Below, one piece after another: positions 1 to 64,000 of a DNA stretch of 64,000 nucleotides. Positions within the stretch are counted from its first letter, which is position 1. The number at the start of each line of letters is the position of its first letter. The notes under the pieces are model-generated. The model saw nothing but the letters and a program-made list of their open reading frames with translations, was not told the origin of the DNA and made no database searches. Made by a program: the position numbers and the translations under genes. The stretch comes from a virus, in IMG/VR virus record IMGVR_UViG_3300020198_001494, positions 1-64,000 of that record. The stretch is one strand, 5' to 3'.

Positions 1-1543
1 ACTTAAAATCAAATGGCAATCCGGGTGTTGTATTACTAAATGATATCAAATCAGTTAAAGATTTTCCTCCCTCACCAGATATCAAATTTATATTGTTATT
101 ATCTCCACTAATGGCTAGCTCTAGTGGACCACCTTTTGTTTCACCGACATATTCTATTTTAAAACTTATATCTTCATGTATATAGTAAGCATTCTTTAAT
201 CCACTTATCTTTAGTCCTCTTAATATTAAGCCTTCGTATGATTTAGATTTTATCTCTAATTTTTTTACTATTTTTGTATCTTTATTTGTAGTATAATTTC
301 CAGGTGGACTAAAAGTTATAGTAACATTATTTCTATCTTTTTCTCTATATTTATATAATACTTTTACACTTCCACCACTACTAGGTATTTCATTTGTAGG
401 TACATCCCTTCTAACTATACCTAATCGAGTAACGTCTGATATAGAAGTAACAATATCATAATCCTCTTTTAATGTATAAGTAATACTACCATCTAAACTT
501 TTTACTAATATACTATTTAATTCTATTTCTGTTTTTAACAGTAATTTTCTACTAGTGTCCGACAGTGTCACAATTTCTTCAAAATCTTCTATGTCATTTA
601 AGTCGTACTTCAACACTTTTAAAGTAAACCCATAAGTACCGGGTTTACCGGGTGGCGGATCAGATTTTATTTTATCATCTCTAGATACAGAAACTAAATT
701 TGGCTTATCTACAACAAAACTTGGCCACCCTTCCTCTTTTTGTTCTAAATTAGGATTACCATCATCGCCTAAATACTGTAATTTCAAAGAAGGCGACTCA
801 CCATCTTTTATTAGATTAAATGACTGATCAATATAATTTTTTTCATTAATAGTTACACCAGCGAATTCTACTAAAGATAAAAATGCTGGTTTTTGTCGTA
901 CATTTATTTCTAAATCACTAGACTTTACGGAAGGTTGACCTGATTTATAGGCATAAAGAGTATAAGAACCCTCTTCTGATATATTAATTTTATTATTATC
1001 TTTAACGAACCAACCAGTAACATCAGTAACATCAGTAACATCAGTAACATCATTAGTCCGTTTAGTCAACTTAAATATAACTGGATCATCTTTTAGACTG
1101 CCATCTGAATATAAAACTTTAGCACTGATACCTATAGTAGATCCTAAAGAAAAATCTTTAATTGATGCTTCATCAAGTATAACTACACCAACCGATCTAG
1201 CTTTATTTATAGTTACAGTAAAATTTTTAGACTCTAATGATATAGCCCCTTTTTTAACTTCAACTATTATTAATATCTGACTGGGATTACCTACATAATC
1301 TCCAGATAAGCTGAGAATAAACTTACCTCGACGTGAGTCCTCTTCTAGAACAGTAACCTCAGATACACTAAGATTAGAGTTATCTTGACCTACACTAACT
1401 GTAGTAGTGTACCCCCGAGTTTTTAAATCTACATATACTCCTTCAGTTGTTTTTATTGCAAATTCTATACTTTTCTGTTCACCAGCATAAATACTAATAT
1501 CGGTTACACCGCCTGGTCCTATACTTATTTTCTTTTCGTGCAT
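1..1543 (-). CDS. Ig-like virion surface protein, partial (C-terminus off window)
   Basis: An open minus-strand frame starts at ATG 1543 (MHEKKISIGPGG) and runs without a stop through position 1, so about 514 residues are visible and the C-terminus is missing. The sequence is beta-rich, with Ser/Thr/Asp/Asn-rich strands and repeated phrases such as VLYSDGSLKDDP. The same 'YSDG' phrase is common in the 3380-residue neighbour, which suggests shared bacterial Ig-like (BIG2-type) domains. No catalytic motif was seen. The gene begins 6 bases after the stop of the giant Ig/NHL gene, so the two are probably co-transcribed and co-assembled. A role as a distal tail fibre or adhesin is inferred from the domain type and from the position downstream of hub and spike. 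A Thr-Asp-Val microrepeat lies near residue 165-175. Confidence 0.7.
   Translation of the reverse strand, partial: MHEKKISIGPGGVTDISIYAGEQKSIEFAIKTTEGVYVDLKTRGYTTTVSVGQDNSNLSVSEVTVLEEDSRRGKFILSLSGDYVGNPSQILIIVEVKKGAISLESKNFTVTINKARSVGVVILDEASIKDFSLGSTIGISAKVLYSDGSLKDDPVIFKLTKRTNDVTDVTDVTDVTGWFVKDNNKINISEEGSYTLYAYKSGQPSVKSSDLEINVRQKPAFLSLVEFAGVTINEKNYIDQSFNLIKDGESPSLKLQYLGDDGNPNLEQKEEGWPSFVVDKPNLVSVSRDDKIKSDPPPGKPGTYGFTLKVLKYDLNDIEDFEEIVTLSDTSRKLLLKTEIELNSILVKSLDGSITYTLKEDYDIVTSISDVTRLGIVRRDVPTNEIPSSGGSVKVLYKYREKDRNNVTITFSPPGNYTTNKDTKIVKKLEIKSKSYEGLILRGLKISGLKNAYYIHEDISFKIEYVGETKGGPLELAISGDNNNINLISGEGGKSLTDLISFSNTTPGLPFDFK
1021..1053. repeat. 9-bp microsatellite coding (Thr-Asp-Val)n
   Basis: Three perfect copies of catcagtaa (1021-1047) are followed by a partial fourth. 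On the minus strand they encode Thr-Asp-Val repeats inside the Ig-like protein. The unit is a multiple of three, so changes in copy number keep the frame. Confidence 0.85.
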
Positions 1544-1549
1544 ATAAAT

Positions 1550-4500
1550 CTATTCCACATAAAAATCTATTCCACCATAACCAGAAGTAATAGATACATG
1601 AAAATTAGCGGATTTATTAATATCTTTAATAGATACTGCCCTAACTATACCAGACTTACCGCTGTTTACCCCCTCAATTAAATTTCCTTGAATTCTAACG
1701 AGACTTTCATTACTTTCATTACTTTTATCAAAAAAAACAAAAGAGTTTATTGTACCGTCAGAATAATAAACATTAGCCCCCAATTCTAAAGTGGCACGAG
1801 AATCTAATGATATAGGATTTGTCGTAGAGCTTTCAATAGATGGCTTAACTTTTATTACCTTAGCTGACCCTTTCGGCCATATTTTACAGACTAAATCGTA
1901 TTTTTTACTTAGATCATCTTTTACAAATATTTCTATATTGACTGTTTCAGGATCAGTAGAAATAGTCATACTTTCATCTATAGTAATATTACCCCCAGAT
2001 ATTTTTATCTTATTTTTATCATATCTATAATCATAGTCTATATTATATTCACTGCCTATAAGCTCTATTAAATTAGTACCAGTTGAATTATTTGAGTATA
2101 AAGCTTTAATATCTATAGGAAGTGTAGAACCAATATCTATCTCTAAGGTATTACTAACTATAAACTCTGATGTAACTGATATAGATTTTGGCCATAACTT
2201 AATATTTACAGGAACATCTAAGTATGGATTTGTTTTACCTGTTTGAGTCAATTTTATATTAGTAACTGTATTTTTAAATTTTGCTCTAAACACAATGTTT
2301 CTTTTAGTAGGATCAACGGAATTGTACTCAGGGCCGGATAGAAATTCTTCTGAAACACTTGCTGCCACATCACCAGACATACTACCATCACTCAAATAAG
2401 TTTTAGCTACTATATCAAATTGTTCATTTGTTTTTGTTACAACGTACTTCGGATTTTGTTCTATATCTATCATATAAGCCTTTTTAGTGTTTCTAGGTAA
2501 TATTTTAACGTTATATACACCGAAAACATTTGTGTCCTTTTCATAAAAGAACCACAATTTTGCTGTATCATCCTCTACATTTATATCTACAATAATATCC
2601 TTTTTTAGATCACTAATTTTACTGCCCATAACAATTACATTATTATCAGCTTTTACTGAACATTTAACTCCTGACATACCTGGGACATATCCAAGATCTT
2701 CCTCTACTGGGAGTACCTTATAGTCATCACTGAGTTTTATTCTAGTCATTTTAACTTTATTAGAGTCATTTTTAAACCCATAAATTATATTATTACCATA
2801 ATATACAAAACTATCTACTTCTATATACTTAACAGTATTGTTAACGCTATATGACATTTTTATAAAACTATCTGTATTATTATCCAATTCGGATATATTT
2901 TTATAAATAGCTAAAACATTTTTACCATTTACTTGTACTAATCCAAACAAATCATCGTTGTTACTTTTAACCACATTAGTTATTGCTTTATCAGTTTTCC
3001 CAAATGGAAATACTGCTTGTGTGTTTATACTAAATAAACAAAACCTGGTATTATTAGTACCATTTACATAAGATAATAATAAAGTCTGACTATCATAATT
3101 AGATATAGATACAATTTTATTAAACTCTACTTGAGGATATAAAACTGAAACTTTATTAATAGAATTAAATTTTATATCAAATATATCAATTTTACTATCA
3201 TCTTTAGTTATCATGTAAAATTTATTTGAGTTAAAAACACCCTCTAAATATTTTCTACCATCTGTGGGAACAAATGGAATTTTATAAAAATCTACAATAC
3301 TAAAATAAATTTCAGGATTGCTAGTATCTGTAAAACTAAATAAACCTATACCTGAGGCATATACTGTAGTAGAAAATTTTTGGTCTGAAATATTTGTACC
3401 AGGATTACTTGTTTCTAAATTAAAACAAAAATCTGGCTCTATCTTAAATTTACCACCCAAATCTGTAACTTTAACATTAGATGATGATTTAATAGTATCA
3501 TTTTTTATTAAATCAGCTAAAGCTACTATCACCTTCCCATAATAATCTCTCACTACAGGTATTAAATCTGAAAAAGTACTTCCTACATCCAATTCCAACA
3601 ATCTTGGATCAAAGCTTATATATTTTGGTTCTTCATTCTGAACTAATACCTCAGCTTTCGCAGTAGACGATGGAATACGTACACTAGCACTAGCGGTTAT
3701 CTTAGCTTCTCCAATACCTAAAGGTATTACAAAAACACCAGTACTACGGTCTATACTTATAGTAGGAGTAGTATTCTCCGACATAGTAGGAGATGTGCTT
3801 GACCATGTGACAGGACCGGCTATCCCCCTTCCATTACGTATCACTGCCCCATCACTATAAGCCACTGTAGCAACAAGTTCAGTTAGGCGTTTAGTTACTA
3901 GATCTATAATACCAGATCCAGTATCATCATCTATAAAAACATAAAATACAGAAAGACCAGATGTCACCCCAACTGGAAAAATAGCCTTAACAGAATTATC
4001 GTGCTTAGCGGCATAAGTTATTTCGGTATCTGATGAACTTAAACTTATTCCTTTTATTTTTCCAGTATTATCTGCCAATAAATTAATACTAGATATATTT
4101 AACACATCCACGGCGGAATCTATATAATCTGAATCAGTGCTTAAAAATTTAGAATAAAAAACCTCAAAGGTAGCGTATAAAGTAACTCCTGGATTTATTT
4201 CTCTTCTTTCAAAATTTCCTGTGTCTAGTTTAGGTATACCCCTAATTTTTAGATCCTTAACAAAAATTATATCAAAATTAATTATACAAGCAGTAGCCTC
4301 AGGGTAATCCTTAGAATATATAATAGATTTTACTCTCTTACTTATAAGAGGATTTGGGGCCGATACATTATTTATTTTAAACCAATCCTTTCCCAAAACT
4401 GTATCTTCAGTAGTTTTATCAAAGGACAAATATTTTGGAATTTTAGTTTCTTTATAGGAATAAGAAACATTTATAGCATCAGAGGAATTTATCCCAATAG

Positions 4501-7500
4501 ATGTATTTTTATCTTTTGATAAAGTTATAATGCTCCCGTCAATTGATAAACCAGCTAAGACATAATCTTTTTCTTTAGTAGTATTAGTTACTTTATTTAT
4601 ATTAAGTCCTTCTAATGTTGAAATTCTATCTAATTTCAATTTATATAAATTAACGTCAAAAACTTTAGCTGTTTCAATTTTAGGGGGTTTTCTTTCAGTA
4701 CTACCTGCATCAGATGTTGTTATATCTTTACTATCTTCATCAACGTATATTATCTCTATTTTACTAAAATCAGCTACAGTATCAAAACTCCCGTTTGATT
4801 TTTGAATGCTAAGCGATGGTTTATACTTATCTTTTTGCCTTAACGTTACTTTATCATCAATAGACGTAACCTGAAATGGTACTATATTAGGAGTTGTACT
4901 TATTATAATTGTTATAGTCTTATCTAAAATTAACGATTTAGCGGTTATTGTGCTTGTGCCCTCTTTTATGCCTAACATGGTACCGCTAGAATCTATAGTA
5001 ACAACTGTCGTATCTGAACTTGTAAATGTAATATACTCTCTATCTTGAATTCTATCTATATTATCTTCATAGCTTCCATAATCATGATATATACTAATTG
5101 GTACGTTTACCCCAATAGTAAGCGGTATTGAATTACTGTTATATCTACTTACTAGATCGGTACCGTCAGGATAAGTAACAATCTGTAAAGTAGTTTGTAT
5201 ATTTTCTGGTAAAACTTTTGCTGTTAATGTTGCCTTACCTTTTAATGCAGTTGCAGATATTTTGTTTTTACTAGTAATATCCTGTATAATAATTTGTGAA
5301 TTATTTGGATTTGTAATAATAAAATCTACTCCAATTCCTGTATCTACTGATGAATCATCATTATAGAATATAGTAGGTATATATGTTACTGCCGTATTTG
5401 TTTTTTGGAAACCTACTAATTTCTCTACCCTTTGCTCAATTGGTGTACTAGAATCACCGGATAAGAATTTTATACTTTCAATTATTTTAGATATCCCTTC
5501 TAAATCTAATCTAGAAGTAAAATGTCTAAACCCATCCACATCTATTATAGCTTTTATAAAAAATTTCTCTGTTTTTAAAACTTTAAGTTTAAAGGTATGT
5601 GGAGTGTCCTCAACAACTACAGCTACTTCTGGATCAGATGTTTCAAATTTTATATTAGGGTATAAATCTTTAGAAATTTCCCCATGTTTAGTCAGTACTT
5701 TAATATTTATATCTACCTTATAATTTCCAGTAGGATCTGCTACAATTCTTTGTCTTGCTATACTAATTTCTATCCCAGTATACACAACATTAACTGTTAC
5801 AGGTAATGTTTTAGTTATATTATCCATATTCAAAGTGAGAGTAACCGGAGTATCTTTTAGGGATGGCAATAAAGAATAGATATTAGGGCCTTGCCCGACA
5901 GCCATAGTATCATTACTACTAGACCACAAACCACCGGCTAAACTAGTAACAGCAGTACTATCTACAGCATTTATAATTATCTTTCTTATAATATTATTTA
6001 CTGAATCAGAAACGTAAAGTGAACTACCGTCTTTAGAAATTACAATACCACGAGGGTAAGAAAACTTAGACTCCTCTTTCTTACCATTTATAAACCCATT
6101 TCCATTACCAGCAAAATTAGATAATACATTACTAGAGGACATTTTTCTAATAACACAATTATTAGTATCAGATATATAAAGTATACCAGTGCTTGATATC
6201 ACTAAATCATTTATGTTATAAAAACTGTAATTATCAGGTATCTCAAATAAATTACCGCCAAATGTATATGTCAAAATAGTTACATTTCCACTAACATCTA
6301 TTTTCTTTATATTATTACTTCCGGCATCAGCTACATACATCAAATCAGAATTACTTATAGTTAATCCCACTGGATACATAAACTTAGCAGATGATCCAAC
6401 GCCTGCTAAATTACCTGGCTCTGAAGATCCTGCAAAATCTGATATATTAGATACAGAACCAGACAGAAAAGATATTTTTCTTATCTTATAGTTATAGCTA
6501 TCTGCTACATATAAATTACCTAAGCTATCAAATGCTAAACCTCTTGGGTTATTAAAAATACCTTTAGGATCTAAACTATCAATTTGAGTAGTTACTATAT
6601 TACTAGAACCCTGTAATCCATTTCCTAAAATAGTAGTTACGTTACCATTAATATCTATTTCTCTTATTGCGTGATTTCCTGTGTCTGATACGTAAATTTT
6701 ATTATCTTTTACTACTACTCCTTCTGGCTTATTAAATTCTGCTAATATACTATTACCGTCTTTTAATCCTGCTGTACCGCTTCCTGCAACAGTAGTTACT
6801 AAACCAGCTACAGTTATCTTTCTTATGACATTATTATCTGTATCACAAACAATTAAATTACCATCAACATCAATTGCTAAGCCAGTAGGGTTTTTAAAAA
6901 TAGCTTTTATTCCAGATGATGAATCTAAATACCCCTCATTTTTTAGAGGATTGTGAGTACCATCCGTATACCACACCTCACTAAACCAAATATCACTAGA
7001 TAAAGACTCTGTAGACGATTTTTCATTTAAAGTTAAGTAAACGGGAAGTTTAACTCCTGAAATTTCTTTAAAAGTGGGTGGAAGTATGTCTACGTATAAA
7101 ATTAAAACCTTGGAAGTATCTTGTTTTGAGGATACAACCAATCTTGTTGGGCTCTCTGTAACTTGTGTGCCACATATTACAGCGCCGTCTCCTAAAATTT
7201 CTACTAAGGGGGGGTTATTTGGATCAGTTACTAAAAACCTTTTGTCCCTTGTACCGTCTGTATACACAACATCTACATCAAGCGGTATATATTTATCTTG
7301 GCTTATTTTAATTTTATCATATTGAGAAGACCCAATAGTAACCTTATCAGTAACATTCAATACTTCTAAATGATCTACCGGAACTAATATACTAAAATCT
7401 AAATATTTTATAACACTTGAATTTTTCTTAGATCTAATAAAAATGGGTACTAACTGTGGCTTATTAAATGTAACAGAAAAATTATTTATAGTAGATTTTG

Positions 7501-10500
7501 GTAAAGACCCCGTATTTACAATCTCTCCTATAGTAAAATCAGCTATTACCGTTGATGTTGTACTGTTACTAATCCACAATTTGGGATTTAATGTAACAGT
7601 ATCAGAAGGATTACCGCCACCGGCTATATGTAATTTTTCTTTTTCAATATCTATTACAGAACGTCCTTTAGTAACATTTACAGTCATAAAAAACGGTAAA
7701 GAGCTTCCTTTAGGCATTATGGTAACTGGAAATTCTAAATAAGTGTCTGGATCTACTCTTGCTGCTATTTTTACTTTAGCTTTAGATTTTGATACGTCTA
7801 CTGAAAACAAAGTTTTCTTGTCACTAGATAAAATATACAACATCTTATCAGCGGTATATGTATAATAATTGTTTTTAGCTAAATTTCCCAATTTTAGTTT
7901 ATTTTTAACTAAAGAGTACTTAGATGAGTCTACACTATCAATAGCTAATTCAAACCCTGACGTTATTATAACAGTGTTACTATTAGTAAGTTTAGCTAAG
8001 TTCCTTCCCGCAGGTTTATTTGGATCTAACCAATAAGAGGCCCCATCCTGGGTAACCCCACAGATACCTCCATCCCCGGATCTATTCATGACGATCCATG
8101 GCTTCTGGTTAGTATTATTAAACGTTAATAAATTAGCTAACGCATAGTCTAACGTATTATCTGCTACCTTTACTTTACTCTTAAGAGAAATTCTAGATAG
8201 TCCTGTATCTCTTGATATATACAAATAATTATCAAAGAACACACCAGAAAGTATTCTACCATTAACCGTCCCCCACTTAACGAAACTTTCCTGATCATTT
8301 AACTTATAAAGCTCTGTTTTAGCGTTAGTAGAATTTCCTATATGTTTATAAAGGATTACTTTATCTGAACTAATACCAATTATACCACTGATACTTAAGG
8401 GAGCATTTTTAAATAATTTAAAATTATTTTCTGTAATCCTCATTACATCTGTTATAATAGTGCCTATATAGCCGTAAACTCCACCGTCCTGATCTGCTGA
8501 TATTCCTTGTAGCTCAAAAGCACTTATAAACATCTTAGACATAGTGGCTGCAATTTTAGCTATAATTGTTTTATTAGTGCCTGTAGTATCTAAAATTAAC
8601 ATGTCTTCAGATACATTACTAAACACTACATCAGTATTTTTAGTGCCATCTTTAAATAAAACTTCACTATTAATAGTAAAAGTAGAGTCTACATCAAGGT
8701 AAAGATCTTGTTCTAGTGGATTCCATGGTATATCTTTAACTGATATACTAAGAGGGCCATCTACCTCAACAGGAATATATTTTACTAAATCCTGATTATA
8801 TTTAGCGATAACCTTTAAATCTACTATACCAGACCTGCCGGGTATTAATAGTCCATTAGATCCAACACTAACTATTCTAGTATCACCGGAAACCCAAGAT
8901 ACATTACTATCATCCCCAACGACATTTGAAGATCTAGTACCATCAGTATTAATTACAACTAGCCTAATATCAAATTTCTTACTTGATAAAGTACCATATT
9001 TTATTGGTAAACTATCTAAATTTTGTAGTACTGATAATGAAACTGGAATAGGGTTAGATAAACTTAATGTCAATATAACTTTAACTTTTGATATTATATT
9101 TGTATCATCCCAAGATGTAGCAGTTATCTCTGCTTCTGGAACGCTGTTCTCTGGATAATCAAGAACATTAAAATTTGCTGTAACATCAACACTTCCATCA
9201 CTGTTTACACTTATAGGAAACTTTTCCGGATCACTAGATACCCAATATACTTTTGAATCAGATTGACCAATAGTATACGTAACGGATGCGTGTAATTTTA
9301 TTGTAGACCAACCTGTGGTTTGGTTATATACAATGGGTATACCTGATGCAACACGTTCCGATATAGTAATAGAAACTGGCGCTCTTATTGGTATTACTTT
9401 TACATTCAAATCATAAGTTATAATGTTACCTATGGTATTTTTAGACCTAAATGTTATTTTAGTATCACCGACACTTTTTGCAGTTATTCTTTGATTTGTA
9501 AAATCTATAATCTGGCTATTAGATCCTAAAGTATAGTCAAAATCAGTGTTTAGCCCATCATCATTATATTTAACAAATACTGAAATATCAACAATATCAC
9601 CATTAGTAATAGTTATTTTATCACTAATAACTCTATTTTCTGGCTCTATAACAAAACTTACTGGAAGTGGATTAGTGTCTACTAATAAAGTAGATACTAA
9701 ATTATTTGAATTTAACGGCATTAATGATACAAAACTATACCCCCTCTTTTTTGCCGTTATTACATTACCAGCTATTCCTATAACATAATCACTGTAGCCA
9801 ATAACATCTACCCTACTATCTGTTTGACTATTACTATATAATACAGTAGGGCTAATATCTACTGTACTACCAACCTGCATACTAATATTCTTATTAGGAA
9901 TATTTAAACTTACTGGAACAGCAGAAAATTCAGGCAAAACTTCTGCTGTTAAGTATAAATAAGTAGAATTATCTTTACTGTGTTGTATTTTAAGTATAAC
10001 TTTATTGTTTAAAGGATCCCAATTAGCTATTTTTTCTACTACAGCATCTAGTAAGCTAACTGGTAAAGATAGCGGTTTAACTGTTTCTACGCCACGGGGC
10101 GGTGTTGGAGGATCACTTGTTTCAGGGCTTTGTATTGGTGGGGTAGGAATCACAACAGACCCAATAGAACTTTCAACATTTTCACTGTTTGGTACAGATT
10201 TAAGAATCATGTATATATCTGGTACAGAAAATGCATTATATATATAATATCCATCAGATATATTACCTAAATTTTTAATAACCTTAGATCCGTTTGTGCC
10301 AAAATCTATTCTATTTGCTTTTACTTTTCCACTATTGTTTTTAAACAAATAGAGACTTCCTTCATAATATACTGCTGCATCTGCTGAAATATTACTATCA
10401 ATCTCTGTAGAAACTCTGGATTTGTATTCAAACACTTTTCCAGATTGATTTATCAAATATAGTGTATTAGATGAACCAATAGTCATATATTTAACTGAAT

Positions 10501-11692
10501 GGTTAACGGTAACATCAGATCTAATACTGCCACTTAATTGAAACTCATGTGGACTAAGTATAAAAATATTTGATGTAACACCCCTAGTAGAAAGATATAA
10601 AATATTATCTTTTCCAATAGTCATCCCGGTTAAACGATCTGACAGTATTTTAATATTTACCACACCTATTGAAAGATCATCTGGGTATATATAAAATATT
10701 CTTGTTGTTTCCCCAACCATACTAGAAAAATAGATCCTATCTGGAGGTAAAGAAGCCATGAACTGTATTTGATTAGAATGTTCGTATAATAAATCTAATC
10801 CACCTGACAATGAATATCTGTAAATATTTTTACCTACAGAAACATACAGTTGGCCGTTTATATCTACAATAGAGGTAACGTTTTCTGGTAAATTGTGTGG
10901 ATGATAAACTATATTAGAAGCCGATATAGCGTTTATCGTATTATTTGTAACAGATATAAGATTAGTATCATTAGATATAACACTAACTTTATCTGTGTAA
11001 TCGTCTGTCCATTTAGCTGTAGCATCTAAAAATAAAGAAGATCCAACATCTATTTTTATATTATTACCAGAATCATGATCAAAAGATAAAGTATCATTTT
11101 CTGATTTTTTTATTTTAACACTAATACTTTCTGGTCCTATTACTCTAACCTTATATGTCCAAGATAGATCTGGCAAATTTTTATATTTTACAGCTATCTC
11201 TGATAACCCGTGATGTAAACCAGAAATTTTCTTTACTAATCTATTTAAACTCTGATCTATTAAATCTTCCCCTTTTACTAACCAGCCATCTATATCAAAT
11301 GTAAAATTAGAATACTCACTGTCAAAATGACCATCACTATAAATAATTACCGGATTAAGTATAATATTACTATCATTAACCAAATTTACAGTTTTTGTTT
11401 CAAATGGTCCAAAATTCTCTAACTTTATGTAGGAGGGAAATCTACTAGAACTTACAACTTTTACATTTATATCATCTAAAACATCGCCACTAACTGAACT
11501 TTTAGCTGATATAATTACCCTACCTGGCTCTTTAATGGTTAGTAAACCGCTGCTGTCAACTGATACAACATCAGAATTACTACTAATCCAGTTTAATGTC
11601 TCGGACCCTCCTGGTACAAAGTCAGTTTGTAATTGAAATGTAAATGAACTAGATCTGTTATTTAAAATTAAGGATTGTGGGTAAATTTTCAC
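1550..11692 (-). CDS. giant multidomain Ig-like / NHL-propeller virion protein
   Basis: This 3380-residue protein starts at GTG (MKIYPQS) and is the largest in the window. It is built from many BIG2-like Ig modules with recurring signatures such as 'GLLTIKEPGRVIISAKS', 'YTDGT' and 'SSDTTVVTIDSSGTM'. An NHL-repeat beta-propeller lies at about residues 1590-1920, shown by repeated units like NPTGLAIDVDGNLIVCD, VYVSD/LYVADS and NNVIRKI. Three further insertions, at about 255-510, 1055-1300 and 2810-3010, have the short-strand pattern of propeller domains but lack a clear family signature. No signal peptide or membrane segment was seen, which fits a cytoplasmically assembled phage part. It follows the hub and spike genes, so it is probably a long tail fibre or surface adhesin that binds carbohydrate or protein. 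That role is inference; the Ig and NHL folds are read from the sequence. Confidence 0.75.
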   Translation of the reverse strand: MKIYPQSLILNNRSSSFTFQLQTDFVPGGSETLNWISSNSDVVSVDSSGLLTIKEPGRVIISAKSSVSGDVLDDINVKVVSSSRFPSYIKLENFGPFETKTVNLVNDSNIILNPVIIYSDGHFDSEYSNFTFDIDGWLVKGEDLIDQSLNRLVKKISGLHHGLSEIAVKYKNLPDLSWTYKVRVIGPESISVKIKKSENDTLSFDHDSGNNIKIDVGSSLFLDATAKWTDDYTDKVSVISNDTNLISVTNNTINAISASNIVYHPHNLPENVTSIVDINGQLYVSVGKNIYRYSLSGGLDLLYEHSNQIQFMASLPPDRIYFSSMVGETTRIFYIYPDDLSIGVVNIKILSDRLTGMTIGKDNILYLSTRGVTSNIFILSPHEFQLSGSIRSDVTVNHSVKYMTIGSSNTLYLINQSGKVFEYKSRVSTEIDSNISADAAVYYEGSLYLFKNNSGKVKANRIDFGTNGSKVIKNLGNISDGYYIYNAFSVPDIYMILKSVPNSENVESSIGSVVIPTPPIQSPETSDPPTPPRGVETVKPLSLPVSLLDAVVEKIANWDPLNNKVILKIQHSKDNSTYLYLTAEVLPEFSAVPVSLNIPNKNISMQVGSTVDISPTVLYSNSQTDSRVDVIGYSDYVIGIAGNVITAKKRGYSFVSLMPLNSNNLVSTLLVDTNPLPVSFVIEPENRVISDKITITNGDIVDISVFVKYNDDGLNTDFDYTLGSNSQIIDFTNQRITAKSVGDTKITFRSKNTIGNIITYDLNVKVIPIRAPVSITISERVASGIPIVYNQTTGWSTIKLHASVTYTIGQSDSKVYWVSSDPEKFPISVNSDGSVDVTANFNVLDYPENSVPEAEITATSWDDTNIISKVKVILTLSLSNPIPVSLSVLQNLDSLPIKYGTLSSKKFDIRLVVINTDGTRSSNVVGDDSNVSWVSGDTRIVSVGSNGLLIPGRSGIVDLKVIAKYNQDLVKYIPVEVDGPLSISVKDIPWNPLEQDLYLDVDSTFTINSEVLFKDGTKNTDVVFSNVSEDMLILDTTGTNKTIIAKIAATMSKMFISAFELQGISADQDGGVYGYIGTIITDVMRITENNFKLFKNAPLSISGIIGISSDKVILYKHIGNSTNAKTELYKLNDQESFVKWGTVNGRILSGVFFDNYLYISRDTGLSRISLKSKVKVADNTLDYALANLLTFNNTNQKPWIVMNRSGDGGICGVTQDGASYWLDPNKPAGRNLAKLTNSNTVIITSGFELAIDSVDSSKYSLVKNKLKLGNLAKNNYYTYTADKMLYILSSDKKTLFSVDVSKSKAKVKIAARVDPDTYLEFPVTIMPKGSSLPFFMTVNVTKGRSVIDIEKEKLHIAGGGNPSDTVTLNPKLWISNSTTSTVIADFTIGEIVNTGSLPKSTINNFSVTFNKPQLVPIFIRSKKNSSVIKYLDFSILVPVDHLEVLNVTDKVTIGSSQYDKIKISQDKYIPLDVDVVYTDGTRDKRFLVTDPNNPPLVEILGDGAVICGTQVTESPTRLVVSSKQDTSKVLILYVDILPPTFKEISGVKLPVYLTLNEKSSTESLSSDIWFSEVWYTDGTHNPLKNEGYLDSSSGIKAIFKNPTGLAIDVDGNLIVCDTDNNVIRKITVAGLVTTVAGSGTAGLKDGNSILAEFNKPEGVVVKDNKIYVSDTGNHAIREIDINGNVTTILGNGLQGSSNIVTTQIDSLDPKGIFNNPRGLAFDSLGNLYVADSYNYKIRKISFLSGSVSNISDFAGSSEPGNLAGVGSSAKFMYPVGLTISNSDLMYVADAGSNNIKKIDVSGNVTILTYTFGGNLFEIPDNYSFYNINDLVISSTGILYISDTNNCVIRKMSSSNVLSNFAGNGNGFINGKKEESKFSYPRGIVISKDGSSLYVSDSVNNIIRKIIINAVDSTAVTSLAGGLWSSSNDTMAVGQGPNIYSLLPSLKDTPVTLTLNMDNITKTLPVTVNVVYTGIEISIARQRIVADPTGNYKVDINIKVLTKHGEISKDLYPNIKFETSDPEVAVVVEDTPHTFKLKVLKTEKFFIKAIIDVDGFRHFTSRLDLEGISKIIESIKFLSGDSSTPIEQRVEKLVGFQKTNTAVTYIPTIFYNDDSSVDTGIGVDFIITNPNNSQIIIQDITSKNKISATALKGKATLTAKVLPENIQTTLQIVTYPDGTDLVSRYNSNSIPLTIGVNVPISIYHDYGSYEDNIDRIQDREYITFTSSDTTVVTIDSSGTMLGIKEGTSTITAKSLILDKTITIIISTTPNIVPFQVTSIDDKVTLRQKDKYKPSLSIQKSNGSFDTVADFSKIEIIYVDEDSKDITTSDAGSTERKPPKIETAKVFDVNLYKLKLDRISTLEGLNINKVTNTTKEKDYVLAGLSIDGSIITLSKDKNTSIGINSSDAINVSYSYKETKIPKYLSFDKTTEDTVLGKDWFKINNVSAPNPLISKRVKSIIYSKDYPEATACIINFDIIFVKDLKIRGIPKLDTGNFERREINPGVTLYATFEVFYSKFLSTDSDYIDSAVDVLNISSINLLADNTGKIKGISLSSSDTEITYAAKHDNSVKAIFPVGVTSGLSVFYVFIDDDTGSGIIDLVTKRLTELVATVAYSDGAVIRNGRGIAGPVTWSSTSPTMSENTTPTISIDRSTGVFVIPLGIGEAKITASASVRIPSSTAKAEVLVQNEEPKYISFDPRLLELDVGSTFSDLIPVVRDYYGKVIVALADLIKNDTIKSSSNVKVTDLGGKFKIEPDFCFNLETSNPGTNISDQKFSTTVYASGIGLFSFTDTSNPEIYFSIVDFYKIPFVPTDGRKYLEGVFNSNKFYMITKDDSKIDIFDIKFNSINKVSVLYPQVEFNKIVSISNYDSQTLLLSYVNGTNNTRFCLFSINTQAVFPFGKTDKAITNVVKSNNDDLFGLVQVNGKNVLAIYKNISELDNNTDSFIKMSYSVNNTVKYIEVDSFVYYGNNIIYGFKNDSNKVKMTRIKLSDDYKVLPVEEDLGYVPGMSGVKCSVKADNNVIVMGSKISDLKKDIIVDINVEDDTAKLWFFYEKDTNVFGVYNVKILPRNTKKAYMIDIEQNPKYVVTKTNEQFDIVAKTYLSDGSMSGDVAASVSEEFLSGPEYNSVDPTKRNIVFRAKFKNTVTNIKLTQTGKTNPYLDVPVNIKLWPKSISVTSEFIVSNTLEIDIGSTLPIDIKALYSNNSTGTNLIELIGSEYNIDYDYRYDKNKIKISGGNITIDESMTISTDPETVNIEIFVKDDLSKKYDLVCKIWPKGSAKVIKVKPSIESSTTNPISLDSRATLELGANVYYSDGTINSFVFFDKSNESNESLVRIQGNLIEGVNSGKSGIVRAVSIKDINKSANFHVSITSGYGGIDFYVE

Positions 11693-11698
11693 AAAAGA

Positions 11699-11869
11699 CT
11701 ATTCCGATTTTTGTTCGTTTTCCTGTGCTATAGCTAAATAATCTCTACAAATCTTTAACTTCTCTTCTTCTCTTTCTAGAACTGATTCAAAATAAAATAG
11801 AGCGTTTTCTAAAATACCTTTAGTTTTTTCTAAAGCATCTGAAATATCTAATTTTTCCCAATTATCCAT
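11699..11869 (-). CDS. small acidic helical protein (56 aa)
   Basis: A 57-codon minus-strand ORF runs from ATG 11869 to TAG 11699-11701. The product is MDNWEKLDISDALEKTKGIL followed by 36 more residues. It is Glu/Lys-rich and predicted helical throughout, with one Cys. A GAGG ribosome-binding site sits four bases before the ATG (GAGG-ATCC-ATG). It ends 6 bases before the giant Ig/NHL gene starts. An in-frame ATG lies 15 bases upstream but has no Shine-Dalgarno sequence. Size and position between spike and fibre would suit a small chaperone or connector for the giant protein, but nothing in the sequence proves this. Confidence 0.65.
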   Translation of the reverse strand: MDNWEKLDISDALEKTKGILENALFYFESVLEREEEKLKICRDYLAIAQENEQKSE

Positions 11870-11941
11870 AGGATCCTCTATACATATAAATTTACTGATT
11901 AATCTATCTAAAGTAATTATTAAACCTTAAAAATATAGACC

Positions 11942-14900
11942 TTATACGCTAGGAACTCCTGGTAATTTACCCATACTAATGACCTTAACTACACCAGATA
12001 AAAATTGCATTTTATAAAGAGGAGCCTGTGCTGGTGTACAAGGTACAGGAATTGTTGGGTAACATGGGGGAGAAACCGGGGAACTTGGGGCTGGTGTTGT
12101 TATTAAATGCGTATGATTCATTACCCAATCCAAGAATGCATCGCCCATTATCATACTTTCGGATGCATCATCACCGCCTAATTTAATACCTCCAGGACTA
12201 TTACACTTTAGTACTATTTTACCTAAAAGTGGGGTAACCTCAAGAAGTATATTCTTAAGTGCTTTTAGCTCTACTATCATAGATTCTATTGAAGATAATT
12301 TAGCTGCTTTTAATTTAACATCGCCTAAGGTACACTCTACTTTAACTTCTTGTAACTTAGAGGTAATTTCAATAGGTCCAGTTAATGTATCTAAACTAAT
12401 TTTACCTACTTTTGTAGAGCTTTCTATATTTCCAGCACCTGTAGTATTTTTTATATTACCTGCTAAAGTAAAATTCTCTATATTACCAGCAAGTAAAACT
12501 TTATTTTCTATATTACCAGTAGTAGTCTGATTAAGGAAATCTCCTTTTAAAACAACTACATTTTCTACATTACCATTAGCAATAGTAACTGCATATGCTT
12601 GTTTATTAAGACTAGAATTTAATATTTCAGTACCTTTAAAACTTCCTACAATAGCCTTTGAAATACCCCCTATTGAGTTTTTTACATCCTGGCCGACACT
12701 AGTAACCAGATCTCTAGATACATCTACTGTTTGTTTACCGTTTACTTTACTATTAAAAGATCCATCTACAGTAGACCCAACATTACCTCTAGCAGTTACA
12801 TTATTATCACCGCCAAAGGCCATATCTAAGTCACCTTCAAAAACTCCCTGTAAGCTATGACCGGCTCCAAATCTCCCTACATGAAATTGAACCCCTCCAT
12901 CTAACTGTATCTGCATACTTCTGTTAAGTGTATCTGCGCCAATAGCTGCAACTAATCCCCCATCTAAATCTATTCCCAAACTATTACCATCACCATCTCT
13001 ACCTGATCTTAAAAATATATTACCGCAAGAATGAACATCTAGAGATGTTGCCATATCATCTGGTCTTTTAATCATTGGCAATAATGCCATAAGGTCAGCT
13101 TTTTTATCTCCCTCACTAGCATATTTCTTAGTACTTATTAATTTATCGAAAATCCTGTTAAATAGTTTTCCACCCCTTCCTTCTTTATCATTGGTTTGAA
13201 AAGTCATATCATGAAATCTATAAGTATAATCATCATCAGTATAATATGATCTGCCCGCTTTCATAACATCATTGCCTAATTTATCTACTTCCCTACCTTT
13301 GGCATCAAACCCATTTTGTATAAACTTTCTTCTCACCCCTGGGCTAGATTTTCCTATTCTTAAAGAAATACCACCATCAGTTATAGTTTCTATAGAAATA
13401 CGCTCAATAGACCCGTTACCTATACTTGTTTTTAAAGATTTACTAGTACCAACTAGTGGGTTATCTTTCCCATCTATTTGAGTTTTTCTTCTATACCTTG
13501 AGGCTTTACCATCATCACACCCAAAATGAAAGAAAGATCTCCCTATAGTAGTTACATCTAATGACTCCTCTCTAGCATAGCTTTTATCTATAACCAACCT
13601 TACTCTACCAGCAAAACTGCCATCAACACTTTTACCTATCTCTGAATCTTCCCTAGGGGGAGAAATAATAGGTATAAAATCATCTTGAAATTTAGTAGCA
13701 CCGATATGAAATCCTAAATAACCCTCTTTTGTTATATAAAACCTAGTTTGAGAATACTCAAAAGGCATCTTCCACATCTTAGCTATTGATCTAGTTCTAG
13801 TTAGTCCGGCATTGAATATAGCCTGTCTCTCGGAAGTTTCATTATTAGGAGCTACCCCTAACTCCACTAATTCTTCCTTAATATCAAGATTTATAGAATT
13901 ATCGTCATCAAATATTTTAGGTCTTAGTACTTTACCATAATTTTCTGGAAAATTATAAAAATCATATCCGACTAAAGTACCTTCAACACTTTCTATAATA
14001 TTGCCATTTCTTAAATTAAAATCTTCATTCCAAACATCATATTTTGTTCTGCCGAATCCAGTTATGTCGCTATTTATAGACAGCTTATAATCACCTAATT
14101 CTTTAACTTCTCTCCTGTGCTCAACTAATGGTCTTGACAAACTTCCTAAATTACCGCTAGGGTCACTTACTAAATAGGGATCATCTATAGAATAAATACC
14201 AGATAATGTTCTTACCCATTGATACCTACCGTCGCAATTTACTATTAATCTCTGTCTTAAATCAGGTGTTATTAAGCTTTCATCAAAATCTACCTTACCA
14301 TTTTTTTTAACTACTCTCTTTTCATAAGGGGATATACCAAAAATATCGTACCCCTCACCTTGTCTATTTAATAATCTTCCTTGTTTATCATAACTCATTT
14401 CTAAATATCTAGAAACCACCCCATCAGCCACAGATCCAGCATCAGTTTGTCTGTAGTATTGCAAGGAATTTTGTACTATTGCTTGGTCAAACGACCTTAA
14501 AGTTATCTCATTGGACCTACTACTTGATAACCTTATGTCTTCATCTACCCTAACATCACTGCCCTGAGCGCTAGCTAACATTAACTCGCCCTCATAGAGT
14601 TTTTGATAGCTTAATCTCATTTTATTTGGGACAAAATTAGAATATTGTCCCTGGGCCGTATCTGTCAGATCAAAATTTTTAGCTTTACCTATCTCTCTAG
14701 GAAGATATGCTAAAATATAAGGCTTTGGTAGTGGGTCATTACCACCAGAAAAACCCACAAAACCAATTATGACCCGTGTACCGGGTTGTGGAATGCCTCC
14801 AATTAAGGCTCTTCCAGTAAATAGTGGTAAAGTTATATCAATATTATCTGCTGGTATTTCTCCATTAGGAGTTTGATCATATTTTACTGAGCACTTTAAA

Positions 14901-15109
14901 CTTTCTATATCAACATAAATAATAGTGCCCAACATAAGTCCAAAATATTTGGACTCTTTTGTTCCTTGTGTGGTAACATTTGTTGACATTGGATTAATTG
15001 GAAAATTTCCACCAAAACCCTCTTTAATATCTTTTCTAACATCTGATTTTTGGGGTTTTGGCGGCACCGCACTAGATCTTCTGCTATTTATATCAGGTTC
15101 TCTTTTCAT
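11942..15109 (-). CDS. baseplate central spike protein (gp5/gpV-like OB fold plus beta-helix)
   Basis: This 1055-residue protein has the architecture of a membrane-puncturing spike. Residues about 55-140 form an OB-like domain with the hallmark run 'GGIPQPGTRVIIGFVGF' and 'PYILAYLPREIG', as in T4 gp5, P2 gpV and VgrG N-domains. A long middle region follows. From about residue 690 to 960 there is a repetitive Gly/Asn/Val region with units such as GNIENKVLLAGNIENFTLAG, typical of intertwined triple-stranded beta-helices. Near residue 1000 there is the His-rich 'NHTHLITTPAPSSP' element that commonly ends phage spikes before a Pro/Cys-rich tip. No lysozyme domain was found, so wall cleavage must come from other tail proteins. 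It lies directly downstream of the hub gene, 21 bases away, as expected for a hub-spike pair. A GGAG site precedes ATG 15109. Confidence 0.8.
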   Translation of the reverse strand: MKREPDINSRRSSAVPPKPQKSDVRKDIKEGFGGNFPINPMSTNVTTQGTKESKYFGLMLGTIIYVDIESLKCSVKYDQTPNGEIPADNIDITLPLFTGRALIGGIPQPGTRVIIGFVGFSGGNDPLPKPYILAYLPREIGKAKNFDLTDTAQGQYSNFVPNKMRLSYQKLYEGELMLASAQGSDVRVDEDIRLSSSRSNEITLRSFDQAIVQNSLQYYRQTDAGSVADGVVSRYLEMSYDKQGRLLNRQGEGYDIFGISPYEKRVVKKNGKVDFDESLITPDLRQRLIVNCDGRYQWVRTLSGIYSIDDPYLVSDPSGNLGSLSRPLVEHRREVKELGDYKLSINSDITGFGRTKYDVWNEDFNLRNGNIIESVEGTLVGYDFYNFPENYGKVLRPKIFDDDNSINLDIKEELVELGVAPNNETSERQAIFNAGLTRTRSIAKMWKMPFEYSQTRFYITKEGYLGFHIGATKFQDDFIPIISPPREDSEIGKSVDGSFAGRVRLVIDKSYAREESLDVTTIGRSFFHFGCDDGKASRYRRKTQIDGKDNPLVGTSKSLKTSIGNGSIERISIETITDGGISLRIGKSSPGVRRKFIQNGFDAKGREVDKLGNDVMKAGRSYYTDDDYTYRFHDMTFQTNDKEGRGGKLFNRIFDKLISTKKYASEGDKKADLMALLPMIKRPDDMATSLDVHSCGNIFLRSGRDGDGNSLGIDLDGGLVAAIGADTLNRSMQIQLDGGVQFHVGRFGAGHSLQGVFEGDLDMAFGGDNNVTARGNVGSTVDGSFNSKVNGKQTVDVSRDLVTSVGQDVKNSIGGISKAIVGSFKGTEILNSSLNKQAYAVTIANGNVENVVVLKGDFLNQTTTGNIENKVLLAGNIENFTLAGNIKNTTGAGNIESSTKVGKISLDTLTGPIEITSKLQEVKVECTLGDVKLKAAKLSSIESMIVELKALKNILLEVTPLLGKIVLKCNSPGGIKLGGDDASESMIMGDAFLDWVMNHTHLITTPAPSSPVSPPCYPTIPVPCTPAQAPLYKMQFLSGVVKVISMGKLPGVPSV

Positions 15110-15130
15110 TTACATTTTTCTCCAAAAAAA

Positions 15131-17737
15131 TTAAGAAGTATGTGGATATTTACATTTAGAGCTAACTTTTCCAGATGGGAACATTTTCTCTATATTAACA
15201 CCTACATTAGAGGGACTAACTGATAATATATATGTAGCAGCAGTTGGTAGTGGGTTCAGAACATTAAAATCACCAACGAATCTTCCAGCTTCGCCAAAAT
15301 CTTCCCCAGACATAATAAAAGAAGCCTTGGACTTTCCTAAAAGGATCTCTTTATCTAACTCTTCCATTTTTTTTCTTGATATAGAAAAAAGATTACCTGT
15401 TTTTTCTAAAGAATCTATTTTTTTATTAATATCAATTCCCCCCTCACTTTTTTTAATATTATCATTAACCCACTTTTTATTATCAAAATATAAACCCCTC
15501 CCATAAGGGAATCCGCCAATTAATTCATAACCTTTTTCATCTGATACTGGTATGCCAACAGTTGGATCAGCATAAAAAACACCGGGTTTTGATACTAATT
15601 TAAAAGTTGGGGATATAGTAACATTTACGTTACCAACTTGAGTTATATATCTTCTTATTATATCATTAAGACCTAAACCAGATAAACTCATTCCAGATTT
15701 GCCCTCCAGGTCTTTTAAGTAACTGCCCTTACCTTTCAGACGACTGGCGAACCTATTAATAACTTCTGTTTGTATCTTATCACCTGTATATTTTTTAACT
15801 TTTTTTCCATCTGTTGTAGCATCAGTTTCACTTAAAACCTCATCTAATATAGGGCCTAAATCACTTGACAACTTTTTTCCTAATTCATGATAAGATCCAG
15901 GACGGTAGGTCTCCGTAATAAGGTACCCACCTTTTACTGGATTGATTTTGGCACTAGATTTAAACTGCTCTGAAAAATCTAAAACAACATTAGGATAAAC
16001 CATAAAATTATTTTTATCTTCCTTTATACTTATATCAATAAAATTCCCATTAATAGAACCCTCGGTAACTATATTAGCACCAGATGTATAAGATCCATTT
16101 AATAATGTCTGTTTACTGCTACCGTTATCGTTTACAAAAGCGAAAGATGGTGGTACATATACTCTCCTAGCGCCTTCAATCGTAAGCTGTGTAGTAAAAG
16201 TTCCGCCAAAAGTAAAACTATGGCTAACCCCAGTAACATAGAAGAAAGTGTACATAGACTGGACGTAAATTGGGTAACCTAATCGTATTTCTGGTCTACC
16301 AGCTATTTCTATTGTACCACTAAATCTTTTTGAATTTAATAATGACAAGTGCTGTACCGCATATATATAACACATAACGTCATTAAATAAATAATCTCTA
16401 GATATTGGCTGAGCACTCTTTATGCCATAAGTTTTAGCCAAATTCCAATCTATGTAAAAATTATATGGATTAAGACCCCCTGACCCAGACTCAAAACCAG
16501 GGTAAGGTGATCCAGTAACGTCTACTCTAGTGTAAATCTCATTAATGTTCTCTGTTACATTCCAGTTTATTATATCTATATCATTAATGTGTGATATTGG
16601 ATAATTAGATCTTGAATCCATATTATAAAACGGGGGTTTAAATACTATCTCCCCTGTAGTATCCATGTAAAATTCCCAGCCTATTTTATCTTTAATCATA
16701 TTAGCTATTGCTAAATTATTATCTTTAACGGTTTCCATAGCGTTAGAAGTAGAAGTAAATATAGTATGAAACGGTAAAACTGCCGCAAACAATTCGTCAT
16801 CTAAAGGATAATATGGTAATTTACCTGAATTATCTATATTAGTTACCCTTTTAAGGTTAGCTATTGGTTCTGTTTCAATCGATTTGCCAGTTTGTTGGGT
16901 ATCAAAATTTCCAGACTTAATATCAGTAACTGTCTTAGCTGCTTGGGCTTCATTTATACCAAAAATACGAACACTTGCATCTATCGCACTAAATCTATTC
17001 TTCCAGTAGGATATCGTATCTTTACCAGAAGTTTTATAATCTTCTTTTATCAAATCAAATCTATCTGCTTTAGTAATTAATGTATTTAGTGGGCCTGAAA
17101 ACTGACTCATAGTTGCTTTAGATAAAGCGATTATAATCTCAGTGGGTGAATGATTAGCATATTTATTTGCAACTGCTGATTGTTTTATGTTTTTACCATC
17201 TTGGGCAAGTATACTTTGTGCTGATGAATGAGTTTCATTTTCAGTTATCTCCCACCACTTCAGCATGTCGGCACATTCAATATGAAGCGTATGAGATCCA
17301 TCACTATAACTATATCCTACTGATGTTGTAAGGCCCCAAAAACATCTATAGTATAAAGGCTCTTTCTTATCACTTAAAAATCTTCCCTTAATGAAAATTT
17401 CTACCTCTGACATAGTTCTTATTTTAGAATGACCATTATCTATAAAAACATTAGCACTGTGCCTCGGTATCGACATCGTGAAAGAGGCTGTACCGGGGAC
17501 GCTATTTACATTTAATGATATTTGAATTTCAGTTATTAAGTTATTAATATCTGCTGCCGCATCACAAAAATGACATATTGGAACGGTATTATTCTTATTT
17601 AGCATTACAACTGCATCTGGAGCAAGCATTATAACTGGTCTAGATCTTATTGGATACTTTTTAGCTAATGTATTTATATCAACAATTGCTTCTTTAGCTA
17701 ATTTATGAAATGCATCCCCATCACCAAAAATTGGCAT
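15131..17737 (-). CDS. baseplate hub protein (gp27 / gpD-like)
   Basis: This 868-residue protein probably forms the ring linking the tube to the spike. The N-terminal third contains a hub-like signature: 'VPGTASFTMSIPRHSANV', then 'CFWGLTTSVGYSYSDG' and 'TLHIECADMLKWWEI', a pattern shared by T4 gp27, P2 gpD and XkdQ-type hubs. A later beta-rich section (about residues 400-540) holds 'GRPEIRLGYPIYVQSM' and 'YVTGVSHSFTFGGTFTTQL', typical of the second hub barrel. The C-terminal 300 residues are less conserved and contain 'ETYRPGSYHELGKKL'. No wall-cleaving motif is evident there. An early CxxC (CHFC) is present. Order (tail-tip proteins, hub, spike) is typical of contractile tails, and family assignment rests on motif recall. 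Confidence 0.75.
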   Translation of the reverse strand: MPIFGDGDAFHKLAKEAIVDINTLAKKYPIRSRPVIMLAPDAVVMLNKNNTVPICHFCDAAADINNLITEIQISLNVNSVPGTASFTMSIPRHSANVFIDNGHSKIRTMSEVEIFIKGRFLSDKKEPLYYRCFWGLTTSVGYSYSDGSHTLHIECADMLKWWEITENETHSSAQSILAQDGKNIKQSAVANKYANHSPTEIIIALSKATMSQFSGPLNTLITKADRFDLIKEDYKTSGKDTISYWKNRFSAIDASVRIFGINEAQAAKTVTDIKSGNFDTQQTGKSIETEPIANLKRVTNIDNSGKLPYYPLDDELFAAVLPFHTIFTSTSNAMETVKDNNLAIANMIKDKIGWEFYMDTTGEIVFKPPFYNMDSRSNYPISHINDIDIINWNVTENINEIYTRVDVTGSPYPGFESGSGGLNPYNFYIDWNLAKTYGIKSAQPISRDYLFNDVMCYIYAVQHLSLLNSKRFSGTIEIAGRPEIRLGYPIYVQSMYTFFYVTGVSHSFTFGGTFTTQLTIEGARRVYVPPSFAFVNDNGSSKQTLLNGSYTSGANIVTEGSINGNFIDISIKEDKNNFMVYPNVVLDFSEQFKSSAKINPVKGGYLITETYRPGSYHELGKKLSSDLGPILDEVLSETDATTDGKKVKKYTGDKIQTEVINRFASRLKGKGSYLKDLEGKSGMSLSGLGLNDIIRRYITQVGNVNVTISPTFKLVSKPGVFYADPTVGIPVSDEKGYELIGGFPYGRGLYFDNKKWVNDNIKKSEGGIDINKKIDSLEKTGNLFSISRKKMEELDKEILLGKSKASFIMSGEDFGEAGRFVGDFNVLNPLPTAATYILSVSPSNVGVNIEKMFPSGKVSSKCKYPHTS

Positions 17738-17745
17738 AAACTTAC

Positions 17746-18534
17746 CTACTTAACATGGCCAAAAACAAAACCTGGTTTTTTATCTGGTGGAAACAAGACA
17801 AAAAACTGGAATGAATAATCGAACCTAAACGGTTTATCAGCAGCAGACTCAGATACAGTAAAACTATCGAAAGTACCGTAATAGTAGTTACCCAAATATT
17901 TTATGCCTACTAACCTTCTTGTAGCTGGAACATTCCTAATAGAAGACCCACCTGTTACTGAAAAACTAATATTAGATAAACCCCTAACTGAAGATCCATT
18001 TATTAACTTACTATTAGACTTATTATACAATGCATCATTAAATAAAATTTCAGCTTTATAGTTTTCTTTAGTTAGTATACCATTATTTCTATATAGCATA
18101 ATTAATGACTTAAGGTTTGCATAAGCCAAAGAATTTTTAGCATATTGTCTAGTAAGACCATATTGTTCTGTATAAAAACCGGAAGATGTGCCTGTAACAG
18201 ACATAATATCTATGTCCTCCCCCCAATGTTCTACAACATATCCCGCTCTAGTAAACACTTCATTAGTTAATTTTTTGTATTGTAAAGAAACATTTGATGG
18301 ATTAGCTAATAAAATCAAATTAGTACCAGTAACTGGCTGTCCACTAGAATTAGCTATAAATATATCAAAAGATTTATCAGTAGATTTATCTAAATCCGGT
18401 CTATAGGCTAATGATCCATCTAAAATGTCACCACTACCTATGCCTATTGTATTTTTTATGTCATAAGATAAATTAGCTGGTAAGGGAATATTATTAGAGT
18501 TTTTTTTGATAAAAAATTTATCTTTATTTATCAC
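17746..18534 (-). CDS. tail-tip / baseplate protein, paralogue A
   Basis: This 262-residue protein starts at GTG 18534, which overlaps the stop of the preceding gene by one base (TAGTG), so translation is probably coupled. It shares a whole-length pattern with the upstream neighbour: a strand ending in NPSNVSLQY, then TRAGYVVEHWGEDID, a Gly-rich turn, a helical segment ending in YRNNG, and a C-terminal 'YYYGTFDSFTV...PFRFDYSFQF' strand pair. This arrangement occurs in small baseplate or tube-initiator proteins that sit between tape measure and hub in contractile phages. It may form part of the tube-to-hub adaptor. That assignment is positional inference, while the paralogy is read directly from the sequence. 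Confidence 0.65.
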   Translation of the reverse strand: MINKDKFFIKKNSNNIPLPANLSYDIKNTIGIGSGDILDGSLAYRPDLDKSTDKSFDIFIANSSGQPVTGTNLILLANPSNVSLQYKKLTNEVFTRAGYVVEHWGEDIDIMSVTGTSSGFYTEQYGLTRQYAKNSLAYANLKSLIMLYRNNGILTKENYKAEILFNDALYNKSNSKLINGSSVRGLSNISFSVTGGSSIRNVPATRRLVGIKYLGNYYYGTFDSFTVSESAADKPFRFDYSFQFFVLFPPDKKPGFVFGHVK

Positions 18535-19169
18535 TAACTATAGATCTCCTCTGTCCTTACCGCTTTAAATGAAAAACTATAGGTAAACATGAATGGTTTA
18601 TCATCAGAATAATCTACTGAAAACTCTTCAAAATACCCATAATAATTATAATTATCAAAACTAAAAATTATTGGGGAATAATCTGTAAAAGCTCCAAATG
18701 CTTCTCCACTATCATCATATCTATTACTCAATGATCCGTTATTTCTATAAACATATAATAGCCTTTTAAACGCCTCATAGGCTGCACTAATCTCCCCTTT
18801 TGATATTAACTTTTCATCAATATCGAGAGTTTCTGTGTACGCCTTAAAAATATTTACTGTATACCCACCACTTATAGTAAAAAATCCACCAGTAACCCCT
18901 TCTGCTTTAATGTTATCTATCTCCTCCCCCCAATATTCCTCAACCCACCCCGCTCTAGTTTTAGTTCTAGTGATTTTTTGTTTATATGAAAAATCTATTT
19001 TATTTGGATTAGTATATAAGTAAATTGGTTTAGTAAATAAACTGATATCTGGATTATATAAATGAAAATATGCCCTTAAAGAAACATCTTTTGGCATGTA
19101 ATGACCAAAATTAAAAGTAGCTTCAGTTTTATCTGAAAAAACAGGTTTTTTATTTGGGTCTATTGCCAT
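18534..19169 (-). CDS. tail-tip / baseplate protein, paralogue B
   Basis: This 211-residue protein starts at ATG 19169 with a GGAG site upstream. It is the shorter paralogue of the next gene: NPNKIDFSY, TRAGWVEEYWGEEID, a Gly-rich GFFTISGGY segment, YRNNGS, and a terminal 'YYGYFEEFSVDYSDDKPF' strand pair match the neighbour in order. The TRAG[WY]-WGE-ID core is the most conserved part. It lies immediately after the last tape-measure-like gene and before the hub, the usual place of distal-tube or baseplate-initiator proteins. A heteromeric ring with its neighbour is plausible. No enzymatic motif was seen. Confidence 0.65.
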   Translation of the reverse strand: MAIDPNKKPVFSDKTEATFNFGHYMPKDVSLRAYFHLYNPDISLFTKPIYLYTNPNKIDFSYKQKITRTKTRAGWVEEYWGEEIDNIKAEGVTGGFFTISGGYTVNIFKAYTETLDIDEKLISKGEISAAYEAFKRLLYVYRNNGSLSNRYDDSGEAFGAFTDYSPIIFSFDNYNYYGYFEEFSVDYSDDKPFMFTYSFSFKAVRTEEIYS

Positions 19170-19175
19170 ATTAAT

Positions 19176-22100
19176 CTAACTCCAGTAGCCTTCTGATCTA
19201 ACGAACCCGCTAAAAAAAGACTCTACTTCTGATCTAGAAACTGCATCTTTATTATCTGATTCGTATACTACTCCACCAAAACTAGCTGTTATAAATGTAG
19301 ACTTTATTTCGTGTGCTTCTTTAATTTTAGGAGTTAAAAACGCTCCTCTACCACCGCCTGGCATTTTTCGCCCTGGCTGCGGTTCTCCTCGACGTTCATA
19401 TGGTGATATTAAAGTCGGTGTTGATTCTTCATTAAGTTTTGGTACAGACTGAGTCTTAGACTCTGTTTCTGTCGGTCTTTGCCATAAATGAGGTTCATCA
19501 ACATCATGTTGTATTCCACGAACCCTAGTAATAAAACCTCTTTTAAATGTATCAGAGCTAATAAATTCTATTACTTTATCGGCTAACTCATCTGCATTCT
19601 TGACACCGTTTATTTTACCGCTATCTATCATGGCTTGTATATCTACCAAAACCTCTTTCTTAAGGAACAAAGACTTAAGGTTATTTATAAATTCTTTATA
19701 TATAAAATCAATTTTTTCTTTTTCTTTTTCTGCTGTTCTTTCCTTTGGGACAAGAGCAGCATTTGTTGCTGAATCAATCCTATCTGCACTGTTTATAGCA
19801 GCATCAAAAAAAGCTTTAAGAGCTATAGGAAATACTTCTGGACTACCAGTAAGTGAATTTTCATTCAGTGATATCAATAATAACCTTTTAGCTAAATTTC
19901 TAGAAAATTGCAAAGCTTTACTTGCGTCTTGAACTCTTGGTATATTAACGCTTAATAGCTCTTTTGATTTTTTATACTTATCTAAATAATTCGTGTCTAC
20001 CAAATCTCCTAAACGCTTTTCTAACTCTGCTATTCTATATAAAACAGCGTTTATCTCTTTGTCTAAATCCCACTTCTCCCCAGGCTGCGGAACCCTACTT
20101 TTTGTAGCAATCACACCAGCCACCATCTTAGCTAAATCTGGAATACTATATTTAGACAAATACGTTCTCTGTTCGTTACCATCATCAGACAAATAACTGC
20201 CTATAATTTTTTCCATATATGATTTAAAATCTTCCAATTTTTCATAACCAAACTGCCCTTTAGCTAATCTATGAGTCATACGTAATAAAGTTTGTGCTTC
20301 CTTAAACTTATGTAAATCACCTTTTGAATATTTAGATTTAGATTTATTAAAATATCTTAGCAACTGATCATCGGTAGCTCCAACTAATTCTGTATCAATA
20401 AGATCACTATTAAATTTTTTCATAACATGTTTATCTACAATTTCTCTTGAATATGCATCCGACGAAAATCTTAAAGAGTTTTCTAAAATTAAAATATCTC
20501 TTAACTTGTCTAACTGCTCTTTAGTTAACTTCTTTTTTCTATCCCAAGAATTAGCTTCTCTGACGTAATTCTCCCAGAGATCTCTTTTCTTCTTTTCATC
20601 ACCCATTTTATCTACTGCTGGTGATCTTCCATGATCCCCTGTTAGAGCTTTAACTGCTTGAAGAGCAAGGTTACGATAAAGTAATCTCTCTAATCTTCTA
20701 GATATATTATCCAAAGGTTTAGTTATTTTAATTATATAAGATTGTACCGAATTAGCTAATTCGGTAAGTGGCGGTTCCACCTCAGCAGTTAAATCTTTCA
20801 TATCAATCAATATTTTATTTGCAGCATCCACACCTTTATTTAAAGGTAATTTTACACCAAAATAAGCATCTAACTTATTTGATAAATCCTCTCTTGAGGT
20901 GACATGATACTTATCACCAAGTTTTGTAGCACCAAAAGCATAGGCTCTAATTAATTCTGCCGCCTGTGCGCCCCAAAGATTATGTACGTGTACCATTCTA
21001 CTTCTAAGTAAGTTTTCGGTACTTCCCATAGAACTGCTAGTACCTGAAACAATATCAGTAGCAGACAAAAGTATTTTTAAAACTTCATTTGGCCCTAAAA
21101 CAGACTTAACTGATTCAAATAATCCTTTTATATCAAGAGGAGTATTTAAATTATTACTTTCAATAGCATTTATTATTACGTCACATTGATTTTTTTGAAT
21201 AATATCTCCAGGACTATCTGTTAATTCATTTTTTCTTTGATAAATAAGATTCTTTAATTGTGATCCACCATCTTCTCTCAATGTTATTAAAAATGCATTG
21301 AATCCAACTTGATCATCTTCAAACAAACGTTCTACTTTTTGAACAAAATCTTGAGCACCTTCCCCACCAAAGATACCCATTAAATATGCTTCATTCAATA
21401 ATTTAGTCTGTGATACTATTTTTTGACCGAAACCTTTAGTGCCGATTATTATATTAGATAAAGCACCAACGAATTTATTTGAACTTATACCAGAGTTTCT
21501 TAATACTTGATCTATTACACCAAATGTACTAGCCACCTGTTCATAATCCCAACAAAAATTTTCAGACATAGTAGCTATTAATTGACCTAGATCTGCCGCA
21601 TCCATTGTCCAATGTCTTTCAAAACCAATAGCTAAATTAGCCATTCTGTTTAAAGCCATGACATTAGCTGGTGCATCTCCTCCTAAAGATTTGGAAAGTC
21701 TTGGTAAAAAAACATCATTTAAGCTCTTCCAAACTGAATCCATTTTTTCCCTTGGTACACCAAAATAGTTATCGAATAAAGTACCACTCTTTGATAAACT
21801 ATCCCCCATAGTACCATAAAACTCCTCAAAATATTTTGTTAGCTCTTCTGGATCCGTATCTATATCTAAATTGATGCCTAAACCAATTGGTCCTCTTGTT
21901 TCTAAAAGACTTTTATTGAAATCCCTAAATTTTGACGCTGCTTGCATGATCATTACTATAATATTAAATGCACCTACACCAAATGATACAAGTCCAGCCA
22001 TTTTATCAAAAACAGTTGCAACTCCGGATAAAGTTTTAGCTATAGCCGTAGATCCTATTTCAACGGCACCATCATAAGTTACTTTAGCTTTCTCTGAAAA

Positions 22101-22889
22101 AGTACTAGTACTTCTTTTAGTAGCATGACTATCTGAAAGCGCCCTACCGACAGCACCGGATGTTATATTAACTCTTGAAAAATGTGCTTTAGCTTGTGCG
22201 CTTTTGCCATGAAGAGCAGCCATTACTCCAGATTTTAAATAACCCATGGACTCACTGGCCGATTCGGCAAAAGCGACTGGACCTTCCATTAAAATATCTT
22301 TTGATAATTTTATTGATTCATAAAAGTCGTTATATTTATCTACAGACTTATCTAAATCTATTTCCATTTGAGTAACTTCTGCCATTATTTGGTGGAATTT
22401 TATAACATGCTCCTCCAATACCTCTGGGGAAGATTTTTTTAACATATCATCTTTATACTTAACTATAGTATTCATTGCTTCTTCCATGAGGTTTTTAATA
22501 TTGTCGTGTTTCAGAGAAATATCATAAAATTTACTAGCTGGTACCCCTACCCTTGCTGCTACCTCAAGAAAATTAGTAACTTTATTATTTATTCTTTTTG
22601 CTATAATTGATATATTTTTAGTCACCTGAGGCATCATCTCAACATTTAATGACTCAAATTTAATTGTCCTGAGATCTTTTCTTATACTTTCAATATCCCT
22701 TTCTTGGTTTCTTAGTTGTTTTTCCAGATCTTTAATAGCTGTTGGGTCAAATATAGATACTTTTTTTGAAATACTATTTAAAACATCAGCATGCCTTTTT
22801 CCATCTTTTGAAATACCTAAAAACTTATCTATCTTAGATCCAACAGAATTAGCTATTTTAAGTATTATGTTAATGTCTTTCTTAGACAT
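19176..22889 (-). CDS. tape-measure-like protein, paralogue 1
   Basis: This 1237-residue protein has long N-terminal coiled-coil stretches (to about residue 220), a 'LKSGVMAALHGKSAQAK' segment, and a hydrophobic stretch at about 295-320 (FGVGAFNIIVMIMQAA). A conserved core follows, beginning 'FRDFNKSLLETRGPIGLGI'. The rest is helical. The C-terminus holds a Pro/Gly-rich linker and ends in 'SRSEVESFFSGFVRS'. The same layout recurs in the next three upstream genes. No peptidase or glycosidase domain was found here. It is the last of the four tape-measure-like genes and abuts the tail-tip pair. Which of the four determines tail length cannot be told from sequence; this one may be a true tape measure or a co-packed internal tail protein. 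Confidence 0.65.
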   Translation of the reverse strand: MSKKDINIILKIANSVGSKIDKFLGISKDGKRHADVLNSISKKVSIFDPTAIKDLEKQLRNQERDIESIRKDLRTIKFESLNVEMMPQVTKNISIIAKRINNKVTNFLEVAARVGVPASKFYDISLKHDNIKNLMEEAMNTIVKYKDDMLKKSSPEVLEEHVIKFHQIMAEVTQMEIDLDKSVDKYNDFYESIKLSKDILMEGPVAFAESASESMGYLKSGVMAALHGKSAQAKAHFSRVNITSGAVGRALSDSHATKRSTSTFSEKAKVTYDGAVEIGSTAIAKTLSGVATVFDKMAGLVSFGVGAFNIIVMIMQAASKFRDFNKSLLETRGPIGLGINLDIDTDPEELTKYFEEFYGTMGDSLSKSGTLFDNYFGVPREKMDSVWKSLNDVFLPRLSKSLGGDAPANVMALNRMANLAIGFERHWTMDAADLGQLIATMSENFCWDYEQVASTFGVIDQVLRNSGISSNKFVGALSNIIIGTKGFGQKIVSQTKLLNEAYLMGIFGGEGAQDFVQKVERLFEDDQVGFNAFLITLREDGGSQLKNLIYQRKNELTDSPGDIIQKNQCDVIINAIESNNLNTPLDIKGLFESVKSVLGPNEVLKILLSATDIVSGTSSSMGSTENLLRSRMVHVHNLWGAQAAELIRAYAFGATKLGDKYHVTSREDLSNKLDAYFGVKLPLNKGVDAANKILIDMKDLTAEVEPPLTELANSVQSYIIKITKPLDNISRRLERLLYRNLALQAVKALTGDHGRSPAVDKMGDEKKKRDLWENYVREANSWDRKKKLTKEQLDKLRDILILENSLRFSSDAYSREIVDKHVMKKFNSDLIDTELVGATDDQLLRYFNKSKSKYSKGDLHKFKEAQTLLRMTHRLAKGQFGYEKLEDFKSYMEKIIGSYLSDDGNEQRTYLSKYSIPDLAKMVAGVIATKSRVPQPGEKWDLDKEINAVLYRIAELEKRLGDLVDTNYLDKYKKSKELLSVNIPRVQDASKALQFSRNLAKRLLLISLNENSLTGSPEVFPIALKAFFDAAINSADRIDSATNAALVPKERTAEKEKEKIDFIYKEFINNLKSLFLKKEVLVDIQAMIDSGKINGVKNADELADKVIEFISSDTFKRGFITRVRGIQHDVDEPHLWQRPTETESKTQSVPKLNEESTPTLISPYERRGEPQPGRKMPGGGRGAFLTPKIKEAHEIKSTFITASFGGVVYESDNKDAVSRSEVESFFSGFVRSEGYWS

Positions 22890-22904
22890 GTATTACTTTC
22901 CGTT

Positions 22905-25900
22905 TTAAACGTAATGATCTTTAGATCTGACGTATTTTGAGGACAACCTAGCTAATTCCTCTCTAGTGACGTATCTGCCAGAGTTTTGATCATAAACATA
23001 ACTAAAACCATTTGTTCTAATGTCTAACACTGTTTTTCTATTCTCTGAAGGGTTTATTGGGTTTACTGTTGATCTAGGTATTACTGGCGAAGCTACATTG
23101 GGTCTAGGCACAGGACTAGTAACAATAGGGCCTTTATTTACTTTAAGACCCGATGTATTTGATTGAGGTGGAATTGGATGAGGCGGTACTTTATCATGAC
23201 CGCGTGTTTTTGCTTTAACACCTTTATCCCTACCTGCTGCTACATTTCTAGCATTAATATCTCTAGAAGCTTGCGTAAGAGTACTGAGTATATCACCGAC
23301 ACCCTCTAAAAATACATTATTATGTTTTACACCAACCTTCGCCTTATCCATATCTGATCTAGGAACCATTAGATTTAATTCATAAACAACATCGTGACGT
23401 TCCCAATTACCCGGCTCCCTCATGTTGCCTATAAATTCTGCCATTTTAGCTTCATCTGATATATCTCCCAGATCATTATTTTTTGCATAGGCTAGTAAAA
23501 AGTTCCTAAGCATAACAGCAAAAAGAGGTTTATTATTTCTATATTTTATAGCCAAAACCTCTAGAAGAAGTCTTCTATGATTTGGCATATCATTTAAGTT
23601 TATATCATTATTTCTTACTAGCTCTGATAATCTATTTCTCTCATCTTGAGAGAAATTTGAATTATTAGCTAGCCATTTATTAATGTCCATAAAAACGCTT
23701 CCCAAAGTTATCGAAGCATCAGACACCATCTTTATTCGTTCATTCATATCATAGATATCTTCACCTTCACTATCTTTAAATATACCAGATCCTGGGATAT
23801 TAGCTAAAAATAGTGATCTCATAAACTCTGGTTTACTTAATCTATCCCCATTCCTAATTTTTCCTTTATTTTCTCTGTCAAATTTATCTAATTTTTTTTG
23901 ATAATCTTCAAAAGCTCTATCTATTGATTTCTTTCCCTCCTCTTTAGTTAATCCTAAAAATATAGATGCAGCGTCTGATAAAGTTGCTTCAACATCCTTT
24001 TGAGGAATACCCCAAATATTTGAGGCAGTTTCAGAAAAACCTCCAGCGAATTTTCTAGGATCAGCAAAACGAAATTCTGGTTTAGCTGTTATACGTGCTG
24101 TACCTGGATACTTATTATTTATTTTTTCATACATTTTATCTATAAGCAATAACTTACCAATAGCCTCTTCTTCTGACCAACCTGGCTGTCTTTCACCAGA
24201 TTCAAAAAATTTTTCTTGAGCTTGCATAAACTCTTGTTGAAGTTTAGCAAAATCAAAACGATCTTGTTTTTCTGGATCTTTAACTACATTAACTAAAAAA
24301 CTTTGTATAGTATCAATTATTCTATACATAGACAAATTTATTCCTGAAATCATAGTTTCAAGAAAGTTTTTAAATGCGGTAGCTGGATTATTCACAGATT
24401 CATTAAATTTAGCTGCCTGATCGCGCAAATCTTCTCCAGCCTTCTCAGCCGCTTTTCTTTTAGCGGCTGAGTCAGTGGCATCTTTTTTAGCACCAGCAGC
24501 AGCGTCTTTTGTTTTAGCTAAAGGCGACATATTACCATCTGGATAAGCCATTTTAGCCAAAAATGGTCTTATTACAGCATTAAAACTTCCTTTAAATTTT
24601 AATGCTAATAATCCTACCTCTTCATTATTTTTCCAGGCAGCGTTTTCAAAATCTTCTTTTGTGCGTAGAGGATGTCCTAAAACACCTTCCAAAACCTTTA
24701 GTAATAAAGGCTCTGCTGTGTCTTCGTTCATAAAATACTTCATGGCGGAAGTTTTAACACCTATACCAAAAGGAGTTTTTCCCTGCCCCGATCTAATTAA
24801 AGACAAAGCATTCTCTAGAGCTTTTCTTGTTAGAGTATTTGTTGGTCCCGGATCTAATTTAGCTAATTGTGTTTCAATAATACTTGCAAAATCATTATCA
24901 CTCACAAATGCTGCTGCCATATGTTCAAAATCTTCATCTTGTAATAAATTTTGTAACCCAGATACATATTCTGCTACTTGTTGACCAGACCCAAAAATTT
25001 TACTCTTATACATAGATGATAGGGCTCTAGCTGCTGCACCGGCATTTGTACCAAATCCCCTGTACCCACTAGTAACTTGCCTAAACCCTTCCATAAATCT
25101 TGGACCACTAACCGCAGATTTTTCCATCTCGCCATATAAATTACCGAAAACAACATCCATATCTTCTCTACTTAAGTTATAATCCATACCCCAAGTAGTT
25201 ATTAGTTTAGCTGCCTCATCACTAGACATTCCAAGCATCCTTCCGACTCCAACAGAATAATTTACTAAATCTGTTAAAGCAAAAGCCTCAGCGTTTACTC
25301 CATCTGACTTCTGTGCAAACCTTGGAAGATAAATCCCTTTTAGGGCTTGTTGAACACTATCAAACTCCTCTTGTCCTATGCCATATCTATTTCCTCTTTT
25401 AGAGAATCGATCACTAAGCCAGGTTTTACAATGTCTGTAAAATCCTTGCATCTTACTTTCTATAGAAGCAGCACTAACATCTGCTGATATACTAATACCT
25501 ATACCTGATGCTCCTCTGCCCTCTATTATATTTCTATTAAACTCCTTAATTTTATTTGTACCGTCTATCATAAAAGCTACTACACTTGCCAATCCACCTG
25601 CGAATGCAATAAATGGAGCGGCTGTCATTACTATAGAGGCAAACCCACCAATTGCATTTGCTGCATGAGTAGCAGTTCGCTCAATATCTCTTTTTGCTCC
25701 TCCAAAAAGTCTACCCATCACACCACTAGCGGGTTTTAGCTCTTCTTGGCGTTTTTTACTAGCCCTAGACATGCCTTTAGCTGTAACTTGAATTCTTTCC
25801 ATTTTTTTACGGGTATCAGATAGGTTACCTCTAAAAGCATCCACTATTCCAGATTTCAGATCAGTAAAAGCCTCTCCAGTGCCTTCAGTAAATCCTTTAG

Positions 25901-26504
25901 CCCCCTTTTTCATTATTTCTGTAGCTTTATCAATAACAGCAGCCTCTATAGAAGCTTTCTTTGTCATCCTACTAAATTTTAGAATTAACTGACTTAAGCT
26001 GCTTTCCTGGTTCCTTAGTGTATCTAATAACTCTGATGCTTTAGCTGGATCGTCTTCACTAAGAAACTTATTTCTTGTTTCTGCTGTTTTATTTAAAAAG
26101 TCCTTTATATGCATCTGTAAATCTAACACTGGTTTTATATTACCGGAACCTACATTTACAGCTACTTTTACATAGTCAGCTACTCTTTTATCAACAAACC
26201 TTCTAGCCTCATCTGCCTCTTCCCCCGCTCTTGGAAATAATTCTATTCCACCAATACTTTCTGCTAACTGCTCTGCTTCACTTTTTAACCTTCTATGCTC
26301 TCTTTCTACTTCCTGTAAACTGTCTATAACACCTTTAAGTTCATCAGTATCTATTGGGGATCCCTTACCCAGGGCGTTAGATAACAATTCGTTTCTTCGT
26401 CTATTCTCCGATAAAGCATCTTTTATATTATCTATATAACTTTTAACACTACTAGCAATGTTAACAGCTATATTAGCATTTTTATTATATCTTTTTTTAG
26501 CCAT
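22905..26504 (-). CDS. tape-measure-like protein, paralogue 2
   Basis: I place the start at ATG 26504 (MAKKRYNKN, 1199 residues), not at an upstream TTG 26528, because it forms an ATGGCTAA overlap with the preceding gene's stop. It is laid out like paralogue 1: coiled-coil N-terminus, 'LKSGIVDAFRGNLSD', a hydrophobic segment at about 285-315 (PFIAFAGGLASVVAFMI), then 'IKEFNRNIIEGRGASGIGI'. Further matches include 'LPRF...' and 'RGFG'. The C-terminus has a Pro-rich linker and ends with 'VTREELARLSSKYVRS', like the end of paralogue 1. No enzyme domain was recognised. It is probably an extended helical protein inside the tail tube. Paralogues 1 and 2 resemble each other more than they resemble 3 and 4. 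Confidence 0.65.
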   Translation of the reverse strand: MAKKRYNKNANIAVNIASSVKSYIDNIKDALSENRRRNELLSNALGKGSPIDTDELKGVIDSLQEVEREHRRLKSEAEQLAESIGGIELFPRAGEEADEARRFVDKRVADYVKVAVNVGSGNIKPVLDLQMHIKDFLNKTAETRNKFLSEDDPAKASELLDTLRNQESSLSQLILKFSRMTKKASIEAAVIDKATEIMKKGAKGFTEGTGEAFTDLKSGIVDAFRGNLSDTRKKMERIQVTAKGMSRASKKRQEELKPASGVMGRLFGGAKRDIERTATHAANAIGGFASIVMTAAPFIAFAGGLASVVAFMIDGTNKIKEFNRNIIEGRGASGIGISISADVSAASIESKMQGFYRHCKTWLSDRFSKRGNRYGIGQEEFDSVQQALKGIYLPRFAQKSDGVNAEAFALTDLVNYSVGVGRMLGMSSDEAAKLITTWGMDYNLSREDMDVVFGNLYGEMEKSAVSGPRFMEGFRQVTSGYRGFGTNAGAAARALSSMYKSKIFGSGQQVAEYVSGLQNLLQDEDFEHMAAAFVSDNDFASIIETQLAKLDPGPTNTLTRKALENALSLIRSGQGKTPFGIGVKTSAMKYFMNEDTAEPLLLKVLEGVLGHPLRTKEDFENAAWKNNEEVGLLALKFKGSFNAVIRPFLAKMAYPDGNMSPLAKTKDAAAGAKKDATDSAAKRKAAEKAGEDLRDQAAKFNESVNNPATAFKNFLETMISGINLSMYRIIDTIQSFLVNVVKDPEKQDRFDFAKLQQEFMQAQEKFFESGERQPGWSEEEAIGKLLLIDKMYEKINNKYPGTARITAKPEFRFADPRKFAGGFSETASNIWGIPQKDVEATLSDAASIFLGLTKEEGKKSIDRAFEDYQKKLDKFDRENKGKIRNGDRLSKPEFMRSLFLANIPGSGIFKDSEGEDIYDMNERIKMVSDASITLGSVFMDINKWLANNSNFSQDERNRLSELVRNNDINLNDMPNHRRLLLEVLAIKYRNNKPLFAVMLRNFLLAYAKNNDLGDISDEAKMAEFIGNMREPGNWERHDVVYELNLMVPRSDMDKAKVGVKHNNVFLEGVGDILSTLTQASRDINARNVAAGRDKGVKAKTRGHDKVPPHPIPPQSNTSGLKVNKGPIVTSPVPRPNVASPVIPRSTVNPINPSENRKTVLDIRTNGFSYVYDQNSGRYVTREELARLSSKYVRSKDHYV

Positions 26505-29500
26505 TATTTTTAATATACCTACTAACAATACTATCCCATAAACTTAATAAATCTACTTCATCTGATACTTTAATATAATGTTCTTCATATGAGGTTTTTA
26601 CTGATTTGTCAACTGGTTGTATATTATCATTATTTTGCTGATTACCTAAGATAACTATTGCTTTATCTATACTCCTATCCACATTATTAACATTTTTTAC
26701 CTCATAATCTACTTTAACTAACTCAAGAGGAATTGGTGGGGGTAACACGCTAGGTTTTGAAGATATCTCAGTTTTAGACACACTATTAAGAGACTGTTTA
26801 CCTGATGGTGGTGGGGGCCATGGAGCAAAGGCGGGGGATCCTTTTGTGTCTCGGTAACCTGGCCTCCATCTATCATCTTTTTTATTACGGATCTTTACTG
26901 TATTATTAGGTAATTTACTATCTTTAGGTTTTGAGGAAGCAGAATTCCTAACTTGAGATCTAACATTTTTTCCAACTCTATCTCCAACCCTTTTACCAGC
27001 CCTGCGACCTTCTGCTTTTCCCTCTGAAGCTGCTCTAGTTTTAGTAGTTCCTGCTTTATCTTCCGGTTTTTTAGATCCTGAAGATAACTCTGGTAATGCA
27101 CTTTTACGCCCTACATCAAACTCATAAAGGCCATAAGACTCTATTGCTCCTGTAAGTTTTCTCTTATACCCAATAGATGGTTTTCCGTCAATTAACATAC
27201 CCGGAACATCCTCTGCATAAGTACCCTCTAATCCTGATGCCCAACCAACATAGTCTTTACCCATTAATCCACTATATATTTTCTTAAGTAGTACTTTTGT
27301 ATGATCTCTGATAGAATCCTCTAAACTATCATAAACTCTGTAAACAGAACCTTCCATGGTTATTGTGTTACCCGTCCAACCACTTCCCGCCTTTACGCCA
27401 AAATAATTATTACCTTTGGTAGCTAATTCTGATGAACCTAAACCACTCTCTAATGCCCATTGTCCTACGGTGATAGAAGTAGGTATACCTGTTTCTCTCT
27501 CCTCTTTTTGAGCCATTGCTATTACTTTACGCAACATATCTGATTGTTGTTTTGACAAACGTGATGACCATACTTTCTGTTGCTCCGGTTTTGGTGGATT
27601 TATTTTAGAAAAATCTACTCCACTGGTATCTATATTAGAACCAATTTGAGGGGTACCTGAAGAAACAATAGGATCTATAGAACCAGGAGCGAGCCACCCC
27701 CACTCTAATACTCTTCTTAGACCATAAAAAAAACTATCAAATAAAGTAAGCATGTAATAACCTTTTGTTCTTAATAATATACTCCAAAATTTACCTAAAT
27801 TTTCTGTTACACTTGCTAGAACCTCAGCCATCTTTTTGTACTGATGTATATAGAGATTTACCACAGTCTCATGAGTTGCTTCATCTGAATCTCTTTTCTT
27901 TTTTACTCTATCACTAGAATCAGATTTTAATTTTATATCTGACGATACTACACCGTAATGTTTTGACAAAAATATCTTAAGATCTTCATCTGTATAGTCA
28001 AGCTCTTTCTTAGCTATTTCTACTGCCGCTAATATAGGCATGCCACCCCTCTTATTTACACCGCCTAAATTATTATCCATAAATGACTGAATTACCATAG
28101 GTTTTATTGTTTCGCTATATATGGAAGGGGCCGCCCATGCCACAAAATTCATTATCCCATTTAAATCTGGCATAGATCCTTTATGCCCGGCGAGAGCTTT
28201 CTGTAATGACTCATGCAGTCCTAATTGAGATTCTAATGACTTCTTTTCTTTATCGTCAGAAACACCAGTAAGTTTTTCTCTTAGTTTATTTATAGCAACA
28301 GGTAAAGCACCGCTAACGCTTTCCAAAGCAATTTTTGCCTTATCATCACCTAATACCATAAGATCCTTGGTCACACTTTGTATATCAAGAGATTTAGCAT
28401 GTGAAATTGACTGCTCCACCCAAGAAAACATTTGCTCCATCGTAACATTTTCTTGTTTAGATAAATCTAATACTTGTTTTTTAACTAACCTTGAAGAAGA
28501 CCCAAACATACTATATCTACTACTCAAATCAAGTATTCTACTGGTGAATTCAGCAGAATTTATTTCTCCCTCTTCAGCACCAGAAATTAAATCTACGAAT
28601 ACTTTCTCTGCCTCCTTTACTGACATACCTGTTGCAGATATTAAATTACCAAATTTGTCTGTAGCCTCACCAAAACTCTCACCGGAAACTCTTGCTACAG
28701 CAGCAAAAATTTCAAACGCTTCCTCAAAATTAGGTAATGTATCTCCTAGTATTTCTTTAGTACCAACCATACCAGCAAGATTACCTAAACTGACGCCTCC
28801 TTTAGCTAAAGATTTTATCATTTCAGCAAAGTCATCGGGGTCAATCTGCATCTTAGTATTTCCAGAAAAAATTACGTCTAATTTACTAAACATATTATGT
28901 ATTTTTTCTGGAGTGTCATTCTTTATATCTAACATAAAAGATAAACTATGAGCGCCAGATACTTCTAGTAATTTTTTATTAAAATCATACTGTTTTTCTT
29001 TCCACTTTATTATTTGTTCTATAACTTGCGCTAGTACAACTAAAATTTTTGCTGTAGCTGGCAAAGCTCTGAAAACAGCACCAATAGCTCCACCAATTTT
29101 TTTAGACAACCAAGAAAAAAGTTTAGACATACTACTTATATATAAATTACTATGTTTTTCTCCAGACTCAACTAAATTTTTTGCTTTATTAAAAACAGAT
29201 CCTATTATATCTGAAGCACCCTCCCGATCTGCCTGAGCCCTTCTTTCTTTTAGTTTTTTAACAAAATCAGTGCCATATTCTAAAGCACCTGATATAATTC
29301 TAGAAAAACCTTGGGCTTTACTTGATTTGCTATAACTAATTACTTCATCAACCATATTCCTACCTCTACCGATAAATCCAACAGTAGTTTCTGTAATTGA
29401 GTCATCTGCTTCAGCATTAAATCTATGAAATGCTTTTTCTACTATATCAATTTCATCGCTAAATTTCTCTGTTTCAACATAAAATTTATCTGCTTTAGCT

Positions 29501-30036
29501 TGCATATCATTATTTAATGCAGTTAATCTAGTTATTGCCTCCTTTTCCGTAATAGTACCTTTCTTAAAATCATCAACTATAGAATCAGATAATGATCTGG
29601 CATTATTCAAATGTATTTTTGCTGATTTTAATAAAGGAAATACCTTACTAAGTGACTTAGTTCTTACTACCACTAAATTAGTTAATTTACCAGCAACCTC
29701 ACCAATACCTGTTATTGCTTCATCAACTGAATTATAATAACTATCTATAATCGGATTTCCGGTAGATATTCTTTTTGTATAAGATCTCTTAGCTTCTCTA
29801 AAATCTTCTAAAACACCAAATAATTTATCTAGTATTTGATCTGCTGCTTCACCGTCTACACCATAAACTTTTAATTTTTTCTCAAACTCATTTCTGCTAT
29901 TTTTTATATAATCATTTACAGTATCAGTTAATTCACTAATTTCATCTAAAAACTCGTCTACACCTGTAGGTAACGTACCTGATGTTTTTAACTCTACCTC
30001 AAATTCATGTAATTTATCTTGGAGATTAAATTTCAT
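26497..30036 (-). CDS. tape-measure-like protein, paralogue 3, with GH73-type glucosaminidase domain
   Basis: This 1179-residue protein has a coiled-coil N-terminus, a hydrophobic stretch at about 315-345 (ALPATAKILVVLAQVI) and the family core 'YDFNKKLLEVSGAHSLSF', followed by 'EMIKSLAKGGVSL', which also occurs in paralogue 4. At about residues 825-975 lies a FlgJ/GH73-type N-acetylglucosaminidase domain: 'TVGQWALESGLGSSELA' with the expected catalytic Glu, then 'GNNYFGVKAGSGWTGN' and 'YRVYDSLEDSIRDHTKVL'. It should cleave the peptidoglycan glycan strand during DNA injection. After it comes a basic Arg/Lys/Gly-rich stretch, a Pro-rich linker and a short helical tail. Tape measures with embedded lysins are known in several phages. 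Its stop overlaps the next ATG. Confidence 0.8.
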   Translation of the reverse strand: MKFNLQDKLHEFEVELKTSGTLPTGVDEFLDEISELTDTVNDYIKNSRNEFEKKLKVYGVDGEAADQILDKLFGVLEDFREAKRSYTKRISTGNPIIDSYYNSVDEAITGIGEVAGKLTNLVVVRTKSLSKVFPLLKSAKIHLNNARSLSDSIVDDFKKGTITEKEAITRLTALNNDMQAKADKFYVETEKFSDEIDIVEKAFHRFNAEADDSITETTVGFIGRGRNMVDEVISYSKSSKAQGFSRIISGALEYGTDFVKKLKERRAQADREGASDIIGSVFNKAKNLVESGEKHSNLYISSMSKLFSWLSKKIGGAIGAVFRALPATAKILVVLAQVIEQIIKWKEKQYDFNKKLLEVSGAHSLSFMLDIKNDTPEKIHNMFSKLDVIFSGNTKMQIDPDDFAEMIKSLAKGGVSLGNLAGMVGTKEILGDTLPNFEEAFEIFAAVARVSGESFGEATDKFGNLISATGMSVKEAEKVFVDLISGAEEGEINSAEFTSRILDLSSRYSMFGSSSRLVKKQVLDLSKQENVTMEQMFSWVEQSISHAKSLDIQSVTKDLMVLGDDKAKIALESVSGALPVAINKLREKLTGVSDDKEKKSLESQLGLHESLQKALAGHKGSMPDLNGIMNFVAWAAPSIYSETIKPMVIQSFMDNNLGGVNKRGGMPILAAVEIAKKELDYTDEDLKIFLSKHYGVVSSDIKLKSDSSDRVKKKRDSDEATHETVVNLYIHQYKKMAEVLASVTENLGKFWSILLRTKGYYMLTLFDSFFYGLRRVLEWGWLAPGSIDPIVSSGTPQIGSNIDTSGVDFSKINPPKPEQQKVWSSRLSKQQSDMLRKVIAMAQKEERETGIPTSITVGQWALESGLGSSELATKGNNYFGVKAGSGWTGNTITMEGSVYRVYDSLEDSIRDHTKVLLKKIYSGLMGKDYVGWASGLEGTYAEDVPGMLIDGKPSIGYKRKLTGAIESYGLYEFDVGRKSALPELSSGSKKPEDKAGTTKTRAASEGKAEGRRAGKRVGDRVGKNVRSQVRNSASSKPKDSKLPNNTVKIRNKKDDRWRPGYRDTKGSPAFAPWPPPPSGKQSLNSVSKTEISSKPSVLPPPIPLELVKVDYEVKNVNNVDRSIDKAIVILGNQQNNDNIQPVDKSVKTSYEEHYIKVSDEVDLLSLWDSIVSRYIKNNG

Positions 30037-30050
30037 TTATATTTTTCTAC

Positions 30051-33000
30051 CTACTGACTAATATGACTAGGTTTACTTTTTGGAGCATGTATTACTTTCT
30101 TAGAAGTATCTGGTTGCCACCTTGGAAAATTCCTCTTCCAAAAAGAGGCACCTTCATTCGGCATTTGAAAATGTGGAGCATCATGCATTGTTGTCCAGTC
30201 GCCGCCGTAATTTTTGTGTGCTCCCCATTCTAACTTATGTTTATGTGCTAAATCCACAATCTTTTTCATAGCAGGATTTTCTGTAATACTAAACAACCTA
30301 CCCATCTTCTTTCTATCACTTTCCACAGAGAATGTCCAACCAGGGGGCCTTATATCTATAGCTCTACCATAATTATGACCACTTTCCCAGGCTCCTGCTT
30401 TAGATACACCTGGAGCTTTTATAGCTTTGCTCCTCTCAGGAGATCTCCACGTCTCAAAAATTATGGGCATTACCCCCTCTTTTCTGCAATCTGACAACCA
30501 AGCATCAACTCTAGACTTAAAATCAGGGTGTAAATGATTTAATGATGTATCTCTTGAATTCGTGTTCTCTCTAAACTTAGATAAATCATCTATTTTAGAT
30601 GTCTCTACTCTATACTCCCCATTTTTACTATCATAAACGATATCAGCATCACCAGAAGCATTACCGTAAAGGTGTCGCAATAACGGACCCCTATCATACC
30701 CGGCATCAGACACTACATCTGATATTGAAGAGGCATACATATTTTGATACCTGGCCATGAGAGTGGTCGCCAGAGACTTAACAGCCTCTGATCCTGTTTG
30801 GCCTTCCACATCTAAATTATAAACAACACTAGCTACCTCAGTTACTGGATTATTATTTGCACTCTGCCACTCTTGATAATGTAAATCTAAATTTTCTTCA
30901 CCAGCATAATGTAATTCTGGACCCTCTACTAAAGTATAGCCCACCCTAGGTAACACATTGGCGTAAATACTCTCTTTTCTAACTACTTCTTGAGAGCTAG
31001 ATAATGATGATGTATTAAATTGGCCTAAATCTAAGTTTAATTGATCTTGTCTAAGCCCAGTAGGAACTTTTATTTCACCAGTTTTTTTATCAACATAATC
31101 TTTTAACGTATCTATTATTCTATTTAAATTACCACCTACTTTTGATTGTATTTTTGGATCTTTTATGCCTTGTGTGGTAACTAACTCTTTCCATATTAAA
31201 TCTTTTTTTACTTGTATTGAATTATAAAAATCAAAATTACTATATTTCTTAAATACTTTCTTCAGATTCCCTGGCAATTTTTCATAAATAGTTTTATATA
31301 TTTTAGAATTTATTTTTCCTAAAATTTCTTTTGTAATCTCTTTTCCTACACCGCTAGCTTTAGTAACTGAAGCCAATTTTTCAGGCGTCATACCTTTTTT
31401 TCTACTATTTAAAAATGGATGAAGAAGAAAAGATCCAGGATCTACTAAAATGCTTCCCCCTGCACGAGTCCCTTGTCCTGGTTTATGCAAACGAATACCC
31501 ATGTGGATATGTGTCGGTCCTATTGACTTTCCACCAACTATCCAGGGATCAACCCAAGCGAGTACCTGACCTGCTTCTATCCTACCCCCTGTTTTAAGAT
31601 TAGCTGGAAATTTCGGACCTAAGTGAGTTATATATATCTCAAATTGCCTACCAGCAGAATCTGGATCAGTTACATAAGTAATACTAGCGCCGTAAGGATT
31701 AACTCCACCCTTAGGTTTAAAAGGGGACCAAGAACTTATTTTTATAATTTTACCCCCTCTTATTGCTAAAACTGGAGAACCGGTTGGTGCCCCTATATCC
31801 TGACCAGGATTACCCCAAAAAGACCCAGGACCGTGACCTCCCCTTTTTTTATGATCTTCCGGACCACCAATATTTTTAATATCCCTTACCTCATTAGAAA
31901 ATGGAAAAACATAATCACCTATATGAACTATTGAATCCGGAGTTACTGATACTGGACCAGTAACAACCCCAACATTACTACTACCACCACTAAAACCAAG
32001 TTTAGCTAACTTTTCTAACCAATCTACTATTGCATCAACACCAACAGCTAAAGCACTATCTTTTGCAATCCATCCTACTAATGTATTAACGAAATATTCT
32101 AGCCCTATTTTAAGTACTTCAGTAAAATCTTTGGTTCCAGACAGTATTCTGGCACCCATAAAGTCGTGTATTTCAGAAAATTTTACTGTAAGAGACTCTA
32201 AACCTTTTTGGTCTTTCTTTAAAAGATCTGCTAAGGAATCTGCATTTTTTGAACCATCCACATTATCTTTAGACTCTGAAAATTTCTCTGCTACAATAAG
32301 TTTTATATAAGCAGGATCCTTACCGTACATCTTTACAACATCTCCTAATCTAGCAACAAGTTCAGCGCGGTTATTTGGAATTTTACCAAACTTTTCTTTA
32401 ACTAAATCTAATAGCTGTTTTTTATCTCTTTCTATAAGAGGTGATATAACAAATTTCTGTGCTGTATACAACATACTAGCAATTTCATCCATATTATTAA
32501 CATCAACGTTCCCGAAAATTTTAAGGAAATGCTTAAGATTACTTATCTCAGTTTCCGCCATTATTATCTTTTCTGTATCATGAGATTTTCTATAATGGCC
32601 AATAGAACTTTCTACCTCTTTTATTTTTGCATGAACTGAAGAAACTATACTATCTACTAGTGCTTGATTATCACCATTGGAAGCTAACAAGCTATCTCTT
32701 AGTAACTCTAACGGATCCTTATCTGTTTTTCTTTCTATCAAATCACCCATTAATTTATTGGCTTGTTCCCAGCCAAATACCCCAGTTCTTACTGCTTTTA
32801 ATAACAGGTGCCCTACTTGAGTAGATTTATTATTAAATAGATTTAGTCTATTTGATATATTAGTAACAGCTTTTAAAAAATCTGAAGGATTAACATCTGC
32901 TAATTCTGACATATTGTATATAGTAACTAAATCATCATTTATAGAATCAAAAGACTGACCAAATCCACTTACCCAATTACCCACATGTTGAGCTAATTCT

Positions 33001-34403
33001 TTTCTATCGAAACCAAATAATGCCGCTAAATTTGCTAATTTTGTTAGCGGCTCTTTATACTCTGGAACATCATATTTTTTATTTAATTTAAAGTAACTAG
33101 GATCTAATTTCATTCCACCTTTAGCTAAAGATGATAACATTTCAATATAATTTTCTGCGCTTAAATTTGTCTCTATATTTTCTAAATCTATCAAATAACT
33201 TCTTACTTTATTAAAAGTCTCTCTCCAAAACTTTTTCTTATCCGGTACATTAATATCTATCGGAATATTATAAGCTCCTACTGCTAACAATATTTCTTTA
33301 TTTAATTTATTAGACCACTCCTGCATTGAAATTATCTTCTGAATGGCCCACGCTGCAACTGTTAATAATTTTAAAAATCCTGGCAATTTAGTAAATACTT
33401 CATTTCCCAGTTTTGTAACAAGCAGTCCAGTTTTTATATATATATTTACTACATTATCCCAACCTTTTGTTTCTGGTGCTCCTTTAGAAATTCTAACTTT
33501 TGCCCTACCGTACCATCCACCTAGTTTTCCTCCTTTTAGAGCAGCGGCAACGGCTTTTCGTTGTCCATATATAATCATTTTAGCTAAAACATCTGAACCA
33601 GATTTTACTACATTATATAAATCACCGCTTTTTGCTGATTTTGAAAAAGATCCTACCTGTCCTGTAAATCCCTTAAATGATTTTATTAAGGAAGTGGAAT
33701 CCTCTGATAGTCCTTCGCTACCTCTAGATAAATCTTCTACTACTCTTTTTGCATGCCAAGAAAAATCTGCTGCACTTTTATTACCCTCTCTTAATGCCGC
33801 AACAAATTTTTCTGCTATATCTAACTGTATAGCTATTTCTTTGTACTTATCCCAGCCTGGAACATTATCATAATCTTTTTTATCTGCTTCAATAGAATCC
33901 TCTAGATTTTTAATATTTGCTTCTGCTTGTTTAGTCTCTACCAAAAATTTTGTTAAGTCCGTCATAGTAACTAAATCTGGGTTTAAAAAAGCTGTTTGTA
34001 TCACCTCTTCCATTAAATTTCTAGTGACAGATTTCATTCTGGAAACTTCTTTTGCTGCGGTACTAGATAAAATATCTAATGAACCGAAAGATTCTATAGA
34101 TTCACCAAGTTTTTCATTAATGTCACCTCTTATCTTTATAATATCATTTACTAGATCATTTACCTCATCTTCAGTTAGTCCCTTTTTATCAAATATTTTT
34201 GAAAAGTCACTTGAATCTCTTGCAGCATATTTTTTTGCAGCGTCTAAAAATCTGCTTAATTCTTCTATTTCATCGTTTACTTTTTTATAAAAAGTGCTAC
34301 CACTGACTTTATATTGTGCCTCAAAGCTCTCTTTACCTTGAGATACATTACTTCTTAAGTCACCAAGATGTCCTAAAAATTTACTAAACTCACTTTTAGA
34401 CAT
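30051..34403 (-). CDS. tape-measure-like protein, paralogue 4, with M23-like and M15 peptidase domains
   Basis: This is the largest of the four (1450 residues). The coiled-coil N-terminus leads to a hydrophobic segment at about 345-360 and the core 'SNKLNKEILLAVGAYNIPI', with 'EMLSSLAKGGMKL' shared with paralogue 3. Residues about 848-988 form an M23 (LytM/lysostaphin) fold: 'GQDIGAPTGSPVLAIRGGKI', 'YITHLGPKF' and 'GPTHIHMGIRL'. The usual first zinc His of HxxxD is Asn (NPGQD), so activity is uncertain. Residues about 1288-1424 are an M15 (VanY-type) carboxypeptidase with intact motifs 'SGHNYGRAIDIRPPGW' and 'EWGAHK...MHDAPHFQMP'. Together with the GH73 domain of the neighbour, the tail can attack both glycan and peptide bonds. 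It is the first of the series, directly after the chaperone-position genes. Confidence 0.8.
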   Translation of the reverse strand: MSKSEFSKFLGHLGDLRSNVSQGKESFEAQYKVSGSTFYKKVNDEIEELSRFLDAAKKYAARDSSDFSKIFDKKGLTEDEVNDLVNDIIKIRGDINEKLGESIESFGSLDILSSTAAKEVSRMKSVTRNLMEEVIQTAFLNPDLVTMTDLTKFLVETKQAEANIKNLEDSIEADKKDYDNVPGWDKYKEIAIQLDIAEKFVAALREGNKSAADFSWHAKRVVEDLSRGSEGLSEDSTSLIKSFKGFTGQVGSFSKSAKSGDLYNVVKSGSDVLAKMIIYGQRKAVAAALKGGKLGGWYGRAKVRISKGAPETKGWDNVVNIYIKTGLLVTKLGNEVFTKLPGFLKLLTVAAWAIQKIISMQEWSNKLNKEILLAVGAYNIPIDINVPDKKKFWRETFNKVRSYLIDLENIETNLSAENYIEMLSSLAKGGMKLDPSYFKLNKKYDVPEYKEPLTKLANLAALFGFDRKELAQHVGNWVSGFGQSFDSINDDLVTIYNMSELADVNPSDFLKAVTNISNRLNLFNNKSTQVGHLLLKAVRTGVFGWEQANKLMGDLIERKTDKDPLELLRDSLLASNGDNQALVDSIVSSVHAKIKEVESSIGHYRKSHDTEKIIMAETEISNLKHFLKIFGNVDVNNMDEIASMLYTAQKFVISPLIERDKKQLLDLVKEKFGKIPNNRAELVARLGDVVKMYGKDPAYIKLIVAEKFSESKDNVDGSKNADSLADLLKKDQKGLESLTVKFSEIHDFMGARILSGTKDFTEVLKIGLEYFVNTLVGWIAKDSALAVGVDAIVDWLEKLAKLGFSGGSSNVGVVTGPVSVTPDSIVHIGDYVFPFSNEVRDIKNIGGPEDHKKRGGHGPGSFWGNPGQDIGAPTGSPVLAIRGGKIIKISSWSPFKPKGGVNPYGASITYVTDPDSAGRQFEIYITHLGPKFPANLKTGGRIEAGQVLAWVDPWIVGGKSIGPTHIHMGIRLHKPGQGTRAGGSILVDPGSFLLHPFLNSRKKGMTPEKLASVTKASGVGKEITKEILGKINSKIYKTIYEKLPGNLKKVFKKYSNFDFYNSIQVKKDLIWKELVTTQGIKDPKIQSKVGGNLNRIIDTLKDYVDKKTGEIKVPTGLRQDQLNLDLGQFNTSSLSSSQEVVRKESIYANVLPRVGYTLVEGPELHYAGEENLDLHYQEWQSANNNPVTEVASVVYNLDVEGQTGSEAVKSLATTLMARYQNMYASSISDVVSDAGYDRGPLLRHLYGNASGDADIVYDSKNGEYRVETSKIDDLSKFRENTNSRDTSLNHLHPDFKSRVDAWLSDCRKEGVMPIIFETWRSPERSKAIKAPGVSKAGAWESGHNYGRAIDIRPPGWTFSVESDRKKMGRLFSITENPAMKKIVDLAHKHKLEWGAHKNYGGDWTTMHDAPHFQMPNEGASFWKRNFPRWQPDTSKKVIHAPKSKPSHISQ

Positions 34404-34408
34404 ATTAA

Positions 34409-35692
34409 CTATGCCTCAAATGAGTTATTTACAGGTCTTCCGCCTCTATTTATATGTCCTGTATAATTGCCTTGAAGATGTGGGGGTAAATCTATTGGTA
34501 GGATAGTAGATTTAGCTGTAGCCCTCATGGGCGTAATATCCTCATACATTTCTGGGGGAATCTCGAATTCTTTGTCTATCTGATCAAAGATCTCCTTACT
34601 TATACCTAAAGATGAACATAATAGATCCTTTTGCTCATCTTCATCCATATCTCTTTCAGAGTAACTTTGGAATGTAAACAGATTTTGATCCGAAATAGAT
34701 TTCCATTCTAACTCGTGTTTTTTAAATAATTTATCCTCTTCTACTTCCTCACCATTAAAGTAATGTCTTCTTCTTTCTAGCCTTTCTATTTTTAGTTTAT
34801 GTTGTTGACGTTTATATTCTCGATATTCCTCTACAGTTTGATTTTTAACTTCATCCATCATCAATTCATGATCATCTTTTCCGCCACTACAAACTAGCTC
34901 AGCCTCTCTTATTATCTTATCTAGCTCTGAGTCTTTATTCCTAACGTATTGAATTATATCTAGATCATCTTCTTCAATTTCTTCACTAACCTTTCCTAAT
35001 CTCTTATTGTAAATGAACCTAGCCCTTCTTTTTACTACTTCTCTATAGTGTAATTCTTCATTTTTCTGCTCCTGTACTTCTCTTTCTATTTGCTGTGAAG
35101 CTTTAGTGTTCAAGAAAAGACCTAACCACCTAATATAGCTCCACTGTACCTCAAATTTATCTTTTGAATCTTCCTCTACATTAAAACGTGACCACTCTCT
35201 TTGGATAACATTAATACCAAGCATTTCTGTTCCAGGTATAGTAGTCAAAGAAGAAGAGTTAATTTGCAATCCTTTATATGCTTTCCAATACCTTCTAGAC
35301 TCCTGTTCATAACAAAAAGACTCTAACATCTCAATAGCATCTATATGTCTTTTTCTAAGAACTAGCAGCTTAACTAAAGCTCTCTCTAACCCCTTTCTGG
35401 GCCATTTTCTTAAAAAATTATATATTACATCTAAAAAATTTTCTCTATTTTCTAATATATTTATTCCATTTATCTGAGATATCGAATATGCTACAAACCA
35501 AGTATCATATACAATATTTCTATCTTTGATACTAATAGGAGTTCTGTCATCTATTCTTTGCCTTTCAAAATCATTAATAGTTTTAAAGGTTATATCAACA
35601 CCGCCAAAAGTAACTTTTGTTGTTATAAATCCTTTAAATAGAAGCTCCTTCAGATCTATATAAATATCTGATTCTTCTGAAGGTTTTTTCAC
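34409..35692 (-). CDS. putative tail assembly protein between tube/chaperone and tape measures
   Basis: This 427-residue protein starts at GTG 35692 (MKKPSEESD) with a weak Shine-Dalgarno region. It is helical and rich in charged residues, with stretches such as EVQEQKNEELHYREVVKRR. The first 60 residues are beta-like ('FGGVDITFKTINDFERQRI'), reminiscent of proteins that bind tube or tape measure. The C-terminal tail is polar. It sits where tail assembly chaperones are encoded, between a 162-residue acidic protein and the first tape-measure-like gene. No enzyme motif is visible. It may be the second, larger chaperone (gpGT/T4 gp51-like role), judged from position only. It is in the same frame as the preceding gene but separated by in-frame TAG and TAA, so no programmed frameshift joins them. 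Confidence 0.5.
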   Translation of the reverse strand: MKKPSEESDIYIDLKELLFKGFITTKVTFGGVDITFKTINDFERQRIDDRTPISIKDRNIVYDTWFVAYSISQINGINILENRENFLDVIYNFLRKWPRKGLERALVKLLVLRKRHIDAIEMLESFCYEQESRRYWKAYKGLQINSSSLTTIPGTEMLGINVIQREWSRFNVEEDSKDKFEVQWSYIRWLGLFLNTKASQQIEREVQEQKNEELHYREVVKRRARFIYNKRLGKVSEEIEEDDLDIIQYVRNKDSELDKIIREAELVCSGGKDDHELMMDEVKNQTVEEYREYKRQQHKLKIERLERRRHYFNGEEVEEDKLFKKHELEWKSISDQNLFTFQSYSERDMDEDEQKDLLCSSLGISKEIFDQIDKEFEIPPEMYEDITPMRATAKSTILPIDLPPHLQGNYTGHINRGGRPVNNSFEA

Positions 35693-35713
35693 ATTTAATT
35701 ACTTAAGTACAGT

Positions 35714-36202
35714 CTATGCTTCACCATCTTCGGAATCTTCCATATTTTCTAAAACATCAGCTTGTGCTATTAACTCATTTATTATCTGCTCTTCGGTTTT
35801 ATCTGGGTTGATTTCTCTTTCTAACTCTGCTACTAACTCTGCATAAGCAAAGAAAAGTCTATCTACAACTGACTGACCCCACTTTCCTATAATATCCCTG
35901 AAATACTTATGCTTCTCCACCTTCACTGGTTTACCATCAATTTCTTCCGGGGTATCTATAACATCTAGGCTATCTACACGAAAACCGTCAATAGCTTTAA
36001 TTGATCTAACAACGGTTTCTAGCTTCATTTTATATACATAAGAAAGTTTTGTATCATTGGCTAAGAAATCTTGTACAGCAGCCTCTTCATCTGCCCCAAG
36101 TATACCAATAGTTACCTTTATCTTACCTACGGAAACTTCCTTTTCTCTGTAAAACTCTTTGCTAGCTTCTTCAATTTTTCCTAGAATATCTTTAAGATCC
36201 AT
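35714..36202 (-). CDS. putative tail assembly chaperone
   Basis: This small acidic protein (162 residues) starts at ATG 36202 with a GAGG site upstream. The N-terminal half has beta character (VSVGKIKVTIGILGADEEAA) and the rest is helical, with 'YFRDIIGKWGQSVVDRLFFA' and an acidic tail ending MEDSEDGEA. Size, charge and position just after the tube gene and before the tape measures match tail assembly chaperones of the gpG / gp14 type, which coat the tape measure before tube polymerisation. A terminator-like hairpin precedes it, which would lower its level relative to sheath and tube. Function is inferred from context. Confidence 0.6.
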   Translation of the reverse strand: MDLKDILGKIEEASKEFYREKEVSVGKIKVTIGILGADEEAAVQDFLANDTKLSYVYKMKLETVVRSIKAIDGFRVDSLDVIDTPEEIDGKPVKVEKHKYFRDIIGKWGQSVVDRLFFAYAELVAELEREINPDKTEEQIINELIAQADVLENMEDSEDGEA

Positions 36203-36234
36203 ATTTAAATTTTATTAACCTCATATAAATTTAA

Positions 36235-36260
36235 AAGGCCCGTCTACATAGAAGGGCCTT
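36235..36260 (-). terminator. intrinsic terminator / attenuator after tail tube gene
   Basis: A hairpin of aaggccc (36235-36241) and gggcctt (36254-36260) with a 12-base loop lies just after the tube gene. On the minus strand it is followed by a short T run. It probably reduces read-through from the highly expressed sheath-tube pair into the chaperone and tape-measure genes. Confidence 0.65.
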
Positions 36261-36282
36261 AAAAAGAATTTAGAAAATAATG

Positions 36283-37008
36283 TTACGTTGCCTTATTGGC
36301 GTGAACCGGTGCTGTATTACCTCTAATTAGTGTTGATGTAGCCTCAGCCTTCATCAGTTGGTCGCTTCCTTTTATCTTAGCATTTAAATCTCTACCGCCT
36401 GCAAATACATCAGTTACAGAAATTTCGCAGTCTTCATTAACTATAGTAGTTTCAGCTTGTACAGTATAATTATAACCAGTCATCCAACAACCTGCATAAA
36501 AAGTAAGTATAGCTTTAGCATCAGAACCCAACAGTAACGAATCCGAATTTCCTCCTGGATCTACCTGACCGGAACCGAAATCTTTACTAGTGGAGAGTTC
36601 TTTATGTGGTATAATATCAACAGCAGAAGTCAAAATTTCTTGAGCTATATCAAAGGGCCATCTGTGGTGTTTTAATGCCCTAACTAAGCCATCTATACCA
36701 CCTAAATAGCCAAATACTTGGAACATATTAGCTAGATAAAGTGCGGTTCTAGTTACGGAAATAGTAATTGGCTCTGAAGCAGTTGGAACAAGCTCAGCTA
36801 TTTGATCTCCAAACCCAATACCCCTAACTGGCTCAACATTTCTATTGTCTTTGGGATTAAACTGACCTATAACACCTATTATTTCAGGTGCGGTCCCGCC
36901 AGCAGCAACAGCTTTAACCCTATTCCTAGAACTCATAAATGTTCTTGTTTGCGGTGTTACTCCCACCCTATATATGGACGATGAAGGATTGTTTGGTGTA
37001 TACGCCAT
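36283..37008 (-). CDS. tail tube protein
   Basis: This 241-residue protein starts at ATG 37008 with an AGGAG site and directly follows the sheath gene, the invariant sheath-tube order of contractile tails. The sequence is beta-rich with features seen in large-phage tubes: 'PEIIGVIGQFNPKDNRNVEPVRGI', cut here to its key residues IGQF, PKDNR and VEPVRGIG, then 'ISVTRTALYLANMFQVFGY' and a C-terminal 'NEDCEISVTDVFAG' strand. It should polymerise as stacked hexameric rings around the tape measure. No extra domains are present. The terminator that follows would cap a high-expression sheath-tube transcript. Confidence 0.85.
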   Translation of the reverse strand: MAYTPNNPSSSIYRVGVTPQTRTFMSSRNRVKAVAAGGTAPEIIGVIGQFNPKDNRNVEPVRGIGFGDQIAELVPTASEPITISVTRTALYLANMFQVFGYLGGIDGLVRALKHHRWPFDIAQEILTSAVDIIPHKELSTSKDFGSGQVDPGGNSDSLLLGSDAKAILTFYAGCWMTGYNYTVQAETTIVNEDCEISVTDVFAGGRDLNAKIKGSDQLMKAEATSTLIRGNTAPVHANKAT

Positions 37009-37026
37009 TTTTTATATCTCCTATAA

Positions 37027-39834
37027 TTAAGCTCTTACGCTAAGAGTCAATCTAATCCACGAAACACTGAATACTGGTTTATACTTTGCTACAGCTTGAA
37101 TTATTGTTGGATCTAGTGGATCTACATGAACTTCTACACCAGAATAATCTGATAATATAGAGGAGGATTTTAGGAACTCTAATGTACCTTTTAATGATGA
37201 CTCCATATCTCCAATCAAACTGGGAAGATTCTTCTTACCGATAAACGACTCAAGAGATGCTCTAGAGTCTTGCTGAACTTTATCAATGATCAACGTAACA
37301 TACGGAGTTCTGGTAAGAACGTTGCTCATATCTGATGTAAACCATTGTCTTACTCTTATAGTAGGCTTTAGATCTTCAAGAACTGTAATACCTGCTATAG
37401 CAACTTGATTAGCTTCAACAGCATCTAGAACTCTAGAAAGTCTCTTGAATCCAACAAGCTCTTTTCTGGTCATGTCTGTAGCTACATCATATTGTGGTGA
37501 AACCAACTTACCTGCCATAGCAGCAGCTAACATTGATCCATCCACTAAATACTCATTCTCTACACCCATTTCATCAACAATACCGAGAATTACTCCTTCC
37601 GGATAAAGTAATGTCATCCTGCTAGTGGATAATCCAGGTGCGAGTTGCTGAGCCTTAACTGGTGTAGTACCGATTGGGAAACCTAGTACAGCAACCCTCT
37701 CCGCTTGATACCGCTCTGAGGACATTCTTTCACAATGAGTCTTTAAGTAAGCCTGAACATCACCGGCTGTAGTTAGTGGAACAATAATATCAGCGTTATA
37801 AAGATTTTGAATCTTCTTCTCTAACTCTGTAATAGCATTAATATATGCTGTAGAATTAGCATCGGATTTACCAAACTCTCTTTTAATTTGTTTAATAGCA
37901 ACGGCTTGAGCACCGTTCAAGAAAGCTAAATGAGCGGCTAATGACACTTTATTATCAATAGATATCGTGCCGTATTCAGCTTCGATAGCTTTTTCTTTAG
38001 TCCAAACCTTGGCGCTGTAATCAGTTTTATCCCACTTATAAGAAGTATAGTAAAACTCACCAATAGAGGGCTCAAGGCCAGATTTATTATATGTTTTTAC
38101 TATAGCCGTATCATCAACACCGACATCTTTAGTATTAAGGACATAAAGTTTAATACCTGATATATCTAGAACCGCACCAGGATCAGTTGTATACTCATAT
38201 TCTGAAGTAACTACAAATACTATCTTATCGTCAGCAGCAAAAGTAAGATTTGCATCAGCATCCGGCCATACGGTAAATCTAACCCCAGTTTTAGGATCTA
38301 CGTAGGTACGACCAACCTTACCTTTATTTGCATTATTAGTGGTAACAGAACCAGAACCAGTATTTACATTAGAAGATACTGTAAACTCTGTAGAACTTGT
38401 AAAAGTTAAGGTAACTTTTTCAGTTATTGAATACCCCATAACAGTTTGAAGATCCGAAACACCACCAGGCCATAATTTAGCCTCAGCATAATCGGTATCG
38501 GCAATACTAGTTTCACCGCCAGAACTAGTTTTAGGACTAACTATAGCATGTGCAGGTTTTCCGCTTGTTAAGCTAGATAACTTATATTTACCGGTACCTG
38601 ACGCTCCAGCTACAGTGCATTTAACTGTATAAGTTTCATCCACTAACATGTTATACCAGTAAGTGACTTCAACTACGGCTGTTTTAGCTACAGCAGCCGA
38701 TAAAATGATATTCTTGTTAGCATGATCCACATAGCTAACTTTACTTAAATTTCCGTCTACCCATACAGATACTTTAGAGTAGTCTTTTGTTGGTCTGCCT
38801 AAGCCAGAACCATCAGTCGGTGTATAAGATACCTTCCATGTCATAGTTGTTGCATCATTTACACTCGCTAATACAGCAGTAGCCAACTCTTTATGCATAT
38901 GGTTATCTATAAGGGTGGATAACACCTGAGTATCATCAAAATACTCGGCTTTCGGAGTATGATCACCAAATTTAACTAAATAGGAATGACCCCAATTAAT
39001 ACGATCACCCTCATTTACGTAATCGTATCCTTCAGCATAATCCATCTTACCAGGGAATTTACCCATAGATATCATAGAAGAGACACCTTTATTCGGTAGA
39101 GGATCAAAAGTATCTTGGTAGGTATTTGTCCAATAAGTAACTAAAACTGTTTTTCCATCCGCTGGAGCAGCAGCTAAAGTAATGACGCCATTAGTACCGT
39201 CAACTGAAGAAACAACTACTGCCACACCATCGACTTTTACAGTTACTTTAGAAATATCTGTAGTGGTAACTCCACCGCCTGTACCATCAACTATTCTTGG
39301 GTAAAGAACATAAAAATCTTTTCTAGTACCATTAACTTGATTCGATAGATCTTCATCAATCCTTTGAGTATCACCACGATGATAATAATAAGTAACAGTT
39401 ACGGTATCAGTAGATAGTGGTAATTGAGATAACCAGATATCACCAGTTTCCCCTACTACCTTAGCTACACCAGCAGGCTCATCATTAATCAAAACCTGAA
39501 CACTACTAATACTGTTAGACGTGACCCCCTTGCCTGCACCGTCCACAATTGGAAAATTTCTCACTCGGATACGGTTTAATGTACCGTCATTATCAACAAG
39601 CTTATTTAGCTCATTTACGAATCTACCGGACATATCCTCTTTATTAGAAAGAGTATCAACTGAAGCTGAAGAACCGCGAACCATCTCAAGGTTCAATTTT
39701 GTATAAGTTTCAGAACCAACACCTATAATTACTGGAATTCTCGCACCAGCAGCACCGGAAGCCCCATCGGCAGCTACTATAGTATTGGTATAAACACCTG
39801 GCGGAACATATGAAGTGAAAGGACCGATACCCAT
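37027..39834 (-). CDS. contractile tail sheath protein with inserted beta-sandwich repeats
   Basis: This 935-residue sheath is long compared with T4 gp18 (659). The N-terminus 'TSYVPPGVYTNTIVAADG' and the C-terminal about 245 residues ('KRLSRVLDAVEANQVAIAG', 'RQWFTSDMSNVLTRTPYV', 'FLKSSSILSDYSGVEVHVDP') are characteristic of phage sheath domains. Between them lie three copies of a small module with the pattern V-x-V-x-V-DG...V...VDG-x-NG-x-I-x-L...V-x-V-TY-x-Y, at about residues 95-165, 170-240 and 325-400. One example is VTVKVDGVAVVVSSVDG. These would decorate the sheath surface. An AGGAG site precedes ATG 39834, and a long AT-rich leader lies upstream. It should contract to drive the tube through the envelope. 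Confidence 0.9.
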   Translation of the reverse strand: MGIGPFTSYVPPGVYTNTIVAADGASGAAGARIPVIIGVGSETYTKLNLEMVRGSSASVDTLSNKEDMSGRFVNELNKLVDNDGTLNRIRVRNFPIVDGAGKGVTSNSISSVQVLINDEPAGVAKVVGETGDIWLSQLPLSTDTVTVTYYYHRGDTQRIDEDLSNQVNGTRKDFYVLYPRIVDGTGGGVTTTDISKVTVKVDGVAVVVSSVDGTNGVITLAAAPADGKTVLVTYWTNTYQDTFDPLPNKGVSSMISMGKFPGKMDYAEGYDYVNEGDRINWGHSYLVKFGDHTPKAEYFDDTQVLSTLIDNHMHKELATAVLASVNDATTMTWKVSYTPTDGSGLGRPTKDYSKVSVWVDGNLSKVSYVDHANKNIILSAAVAKTAVVEVTYWYNMLVDETYTVKCTVAGASGTGKYKLSSLTSGKPAHAIVSPKTSSGGETSIADTDYAEAKLWPGGVSDLQTVMGYSITEKVTLTFTSSTEFTVSSNVNTGSGSVTTNNANKGKVGRTYVDPKTGVRFTVWPDADANLTFAADDKIVFVVTSEYEYTTDPGAVLDISGIKLYVLNTKDVGVDDTAIVKTYNKSGLEPSIGEFYYTSYKWDKTDYSAKVWTKEKAIEAEYGTISIDNKVSLAAHLAFLNGAQAVAIKQIKREFGKSDANSTAYINAITELEKKIQNLYNADIIVPLTTAGDVQAYLKTHCERMSSERYQAERVAVLGFPIGTTPVKAQQLAPGLSTSRMTLLYPEGVILGIVDEMGVENEYLVDGSMLAAAMAGKLVSPQYDVATDMTRKELVGFKRLSRVLDAVEANQVAIAGITVLEDLKPTIRVRQWFTSDMSNVLTRTPYVTLIIDKVQQDSRASLESFIGKKNLPSLIGDMESSLKGTLEFLKSSSILSDYSGVEVHVDPLDPTIIQAVAKYKPVFSVSWIRLTLSVRA

Positions 39835-40053
39835 AACTGATATACTCTCCTATATTTTTACAAAAATACCTGTAACATTATCTTTAACATTTAATTTACA
39901 TTTAGTAGGATATAAAACAAAAAGAGCCCACACAATTTACATATAAATGTAAATATAAATTTTTAAACTAATTCTTATTTAAATATAAATTTGGAGAGTG
40001 TATTAAACAGTTATGATACACTACAAGAACAAAAAATAATAAAGATTTAAAAA
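39835..40053 (-). promoter_or_regulatory. 219-bp non-coding leader of the sheath-tube unit
   Basis: This is the longest gene-free gap. It is very AT-rich, with no ORF and two inverted repeats: TTTACAT-ATAA-ATGTAAA (39936-39953) and agtgtat/atacact (39997-40003 and 40016-40022). On the minus strand a weak TTGTGT / TATCCT pair with 17-base spacing lies between the repeats and the sheath start. I see it as the likely promoter and regulatory region for sheath and tube, but no element is strong enough to name. Confidence 0.4.
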
Positions 40054-40371
40054 TTATCCTGTAGTGAAATCGCTTCTTGTAAATTCTGTAGTACCACCGG
40101 TACTCGTGGGGTCTTTTAAAACTCCTGGCTGTTCACCTGAGCCCCAATAAGTAGATTCCGATTTAACTCCACCTGGCGGTGATACATGTTTTTCTTTTTC
40201 TGGTAATTTATCATAAGGACACCCACAACCGCATCCCGGTGTACAGTAATTTTTTCCGCACCTACATCTATTTTTAGGGTCTTCAGCATCAGGCACACAC
40301 CCGCAAGCTTTATAAGAAGCCTTTTTAAGCTCTCGGGCTATAGATCTTAACTCAGCTATTATTTTTTTCAT
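40054..40371 (-). CDS. small cysteine-rich protein
   Basis: This 105-residue protein starts at ATG 40371, overlapping the TGA stop of the preceding gene (ATGA). The N-terminus is a basic amphipathic helix (IIAELRSIARELKKAS), followed by eight cysteines in about 33 residues: CGC, then CRC, YC, and CGCGC. The second half is Gly/Ser/Thr-rich and disordered. The cysteine cluster suggests metal binding. The helix resembles the 'ELAKLASLL' and 'DLIKLASQL' helices of the 412-residue protein encoded further upstream, which also has a cysteine cluster. A virion-associated role is likely from position between sheath and structural genes. The function is unknown. Confidence 0.6.
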   Translation of the reverse strand: MKKIIAELRSIARELKKASYKACGCVPDAEDPKNRCRCGKNYCTPGCGCGCPYDKLPEKEKHVSPPGGVKSESTYWGSGEQPGVLKDPTSTGGTTEFTRSDFTTG

Positions 40372-40772
40372 ATTAATTTAACTGAAGGATCTTTTTTAAA
40401 TCCTCTGTCTAAAAGGTCATGAGCCTGTTTTCTTTCTTCAATTCTTTCTTTGCCAACCGGAGTAAAACCCTCTGCCCCAATTTCCATAGCAGTAGTACCA
40501 TATTTTTCTCTAGCCTTTTTTACTTTTTGCTGCCTCTCCTCTATCTTTGTCCACCGTTTATCGGAATCTGATCCAACGATCTGATCTACTGTAGGGGTTG
40601 GTGTTCCATTTTTATATGAAACACCAACTTGTTGTGGTTTATAATACCTTTTTGATTCTTTTTTACATTTACTGCAAGGTGCTTTTAGGCTGTTTAAATC
40701 TTTTGGGAAAGTGTCAAAAATTTTATCAAACAACAAACTGCAATCTGAGCAATAAAATTCATACTTTGGCAT
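40368..40772 (-). CDS. FmdB-like zinc-ribbon protein A
   Basis: I start this 134-residue protein at ATG 40772 (MPKYEFYCSDC) rather than at TTG 40793, because MP-x-Y-x-F/L-x-C is the standard start of FmdB-family zinc ribbons. Two CxxC pairs (CSDC and CSKC) bind zinc, followed by 'KRYYKPQQVGVSYKNG', the short strand after the second pair. The C-terminal two thirds are basic helices. Small FmdB-type proteins are frequent in phage structural operons, but their role is not established; regulation and morphogenesis have both been suggested. A paralogue lies at 55463-55816. The TGA stop overlaps the next gene and shows that TGA is not reassigned. Confidence 0.7.
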   Translation of the reverse strand: MPKYEFYCSDCSLLFDKIFDTFPKDLNSLKAPCSKCKKESKRYYKPQQVGVSYKNGTPTPTVDQIVGSDSDKRWTKIEERQQKVKKAREKYGTTAMEIGAEGFTPVGKERIEERKQAHDLLDRGFKKDPSVKLI

Positions 40773-40776
40773 AAAT

Positions 40777-42651
40777 TTACATAATCCTCTCAAATATATT
40801 ACTAATCATAGGCATATATCTAGGTTTAAATTCAAATTTCTCGCCAAACACATCTAAATAATACTGTTCAACAGAAACAACATGAATATCTCTCAATTTA
40901 ACTGAAATAGTATTACGTATGTGCCAGTCTGTAACAAATTTTACGGACAGATTAGCCATATACATCTGTTCTGTAGTATTATCTTCATAAACTTGTTCTG
41001 ACTCACCTTGCATAGATACTTCCTCTAATGCCAGCCCCTCAGAATCAAACATTTGCTTTTTAGACAAGAGGAACATATAAGTGAGATCTGCTATTTCTTC
41101 CTGCTGAATAGGGTCTAATGCAACAGCCGTAACATCAAATGATAAATTAAACTTTCCACCAAACTCATCTGCTACCACATCTCTTTTATCAAAAACTATA
41201 ACCATTTGTTTATCGCCTTTAGTAAGCCTTTTACCAAAGGATAAAATTACACCCGGTATAACCTCATTATTATATTGGTAAGGTTTTATCTCAAACGGTC
41301 CTAATGTATTTTGAACGTACATATAACTTGCTGTTACTATATCATTTTCTTGTGGTAATAAATTAAAAGAAATTTCATTTGTTGTACTATCAAAAGAAAA
41401 ATCTCCAGATTCTTTACTTAATAAGTGTCCATTAAATCTAACTTCAAGAGTTTTTGAAAGTATATTAGTATCTGATAGTTTATAACTTCCCTCAATGGCA
41501 AAAACTTCTGATACTGGTACATTATCTCTAACGGTAGTGTTATAATATAAATATGTTGCTAGCAAGCCTCTATTCGGCAGCAATTTTCTAGAAAAATTGA
41601 CTCTTTTCCTGTTTTCTACACTGAAAGTTAAACTCTGTCTTGGGGCGTATTTTTCTAAAGATTCACTTCTAAATATTGGAACATGATCTAAATAAATTTC
41701 TATGGATGATTCTAAAGGTTTTTCATCTGGTAACTCTATGTATGTTTCAAACCCAGATGTATTTTTCTTTAAAATTTTTCTAGTTACTTGAGAAAAAAAT
41801 GTCCACTCTGTACCAGCAATTAAAAGTCTGTTAAGAGATTTAGATAGTATATGAAATGCTCCCGGTCCCGGCTTTTTTAAAAATGTAACTGTTTTTTTAA
41901 TGCTATCATAAGTATAATAATCTTTTCCAAGAATAGTTTCGTCTACTATAAGACTAAAGTCATCATCAGCCACATCCATATTAAAAAATATGTAAGTTCC
42001 CTTAGCTGTCCCATAAGTCAGTGGGACACTATTTTTAGTAATCAATGGATCTACTACAAAATGAGATTCATCTACCATCTCTACGCCATAGTATCCGGCT
42101 AATGCTAAGGCTCTATATCTGTATCTAGCAGTAACAACAGACCCTAAAGGTGGAGGTATTGTTAACTTCACTACTCCTGTTAATCCATCTATATAAGAAA
42201 CGTGTGATTCTCTTCCATCTACCTTTATTTCTATAGAATTCATATCTGGTTTAGTTAAAATAACACTCTCACCATCATTATCTACAGAAACTACCGGTTT
42301 TTTAGATAACTGAAAAGATATATTAGTGCCTAATACTTGATTAGAAAGATCCTCTCTAACCAATGGAAACATATTTTTAGTATCTTCTCTGACCCACTCT
42401 ATAGACTGACCGGGGAAATCTGCTACATTAACTAAAGCCACATGTGAAAGAACTCTGCCGACGTAGTTATTAGCATCAAGCTTAACTTGATCGGCAGAGC
42501 TACTTTTTACTACTAATCCATACTTTGTTTGCTCATCATAAGGGAACTTATTAGATACCCTTACTTTACTATAAATAGGATGAGTTTTAAAAGACTCCTC
42601 TAGTTCGTAGATAAGCCTCCGCTTGACTGAATTAGTAAGCTGAAAGTAAAT
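40777..42651 (-). CDS. virion structural protein with Ig-like modules, probable AUU start
   Basis: The frame is open well upstream of GTG 42441, and the extra 70 residues read as normal protein (IYFQLTNSVKRRLIYELEES, later YGLVVKSSSADQVKL). No ATG, GTG or TTG occurs in this extension. I place the start at ATT 42651-42649, exactly nine bases after GGAGG (42665-42661), giving 624 residues. The same nine-base spacing occurs at other starts here (capsid, homing endonuclease, 46999-47553). The middle of the protein holds beta-sandwich modules like those in the sheath ('IEIKVDGRESHVSYIDG'). The C-terminal domain is mixed alpha/beta. It is probably a tail-completion or neck protein; function not recognised. 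The preceding HNH gene ends inside this ribosome-binding region. Confidence 0.7.
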   Translation of the reverse strand: MYFQLTNSVKRRLIYELEESFKTHPIYSKVRVSNKFPYDEQTKYGLVVKSSSADQVKLDANNYVGRVLSHVALVNVADFPGQSIEWVREDTKNMFPLVREDLSNQVLGTNISFQLSKKPVVSVDNDGESVILTKPDMNSIEIKVDGRESHVSYIDGLTGVVKLTIPPPLGSVVTARYRYRALALAGYYGVEMVDESHFVVDPLITKNSVPLTYGTAKGTYIFFNMDVADDDFSLIVDETILGKDYYTYDSIKKTVTFLKKPGPGAFHILSKSLNRLLIAGTEWTFFSQVTRKILKKNTSGFETYIELPDEKPLESSIEIYLDHVPIFRSESLEKYAPRQSLTFSVENRKRVNFSRKLLPNRGLLATYLYYNTTVRDNVPVSEVFAIEGSYKLSDTNILSKTLEVRFNGHLLSKESGDFSFDSTTNEISFNLLPQENDIVTASYMYVQNTLGPFEIKPYQYNNEVIPGVILSFGKRLTKGDKQMVIVFDKRDVVADEFGGKFNLSFDVTAVALDPIQQEEIADLTYMFLLSKKQMFDSEGLALEEVSMQGESEQVYEDNTTEQMYMANLSVKFVTDWHIRNTISVKLRDIHVVSVEQYYLDVFGEKFEFKPRYMPMISNIFERIM

Positions 42652-42665
42652 ATGATTAATCCTCC
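42649..42665 (-). promoter_or_regulatory. strong Shine-Dalgarno deciding an AUU start
   Basis: On the minus strand the sequence reads GGAGG-ATTAATCAT-ATT. The purine run is a near-ideal ribosome-binding site, and ATT is the only in-frame codon at a normal distance that differs from a standard start by one base. The HNH stop codon TAA falls inside the nine-base spacer. Confidence 0.6.
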
Positions 42666-43216
42666 ACTTTTTCAGTATTACATTTAACTAAAGAATGTGG
42701 GCAATATCCAAAATGTCCTAAAGAAAAATTACAATTCATACATAAAACTCTTAATCCAATATCTATAGGAAAGTTATTTTTCTTTAGCCATTCATAAAAA
42801 GATCCACCAACTTTATTTTTACCAAAAATAGTTTTTCTATGTTTTGCTCCATCATTATTAACATGATCTATAGATAAAAACTCTAAATTAGTTTCACCAC
42901 AACATTTACATATACACCCACCATAAGTATTAAATACTTGTAATTTTAAAGCTAGCCTTTTTGCTCTTTGATTAGAATTAATCCTATCTCTGTTACTATC
43001 TCTCCACTTTCTCGCCCAATCACGACATTTACAACATTTTTTAAAAAAACCTTCTACTTGATTTCCACACTCGCATAAACCATCTTTACGATTACGTTGT
43101 TTTCTTATTGGATCGTAACTATATCTACATAATCTACAATGTGACGATAGTCTACCTTTATAAGTAGAAAAATACTGATCCTCTTTTTCTACTCCGCACT
43201 TAGTACATTTTTTCAA
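42656..43216 (-). CDS. HNH homing endonuclease with zinc-binding cysteines
   Basis: This 186-residue protein starts at TTG 43216 (KKCTKCG) with no clear Shine-Dalgarno sequence. It has several CxxC pairs: CTKC, CRLC, CECG, CCKC and CKCC. The HNH core follows: 'FLSIDHVNNDGAKHRK' supplies the first His, and 'GLRVLCMNCNFSLGHFGYCP' supplies the zinc and Asn region. This layout is typical of phage-borne HNH nucleases that spread by cutting intron-less or gene-less alleles. The gene is squeezed between the 412-residue protein (23 bases away) and the AUU-start structural gene, so it is probably a recent intergenic insertion. There is no room for a full group I intron core on either side. Confidence 0.85.
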   Translation of the reverse strand: MKKCTKCGVEKEDQYFSTYKGRLSSHCRLCRYSYDPIRKQRNRKDGLCECGNQVEGFFKKCCKCRDWARKWRDSNRDRINSNQRAKRLALKLQVFNTYGGCICKCCGETNLEFLSIDHVNNDGAKHRKTIFGKNKVGGSFYEWLKKNNFPIDIGLRVLCMNCNFSLGHFGYCPHSLVKCNTEKVED

Positions 43217-43239
43217 AACTACACCATAAAAATTTTTAC

Positions 43240-44478
43240 TTATTTCTTTTTATTCTTTTTAGAAGCGGCTTTTACAGCCTCTTGAGAAATTACTTTCTTT
43301 TTTGGTGACTCTTTCTTTGGGGCTGGCTTAAGTTCTGGTTTTTTAGTAATATTATCAAATTTTACACGTTTCGTAGGATCTGAAGCAATACCAATCGCTA
43401 CATCTTTTAAAAGATCTCTTGATTTCTGACTACCTGGGGTTTTTACCGCCTTTCCTACATCTTTAACACTTTTACCCAAACCAACTTGCTTATCTAAACG
43501 TCTTATAGAAATGTCCTGTTCCGCCCAGTTCTTTCCTAATGATTTAGAAAAATCTGAAGATAGGTTATCTACTCTTTTTCTACTTTTACCTATATTTTTT
43601 ACTTTACTATAATCCTTACTTAGGTCTAAATCAGACTTCTTATTTATCTTCCTCTCTAAAGACTTTCTAGCTACCTTATTACCTTTATTGCAAGAGCAAT
43701 TACCACAACAATTGCCACTACCACAATTATTACCGCAATTAGCACAAATAACCATAGCTAACTTTGGATTCTGTGTACGAATATTATTAAGCATAGCTTT
43801 TCTAGCTACTACAGGCATAAACTCATCTAAAGTTTTACCAGTATCCATCTCAGGAGTAAAGTTAGCGGCATTGCCTGTATAAGTGGTAACACCGTCTTCA
43901 TGGGATAAATACTGTTTTTTATACCAATGTAAGCCTTTATTACTGTCTAGATTGTCTTGAATGAAAGTACCGGAATTCTTATGCTCACCGATAGTGTCTT
44001 CGATACCAGGATGAAGCTGACTGGCTAACTTGATTAAATCTTGAGCTACCTTTAGTAACTTACTATCAACATTTTTTCTAGAAGCTTTCTTAGATACCTT
44101 ATTCTGCATAGCTTTTCTAGCTATCATAGGCTGTCTAGGAGCAGAGCCTCCAGAATAAAGTTCCTGAACTTTTTGATCTACAGTTTTCGGATAAAAATCA
44201 GAATTATGTGTCTGATCACCATAAACATTCATGGCGTCACTGGTGGCTTCCTCTATTGAAGGAGTATAAAACTCATCCTCTGGAATCTCAGCACCATGCT
44301 GTTGTGGTAGATACTGTTGACGATACCAACTATATGTCTTATTGATATCAATATTATCTTGTACTTTTTCACCAGAGTTGATATGTGCGCCAATCTGGTC
44401 TTCAATACCAGGAGCCAAAAGGCTGGCTAATTTTGCTAACTCTGAAGCCATCTCTAATTTTTCGGATCTCTTTGACAT
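43240..44478 (-). CDS. virion-associated protein with internal duplication and Cys cluster
   Basis: This 412-residue protein starts at ATG 44478. Two about-50-residue copies are visible, near residues 10-60 and 142-195: 'PGIEDQIGAHINSG' with 'YSWYRQQYL', and 'PGIEDTIGEHKNSG' with 'HWYKKQYL'. Each is preceded by a KLAS-type helix. Two 'ARKAM' segments (PMIARKAM, PVVARKAM) and a variant VARKSL follow. In the middle lies a cysteine cluster of eight Cys in about 22 residues (CANCGNNCGSGNCCGNCSC). The C-terminal part is basic and Lys-rich. I do not recognise a family. Location among neck genes suggests a virion or assembly role, perhaps in metal-linked oligomerisation. Confidence 0.55.
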   Translation of the reverse strand: MSKRSEKLEMASELAKLASLLAPGIEDQIGAHINSGEKVQDNIDINKTYSWYRQQYLPQQHGAEIPEDEFYTPSIEEATSDAMNVYGDQTHNSDFYPKTVDQKVQELYSGGSAPRQPMIARKAMQNKVSKKASRKNVDSKLLKVAQDLIKLASQLHPGIEDTIGEHKNSGTFIQDNLDSNKGLHWYKKQYLSHEDGVTTYTGNAANFTPEMDTGKTLDEFMPVVARKAMLNNIRTQNPKLAMVICANCGNNCGSGNCCGNCSCNKGNKVARKSLERKINKKSDLDLSKDYSKVKNIGKSRKRVDNLSSDFSKSLGKNWAEQDISIRRLDKQVGLGKSVKDVGKAVKTPGSQKSRDLLKDVAIGIASDPTKRVKFDNITKKPELKPAPKKESPKKKVISQEAVKAASKKNKKK

Positions 44479-44578
44479 CTAATAACCCTCTAATACTTGT
44501 TAAAAGCACCTTGGCTTTGTGGTAGATATGAAAAACCTAACATACAATAACAAATAACTATTAATAAATTAAAAAATT

Positions 44579-45976
44579 CTACTCTATAACCTTAATAATT
44601 GGAATCATATCAACGATAAAGGATCTTCTTGATCTATTAAAATCATTAGTAAGTTTATCTTCTAAATCATATGCATCGTCTTCCATTTGTTTTTTACGTA
44701 ATCTTTCTCTCTGACGTTTTTCAGCTTTCTCTAACTCTTTACGCCTTCTTTCATCCTCTTTCTTTATACTGTTATACTCTTTTAACCTTCTCGCTTCTTC
44801 TCTGGCTTTATTGATTTCTTCACGTCTTTTACGTTTAGACTCCTCTAAATCTCGCCTAGTTTTAACACTGCTTTCTAAATCTTTATCTTTTTCTTGCTGC
44901 TTATTTTGTAATCTCTGTTTTTCATCTTTGATAGAATCTGGCTCATCTTTATTATCAGACTCCTCTACTGTGAATTTCTTCTCGGTTTTCCTCTTAGGCT
45001 TTTCTGTCCTCTTGATATCTTCCTCATCTTCTCTAACTTTTATAACCTTTTGCTCAAGCTCACCCTCTGGGGAATCTTTTAAATCTCTAAGGAATGGAGA
45101 TTTTCTCTCTTCGTCTTCTTTTAGCTCTGATCTTTCCAAAGATTCTAAAGGCTCTTCCTTACCTTCCTCAACAGTAAATGGTTTTGTTGGTATTGGTTCT
45201 GGAAGCTCCTCTGGCTCCTCTTTTATCTCAATCTCTTTACCAACATCAGTCTCTTTTACTTCAGCTAAATCTTCCTCACCTGGACGCATTGGAATAGGTC
45301 TTTCATTTAAATCAGCAAGATCATCCGGAGTAAGTATATCCTCTACTTCTTCTACTTTAGTTACTGGCTCTTTTTCTTCCTCTAGAAACTCATCAGTAAA
45401 TGGACCTTTTTCAATAGGCTCTTTTTCTTCAATCTCTGGTTCAAACTCTTCTGGTTTTTTAGCAGTATCCCAATCCATTTTATTTAGCATTCTACGTAAT
45501 GCCACATAAACATGCTTACAAACTAAATTCTTTCCAGCAGGATCTCTTTTATTAGGAGCTACCAAAAGTCCTCTTGGTGGGTTACCTGGGCTTGTATAAA
45601 GAGCACCATCGTTATATAAATGATACTGACTACCGTAATATAGAAAAGCTGGACAACTACAATTCACTTTAGCCCTAATGTCATGCTTATCGAAAACAGT
45701 ATTTGGATCGTCTAATAATTGAACGTTCACAGTATGTCCAGACGGATCGGAGTAATATTCACCACACCTAACATCCCAAGACCAAACACCACTACTTTGA
45801 TTAATTTTCTGTAATGCTGTTGTACAGTTATATGACTTATTTTTAAATTCAGAATTACTATTAGCTAATTCATCTAAAGATAAATAAGCTATTTTAATGT
45901 TTTTTAAATAAACGTCTCCTATCTTTACTATAACACCTAGTAAAGTTTCTGTTTTTACCGCGTATCTAAAAAACAC
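44579..45976 (-). CDS. SWIM zinc-finger protein with long charged coiled coil
   Basis: This 465-residue protein starts at GTG 45976, one base after the stop of the actin-like gene, so the two are translationally linked. The N-terminal 170 residues contain a SWIM-type zinc finger: Cys106 and Cys108 in 'VNCSCPAFLYYG' and Cys153 and His155 in 'NLVCKHVYVALRR', the CxC...CxH pattern. SWIM fingers mediate nucleic-acid or protein binding. Residues about 170-360 are extremely acidic and Pro/Glu-rich, and 350-450 are a Glu/Lys/Arg coiled coil. Because of its pairing with the ATPase it may be a DNA- or partner-binding adaptor. The domain call is solid; the function is inference. Confidence 0.7.
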   Translation of the reverse strand: MFFRYAVKTETLLGVIVKIGDVYLKNIKIAYLSLDELANSNSEFKNKSYNCTTALQKINQSSGVWSWDVRCGEYYSDPSGHTVNVQLLDDPNTVFDKHDIRAKVNCSCPAFLYYGSQYHLYNDGALYTSPGNPPRGLLVAPNKRDPAGKNLVCKHVYVALRRMLNKMDWDTAKKPEEFEPEIEEKEPIEKGPFTDEFLEEEKEPVTKVEEVEDILTPDDLADLNERPIPMRPGEEDLAEVKETDVGKEIEIKEEPEELPEPIPTKPFTVEEGKEEPLESLERSELKEDEERKSPFLRDLKDSPEGELEQKVIKVREDEEDIKRTEKPKRKTEKKFTVEESDNKDEPDSIKDEKQRLQNKQQEKDKDLESSVKTRRDLEESKRKRREEINKAREEARRLKEYNSIKKEDERRRKELEKAEKRQRERLRKKQMEDDAYDLEDKLTNDFNRSRRSFIVDMIPIIKVIE

Positions 45977-45977
45977 T

Positions 45978-46988
45978 TTATGACTCTAGCAAAGCTCCTA
46001 CTAATAGTCCTCTAGCAATAGCTGTTAGAGGTTCTTTAGCTAATTTTATATCACTCACTTTAAATGGAAATTTAGATTTATATTCATTAAATGTTTTTAT
46101 AAAAAGATCAACAAACCCAGGAGCCATCGTTGTACCACCGGCTAATACTATTGGAATTGAATCAGGTATCTCAGCTTGTACTTTTTTCATTTCTAATAAC
46201 ATCAAATCTAATGATTTCGATATCATAGCCTGGTAATAAAATGCTATGGCCTCTTCCTCTTTTGTTGCAAAAGAGGAAGAATTAAGATTAACTCCCTTCT
46301 CTTTAATAGCTTGTATTCTAGTTGCTGTGCTGCTAACTGCTTTGCCACTATTAGTGTCTATCCAATCGCCTCCGAGTTGTATACTGAACTGTAGTAAAGG
46401 CATTGTCATATAACTAAGACAGAAATTAAACATTCCTGCCCCTATAGAAATAGAAATACCTGTAAAATTAGTATCTTTAAGCTCTGAGTAGCATATAGCA
46501 AGAGCCTCGTTCATAGGAACCGGGTTAAATCCCAAACCTTGTATTATATTATAAAATACTTTCTCGTGATATATATTATTTACACTCTTATCATCAACTG
46601 GATTAGCTGGAACAGAATAAAAAACCTGTTCACCACTTACAACTGGTTTACCTAAAAGACTTCTTACCATAGCAGTAAGTATTTCTCCAGAAGTATTTAA
46701 CTCCTCTGGGGAAATAATACCTTTACTTAGCGGCCTCCTAGCTTCTCTCTTAAGCAAATTAGCAAAATTTATAGCTTCCTCACCAATTACATAAAGCTCA
46801 TTATCTTTCTCGATAGTAAGAGCGCCTGTCATTTTTATTGTATTTTTAACAAAAGACTCGTTAGATATATCTATAAAAGCATCACGCATTCTACCTATAA
46901 CAATATTACCGTCTTTACTTTTTGCTGCGGAAATAAGATTAGACGTACCTACGTCTAGCCCTCTACCAGGTATAAAATCTGAAGACAC
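45978..46988 (-). CDS. actin/MreB/Hsp70-fold ATPase
   Basis: This 336-residue protein shows the five actin-superfamily signatures in order: phosphate-1 'GLDVGTSNLISAAK' (residues 10-23), connect-1 'PVPMNEALAICYSE' (156-169), phosphate-2 'SISIGAGMFNFCLSY' (179-193), the adenosine motif 'PIVLAGGTTMAPGF' (279-292), and connect-2 'EPLTAIARGLLVGA' (319-332). The last is the pattern of MreB and DnaK. It should bind ATP and may polymerise or act as a chaperone. At 336 residues it is about as long as MreB and lacks the Hsp70 substrate domain. Start GTG 46988 has an excellent AGGTGG site. It lies among neck and tail structural genes and is tightly coupled to the SWIM gene. Whether it forms filaments, chaperones assembly or partitions DNA cannot be told. 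Confidence 0.8.
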   Translation of the reverse strand: MSSDFIPGRGLDVGTSNLISAAKSKDGNIVIGRMRDAFIDISNESFVKNTIKMTGALTIEKDNELYVIGEEAINFANLLKREARRPLSKGIISPEELNTSGEILTAMVRSLLGKPVVSGEQVFYSVPANPVDDKSVNNIYHEKVFYNIIQGLGFNPVPMNEALAICYSELKDTNFTGISISIGAGMFNFCLSYMTMPLLQFSIQLGGDWIDTNSGKAVSSTATRIQAIKEKGVNLNSSSFATKEEEAIAFYYQAMISKSLDLMLLEMKKVQAEIPDSIPIVLAGGTTMAPGFVDLFIKTFNEYKSKFPFKVSDIKLAKEPLTAIARGLLVGALLES

Positions 46989-46998
46989 GAAAAACCAC

Positions 46999-47553
46999 CT
47001 ACTTCTTTTTTATCTTTTTAATTGCTTTAACAGCAGAATCAGTATCTATAATGGATCCAGAGCTTTCTTGTTTTACTGAGCCTATATCGGGTACATTATC
47101 TGTTTTAATCTTAGGAACGAATACAGGAGCGTCTAAAGAAATACCGCCACTATTATCAAGAGGTGCTGAAGGTTTAGCATTTTGTTGTAATGGGGCATGA
47201 ACATTATCTACTTTATTTCTCAAACCTACTAATTGATTAAATACTTCCTCAATTATTCCCGCTAGTCTACCTACTTGAGCTTTTAAATCTTCAAACTCCG
47301 AAACACTAACTGCCGGAGTATTAGATACATTAACTTTAGATGGTGGTTTAGGTCCAATCCTTCTATTGGGATCTGACATAGCCTGTCTTAATTCTGCGCC
47401 AGATACCTCAACTAACCAATGCTTCAGAATAGCTTCTTTAACCATTGGATTACTAATCTGATCGTCATCTAGCCAATTTATGTCGCCGTATTTCCAAATA
47501 TGCCCTGTTTCTAAATCCATTATACCGTGTACTGTAGATCTATATGAAATCAC
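46999..47553 (-). CDS. coiled-coil protein of unknown function
   Basis: This 184-residue protein starts at GTG 47553 with GGAGG exactly nine bases upstream. The N-terminal 70 residues look folded (IWKYGDINWLDDDQISNP). A central coiled coil follows (EFEDLKAQVGRLAGIIEEVF), then a low-complexity, Pro/Ser-rich linker and a Lys-rich end (AIKKIKKK). It lies 10 bases upstream of the actin-like ATPase gene and probably acts with it or with neck assembly. No known family was recognised. Confidence 0.5.
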   Translation of the reverse strand: MISYRSTVHGIMDLETGHIWKYGDINWLDDDQISNPMVKEAILKHWLVEVSGAELRQAMSDPNRRIGPKPPSKVNVSNTPAVSVSEFEDLKAQVGRLAGIIEEVFNQLVGLRNKVDNVHAPLQQNAKPSAPLDNSGGISLDAPVFVPKIKTDNVPDIGSVKQESSGSIIDTDSAVKAIKKIKKK

Positions 47554-47587
47554 AAATTAAATCCTCCGTCACATATAAATAAATTAT

Positions 47588-48496
47588 TTATAATCTACTC
47601 TTTATTAAAATTTCAATACATTTATATAACTCCTCATATAAAGGAGAAAAATCAAAAACATTAAAATCTATATTATCATCCTCACTAACAGTATCGTCTA
47701 TTTTTTTAGATATCTTTTTAGTTCCCCATTTTTTATTTAAAACTTTTTCTCTTTCCTCTTTCCAAGAGACTTTTCTACTGCCCCACACTGACACAGTACC
47801 TCTTGCTACTATACGGTTATTATTACCCCATACAGAAGCCTTTCCTGGCACAATAGGAACCTTTTTAGTACCCCATTTTTTTAACCTACCTGGTGGTTTA
47901 ATAACCGTTCTTGTACCACTAACTAAAACCTTACCTTTTTCAATTTTATCTTGCTCTCTTTTTTTTCTAAACTCTTCTGGTGTCTCAATCCTGCCTCTAA
48001 CCCTATTTTTAGGGGTAATTCCTTTCATATACAAAATATCTCTCTCTATAGCATCTATCTGCTCAACTCTTTCTTTACTATTTATCAACCCCTTTCTGTA
48101 TAAATTCTCTACCTCATCTTTTCTAGCATTTAAGCTACCACTAATACGCTTATCTTTACTTGAAACCCTTCCGTACCTACTTAAAACGTCTCTCTGATCT
48201 TTCCCAACACTTCTTTTAGACTTTTTAGTAGGTGTTTTAAATTTAATATCAAAACCTACTTCAAATTTTTGACTACTTTCTGTATTTAACACAATTCTAG
48301 TAAATACACTAATGTTAAGTAAACTTTTTACGTATTCTTTATCCCCAGAAAAATTTTTTGTTCTTTCTATAACTCTAAACGCAAGCATTTTTAATCTATT
48401 TGAGGACATAGTATTAAATGTTTTTCTAAGATCATGATCAGATAAAGCGTCAATTAATAAATCTTCAAGGCTACCCTCTATTTTTATATCAAGCAT
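47588..48496 (-). CDS. basic protein with Trp-Gly repeats
   Basis: This 302-residue protein starts at ATG 48496. The N-terminal 90 residues are helical, and the middle is strongly basic. Four Trp-Gly motifs lie in the last third (KKWGTKKVP, ASVWGNNNR, VSVWGSRKV, KKWGTKKIS), spaced about 13-30 residues apart, followed by an acidic C-terminus. The repeat suggests multiple short binding elements. High positive charge is compatible with DNA or capsid contact. Start and stop are four bases from the next gene upstream, so it is in one operon with the neck genes. Function unknown. Confidence 0.5.
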   Translation of the reverse strand: MLDIKIEGSLEDLLIDALSDHDLRKTFNTMSSNRLKMLAFRVIERTKNFSGDKEYVKSLLNISVFTRIVLNTESSQKFEVGFDIKFKTPTKKSKRSVGKDQRDVLSRYGRVSSKDKRISGSLNARKDEVENLYRKGLINSKERVEQIDAIERDILYMKGITPKNRVRGRIETPEEFRKKREQDKIEKGKVLVSGTRTVIKPPGRLKKWGTKKVPIVPGKASVWGNNNRIVARGTVSVWGSRKVSWKEEREKVLNKKWGTKKISKKIDDTVSEDDNIDFNVFDFSPLYEELYKCIEILIKSRL

Positions 48497-48500
48497 AAAA

Positions 48501-49709
48501 CTACAGTATTTCCTCCCACACCTTCTTTCTTGCTGCTATTTGCTCTTTCGTAGGAGGTGTAGGAGGATTTGCATTTGGTGGAATTACTAGTTTACCGTCA
48601 AGTGGTACAAAATATCTTATATCCTTAGTCTGTATTAATGATAAAGAAAACTGTTGTTGTAGTGGAGTTCCCCCTACAACAGATAAACTAACTGCACCCA
48701 CTGCAAACCTATCCCCGTTCTTTCTTACAACAAAATCTCTTTGTGAAATTAAGGGGGTTTGTCCAGTCCAAGTATCAAATTGAAAAGTAGGCTTTAATCC
48801 TAAATCAGTAGCTTCTAATGATTTAGGAGCATCTGGGGAAGCAATTGAAATATCATATGGTCCTGTATATCCGCCAACCCATCCAGTACCAAAACATATT
48901 TTGCAATCATTCGTAGACTGTTGATGAGTCGGGTAAAAGGACTCGCACCTATCCCCAGCCCACTTTCTTAAAAAGAGTTTGACCATTTCACCACCTTGTT
49001 CAAGAATGTAACCATTTCTACCCATTGCCTCCTGCCATACAGGATCTACTTCATTTATAACATCTGAGTTTATCGCTATACAAGCATCTAAAGGTGTTTC
49101 TTTTAGTCCCTCATCATCTGATCCAACTGTAGTTAATTTATAATAAACACGCTTGTTAAGCGATATGGATACATAATTTGAATTATAATAATACTTACAA
49201 ACTACAGTACTATTTTCACTCGGTAAAAGAGGCTCTATGTTTCTTTTAGTCCTGTGATCATAATATAAAAAAGTATTAAGATAAACATGTCCTTGATGGC
49301 CAAGAACTTTTAAAGGCTTTACTTCAGTACCATCAATAACAACAGAAACATCTCTACCGTTAGTAACTTCAGTATCTACAGCATCATTTATTACCATAGG
49401 TATATTATCTACCTTAAAAATCCACTCACTATTTGGACTTTTTCCCTTAGTTAAAAACTTAGTAGAAACATCCTCTTGTACTAATGACACCTCATTAGCG
49501 TCTCTATAGTATCCAACGGTTACTGGATTTTTATTTACTCTAATATAAGATCCTTTTGGGTCATCATATGCTCTATAGATATTTACTCCTTTTACTACAA
49601 AAAACCCATTTTCAGGCAGCAACGAAGGGTCATCCCAAGTAAGGTCAAAAGCCCATTGGGTTCCCGGATTATAAAGACCTATATTAACCGGTGATACTGG
49701 AAACGCCAT
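48501..49709 (-). CDS. neck/tail-associated structural protein with FnIII-like and CxxC region
   Basis: This 402-residue protein begins with a fibronectin-like strand pattern ('TQWAFDLTWDDPSLLP' and 'VVKGVNIYRAYDD'). It then has a copy of the Ig-like module shared with the sheath ('VSVVIDGTEVKPLKVLG'). In the centre is a DnaJ-like zinc element 'DCKICFGTGWVGGYTGPYDI', with two cysteines plus Gly-rich turns; another Cys lies at 'DRCESFYP'. The C-terminal part is beta-rich ('PLISQRDFVVRKNGDRFAVG'). Such CxxCxGTG proteins occur near the connector in large myoviruses, where they may help close the head or join the tail. That role is inference. It overlaps the next upstream gene by 26 bases. Confidence 0.55.
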   Translation of the reverse strand: MAFPVSPVNIGLYNPGTQWAFDLTWDDPSLLPENGFFVVKGVNIYRAYDDPKGSYIRVNKNPVTVGYYRDANEVSLVQEDVSTKFLTKGKSPNSEWIFKVDNIPMVINDAVDTEVTNGRDVSVVIDGTEVKPLKVLGHQGHVYLNTFLYYDHRTKRNIEPLLPSENSTVVCKYYYNSNYVSISLNKRVYYKLTTVGSDDEGLKETPLDACIAINSDVINEVDPVWQEAMGRNGYILEQGGEMVKLFLRKWAGDRCESFYPTHQQSTNDCKICFGTGWVGGYTGPYDISIASPDAPKSLEATDLGLKPTFQFDTWTGQTPLISQRDFVVRKNGDRFAVGAVSLSVVGGTPLQQQFSLSLIQTKDIRYFVPLDGKLVIPPNANPPTPPTKEQIAARKKVWEEIL

Positions 49710-50073
49710 TTACGTTTTCTTGACTTATCTCCCCTGTCATCATATCTATTTCCCAACCACCCTCTTGTGTTGGAATTCCATATTTAAGAGCTAAATCTCT
49801 AGTATACATAGCCTTAGCATTTTTTATTTCAATCAAATTATTAGTGAGAAGTGTTATTCTCTCGTATGTAACACCAACCTCACTTGTAAGATCTTTAATC
49901 TGCATCTCCATTTGAATCAAAGTTTGTAATTCTTCCTTAGATAAAGACTTCTTTGTAGTATTAACTGGAGGGGGAGTTAACTTACCCTCCCTTAATTGAT
50001 TTAATAAAACTAATTCTTCTGAAGATAGCTCTACTAAATTCTGACTTACATTTTTTGTTTGTGTTTTAGACAT
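49684..50073 (-). CDS. coiled-coil virion protein, paralogue A
   Basis: This 129-residue protein starts at ATG 50073 with an AGGAG site further upstream. A helical N-terminus and long coiled coil lead into the C-terminal signature 'LALKYGIP...GGWEIDMMTGEI'. This is a clear paralogue of the 85-residue protein at 51376-51633 ('LVDKYSIP...EWAVNLSNGKI'). The last 26 bases overlap the following gene. A structural, adaptor-like role in the neck is plausible. No enzyme motif was seen. Confidence 0.55.
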   Translation of the reverse strand: MSKTQTKNVSQNLVELSSEELVLLNQLREGKLTPPPVNTTKKSLSKEELQTLIQMEMQIKDLTSEVGVTYERITLLTNNLIEIKNAKAMYTRDLALKYGIPTQEGGWEIDMMTGEISQENVNGVSSITG

Positions 50074-50117
50074 ATAAATTTAAATTTCTCCTAATATAAA
50101 TAAATAATACTAACTAC

Positions 50118-51029
50118 CTAAATAGTTCCCCACCCACGACCTAAAAGATTGCGTATTGATAACACTCCGGGGGCGGCTCCTGGGCCTAGATACCCGCTCT
50201 GGAAACCGGCGGTATAACGAGACTGTCTCAATCCCTTTGTTATTTTTATGGTACTTTTTGCTTGAGTAACCATATCAATAAGTCTTTGATCTAGAGAATC
50301 GCGCATTTGCATATACTTACTAGATTTTTCCAGATCTAAACTGACTCCAGATATATTATAACCAAATTCATCTGCAACCCAATTAAGTGCTACCGCTTGT
50401 ATCGCTAAAACTGCTGCCCCTAATACAACCAACAATCTCCAAGACTTAAATCTACCGCTTTCTAAATGATCTATAGCTAATTCTGTTGCTGGTGGTTGTG
50501 TATTTATCCACCCTAAAGCAAGCTCAAGATAATCTACTAATTCTTCATCTTCCCATATAAATCCAAATTGAGTTGTAAAATTTTTAACGTTTTTCTTTTT
50601 AACTGGTGGTCTAAAGTGGTAATTTCTCTCTGGATTATTATCCCTTAAGACATTCCTTAAACTTTTTAAAAGCTCTTGCTGAACTTTAGAAAGTACCGGA
50701 CCTTCTGTTTGAGTGCATAAATCTACTACAGCAAATCTTTCTTCAGCTACAGATGCATCAGCTTGTTCTGTATCTTTTATCTTCCAGCTTATAAAATACT
50801 CTCCGGTAAACCAATCATCTGGAACTTTTAATCCGGCGTAATAATAACCAATTCTTTCTTTTAGTGGTATTTGATTTTGTAAAACTAAGACATCTATGTT
50901 TGTTTCTGTTCTTCTATAAACATCATACCTTATGGAATAAGGATCCGTTATTACCCCGCTATAACTTCTCAGGACAATATTAAGATCTGCACTACTAAGC
51001 TGTTGTCCTCTATGAAACGCTACACTCAT
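50118..51029 (-). CDS. neck-region structural protein with N-terminal beta-sandwich
   Basis: This 303-residue protein has an N-terminal beta-sandwich of about 105 residues, from 'FHRGQQLSSADLNIVLRS' through 'GEYFISWKIKDTE' to 'ERFAVVDL'. This domain is paralogous to the whole 108-residue neighbour. A helical C-terminal domain follows, with one hydrophobic helix (WRLLVVLGAAVLAIQAVALN), helical segments with 'RDSLDQRLIDMVTQA', and a Gly-rich end. The hydrophobic helix may be an internal channel or membrane-contacting element. It is encoded in a row of small neck-type genes. The function is not recognised. Confidence 0.55.
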   Translation of the reverse strand: MSVAFHRGQQLSSADLNIVLRSYSGVITDPYSIRYDVYRRTETNIDVLVLQNQIPLKERIGYYYAGLKVPDDWFTGEYFISWKIKDTEQADASVAEERFAVVDLCTQTEGPVLSKVQQELLKSLRNVLRDNNPERNYHFRPPVKKKNVKNFTTQFGFIWEDEELVDYLELALGWINTQPPATELAIDHLESGRFKSWRLLVVLGAAVLAIQAVALNWVADEFGYNISGVSLDLEKSSKYMQMRDSLDQRLIDMVTQAKSTIKITKGLRQSRYTAGFQSGYLGPGAAPGVLSIRNLLGRGWGTI

Positions 51030-51041
51030 ATAAAATATTCC

Positions 51042-51368
51042 TTAAGTTACGCGAGGTGTATTAACAATAGCGAATCTATTTTCTACAGCAAAAGCTTTAC
51101 TTGTTTCAGTTTTTTTTATTGACCACCTAATGTAATATGTACCTAAAGGCGCGTCGTTAGGAACTTTTATAGGGGCATAAAATTTACCTGCCTCTATCTT
51201 TATTGGCGGTACCACTAAAGAACTCATATCATCCAAGGCACCTTTATTGTATTTAAATACCTCATAGTAAATAATAGCAGGATCTATAAAAACACCTTTA
51301 TCATCTCTTATATAAATATATAAATCTTTAGGCCCTAAAGTAGATCCTCTTGAATATGCTATAGCCAT
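51042..51368 (-). CDS. small beta-sandwich virion protein, paralogue of preceding domain
   Basis: This 108-residue protein starts at ATG 51368 and is essentially the isolated beta-sandwich of its neighbour: 'YSRGSTLGPKDLYIYIRD', 'PIKVPNDAPLGTYYIRWSIK' and 'NRFAIVNTP' match the 303-residue protein in order. The gene pair probably arose by duplication. It probably forms part of the neck or connector. No motif suggests enzymatic function. Confidence 0.55.
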   Translation of the reverse strand: MAIAYSRGSTLGPKDLYIYIRDDKGVFIDPAIIYYEVFKYNKGALDDMSSLVVPPIKIEAGKFYAPIKVPNDAPLGTYYIRWSIKKTETSKAFAVENRFAIVNTPRVT

Positions 51369-51375
51369 TACACAC

Positions 51376-51633
51376 TTATTCCAAAATTATTTTTCCATTA
51401 GACAAATTTACTGCCCACTCTTTGCCTTTAGGTATACTATATTTATCTACCAAAGATTTAATAAAATTTTCTCTAGAGATCTTTACTTTATTTAAAACAG
51501 TTTGAGAAATATTAAGCCTCTCATAAGCTTTACCTACATTAATATAAGCATCCTCTAGTAAATGCTCGTAGTCTCTTATTTTTTCTAGGTCATCGTCACC
51601 AATATTTAAATTATCTAATATATTTACAGACAT
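51376..51633 (-). CDS. coiled-coil virion protein, paralogue B
   Basis: This 85-residue helical protein starts at ATG 51633. The heptad-like segment 'LEKIRDYEHLLEDAYINVG' is followed by 'LVDKYSIPKGKEWAVNLSNG', the same C-terminal signature as the 129-residue protein at 49684-50073. The two genes flank the beta-sandwich pair, as if a whole two-gene block had been duplicated. Function unknown; a neck adaptor role is suggested by context. Confidence 0.5.
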   Translation of the reverse strand: MSVNILDNLNIGDDDLEKIRDYEHLLEDAYINVGKAYERLNISQTVLNKVKISRENFIKSLVDKYSIPKGKEWAVNLSNGKIILE

Positions 51634-51634
51634 T

Positions 51635-51970
51635 TTAAAATCTAAAAACCTCTATTTCTATCATCTCGTCTATAGCAGGAGGAGGTGAATTATTAGACCA
51701 TACAATAAATATTTGACCAGATCCTCTAACAGGGCTTTCAGAATAATCTATACCAGCTATCTGTCTTGCTCCGTTTCTAAAAACATTCATCCAATGACCT
51801 TCACCGTCTGGTCCTGCTGATTTAATACCGGCATTAGAATAATAAGACGGAATAGGTATATCCATATCTATAAGAAAAAATACAAATTTTCCAGTACCTT
51901 TACCATAGCCCTCTGCTAATGGCACGTTTGGTTGATTTTGATTACTTAAACCGGATATACCTATAGGCAT
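51635..51970 (-). CDS. small structural protein of unknown function
   Basis: This 111-residue protein starts at ATG 51970. It is beta-rich with aromatic and Gly/Pro residues ('FVFFLIDMDIPIPSYYSN', 'GEGHWMNVFRNGARQI', 'IFIVWSNNSPPPAI'). No cysteines or catalytic motif were seen. The gene overlaps nothing and is spaced by one base from the next gene, which fits an operon of connector or fibre proteins. I do not recognise a family. Confidence 0.45.
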   Translation of the reverse strand: MPIGISGLSNQNQPNVPLAEGYGKGTGKFVFFLIDMDIPIPSYYSNAGIKSAGPDGEGHWMNVFRNGARQIAGIDYSESPVRGSGQIFIVWSNNSPPPAIDEMIEIEVFRF

Positions 51971-51975
51971 CTCAT

Positions 51976-52371
51976 TTATCTCACTGTAGAAGTAGATAAA
52001 CCGGAACTATCCGCTGGTATAACTGGTGGTGGAATGGGGGGAGGGGGTTGAACCGGATCTGAAGTAGTAGCTTGAGTAACAATAAACATATCATCTATAA
52101 TATCTTCTGTATTTAAAGTAGGATGTTTACTCTTATATGTAACTAAATATGTTACTCCAGTACTATAATTTTCAGTGGTAGGTGTTAATTTATATGTATA
52201 GAACCCCTTAGACTTTCTATACATAGCAACTTTTTCAACATCGGTAACCAAATTAGCTCCATCTACATGCTTTATTTCTATAGTAGCCTCGTTAACATCA
52301 AATAAGATTCTACTCTGATCTAACCAAATCATGGTAAAAACAAATTCTGTATTGAAAACTAACTTTTCCAT
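51976..52371 (-). CDS. small beta-sandwich protein with Pro-rich tail
   Basis: This 131-residue protein starts at ATG 52371, directly after the stop of the beta-helix gene (TAA-ATG). The first 105 residues form an Ig-like or beta-sandwich domain ('TIEIKHVDGANLVTDVEKV', 'YSTGVTYLVTYKSKHP') with some resemblance to the 108- and 303-residue proteins. The C-terminus is a Pro-rich linker (PVQPPPPIPPPVIPAD), often used to connect to a partner. A connector or fibre-anchor role is likely by context. Confidence 0.5.
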   Translation of the reverse strand: MEKLVFNTEFVFTMIWLDQSRILFDVNEATIEIKHVDGANLVTDVEKVAMYRKSKGFYTYKLTPTTENYSTGVTYLVTYKSKHPTLNTEDIIDDMFIVTQATTSDPVQPPPPIPPPVIPADSSGLSTSTVR

Positions 52372-53628
52372 TTATTGTATATACCCATCATCAAAGAAAC
52401 TAGCATTATCATCATACCCAATATAATTTTGATGTTTATTCCCTAATACTTCACCACCATTTTTAACAAGAACACCAAAACTTTTTTTAGTATCTCTAAC
52501 ATTTTCTACTGAAAAAGTATTAACTTTATCTACTCCTATAGTACTTAAATTTTCTTCATTAAAAACCACTAATGATTTTCTATTGGAGGTTACCTGACTA
52601 CCACCAAAAGTAGCATTATTAAGTATAGTAGAGTTAGATATTTCTACTGAAGACATAGTATCTGCTAATATTCCGTGTGATTTACTGTCACTGATATAAG
52701 AATTTAATATTAATCCAGTACTATTCCATGAAATATATATAGCGATATCATTATCAACAAAAACAGTTCCGTCACTATCAGTAGCGTCAACAAGAAATGA
52801 AGAACTTCTCTCTACATTTAAACCTACTACGTTACCTTCATTACTACTACCAAAATAAGATCCAAATATCTCAGATCTACTATGGTTAGCTACAAAAATC
52901 CCATTTACATTAGAAAATATTTTACAATCATATAAAGATATATTAGAGCAATAATTAACTAATATACCGCTATTTTTATTATCTTTAAAAACACAGTTTT
53001 CAAAATCTGCTGTAGAGTTCTTATAAACAATGAAACCATCCACATTATTAGAAATAATTGAATTTTTTATATAGTATGTGGATGAATGCTCTTGTAAATT
53101 AACACCAACTTTATTGTTTTTTATTTGACAGCTATCTAACAATATTTTTGAGTAGTTAGTAGAGTTTATAGCGAAATCTTTATATCCGTAAACTAAAATA
53201 CCTTTAAACAAAATACCTTGAATACAATCTACGTTTATTCCAGTGGATATTCCCTCATTTTTACCGTATAAAACAACCTTTAAATCATCTTCGTATATAT
53301 CGGTATATAAATCTCCACTTAAAGTTATAAAACCAGAGGGGCCTACTACGTGTCCAGTAAAGTTTAATGTCTCTTCATACAAGCCATTAGCTATAAATAT
53401 TACTATATTATGGTTAATGACAACAGGAAGATCATTTATAGCCGCTTGTATTGTTTTCTTGGGCTCTAACTCGGATCCACAATTATTATCATCACCAAAA
53501 CTATTATCTACAAAAATAGAGTATTCCGCTACTGTAGTGGTAGCTCTCTTTATAAGATCATCTTCCAATCTAAGTATTTTCCCTTGCGGCAATATCGCAA
53601 TCTGTTCCGGCCTTAAAGGATGACCCAT
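52372..53628 (-). CDS. right-handed parallel beta-helix protein (tailspike or fibre)
   Basis: This 418-residue protein starts at ATG 53628 with an AGGAT site. After a short N-terminus comes the DUF1565-like entry 'IFVDNSFGDDNNCGSELEP' and 'KKTIQAAINDLP', then many turns of about 22-24 residues ('ILLDSCQIKNNKVGVNLQE', 'STADFENCVFKDNKNSGIL', 'SISDSKSHGIL'-type) typical of pectate-lyase-like beta-helices. It may bind or degrade host polysaccharide. Without an obvious Asp/Glu catalytic triad, activity is undecided. The position between the repeat fibre and neck genes suggests a head- or neck-borne fibre. Confidence 0.7.
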   Translation of the reverse strand: MGHPLRPEQIAILPQGKILRLEDDLIKRATTTVAEYSIFVDNSFGDDNNCGSELEPKKTIQAAINDLPVVINHNIVIFIANGLYEETLNFTGHVVGPSGFITLSGDLYTDIYEDDLKVVLYGKNEGISTGINVDCIQGILFKGILVYGYKDFAINSTNYSKILLDSCQIKNNKVGVNLQEHSSTYYIKNSIISNNVDGFIVYKNSTADFENCVFKDNKNSGILVNYCSNISLYDCKIFSNVNGIFVANHSRSEIFGSYFGSSNEGNVVGLNVERSSSFLVDATDSDGTVFVDNDIAIYISWNSTGLILNSYISDSKSHGILADTMSSVEISNSTILNNATFGGSQVTSNRKSLVVFNEENLSTIGVDKVNTFSVENVRDTKKSFGVLVKNGGEVLGNKHQNYIGYDDNASFFDDGYIQ

Positions 53629-53659
53629 CTCTATTTAATCCTATCTATATAATATAACT

Positions 53660-53667
53660 TATTTATA
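53660..53667 (-). promoter_or_regulatory. possible TATAAATA (T4-late-like) promoter element
   Basis: The minus strand reads TATAAATA here, 32 bases before the start of the beta-helix gene. This is the T4 late-promoter consensus, and it sits just past a strong terminator, where a new transcript would begin. An alternative AT-rich sigma-70 -10 (TATATT) overlaps it. The element is short and may be fortuitous. Confidence 0.3.
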
Positions 53668-53717
53668 ATTATAGTTTACTAACCTAAAACAAACATAATA
53701 CAAACATATAAAAAGTT

Positions 53718-53745
53718 AGGAGGGGGGTTTTTTAGCCCCCCTCCT
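53718..53745 (-). terminator. strong intrinsic terminator after repeat-fibre gene
   Basis: A perfect 10-bp stem, aggagggggg (53718-53727) with ccccccctcct-type partner (53736-53745), has an 8-base loop rich in T. On the minus strand a T-rich tract follows. It lies 14 bases past the stop of the repeat-fibre gene and would end its transcript. Confidence 0.8.
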
Positions 53746-53758
53746 ATTTTAATCTACA

Positions 53759-55132
53759 TTATGAAGGAATACCATAGTATCTTACATATAAGTAATCGCC
53801 GCTAATGGAGCCCTTAAATGTTATTGTTCGACTTTCAGACGTGTAGAACCATTCGCCTGCACTACTACCAGATGCTATTAACTGACCGTTTAGATACGCA
53901 TCAATAAAAGTCCCGTCAAATCCGGTTGTATCGAATGCTGGTAATTGTACCGTATCGTCTGGTTGATTTGCTGTATCAGAAACCATAAGTGGAACACGGA
54001 TATATTGAGAGCCGTACTTAGCATATGAACTACTGTTTAAAGTTAAAGTAGAACCGCTGAGGAAAGCTGTAGCGCCGGATACGTTTACAGCACTGAGGTT
54101 TGTAATATTTGTGTTAGCTACAGCAGCAGAGAAGTTAGTAGCACCGGAAACTGTATTAGTACCCGCTAAAGTTACAGAACCGTTGAAGGTTGAAGCTGCG
54201 TTAGCGTTAGTGGTTAAAGTAGAACCGCTGAGGAAAGCTGTAGCGCCGGAGACGTTTACAGCACTGAGGTTTGTAGTATTTGTGTTAGCTACAGCAGCAG
54301 AGAAGTTAGTAGCACCGGAAACTGTATTAGTACCCGCTAAAGTTACAGAACCGCTGAAGGTTGAAGCTGCGTTAGCGTTAGTGGTTAAAGTAGAACCGCT
54401 GAGGAAAGCTGTAGCACCGGATACGTTTACAGCACTGAGGTTTGTAGTATTTGTGTTAGCTACAGCAGCAGAGAAGTTAGTAGCACCGGAAACTGTATTA
54501 GTACCCGCTAAAGTTACAGAACCGCTGAAGGTTGAAGCTGCGTTAGCGTTAGTGGTTAAAGTAGAACCGCTGAGGAAAGCTGTAGCGCCGGATACGTTTA
54601 CAGCACTGAGATTAACAGTGCCGGTAGCGTTAGTGGTACCGCCTAAAGCAACAGAACCGCTGAAGGTTGAAGCTGCGTTAGCGTTAGTGGTTAAAGTAGA
54701 ACCGCTGAGGAAAGCTGTAGCGCCGGATACGTTTACAGCACTGAGGTTTGTATTATTTGTGTTAGCTACAGCAGCAGAGAAGTTAGTAGCACCGGAAACT
54801 GTATTAGTACCCGCTAAAGTTACAGAACCGTTGAAGGTTGAAGCTGCGTTAGCGGAAGTGGTTAAAGTAGAACCGCTGAGGAAAGTAGTAGCGCCGGATA
54901 CGTTTACAGCACTGAGGTTTGTATTATTTGTGTTAGCTACAGCAGCAGAGAAGTTAGTAGCACCGGAAACTGTATTAGTACCCGCTAAAGTTACAGAACC
55001 GTTGAAGGTTGAAGCTGCGTTAGCGTTAGTGGTTAAAGTAGAACCGCTGAGGAAATTTGTAGCGCCGGATACAGCAACAGTACTTACGCCTGTACTTAAA
55101 TCTAATTGAAAACCTTTAATCTTATTAGCCAT
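53759..55132 (-). CDS. repetitive fibre protein with 57-residue tandem repeats
   Basis: This 457-residue protein starts at ATG 55132. Almost all of it is made of near-identical repeats, with units like 'NVSGATAFLSGSTLTTNANA' and 'SGSVTLAGTNTVSGATNFSA'. Five units are 57 residues and one is 45. The composition (Ala, Ser, Thr, Asn, Gly) is typical of trimeric beta-structured fibre shafts. The last about 95 residues form a separate domain with 'FIDAYLNGQLIASGSS' and 'TITFKGSISGDYLYVRYYG', a common tail-fibre terminal motif. It is more GC-rich than its neighbours, so it may be horizontally acquired or recently amplified. It is probably a head or neck fibre. Confidence 0.75.
   Translation of the reverse strand: MANKIKGFQLDLSTGVSTVAVSGATNFLSGSTLTTNANAASTFNGSVTLAGTNTVSGATNFSAAVANTNNTNLSAVNVSGATTFLSGSTLTTSANAASTFNGSVTLAGTNTVSGATNFSAAVANTNNTNLSAVNVSGATAFLSGSTLTTNANAASTFSGSVALGGTTNATGTVNLSAVNVSGATAFLSGSTLTTNANAASTFSGSVTLAGTNTVSGATNFSAAVANTNTTNLSAVNVSGATAFLSGSTLTTNANAASTFSGSVTLAGTNTVSGATNFSAAVANTNTTNLSAVNVSGATAFLSGSTLTTNANAASTFNGSVTLAGTNTVSGATNFSAAVANTNITNLSAVNVSGATAFLSGSTLTLNSSSYAKYGSQYIRVPLMVSDTANQPDDTVQLPAFDTTGFDGTFIDAYLNGQLIASGSSAGEWFYTSESRTITFKGSISGDYLYVRYYGIPS
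54051..55060. repeat. 171-bp tandem repeats within fibre gene
   Basis: The anchor gaaccgctga begins at 54051, 54222, 54393, 54564, 54699, 54870 and 55041. Spacings are 171, 171, 171, 135, 171 and 171 bp. The 135-bp unit lacks 36 bp (12 codons), keeping the frame. Units are nearly identical at the nucleotide level, so expansion or gene conversion is recent. An antisense ORF over this region is a by-product. Confidence 0.9.
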
Positions 55133-55208
55133 TTTTCTTCAGTCACCCCGTTTATTAAAAAATCTTACCCATCATAACTAATTTTTTATAAACAAAATAA
55201 AACAAAAT

Positions 55209-55451
55209 CTAACTATGTACTAAAGCCTTCAATCCTTGTATACAATCTGCATAATCTAAAGCAACTACTTTACCTCTTCTACCAAAATACTCTATTTTAA
55301 GTTTATCTAACCCACCTGTATCTACAAAGATAAAAAAGAATTTTGACCCTTCTCTATTAGTATCTTTCATGACACAACCGGCGGCTTGTAAGAAAGCAGC
55401 AAAGTATAAATCATTTGTTTTATACTCTTTTTCTATTAATTCGTGTGACAC
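55209..55451 (-). CDS. small DUF5659-like protein
   Basis: This 80-residue protein starts at GTG 55451 with GGGGG seven bases upstream. The pattern 'TNDLYFAAFLQAAGCVM', 'KFFFIFVDTGG' and 'ADCIQGLKALVHS' resembles DUF5659, a small family found in phages and bacteria with unknown function. There is no enzymatic motif. It lies between an FmdB-like gene and the repetitive fibre gene. The family call is from memory and should be read as tentative. Confidence 0.5.
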   Translation of the reverse strand: MSHELIEKEYKTNDLYFAAFLQAAGCVMKDTNREGSKFFFIFVDTGGLDKLKIEYFGRRGKVVALDYADCIQGLKALVHS

Positions 55452-55462
55452 TAAACTTCCCC

Positions 55463-55816
55463 CTACTTAATAAACTTATCATATGTAGAAGTGTTATAAC
55501 CCTTGTCAGAAGCCAGTTTTTTAGCTTCTTTCCAAGACCCGACTATTTCACCCTCTACATTAGGAGCTACTTTAGGACTACTATGTTCTTTTCTCTGCCT
55601 TCTATCTAATACTTCAGATCTTTTTTTTCTAAACTCAGTTTCTTTGATTAATTTACCAGACCAATTATCACCTTTTAACATAAAACTGGTAGATCTAACA
55701 AGAACTGACATCTTTAAATTACACATAGTACACGACTGATCATTTCTATCTGACATACTACAATTTACTGTAGTCTCATTTAAACAATTACCACATCTTA
55801 AATCATAATTAGGCAT
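55463..55816 (-). CDS. FmdB-like zinc-ribbon protein B
   Basis: This 117-residue protein starts at ATG 55816 with the canonical 'MPNYDLRCGNC'. A second CxxC (CTMC) follows at about residues 34-37, then the family phrase 'RSTSFMLKGDNWSGKL', matching the FYLKG-GW signature of FmdB proteins. The rest is basic and helical. It is paralogous to the protein at 40368-40772, 15 kb further along. Two copies in one structural operon suggest separate head and tail roles, but the function is unknown. Confidence 0.75.
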   Translation of the reverse strand: MPNYDLRCGNCLNETTVNCSMSDRNDQSCTMCNLKMSVLVRSTSFMLKGDNWSGKLIKETEFRKKRSEVLDRRQRKEHSSPKVAPNVEGEIVGSWKEAKKLASDKGYNTSTYDKFIK

Positions 55817-55822
55817 AATTTA

Positions 55823-56803
55823 TTATTTCATTCTCTTTAATTTAGCATTTACAAACTTTTTAATAGCTCCTTGCTCAATTCTTGATACTACTTCAAGTAA
55901 ATTTTTATCATTGGAATCATCTACAAAACTCTTTTTTTGCTGAAAACTCATTTTTGTCCAATCTTCTTTAAATTTTTCTGTACTTGATTTTTGGCCTAAA
56001 AATTCAAAACCAGCAAGATCAGATAATTCTACAAATTCTGATACCCCAGCCCCTTTTAAATTTACATTCTCTTCATTACTAGGTAACTTAGACTCTTCCC
56101 CCATTATCTCAAATCCAGTATTCTTAAAAATACCTGTATCATCAATATCATCTACTATTCCAGCGCCTTTTAATTCAGTTTTTGATTCAGTATCTCCTAA
56201 ATTCTTTGGCTCTACTTTTTTTGGCTTTCTCTTTAATTTAGGTGGTTTTTCACCCTCTTCAAATTTAACTTCCATTTTAGGTATCTCTAGTTTAGTACCT
56301 TCTACTTTTTTATTACTTCCAATTTCATCACCGTCAATCTCTGTAACAGGCATATTAATACTCAAATCACTTTTTTTAGAAGCTTTCTTCTTTGAACTTG
56401 GTATATCACCTATATAATCTGGCTCTTGATCAAGTACTGGAAGGTTTATGTTAAATAAAGGTTTTGCTTTTTTAGCTTTACGGGGTCCGGGAGTATCTGC
56501 TACCTCTTCGCCGGATGAGTATTCAACCGTCTCGTATTTATCAAGAACACTGCCGGTATCTAGTCTTTTAAGTAAATTCTCACTAAGATGTACAGTAGAC
56601 TTATCTGTTACAACAACATCGCCAGGATCATCAGATAGATCTCTCATCCAACCCATTTTTAAAATTGGATCAAAAGATGACACCTTAAACTCTTCTTCAT
56701 TTACAACAGCTTTTTTCCCATCATAGTAGACAATATCCCCAGCATACAGGTACTTAGATGCCTCGCCTACCATAAACTTACATTCTACTAAGTATTTTTT
56801 CAT
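55823..56803 (-). CDS. charged, largely disordered virion-associated protein
   Basis: This 326-residue protein starts at ATG 56803 with a GAGAGG site. The N-terminal 60 residues look folded ('YLYAGDIVYYDGKKAVVN', 'FDPILKMGWMRDL'). The middle (90-220) is Lys/Glu/Pro-rich and low-complexity. Two copies of a 'LKGAGIVDDIDD' / 'LKGAGVSEFVEL' phrase follow, and a helical C-terminus ends LKRMK. It is the first minus-strand gene after the capsid terminator, interrupted only by the plus-strand homing gene. A capsid or connector role is likely by context. No family was recognised. Confidence 0.5.
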   Translation of the reverse strand: MKKYLVECKFMVGEASKYLYAGDIVYYDGKKAVVNEEEFKVSSFDPILKMGWMRDLSDDPGDVVVTDKSTVHLSENLLKRLDTGSVLDKYETVEYSSGEEVADTPGPRKAKKAKPLFNINLPVLDQEPDYIGDIPSSKKKASKKSDLSINMPVTEIDGDEIGSNKKVEGTKLEIPKMEVKFEEGEKPPKLKRKPKKVEPKNLGDTESKTELKGAGIVDDIDDTGIFKNTGFEIMGEESKLPSNEENVNLKGAGVSEFVELSDLAGFEFLGQKSSTEKFKEDWTKMSFQQKKSFVDDSNDKNLLEVVSRIEQGAIKKFVNAKLKRMK

Positions 56804-56900
56804 ATAAATTAACTAACCTCTCATTTACATAGTATCATGTTTACATGAGTATCTATAAATTAAAAATGAGCGGTGGACTACTTCTAAAAATTTGACTTCG

Positions 56901-56909
56901 TGGTATAAT
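56901..56909 (+). promoter_or_regulatory. extended -10 promoter of homing endonuclease gene
   Basis: TGG-TATAAT is a perfect extended -10 element, with TATAAT at 56904-56909. It lies 25 bases before GTG 56934, with GGAG at 56921-56924. It gives the plus-strand homing gene its own transcription. No good -35 is seen, as expected for extended -10 promoters. Confidence 0.75.
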
Positions 56910-56933
56910 GAAGTACGAAAGGAGTACCTCATC

Positions 56934-58196
56934 GTGGATGGAAGTAAATGGTCAGAAGAAGAGTTAAATACATTAAGAGAACACTATGACTCTGATAACA
57001 TTGATCTAGTGACAAACATGCTGCCGAATAGAACCAGGAAATCTGTTATGCACAAAGCTATTGAATTAGGTCTGGTTAGAAAAGATTTTTGGACAGCAGA
57101 AGAAATAAGTATTTTAGAAATGTACAACGGAAACAATATTGATGAAATAACTGAGCTTCTTACTAAGAGAACAAAAAGAGCGGTTATGGGTAAAATAGGA
57201 GAAATTGGTCTTATTTTCAAAAATCGATGGACAGAAGAAGAAATTGAAACTCTTAAGGAAAACTATGATCCTAATGATACAGACTTGATGTTAGAATTAC
57301 TGCCGGGTAGAACAAAAAGATCTATATATGTCCAAGCAAGTAGACTTAATTTAACAAATGGGTGGACAGAAGAAGAAATTGAGACAGTAAAAGAAAATTA
57401 TGGAAAATTAACTAATAAAGACTTGCAGAAATTATTACCTAACAGAACACTGAGGGCAATTCAACACACGGGAAAAGAAACCTTGGGAATTGATAAAGAA
57501 ACTTTTGAAAGACGGTATAAAATAAACGAAGATTTCTTTTCTACCTATACACTGGAAAGTTGTTACTGGGCTGGTTTTATAGCTGCTGACGGAGCAGTAA
57601 GTAAAACTAGAAAAATTAATGATCCGGATAGATTAAGAATAAATCTTCAAGAAAGGGATAAATGTCAATTAGAAAAATTTGCTAAAGTGCTAGACTATAC
57701 TGGACCTATAAATGAATATGAAGTAAAAGAACAGCAGATCTTGGATAATACAAAAAGAACCGAAGCTAAAAAAGCGGTAAATATTACAGTATGTAGTAAA
57801 AAATTAGTAGAGGATTTAAGAAAAAATTTCAACATTACAGAAAAGAAATCTCTAACTTTGGAACCACCGAAACTTCCTAATAGAGAATGTGAGCTATCTT
57901 TCATCAAAGGATATCTTGATGGGGATGGAAGTTTACCTAATAATATTGATGGATCTATTATGATTTGTATTAACGGAACATATAAATTACTAAACTGGAT
58001 AAAGAAAATATTTGATGAAGAAAGTCCTGGTAATAAATATGGTACTGCATCCGAAGTAAGAAAAGATGGAAACATCTATAAATACTCAGTACATTCACAG
58101 AGAGCGGCTAAAATAATAAATATACTAATAAACTTAGAAACTTCAGCATTAAATAGAAAATGGTCTAAATATATGTATATGAAGGATAATAAGTAA
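56934..58196 (+). CDS. free-standing LAGLIDADG homing endonuclease with four SANT-like repeats
   Basis: This is the only plus-strand gene. I start it at GTG 56934 (420 residues), nine bases after GGAG, not at TTG 56892, because the promoter lies between them. The first about 190 residues are four repeats of about 46 residues, each beginning with 'W[ST]EEE' or 'WTAEE' and ending in 'LPxRTxRSI/AV', a Myb/SANT-like helix-turn-helix that probably reads DNA. The catalytic part has the two LAGLIDADG helices: 'YWAGFIAADGAVS' and 'FIKGYLDGDGSLP', both with the acidic residue. It should make a site-specific cut in phage DNA and copy itself by repair. It sits between the capsid gene and the next head gene, on the opposite strand. 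Confidence 0.9.
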   Translation: MDGSKWSEEELNTLREHYDSDNIDLVTNMLPNRTRKSVMHKAIELGLVRKDFWTAEEISILEMYNGNNIDEITELLTKRTKRAVMGKIGEIGLIFKNRWTEEEIETLKENYDPNDTDLMLELLPGRTKRSIYVQASRLNLTNGWTEEEIETVKENYGKLTNKDLQKLLPNRTLRAIQHTGKETLGIDKETFERRYKINEDFFSTYTLESCYWAGFIAADGAVSKTRKINDPDRLRINLQERDKCQLEKFAKVLDYTGPINEYEVKEQQILDNTKRTEAKKAVNITVCSKKLVEDLRKNFNITEKKSLTLEPPKLPNRECELSFIKGYLDGDGSLPNNIDGSIMICINGTYKLLNWIKKIFDEESPGNKYGTASEVRKDGNIYKYSVHSQRAAKIINILINLETSALNRKWSKYMYMKDNK

Positions 58197-58207
58197 TGGA
58201 CCCAGGC

Positions 58208-58234
58208 TAGTATTTCTATGATTAGAAAATACTA
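58208..58234. repeat. inverted repeat after homing endonuclease gene
   Basis: An 8-bp stem tagtattt (58208-58215) / aaatacta (58227-58234) has an 11-base loop. It lies 11 bases after the homing gene stop. There is no T tract, so it may be a weak 3' end structure rather than a terminator. Confidence 0.5.
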
Positions 58235-58266
58235 CCAACCACTAATGTTTAACTAGATCCAAAAAC

Positions 58267-58297
58267 AGAAAGTACCCCCATAAAGGGGGTACTTTCT
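58267..58297 (-). terminator. strong terminator of major capsid operon
   Basis: A perfect 13-bp stem, agaaagtaccccc (58267-58279) and gggggtactttct (58285-58297), has a 5-base loop. On the minus strand it is followed by GTTTTTGG, so it terminates transcription after the capsid gene. It can also stop the opposing homing gene transcript. Confidence 0.9.
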
Positions 58298-58310
58298 TGG
58301 CTAGGTATGA

Positions 58311-59180
58311 TTAACGAACAGTAGTAACCTCTAATGTTTGTAATCCTAATGGATTATGCACCCCTATGCCAATGTTCTCGAAGACCGAGAATCCAATGAG
58401 TCTGTTCTTAGGATCGTCAGCAGAAAGTACAGTTAGTTCTGTTCTGACTGGAATTCTACCGAAGAATTCAGGTTCAGCACAAACAAATACTGCACCAACT
58501 GGAACGATTCTTGACACGATTATCTGTGCGCCCCAGAGGTACGCCATCAAACCGGTCTTTAACAGGACTGCCTGGCTCTCGATGTCGAGAATATCTCTTC
58601 CGAATTTCCGGATATCGGTATAATCACGGGCATTCATGAAGATTCTAGAAACACGAAGATCCCACTTCTCGATATCAGCGAAAGCATCAGCTAGAACTGC
58701 CGGAGTAATTGGAGCACCAGTTCTAATCTTCGCATTTGGAGCGCCAGCCGCATCGCGGATAGCTGCCATAATTGCGAAAGATTTGGTGTCCTCTTGCGCC
58801 TGGATTTCAGCCTTAGCTAAGTCTTGCGCTCTTTCGATCAAGTCGAATCTACGCTCTTTAACCTGAGTTAGAGGGATTTCTGGGTTGCTTGCTAACTCGA
58901 ATAGAGGGAATAGGACTCTCGTACTCTTTGTTACGGCAAGAATGCCTTCACCTTCTTCACCGACTACATAGGCGGTGACATCAGGATCTCTGTCGTATAC
59001 CGGAAGGGCACCATCAGGTAGCTGTTCAACTAAATAAGCTTTACGGGCTACTGAAGTGTAATCTCTCCGACGACGGAGGGGCTGAGTCATTGAAGCGGCT
59101 AAACGCTGACGACCCTGGGATGTTCTTAAAAGATCCCCTATGATTTGCTGTTTTAGCTCATTTGAAATTTGTTCTGGCAT
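58311..59180 (-). CDS. major capsid protein (HK97-like)
   Basis: I start this 289-residue protein at ATG 59180 (MPEQISNEL), because AAGGAGG lies nine bases upstream; the ATG two codons earlier is only three bases from it. The sequence fits a compact HK97-type capsid subunit: an N-terminal arm ('MTQPLRRRRDYTSVARKAY'), 'LPDGALPVYDRDPDV', a spine-like helix ('RAQDLAKAEIQAQEDTKSF'), 'LWGAQIIVSRIVPVG' and a C-terminal 'RLIGFSVFENIGIGVHNP'. Flanking genes are a decoration-like protein and a scaffold-like protein, and a strong terminator follows, as usual for the most expressed gene. The family assignment is from pattern and synteny. Confidence 0.85.
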   Translation of the reverse strand: MPEQISNELKQQIIGDLLRTSQGRQRLAASMTQPLRRRRDYTSVARKAYLVEQLPDGALPVYDRDPDVTAYVVGEEGEGILAVTKSTRVLFPLFELASNPEIPLTQVKERRFDLIERAQDLAKAEIQAQEDTKSFAIMAAIRDAAGAPNAKIRTGAPITPAVLADAFADIEKWDLRVSRIFMNARDYTDIRKFGRDILDIESQAVLLKTGLMAYLWGAQIIVSRIVPVGAVFVCAEPEFFGRIPVRTELTVLSADDPKNRLIGFSVFENIGIGVHNPLGLQTLEVTTVR

Positions 59181-59194
59181 CTTCATTTACCTCC

Positions 59195-59698
59195 TTATAT
59201 CGTCAACATGAGGCCGAGCCAAGAATCGGACCCCGCTACTGGCGGTTTAATGACATATCCTACTTGTGCTTGAGTACCAGTTCTTTGCTTCGTTAATAGC
59301 CCATAAGCTGATGAATAAAGTGGATTACCGGCAGCATAAGTTAAGTCATTACCATCAGTATCCTTAGTCTCATAAACATCAACATAGGCTACACCCAAAT
59401 TGCAAACAAATGGACCTTTTTCTGATGCTACTGCTGGGGTATTCTCAAAAGGATTACCAGCGGCATTGTTAATGAACAGTCCCATAGGAACAGTCGCATT
59501 TTGAGCATCAGCGGCACCTACTAAAAGGGTACCTTTAAGGGCCGCTACTGTACCGCCTAACACACCTTTTGGTGTTTGGGCATTTAAAGTAGCGTTTGTC
59601 ATTGTCCGGCCTGCCGGATTTGAGTCGAATGTGAAAGCAGCCGCTTCAAGTGAGAACAACGTGTTGCGGTGCCCCACATATAAAATACGTAGAGCCAT
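59195..59698 (-). CDS. putative capsid decoration / stabilisation protein
   Basis: This 167-residue protein starts at ATG 59698 and lies 14 bases upstream of the capsid gene. It is beta-rich and Gly/Ala/Thr-rich ('GGTVAALKGTLLVGAADA', 'GLFINNAAGNPFENTP', 'GTQAQVGYVIKPP'), like head-decoration or cement proteins encoded next to the capsid gene in many phages. No cysteine or catalytic motif was seen. It probably coats the capsid exterior. Confidence 0.65.
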   Translation of the reverse strand: MALRILYVGHRNTLFSLEAAAFTFDSNPAGRTMTNATLNAQTPKGVLGGTVAALKGTLLVGAADAQNATVPMGLFINNAAGNPFENTPAVASEKGPFVCNLGVAYVDVYETKDTDGNDLTYAAGNPLYSSAYGLLTKQRTGTQAQVGYVIKPPVAGSDSWLGLMLTI

Positions 59699-59723
59699 TT
59701 ACTTTTCTCCTCTAATCAGAAGT

Positions 59724-60863
59724 TTAACCAAAAATATGTCTAACATCTGGAGCACTCTCCCACAAACCACTTAAATCTTTCGTTGTAGAATTAGAACGGG
59801 GTCCAGAAGCAATCTTCTTGACACCTTTCTTTTCTACATTACGATTATTTTTACTCGCGGTTCTTAGAGAACTCATTTTGGGTTTTACATCTTCATCTAC
59901 ATTTTCCTCTTCGCCTTCGGCTGAAGGAACACCCTCTTTACTTTCATCAGTGAAAAGACCTTCAAGGTCTTCATCACTCATGCTATCTGCTGGACCAGAT
60001 TGGACATCCATATCTTGACCATCAAACTCAATTGGAAGCTCATCTTGACCTACAACTTCCTCATCATCACCAAAATCACCCATACCAGCATCTTCAGAAA
60101 GACCTAAAGTATCGTTGTATGGAGATCCTTCACCACCTTTTGTAGACTCAGCATAAGCAGCCTCTTGTTCGGAGGTATTTTGCTCTTTGACACCTGGGGG
60201 TGGTTCTGCTGTTGTGCCACCAGCGGGGGCTGGTGCAATATCAACTGGAGCGGCATCTGTGGCAGGTACTTCCCCTACAGGAGCAGCATCCTCTACATCT
60301 ACCTCATCTTCTTCCTCAACTTCCCCATCGGACTCATCTTCCTCCACTTCCTCATCAGCATCTTCATCTTCCCAACCGTCTTCATCAGTACCCTCATCTT
60401 CGTCTTCATCTTCATTCATGGCCTTTAAAATACGGCCCTCTTCTTCATACTTTGCAATTCGTGAAATAGTGTCTTCAAGAGATTTAAGTGGAAGATCCAT
60501 TAAATCAGTAGCTTGCTTCTCAATAAATAGATCAGTGCCGTCTGGGAATAGCTTCTTAGCGATTCTAATTGACATGGCGCTCTTTTTAGCTAATACTTGA
60601 GCAGTTTTAAGAGCAGCTAGCTTAGCCTGACGGCTTGATGGCATTGGAACATGAAGACTTGGATGACGAATAGTCTGGTCTTCTTTCCAATCGTGTCTCA
60701 TATCTGGCTGTTCAAAATTAACTACAGCCTCCGGATCCCATGTTAAATACTTCTCCATATCAGGATTATATCTCTGTACATTTAATGACCCAGGATCTGT
60801 ATTTTCATACGTGAGAGCCTTTTTGGAAAGACCCTTATCAGTTAATCTTTTTCTTTTTGACAT
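59724..60863 (-). CDS. acidic scaffold-like head protein
   Basis: This 379-residue protein starts at ATG 60863. A basic N-terminus leads to helices (about 75-150: 'KTAQVLAKKSAMSIRIAKK'), an extremely acidic segment (about 150-195, Asp/Glu runs), a Pro/Ala linker, another acidic region and a basic C-terminus ending 'LWESAPDVRHIFG'. Charge distribution, helix content and location between protease and decoration/capsid genes fit an internal scaffold or core protein that the prohead protease cleaves. It could also be a minor internal head protein. No sequence family was recognised. Confidence 0.6.
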   Translation of the reverse strand: MSKRKRLTDKGLSKKALTYENTDPGSLNVQRYNPDMEKYLTWDPEAVVNFEQPDMRHDWKEDQTIRHPSLHVPMPSSRQAKLAALKTAQVLAKKSAMSIRIAKKLFPDGTDLFIEKQATDLMDLPLKSLEDTISRIAKYEEEGRILKAMNEDEDEDEGTDEDGWEDEDADEEVEEDESDGEVEEEDEVDVEDAAPVGEVPATDAAPVDIAPAPAGGTTAEPPPGVKEQNTSEQEAAYAESTKGGEGSPYNDTLGLSEDAGMGDFGDDEEVVGQDELPIEFDGQDMDVQSGPADSMSDEDLEGLFTDESKEGVPSAEGEEENVDEDVKPKMSSLRTASKNNRNVEKKGVKKIASGPRSNSTTKDLSGLWESAPDVRHIFG

Positions 60864-60886
60864 GATTTTAACTATCTCCCCTTAAA

Positions 60887-61408
60887 TTAACTCTCGTCGT
60901 CCTTATTAAAGACTCTCCGCTCCAACTCATTAGTAACCCTATCGATCTTAGAAGCAATCTTAGGATTAACTTTTTCAGCTTTTCCAGCTAATTCATCTAA
61001 TCTATCTATAATAGAGCTAAACTTTTCTAGTCTATTAACTTCATCTAAAATATCGCTATCGCTCTCACTAAAACTTTCACTATCACTTAAAGAACTAAAA
61101 CTCTCACTATCACTTAAATCACTTAAACTTAGATCACTTAAACTTAGATCGCTAAAATCAAAACTAGTTGACTCACTTTCACTAAGACTTAAACTTTCTG
61201 CCGCTTTCTTAGAACGAACATTACTTGCTCGCGGCATTCCAACGGGCTCTTCAGAAGGGGCCTCACTCTCTTCCTCTTTTGTGCCAGGAAAAGTAACTAA
61301 AAGCTTCGTGTCGCACTTCGGGCAGTTAAATTCAGCTACAGTAGTCCCATCTGCTGCCACTTTGGCGAACCCTTCGTACCATCTATCACGGCTTGCTTTT
61401 CTAGACAT
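60887..61408 (-). CDS. Ser/Asp/Leu-repeat protein with zinc half-ribbon
   Basis: This 173-residue protein starts at ATG 61408 with a GAGG site. The N-terminal 60 residues contain a CPKC pair ('EFNCPKCDTKLLVTFPG'). The centre is a striking Ser-rich repeat ('LSLSDLSLSDLSDSESF', 'SLSDSESFSESDSD'), followed by a helical C-terminus ('ASKIDRVTNELERRVF'). The repeat may be a flexible acidic spacer. It lies between protease and scaffold-like genes, so a core or scaffolding role is plausible. Function not recognised. Confidence 0.55.
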   Translation of the reverse strand: MSRKASRDRWYEGFAKVAADGTTVAEFNCPKCDTKLLVTFPGTKEEESEAPSEEPVGMPRASNVRSKKAAESLSLSESESTSFDFSDLSLSDLSLSDLSDSESFSSLSDSESFSESDSDILDEVNRLEKFSSIIDRLDELAGKAEKVNPKIASKIDRVTNELERRVFNKDDES

Positions 61409-61503
61409 AGGTACCTCGAAATGATAAAATATCCGAATACTAAAACTCGGAATAGCGACTAACGAAAAAGAAATTTTTCTAACTTACAAATAATATTAAT
61501 TAT

Positions 61504-64000
61504 TTACAAATAATCAAATCTTCTATTTCGCTTTAAATGGCTCTTTATTATTGTTTCTTCCATAATAGCTGGTCCAGGTAATTGTTGTTTATTAAGTTCT
61601 TCTAAATACTGATCCCAGTCAAATTCTTCTTCGTCATCATCTAAAGGCTCAGCGAAAAATATTCCGGACATATTTGACTTATTAGCAGGAGCGGGTTTAT
61701 ATGGAGGATCTTCTTCCTCCTCATCTAAAGAACCTAAACCGTCATCTACTTCCCCAGAAAGATCTAAATCTGCAAAAGGATCATCACTACTAACTTCATC
61801 GCCACTTTCTTGTTCTGCATCACTTGGATCTTCTGACTGATCCTCATCTTCCATAAAATAATCTAAACCAGCCTCTTCCTCTGCTGGGTCTTTCTTTTTT
61901 TTATCCTCTTCAGCGAATAATAATCTTCCCCCACCTAAGGAAGCTGTTACTGGCATACCCTTAACTAAAGACTGCACTGAACTGTACCCTGGATTTGCTG
62001 CATAAGATAAATAAATTGTGTCCTGCTCCTGATTTAGAACATTTCTCAAAACAGCCCCAGGGAAGGCAGGTTGTGCTACCCAGGAAGCTTCAATGAAACG
62101 AACTGAAGAAGAATCAGACTCATGCCCGCAATTATGAGTAACAATACCATCTATTATATAAGAATGATCCTCTTCTACTTCCAAATTAAATACTTCACCA
62201 ACATATGGTTCAGATTCTATAGAAACAACTTTATGTAAATTATACTTCTCTCCATTATGTTGCCCGCGTGGTTTACTTATCTCTATTTTTCTACAATCGC
62301 CTAGAAAATTACTAAATTGTTTATCGGATAAATCAGAATTTACTGATAAATCATAAACATCTTTTGGAGATAAATAAAGTTGAAAACTTGCTCTCCAATT
62401 TCTATCGTCTTTAACTTCTTCTATATTTCTATTAATGGATCTTAAAGCACTAAGAGTAGTTTTTTTATCGTTAAAAATAACCTGTCCTCTATTCCAAATA
62501 TTTAATCTTGTGGCTATTATCTCAAAATCATGAAATAATTTCTCTGAAGTAGTATAACCCCTAACCCTACCCTGCTCATCTATAGAACCATCACCAGTTA
62601 GCCACCCCTCCAAAAGTTTTCTCTGTATAGAAAGAGGTGATTTAAGTAATTTACTAGAAAGGGATTTTTCCCAGGCTCTTTTTCCAGAACAATGTTTCTT
62701 CACAAAATACCAAAAGTCTTTAGACTCTACCACCACAGATAATTTTTTTGCTGATGCAATAACTGCTCTAGTACTATTATTAAAATCTTTTATTAAATGA
62801 CCAACATTTTTTTCCATTTCTGAACGTTCATAATGATAAATCTTTACTTTACTATCTTCAAAATCTCTCTCAATTATTTCCTTAATCTTATCAGCAATAT
62901 CCATTTCATCATTACCGTTTAAAGTAAAACGTACTTCATAGTTTAATCTAGAGGAATCATCATAATATCCTTCTGCGGCATATAACCCTATAACCCATGC
63001 GGTATCTGCCGTTATTCCGAAGGATCTTCTCGCTGAATCTCTACTTTTTGATATTCTTGGAGCTTGTTTAACTAAAAAATCCCCTACTTTAATATCTTTA
63101 GCTTCTTTAAAAGATAACTCCCCAGTAATTTTATCGTAAACATAATGTGGATGATTGTAAGTAGAGCGTATATTGTTAATGCCACCCTCTATCTTAATGT
63201 TAATTAAATTACCAACAAAATCTTTTCTAAATGTTTTTGTAACTTTTCTCCCAGACCCTTTATGAGTAATTACCATGTCCCCAACATTCACTTCATCGAT
63301 ATATTTATATTCACCATCAGCCATAAGAACTTTGTTATCCCAGGGCAGACAGAGTTCTGCTATCATACGAACATTTCCGTATTTATCTTGGAAATATTGT
63401 CCTTTATTAGCTCTAACACAAATACATAAGCCACTTTCATCTGCCGCTAAATTACCACATTTAGTACAGATCGTATAAGCAGCAATACAACCCATAGACA
63501 TTGCATTATAAGATCCAACTCTTATTTTATTAATAAGATCTCTATGTTTTTTATGAGTAGCTACCAAAATATCTGTATACAATGTATCATTATTTACTTC
63601 TCTTAAAACAGCATCTACGATCTTACCCTTAGACAAAGCAGGAACTTGAACATGCTCCACATAATTTTCTGCTCCTATAAATGTTTTATAGGTTTTTTTA
63701 AGGACTCCACGAGTCCAGCTATCACAGTTATGAACTAAAACACCATTAGCTACATAAGTATGATTATCCTCTACCTCTATGTTATAGACTTTATCAGAAA
63801 AAGGTACTTCTTTAATATTTCTAACTGAATGATAAGTAAAATCTTGGTCTGCTAAATAACGTACAAAATTTCTCTTAGTCACTACCTTGAAAGAATAAGT
63901 AGAGTCACGCATAAGATCTTCTAAATATCCTTGTTGTATATTAATTTGATAAGAGTCATTGTCATAAAAAGTCTTACCAGATAACTTTCCAGACGTTCTT
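61504..64000 (-). CDS. prohead protease interrupted by two inteins, partial (N-terminus off window)
   Basis: The frame is open from 61504 to the window edge, past an internal Met at 63912, so the true start lies to the right. Removing inteins leaves extein pieces at 63352-63726 (125 residues) and 61504-62130 (208 residues). The first has 'VEHVQVPALSKGKIVDAVLR', 'SYNAMSMGCIAAYTICTKCG' and a Cys-rich zinc-like stretch, and the second opens 'CGHESDSSSVRFIEASWVAQPAFPGAVLR', given here by its key residues FIEASWV and PAFPGAVLR. These are features of head maturation proteases in large phages. The C-terminal about 130 residues are very acidic, possibly a scaffold-interacting tail. It should process scaffold and capsid once spliced. 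The catalytic residues are not assigned. Confidence 0.75.
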   Translation of the reverse strand, partial: RTSGKLSGKTFYDNDSYQINIQQGYLEDLMRDSTYSFKVVTKRNFVRYLADQDFTYHSVRNIKEVPFSDKVYNIEVEDNHTYVANGVLVHNCDSWTRGVLKKTYKTFIGAENYVEHVQVPALSKGKIVDAVLREVNNDTLYTDILVATHKKHRDLINKIRVGSYNAMSMGCIAAYTICTKCGNLAADESGLCICVRANKGQYFQDKYGNVRMIAELCLPWDNKVLMADGEYKYIDEVNVGDMVITHKGSGRKVTKTFRKDFVGNLINIKIEGGINNIRSTYNHPHYVYDKITGELSFKEAKDIKVGDFLVKQAPRISKSRDSARRSFGITADTAWVIGLYAAEGYYDDSSRLNYEVRFTLNGNDEMDIADKIKEIIERDFEDSKVKIYHYERSEMEKNVGHLIKDFNNSTRAVIASAKKLSVVVESKDFWYFVKKHCSGKRAWEKSLSSKLLKSPLSIQRKLLEGWLTGDGSIDEQGRVRGYTTSEKLFHDFEIIATRLNIWNRGQVIFNDKKTTLSALRSINRNIEEVKDDRNWRASFQLYLSPKDVYDLSVNSDLSDKQFSNFLGDCRKIEISKPRGQHNGEKYNLHKVVSIESEPYVGEVFNLEVEEDHSYIIDGIVTHNCGHESDSSSVRFIEASWVAQPAFPGAVLRNVLNQEQDTIYLSYAANPGYSSVQSLVKGMPVTASLGGGRLLFAEEDKKKKDPAEEEAGLDYFMEDEDQSEDPSDAEQESGDEVSSDDPFADLDLSGEVDDGLGSLDEEEEDPPYKPAPANKSNMSGIFFAEPLDDDEEEFDWDQYLEELNKQQLPGPAIMEETIIKSHLKRNRRFDYL
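62131..63351 (-). other. intein 2 in prohead protease, LAGLIDADG-containing
   Basis: This 407-residue in-frame insertion has every intein landmark: first residue Cys ('CLPWDNKVLMADGEYKYIDE'), block B 'RSTYNHPHYVYD', LAGLIDADG helices 'VIGLYAAEGYYDD' and 'LLEGWLTGDGSID', block F 'VGEVFNLEVEEDHSYI', and terminal His-Asn followed by Cys ('GIVTHN|C'). It should splice itself out and may home as DNA. It splits the extein sequence AEL|CGH. Confidence 0.92.
63727..64000 (-). other. intein 1 in prohead protease, C-terminal part
   Basis: The end of a second intein is visible: block F 'VYNIEVEDNHTYVANG' and block G 'VLVHN' followed by Cys+1 (codon 63726-63724) of the extein 'CDSWTRG'. Its N-terminal part and any endonuclease domain lie outside the window. 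Confidence 0.88.

Follow-up and report, generated by a model that had tools for sequence, protein, structure and literature searches.

Gene content of the locus

The window, the whole stretch of DNA analysed here, covers the initial 64 kb of an IMG/VR record of 95,201 bases, which is possibly a fragment. An intact reading frame of 3380 amino acids occupies positions 1550-11692 of its minus strand (Table 1). This frame was already listed in the initial annotation and holds up on inspection: it has no internal stop codon and begins with a GTG codon two codons downstream of a stop. One close relative was found, IMGVR_UViG_3300020578_000017 (116,449 bases; hereafter G001); it and the window are collinear over the interval between the connector gene at 50-51 kb and the giant gene. 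The homologous frame of G001 likewise starts with GTG, the N-termini of both proteins align, and the frame runs off the contig end after at least 1792 amino acids.

The giant gene is located downstream of the genes for a spike-like and a hub-like protein, all of which are encoded on the minus strand, and genes with weak matches to tail-tube initiators lie to its right. The small ORF between the spike-like and the giant gene is perhaps a candidate for a small chaperone or connector. The head-protein gene is found at 58311-59186, about 46 kb from the giant gene, and its product is 47.8% identical to the major head protein of Tunturi_5, a jumbo myovirus with a genome of 309 kb that infects an acidobacterium (PMC11924767). 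The sheath has homologues in Tunturi_5 and in the 485-kb record LR745208. Judged by its gene content, the window most likely derives from a jumbo-type contractile-tailed phage; tRNA genes were not found in it.

Two further groups of genes in the window deserve mention. Four successive very large genes (1179-1450 amino acids) occupy 19176-34403, with tape-measure, glucosaminidase, M15 and M23 peptidase matches among them; they resemble duplicated tape-measure-type genes, since two of them at a time match a single G001 gene. The neighbouring ORFs 50118-51029 and 51042-51368 both match one head-tail connector gene of G001 and Tunturi_5 and represent a partial duplicate.

Table 1. Features of the giant gene and of the tail genes in the window; residue numbers refer to the giant protein.
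Feature	Position	Strand	Evidence
Giant Ig-plus-propeller protein gene	1550..11692	-	3380 aa, GTG start; N-terminus aligns with G001 homologue
N-terminal Ig (Big_2) module, residues 1-80	11453..11692	-	Pfam Big_2 at 11492-11689; held-out 0/200 shuffles
N half of Ig module split by insert 1, residues 208-256	10925..11071	-	Ig model states 15-66, E 1.5e-7
Insert 1, very likely beta-propeller, residues 258-515	10148..10921	-	Self-repeat; AF2 model; Foldseek, VIA-align
Uninterrupted Ig modules, residues 592-980	8753..9919	-	Ig model, leave-one-out
N half of Ig module split by insert 2, residues 997-1048	8549..8704	-	Ig model states 19-71, E 1e-7
Insert 2, probably beta-propeller, residues 1050-1302	7787..8545	-	Self-repeat 12/400; VIA-align on weak model
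C half of Ig module split by insert 2, residues 1300-1330	7703..7795	-	Joining to N half completes module
NHL beta-propeller, six blades by reading, residues 1597-1930	5903..6904	-	Pfam, PDB sequence matches
Ig modules and diverged beta region, residues 1972-2690	3623..5779	-	Pfam, Ig model, leave-one-out
Insert 4, possible propeller, residues 2755-3020	2633..3430	-	Self-repeat 8/400
C-terminal Ig modules, residues 3070-3371	1580..2485	-	Modules m21, m22 0/200; m20 2/200
56-aa ORF between spike-like gene and giant gene	11699..11869	-	59-aa ORF at equivalent place in G001
Baseplate spike / hub-lysozyme-like protein	11942..15109	-	phrog_430 E 5.9e-4; 34.6% to G001
Tail hub-like protein ('tail protein with lysin activity')	15131..17737	-	phrog_1015 E 2e-5; LR745208 E 1e-38
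Tail sheath, marker of contractile tail	37027..39834	-	53.5% identity to G001; Tunturi_5 and LR745208 homologues

Ig modules and the NHL propeller

Pfam searches identified Big_2 (PF02368) in two stretches of the giant protein, with an E-value of 4.2e-9 for the whole protein, and two places were also over the cut-off in the genome search. An Ig model was built from modules chosen by eye, 16 in the giant protein and eight in its G001 homologue; the boundaries of modules, blades and inserts were all set in this way. When each module was held out in turn, 8 of the 16 window modules scored better than all of 200 shuffled sequences, five were equalled by one or two shuffles, and three were unsupported (9, 31 and 64 of 200 shuffles as good). 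Among the eight G001 modules, three were clear, three were equalled by one or two of 200 shuffles and two lacked support (61 and 91 of 200). The test is conservative, as a module that failed it, at residues 2180-2267, is itself a Pfam match to Big_2. Residues 2270-2480, approximately, fit the Ig model poorly. The remainder of the giant protein outside the propeller and the inserts described below appears to consist mostly of diverged Ig (BIG2-like) modules.

These modules surround an NHL beta-propeller, as the initial annotation had proposed for residues 1590-1920 or so, and the Pfam matches to NHL and Big_2 confirm both the domain and its place among Ig modules. NHL (PF01436) is matched in four stretches of the protein (E 2.1e-29), three places individually exceed the Pfam cut-off, and the domain also matches TEN_NHL (6.5e-14). 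The best phmmer match in the PDB is the NHL domain of SOQ1 (SUPPRESSOR OF QUENCHING 1; 7djl, E 2.2e-31), and further matches are a teneurin-like protein (1.1e-29) and NHLRC2 (5e-22); the NCBIfam matches are of the ScyF/ScyE type and lie under their cut-offs. On the strength of these profile and sequence matches, it is certain that the giant protein holds an NHL propeller at about residues 1597-1930. The blades were counted by reading (starts at residues 1601, 1655, 1715, 1773, 1826 and 1879), and a six-bladed closure is predicted from this count.

A search of the giant protein for a trimeric fibre motif, an enzyme or a known receptor-binding domain found none of these, which counts against the adsorption reading given below. 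The GC content of the inserts ranges from 0.249 to 0.324 and that of the whole gene is 0.305, so that the inserts bear no mark of recent import.

Three additional inserts in the Ig chain

Three more stretches, at about residues 258-515, 1050-1302 and 2755-3020, fall outside the Ig model; they are referred to as inserts 1, 2 and 4. To detect internal repeats, each region was aligned to itself at lags of 30 to 65 residues and compared with 400 shuffles. The NHL region, used as positive control, reached a score of 273 (0/400 shuffles as good). Insert 1 revealed a repeat of about 45 residues with a score of 119, which none of the 400 shuffles equalled. The scores of insert 2 (63; 12/400) and insert 4 (86; 8/400) are indecisive, because one of 14 Ig control tiles, G001 residues 1316-1573, reached 2/400; the other 13 were equalled by at least 20 of 400 shuffles. 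The three corresponding regions of G001 gave no self-repeat (301/400, 227/400 and 131/400).

Sequence-based searches with inserts 1, 2 and 4 returned nothing in Pfam at E<=10 and no PDB match at E<=0.01, be it by profile or by sequence; a single row had an E-value of 0.072. Annotation therefore overlooks such domains: Pfam detected one of the four inserts of the giant protein. A model of the NHL blade did not score above shuffles on inserts 1, 2 and 4 or on the first two G001 inserts, and blade models carried from one region to another gave no consistent signal, some Ig tiles scoring equal to the inserts.

An AlphaFold2 model of residues 255-515, made together with the G001 homologue, had a pLDDT of 47.8 and a pTM of 0.45. 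The 50 best PDB rows obtained with it in Foldseek start at an E-value of 4e-5, with low query TM-scores of 0.16 to 0.36. By their titles, 46 of these 50 rows are proteins that we take to be beta-propellers, presumably including virginiamycin B lyase, the designed proteins Cake, Scone and Bagel, tectonin, PknD and WD40 proteins; the other four belong to entries 9l35 and 9m58, which were left unclassed. The best VIA-align rows for the same model had Z-scores of 9.8 to 7.9, of which values near 8 can be common according to a warning of the tool, and are presumably propellers as well, including an NHL domain (8suc) and gluconolactonase types. A second AlphaFold2 model, covering residues 187-1345 with the G001 homologue, reached a pLDDT of 29.8 and is unusable as a structure. 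Foldseek found no match to it at E<=0.001; the VIA-align rows (Z 9.4 to 7.5) cover model residues 872-1052, corresponding to residues 1058-1238 of the protein within insert 2, and we assume from their names that most of them are propellers.

It would also be conceivable that the NHL domain is the sole propeller and that the three remaining inserts are additional beta domains with a different fold. The missing Pfam and PDB sequence matches, the weakness of both structure models and the absence of repeats in the first two G001 inserts speak for this view; the 45-residue repeat of insert 1 and the structural rows for inserts 1 and 2, nearly all of which point to propellers in these models, speak against it, and we judge it improbable. 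Based on the repeats and the models, insert 1 is very likely and insert 2 probably a propeller, and for insert 4 the self-repeat is only suggestive. The three additional propeller-like regions proposed at the outset are hence unequally borne out, with good support for the first, moderate support for the second and a marginal signal for the third. A plain Ig fold was not predicted for inserts 1 and 2, in models that are themselves weak.

Insertion points relative to the Ig modules

The sequences flanking the inserts indicate that at least one of them interrupts an Ig module. The N-terminal flanks of inserts 1 and 2 end at states 66 and 71 of the Ig model, so that both inserts seem to enter the module at about the same point. 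With held-out flanks, the G001 counterpart of the N-terminal flank of insert 1 covers Ig states 13-75 (E 2e-9), and the C-terminal flank of insert 2 starts at state 72 (E 0.0027). When the two flanks of insert 2 were joined, the Ig score rose from 20.9 to 31.7 bits, which was reached by none of 200 shuffled and none of 200 insert-derived decoys. By this measure, insert 2 splits an Ig module. Joining the NHL flanks increased the score from 4.7 to 7.6 bits (0/200 shuffles and 2/200 insert-derived decoys as good), which weakly indicates that the NHL domain also splits a module. The rise for insert 1, from 20.5 to 22.6 bits, was not significant (21/200 and 16/200), and the flank matches point to the N half only of the module that it would split. 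No rise was seen for insert 4 (120/200 and 114/200); the joined flanks of the first G001 insert gave a lower score (113/200 and 161/200), and those of the second a slight rise (12/200 and 4/200).

A far-reaching interpretation would be that one Ig loop serves as a standard socket and that four different six-bladed heads have been spliced into the same loop of one chain. We regard this idea as tentative and rather doubtful. If it were true, one polypeptide would allow the phage to bind several receptors, and heads could be swapped without breaking the rod.

Comparison with the G001 homologue

The giant protein and its G001 homologue share 26% identity in residues 2-322 (E 1.2e-9 in a pairwise comparison), and piecewise alignments, on which the comparison is based, give 22-28% identity; an end-to-end MAFFT alignment was forced and was set aside. 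The homologue has non-Ig regions at the first three insert places. No propeller was seen in the whole G001 homologue with Pfam at E<=1; its third region scored 16.2 against a model of the NHL blade for which only the window sequence had been used (0/200 shuffles as good). On this sequence evidence, the first three insert places are common to the two diverged proteins.

Between the window and G001, the sheath is 54%, the hub 38% and the giant protein about 22-28% identical. The faster divergence of the giant protein would fit a host-facing part and proves nothing by itself. It bears on the possibility that the giant protein is a structural scaffold of the baseplate or a whisker, whose propellers dock other virion proteins (baseplate, capsid or fibres) instead of receptors. 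Propellers often are protein-docking platforms, and the giant gene directly follows the hub and spike-like genes, as would be expected for a scaffold. The propellers of the T7 and SU10 nozzles are a precedent, for which host binding is not claimed in the accessible text of the source (PMC10607447). However, the giant protein diverges faster than sheath and hub, as host-facing parts do, and NHL was over the cut-off in none of the hub- or spike-sharing records described below, which indicates that no conserved partner needs this domain. We therefore consider a scaffold unlikely, yet deserving of some weight.

Occurrence in other phages

The search for related loci used the best 80 of 438 relatives. 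NHL and Big_2 were searched in 50 of 116 loci that share the hub or the spike-like gene, and NHL also in 14 of 31 loci that share the sheath; many of these records are fragments. NHL was over the Pfam cut-off in none of the three records G001, LR745208 and Tunturi_5, none of the 50 hub- or spike-sharing phage records and none of the 14 sheath-sharing records, which amounts to 0 of 67 related records. Two of the 50 hub- or spike-sharing records had one 48-base NHL match below the cut-off, in a frame of 54 amino acids, and Big_2 was over the cut-off in none of the 50 and below it in two. Because the NHL domain is absent from the other hub-sharing phages searched, it does not seem to be a core baseplate part.

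A tblastn search with the NHL part in 50,697 phage records yielded two records at E<=1e-5 and five at E<=0.1, all of them unannotated faecal scaffolds. The two scaffolds examined, MT835956.1 and MT837514.1, encode TIG-NHL proteins and are filed as 'Bacteriophage sp.'; MT835956.1 also contains SusC/SusD-like genes, and both look like bacterial DNA. Within the range of these searches, the view that NHL domains are unusual in phages was supported.

Relatives of the giant protein were not found in viral_contigs with the N-terminal alignment, nor did searches with the single sequence yield any, and residues 1-2231, compared with 10 of the 31 sheath-sharing loci and a MAG, gave a single match, to the MAG (E 0.017). 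The negative results of this protein search of genomes carry little weight: the G001 homologue, recovered by blastp between small sets (E 3.2e-7), escaped it.

Giant ORFs are located beside the hub in other phages, too; the idea that they are homologues was rejected. A phmmer search with the giant protein found none of 64 such ORFs, and a search with the G001 protein found only itself; phmmer also misses the pair of giant protein and G001 homologue. Some of these ORFs form a distinct family (at least 1200 amino acids, mostly cut by the end of the locus) a few kb downstream of the hub in related phages, represented by L061:16309-21537 and 27 other loci. No Pfam family was detected in its 28 members, and the family profile matches nothing in the window or its relatives.

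Comparison with known systems

Propellers and Ig domains both are already known from phage tails, and what appears to be rare is their arrangement. The T7 and SU10 nozzles and the K1F endosialidase contain propellers in phage tails (PMC10607447). The same source describes a putative capsid protein of phage phAss-1 (1666 amino acids), a structural protein that combines Ig-like domains with a beta-propeller recognised by structure prediction (PMC10607447). In phAss-1, one C-terminal propeller region follows the Ig part, whereas the giant protein has several inserts along its Ig chain, one of them NHL, and is encoded beside tail-tip genes. The receptor-binding protein of S. aureus phage 80alpha forms a five-bladed propeller platform at the baseplate, and thus provides a case of a baseplate propeller acting as receptor-binding domain, a role that is inferred for the giant protein; the 80alpha protein is a trimer that has a coiled-coil stem, a single propeller and tower domains but no Ig chain (PMC7048315). 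The TIG-NHL proteins of the faecal scaffolds combine an Ig-like domain and an NHL propeller in one polypeptide, but they have 450-593 amino acids, and the Ig domain precedes the propeller instead of surrounding it.

Tunturi_5, which shares sheath, hub and capsid homology with the window, also has giant Ig-repeat genes near the hub, gp246 and gp245 (PP885688.1 184663-190572 and 181296-184616). Their Ig domains are of the He_PIG type, and a propeller was not found. The label 'regulator of chromosome condensation' made both proteins a candidate propeller case, which was rejected: only He_PIG was over the cut-off, two families were below it, and propeller hits were absent.

Compared with these systems, the new point is the presence of several propellers along one Ig chain, the first three at conserved places; one insert is an NHL domain, and at least one splits an Ig module. 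An architecture with several propellers along an Ig chain was not found in a literature search, which is not proof of absence.

A possible role in adsorption

The reading we lean towards, with somewhat more confidence than doubt, is that a long, mostly Ig chain at the baseplate displays propellers as binding heads for adsorption. We infer the position of the protein in the virion from gene order and its binding from domain type, and the shape and length of the chain and its targets are to be taken in the same sense. The chain would be attached to the baseplate of a contractile-tailed jumbo-type phage, with three or four beta-propellers, one of them NHL, spliced into Ig modules that would serve as rods and spacers. 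The propellers might project sideways from this chain and attach at several sites to glycans or proteins of the cell surface, and many weak contacts could together hold the virion on the cell. An Ig module is about 4 nm long, and about 20 modules would give an estimated length of the order of 80 nm if the chain is straight.

An Ig chain could also act as a Hoc-type decoration of the capsid or tail, which weakly sticks to mucus, biofilm or particles and has no specific role in adsorption. Decoration proteins with Ig domains are common in phages, and Ig proteins of gut phages adhere to epithelia, as stated in two reports (PMC11821841 and PMC13370021, respectively). The position of the giant gene among tail-tip genes, far from the head-protein gene, argues against a decoration, to which we assign little likelihood.

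The receptor-binding propellers described in phages are mostly carried by a short trimeric protein. If the adsorption reading is correct, a chain of Ig links with several spliced-in propellers would offer a further route to a multi-head adhesin, and such an adhesin would help to explain the very large proteins of jumbo phages.

Two minor observations concern records that share the sheath. The 4.6-kb contig QNDG01000207.1, which is binned in a MAG of candidate division KSB1, encodes a sheath that is 39% identical over its length; this could point to a host or result from a binning error. In LR745208, helicase genes (locus L006, 3816-15867; DnaB-like, SNF2-type and UvrD-type) contain intein or LAGLIDADG matches.
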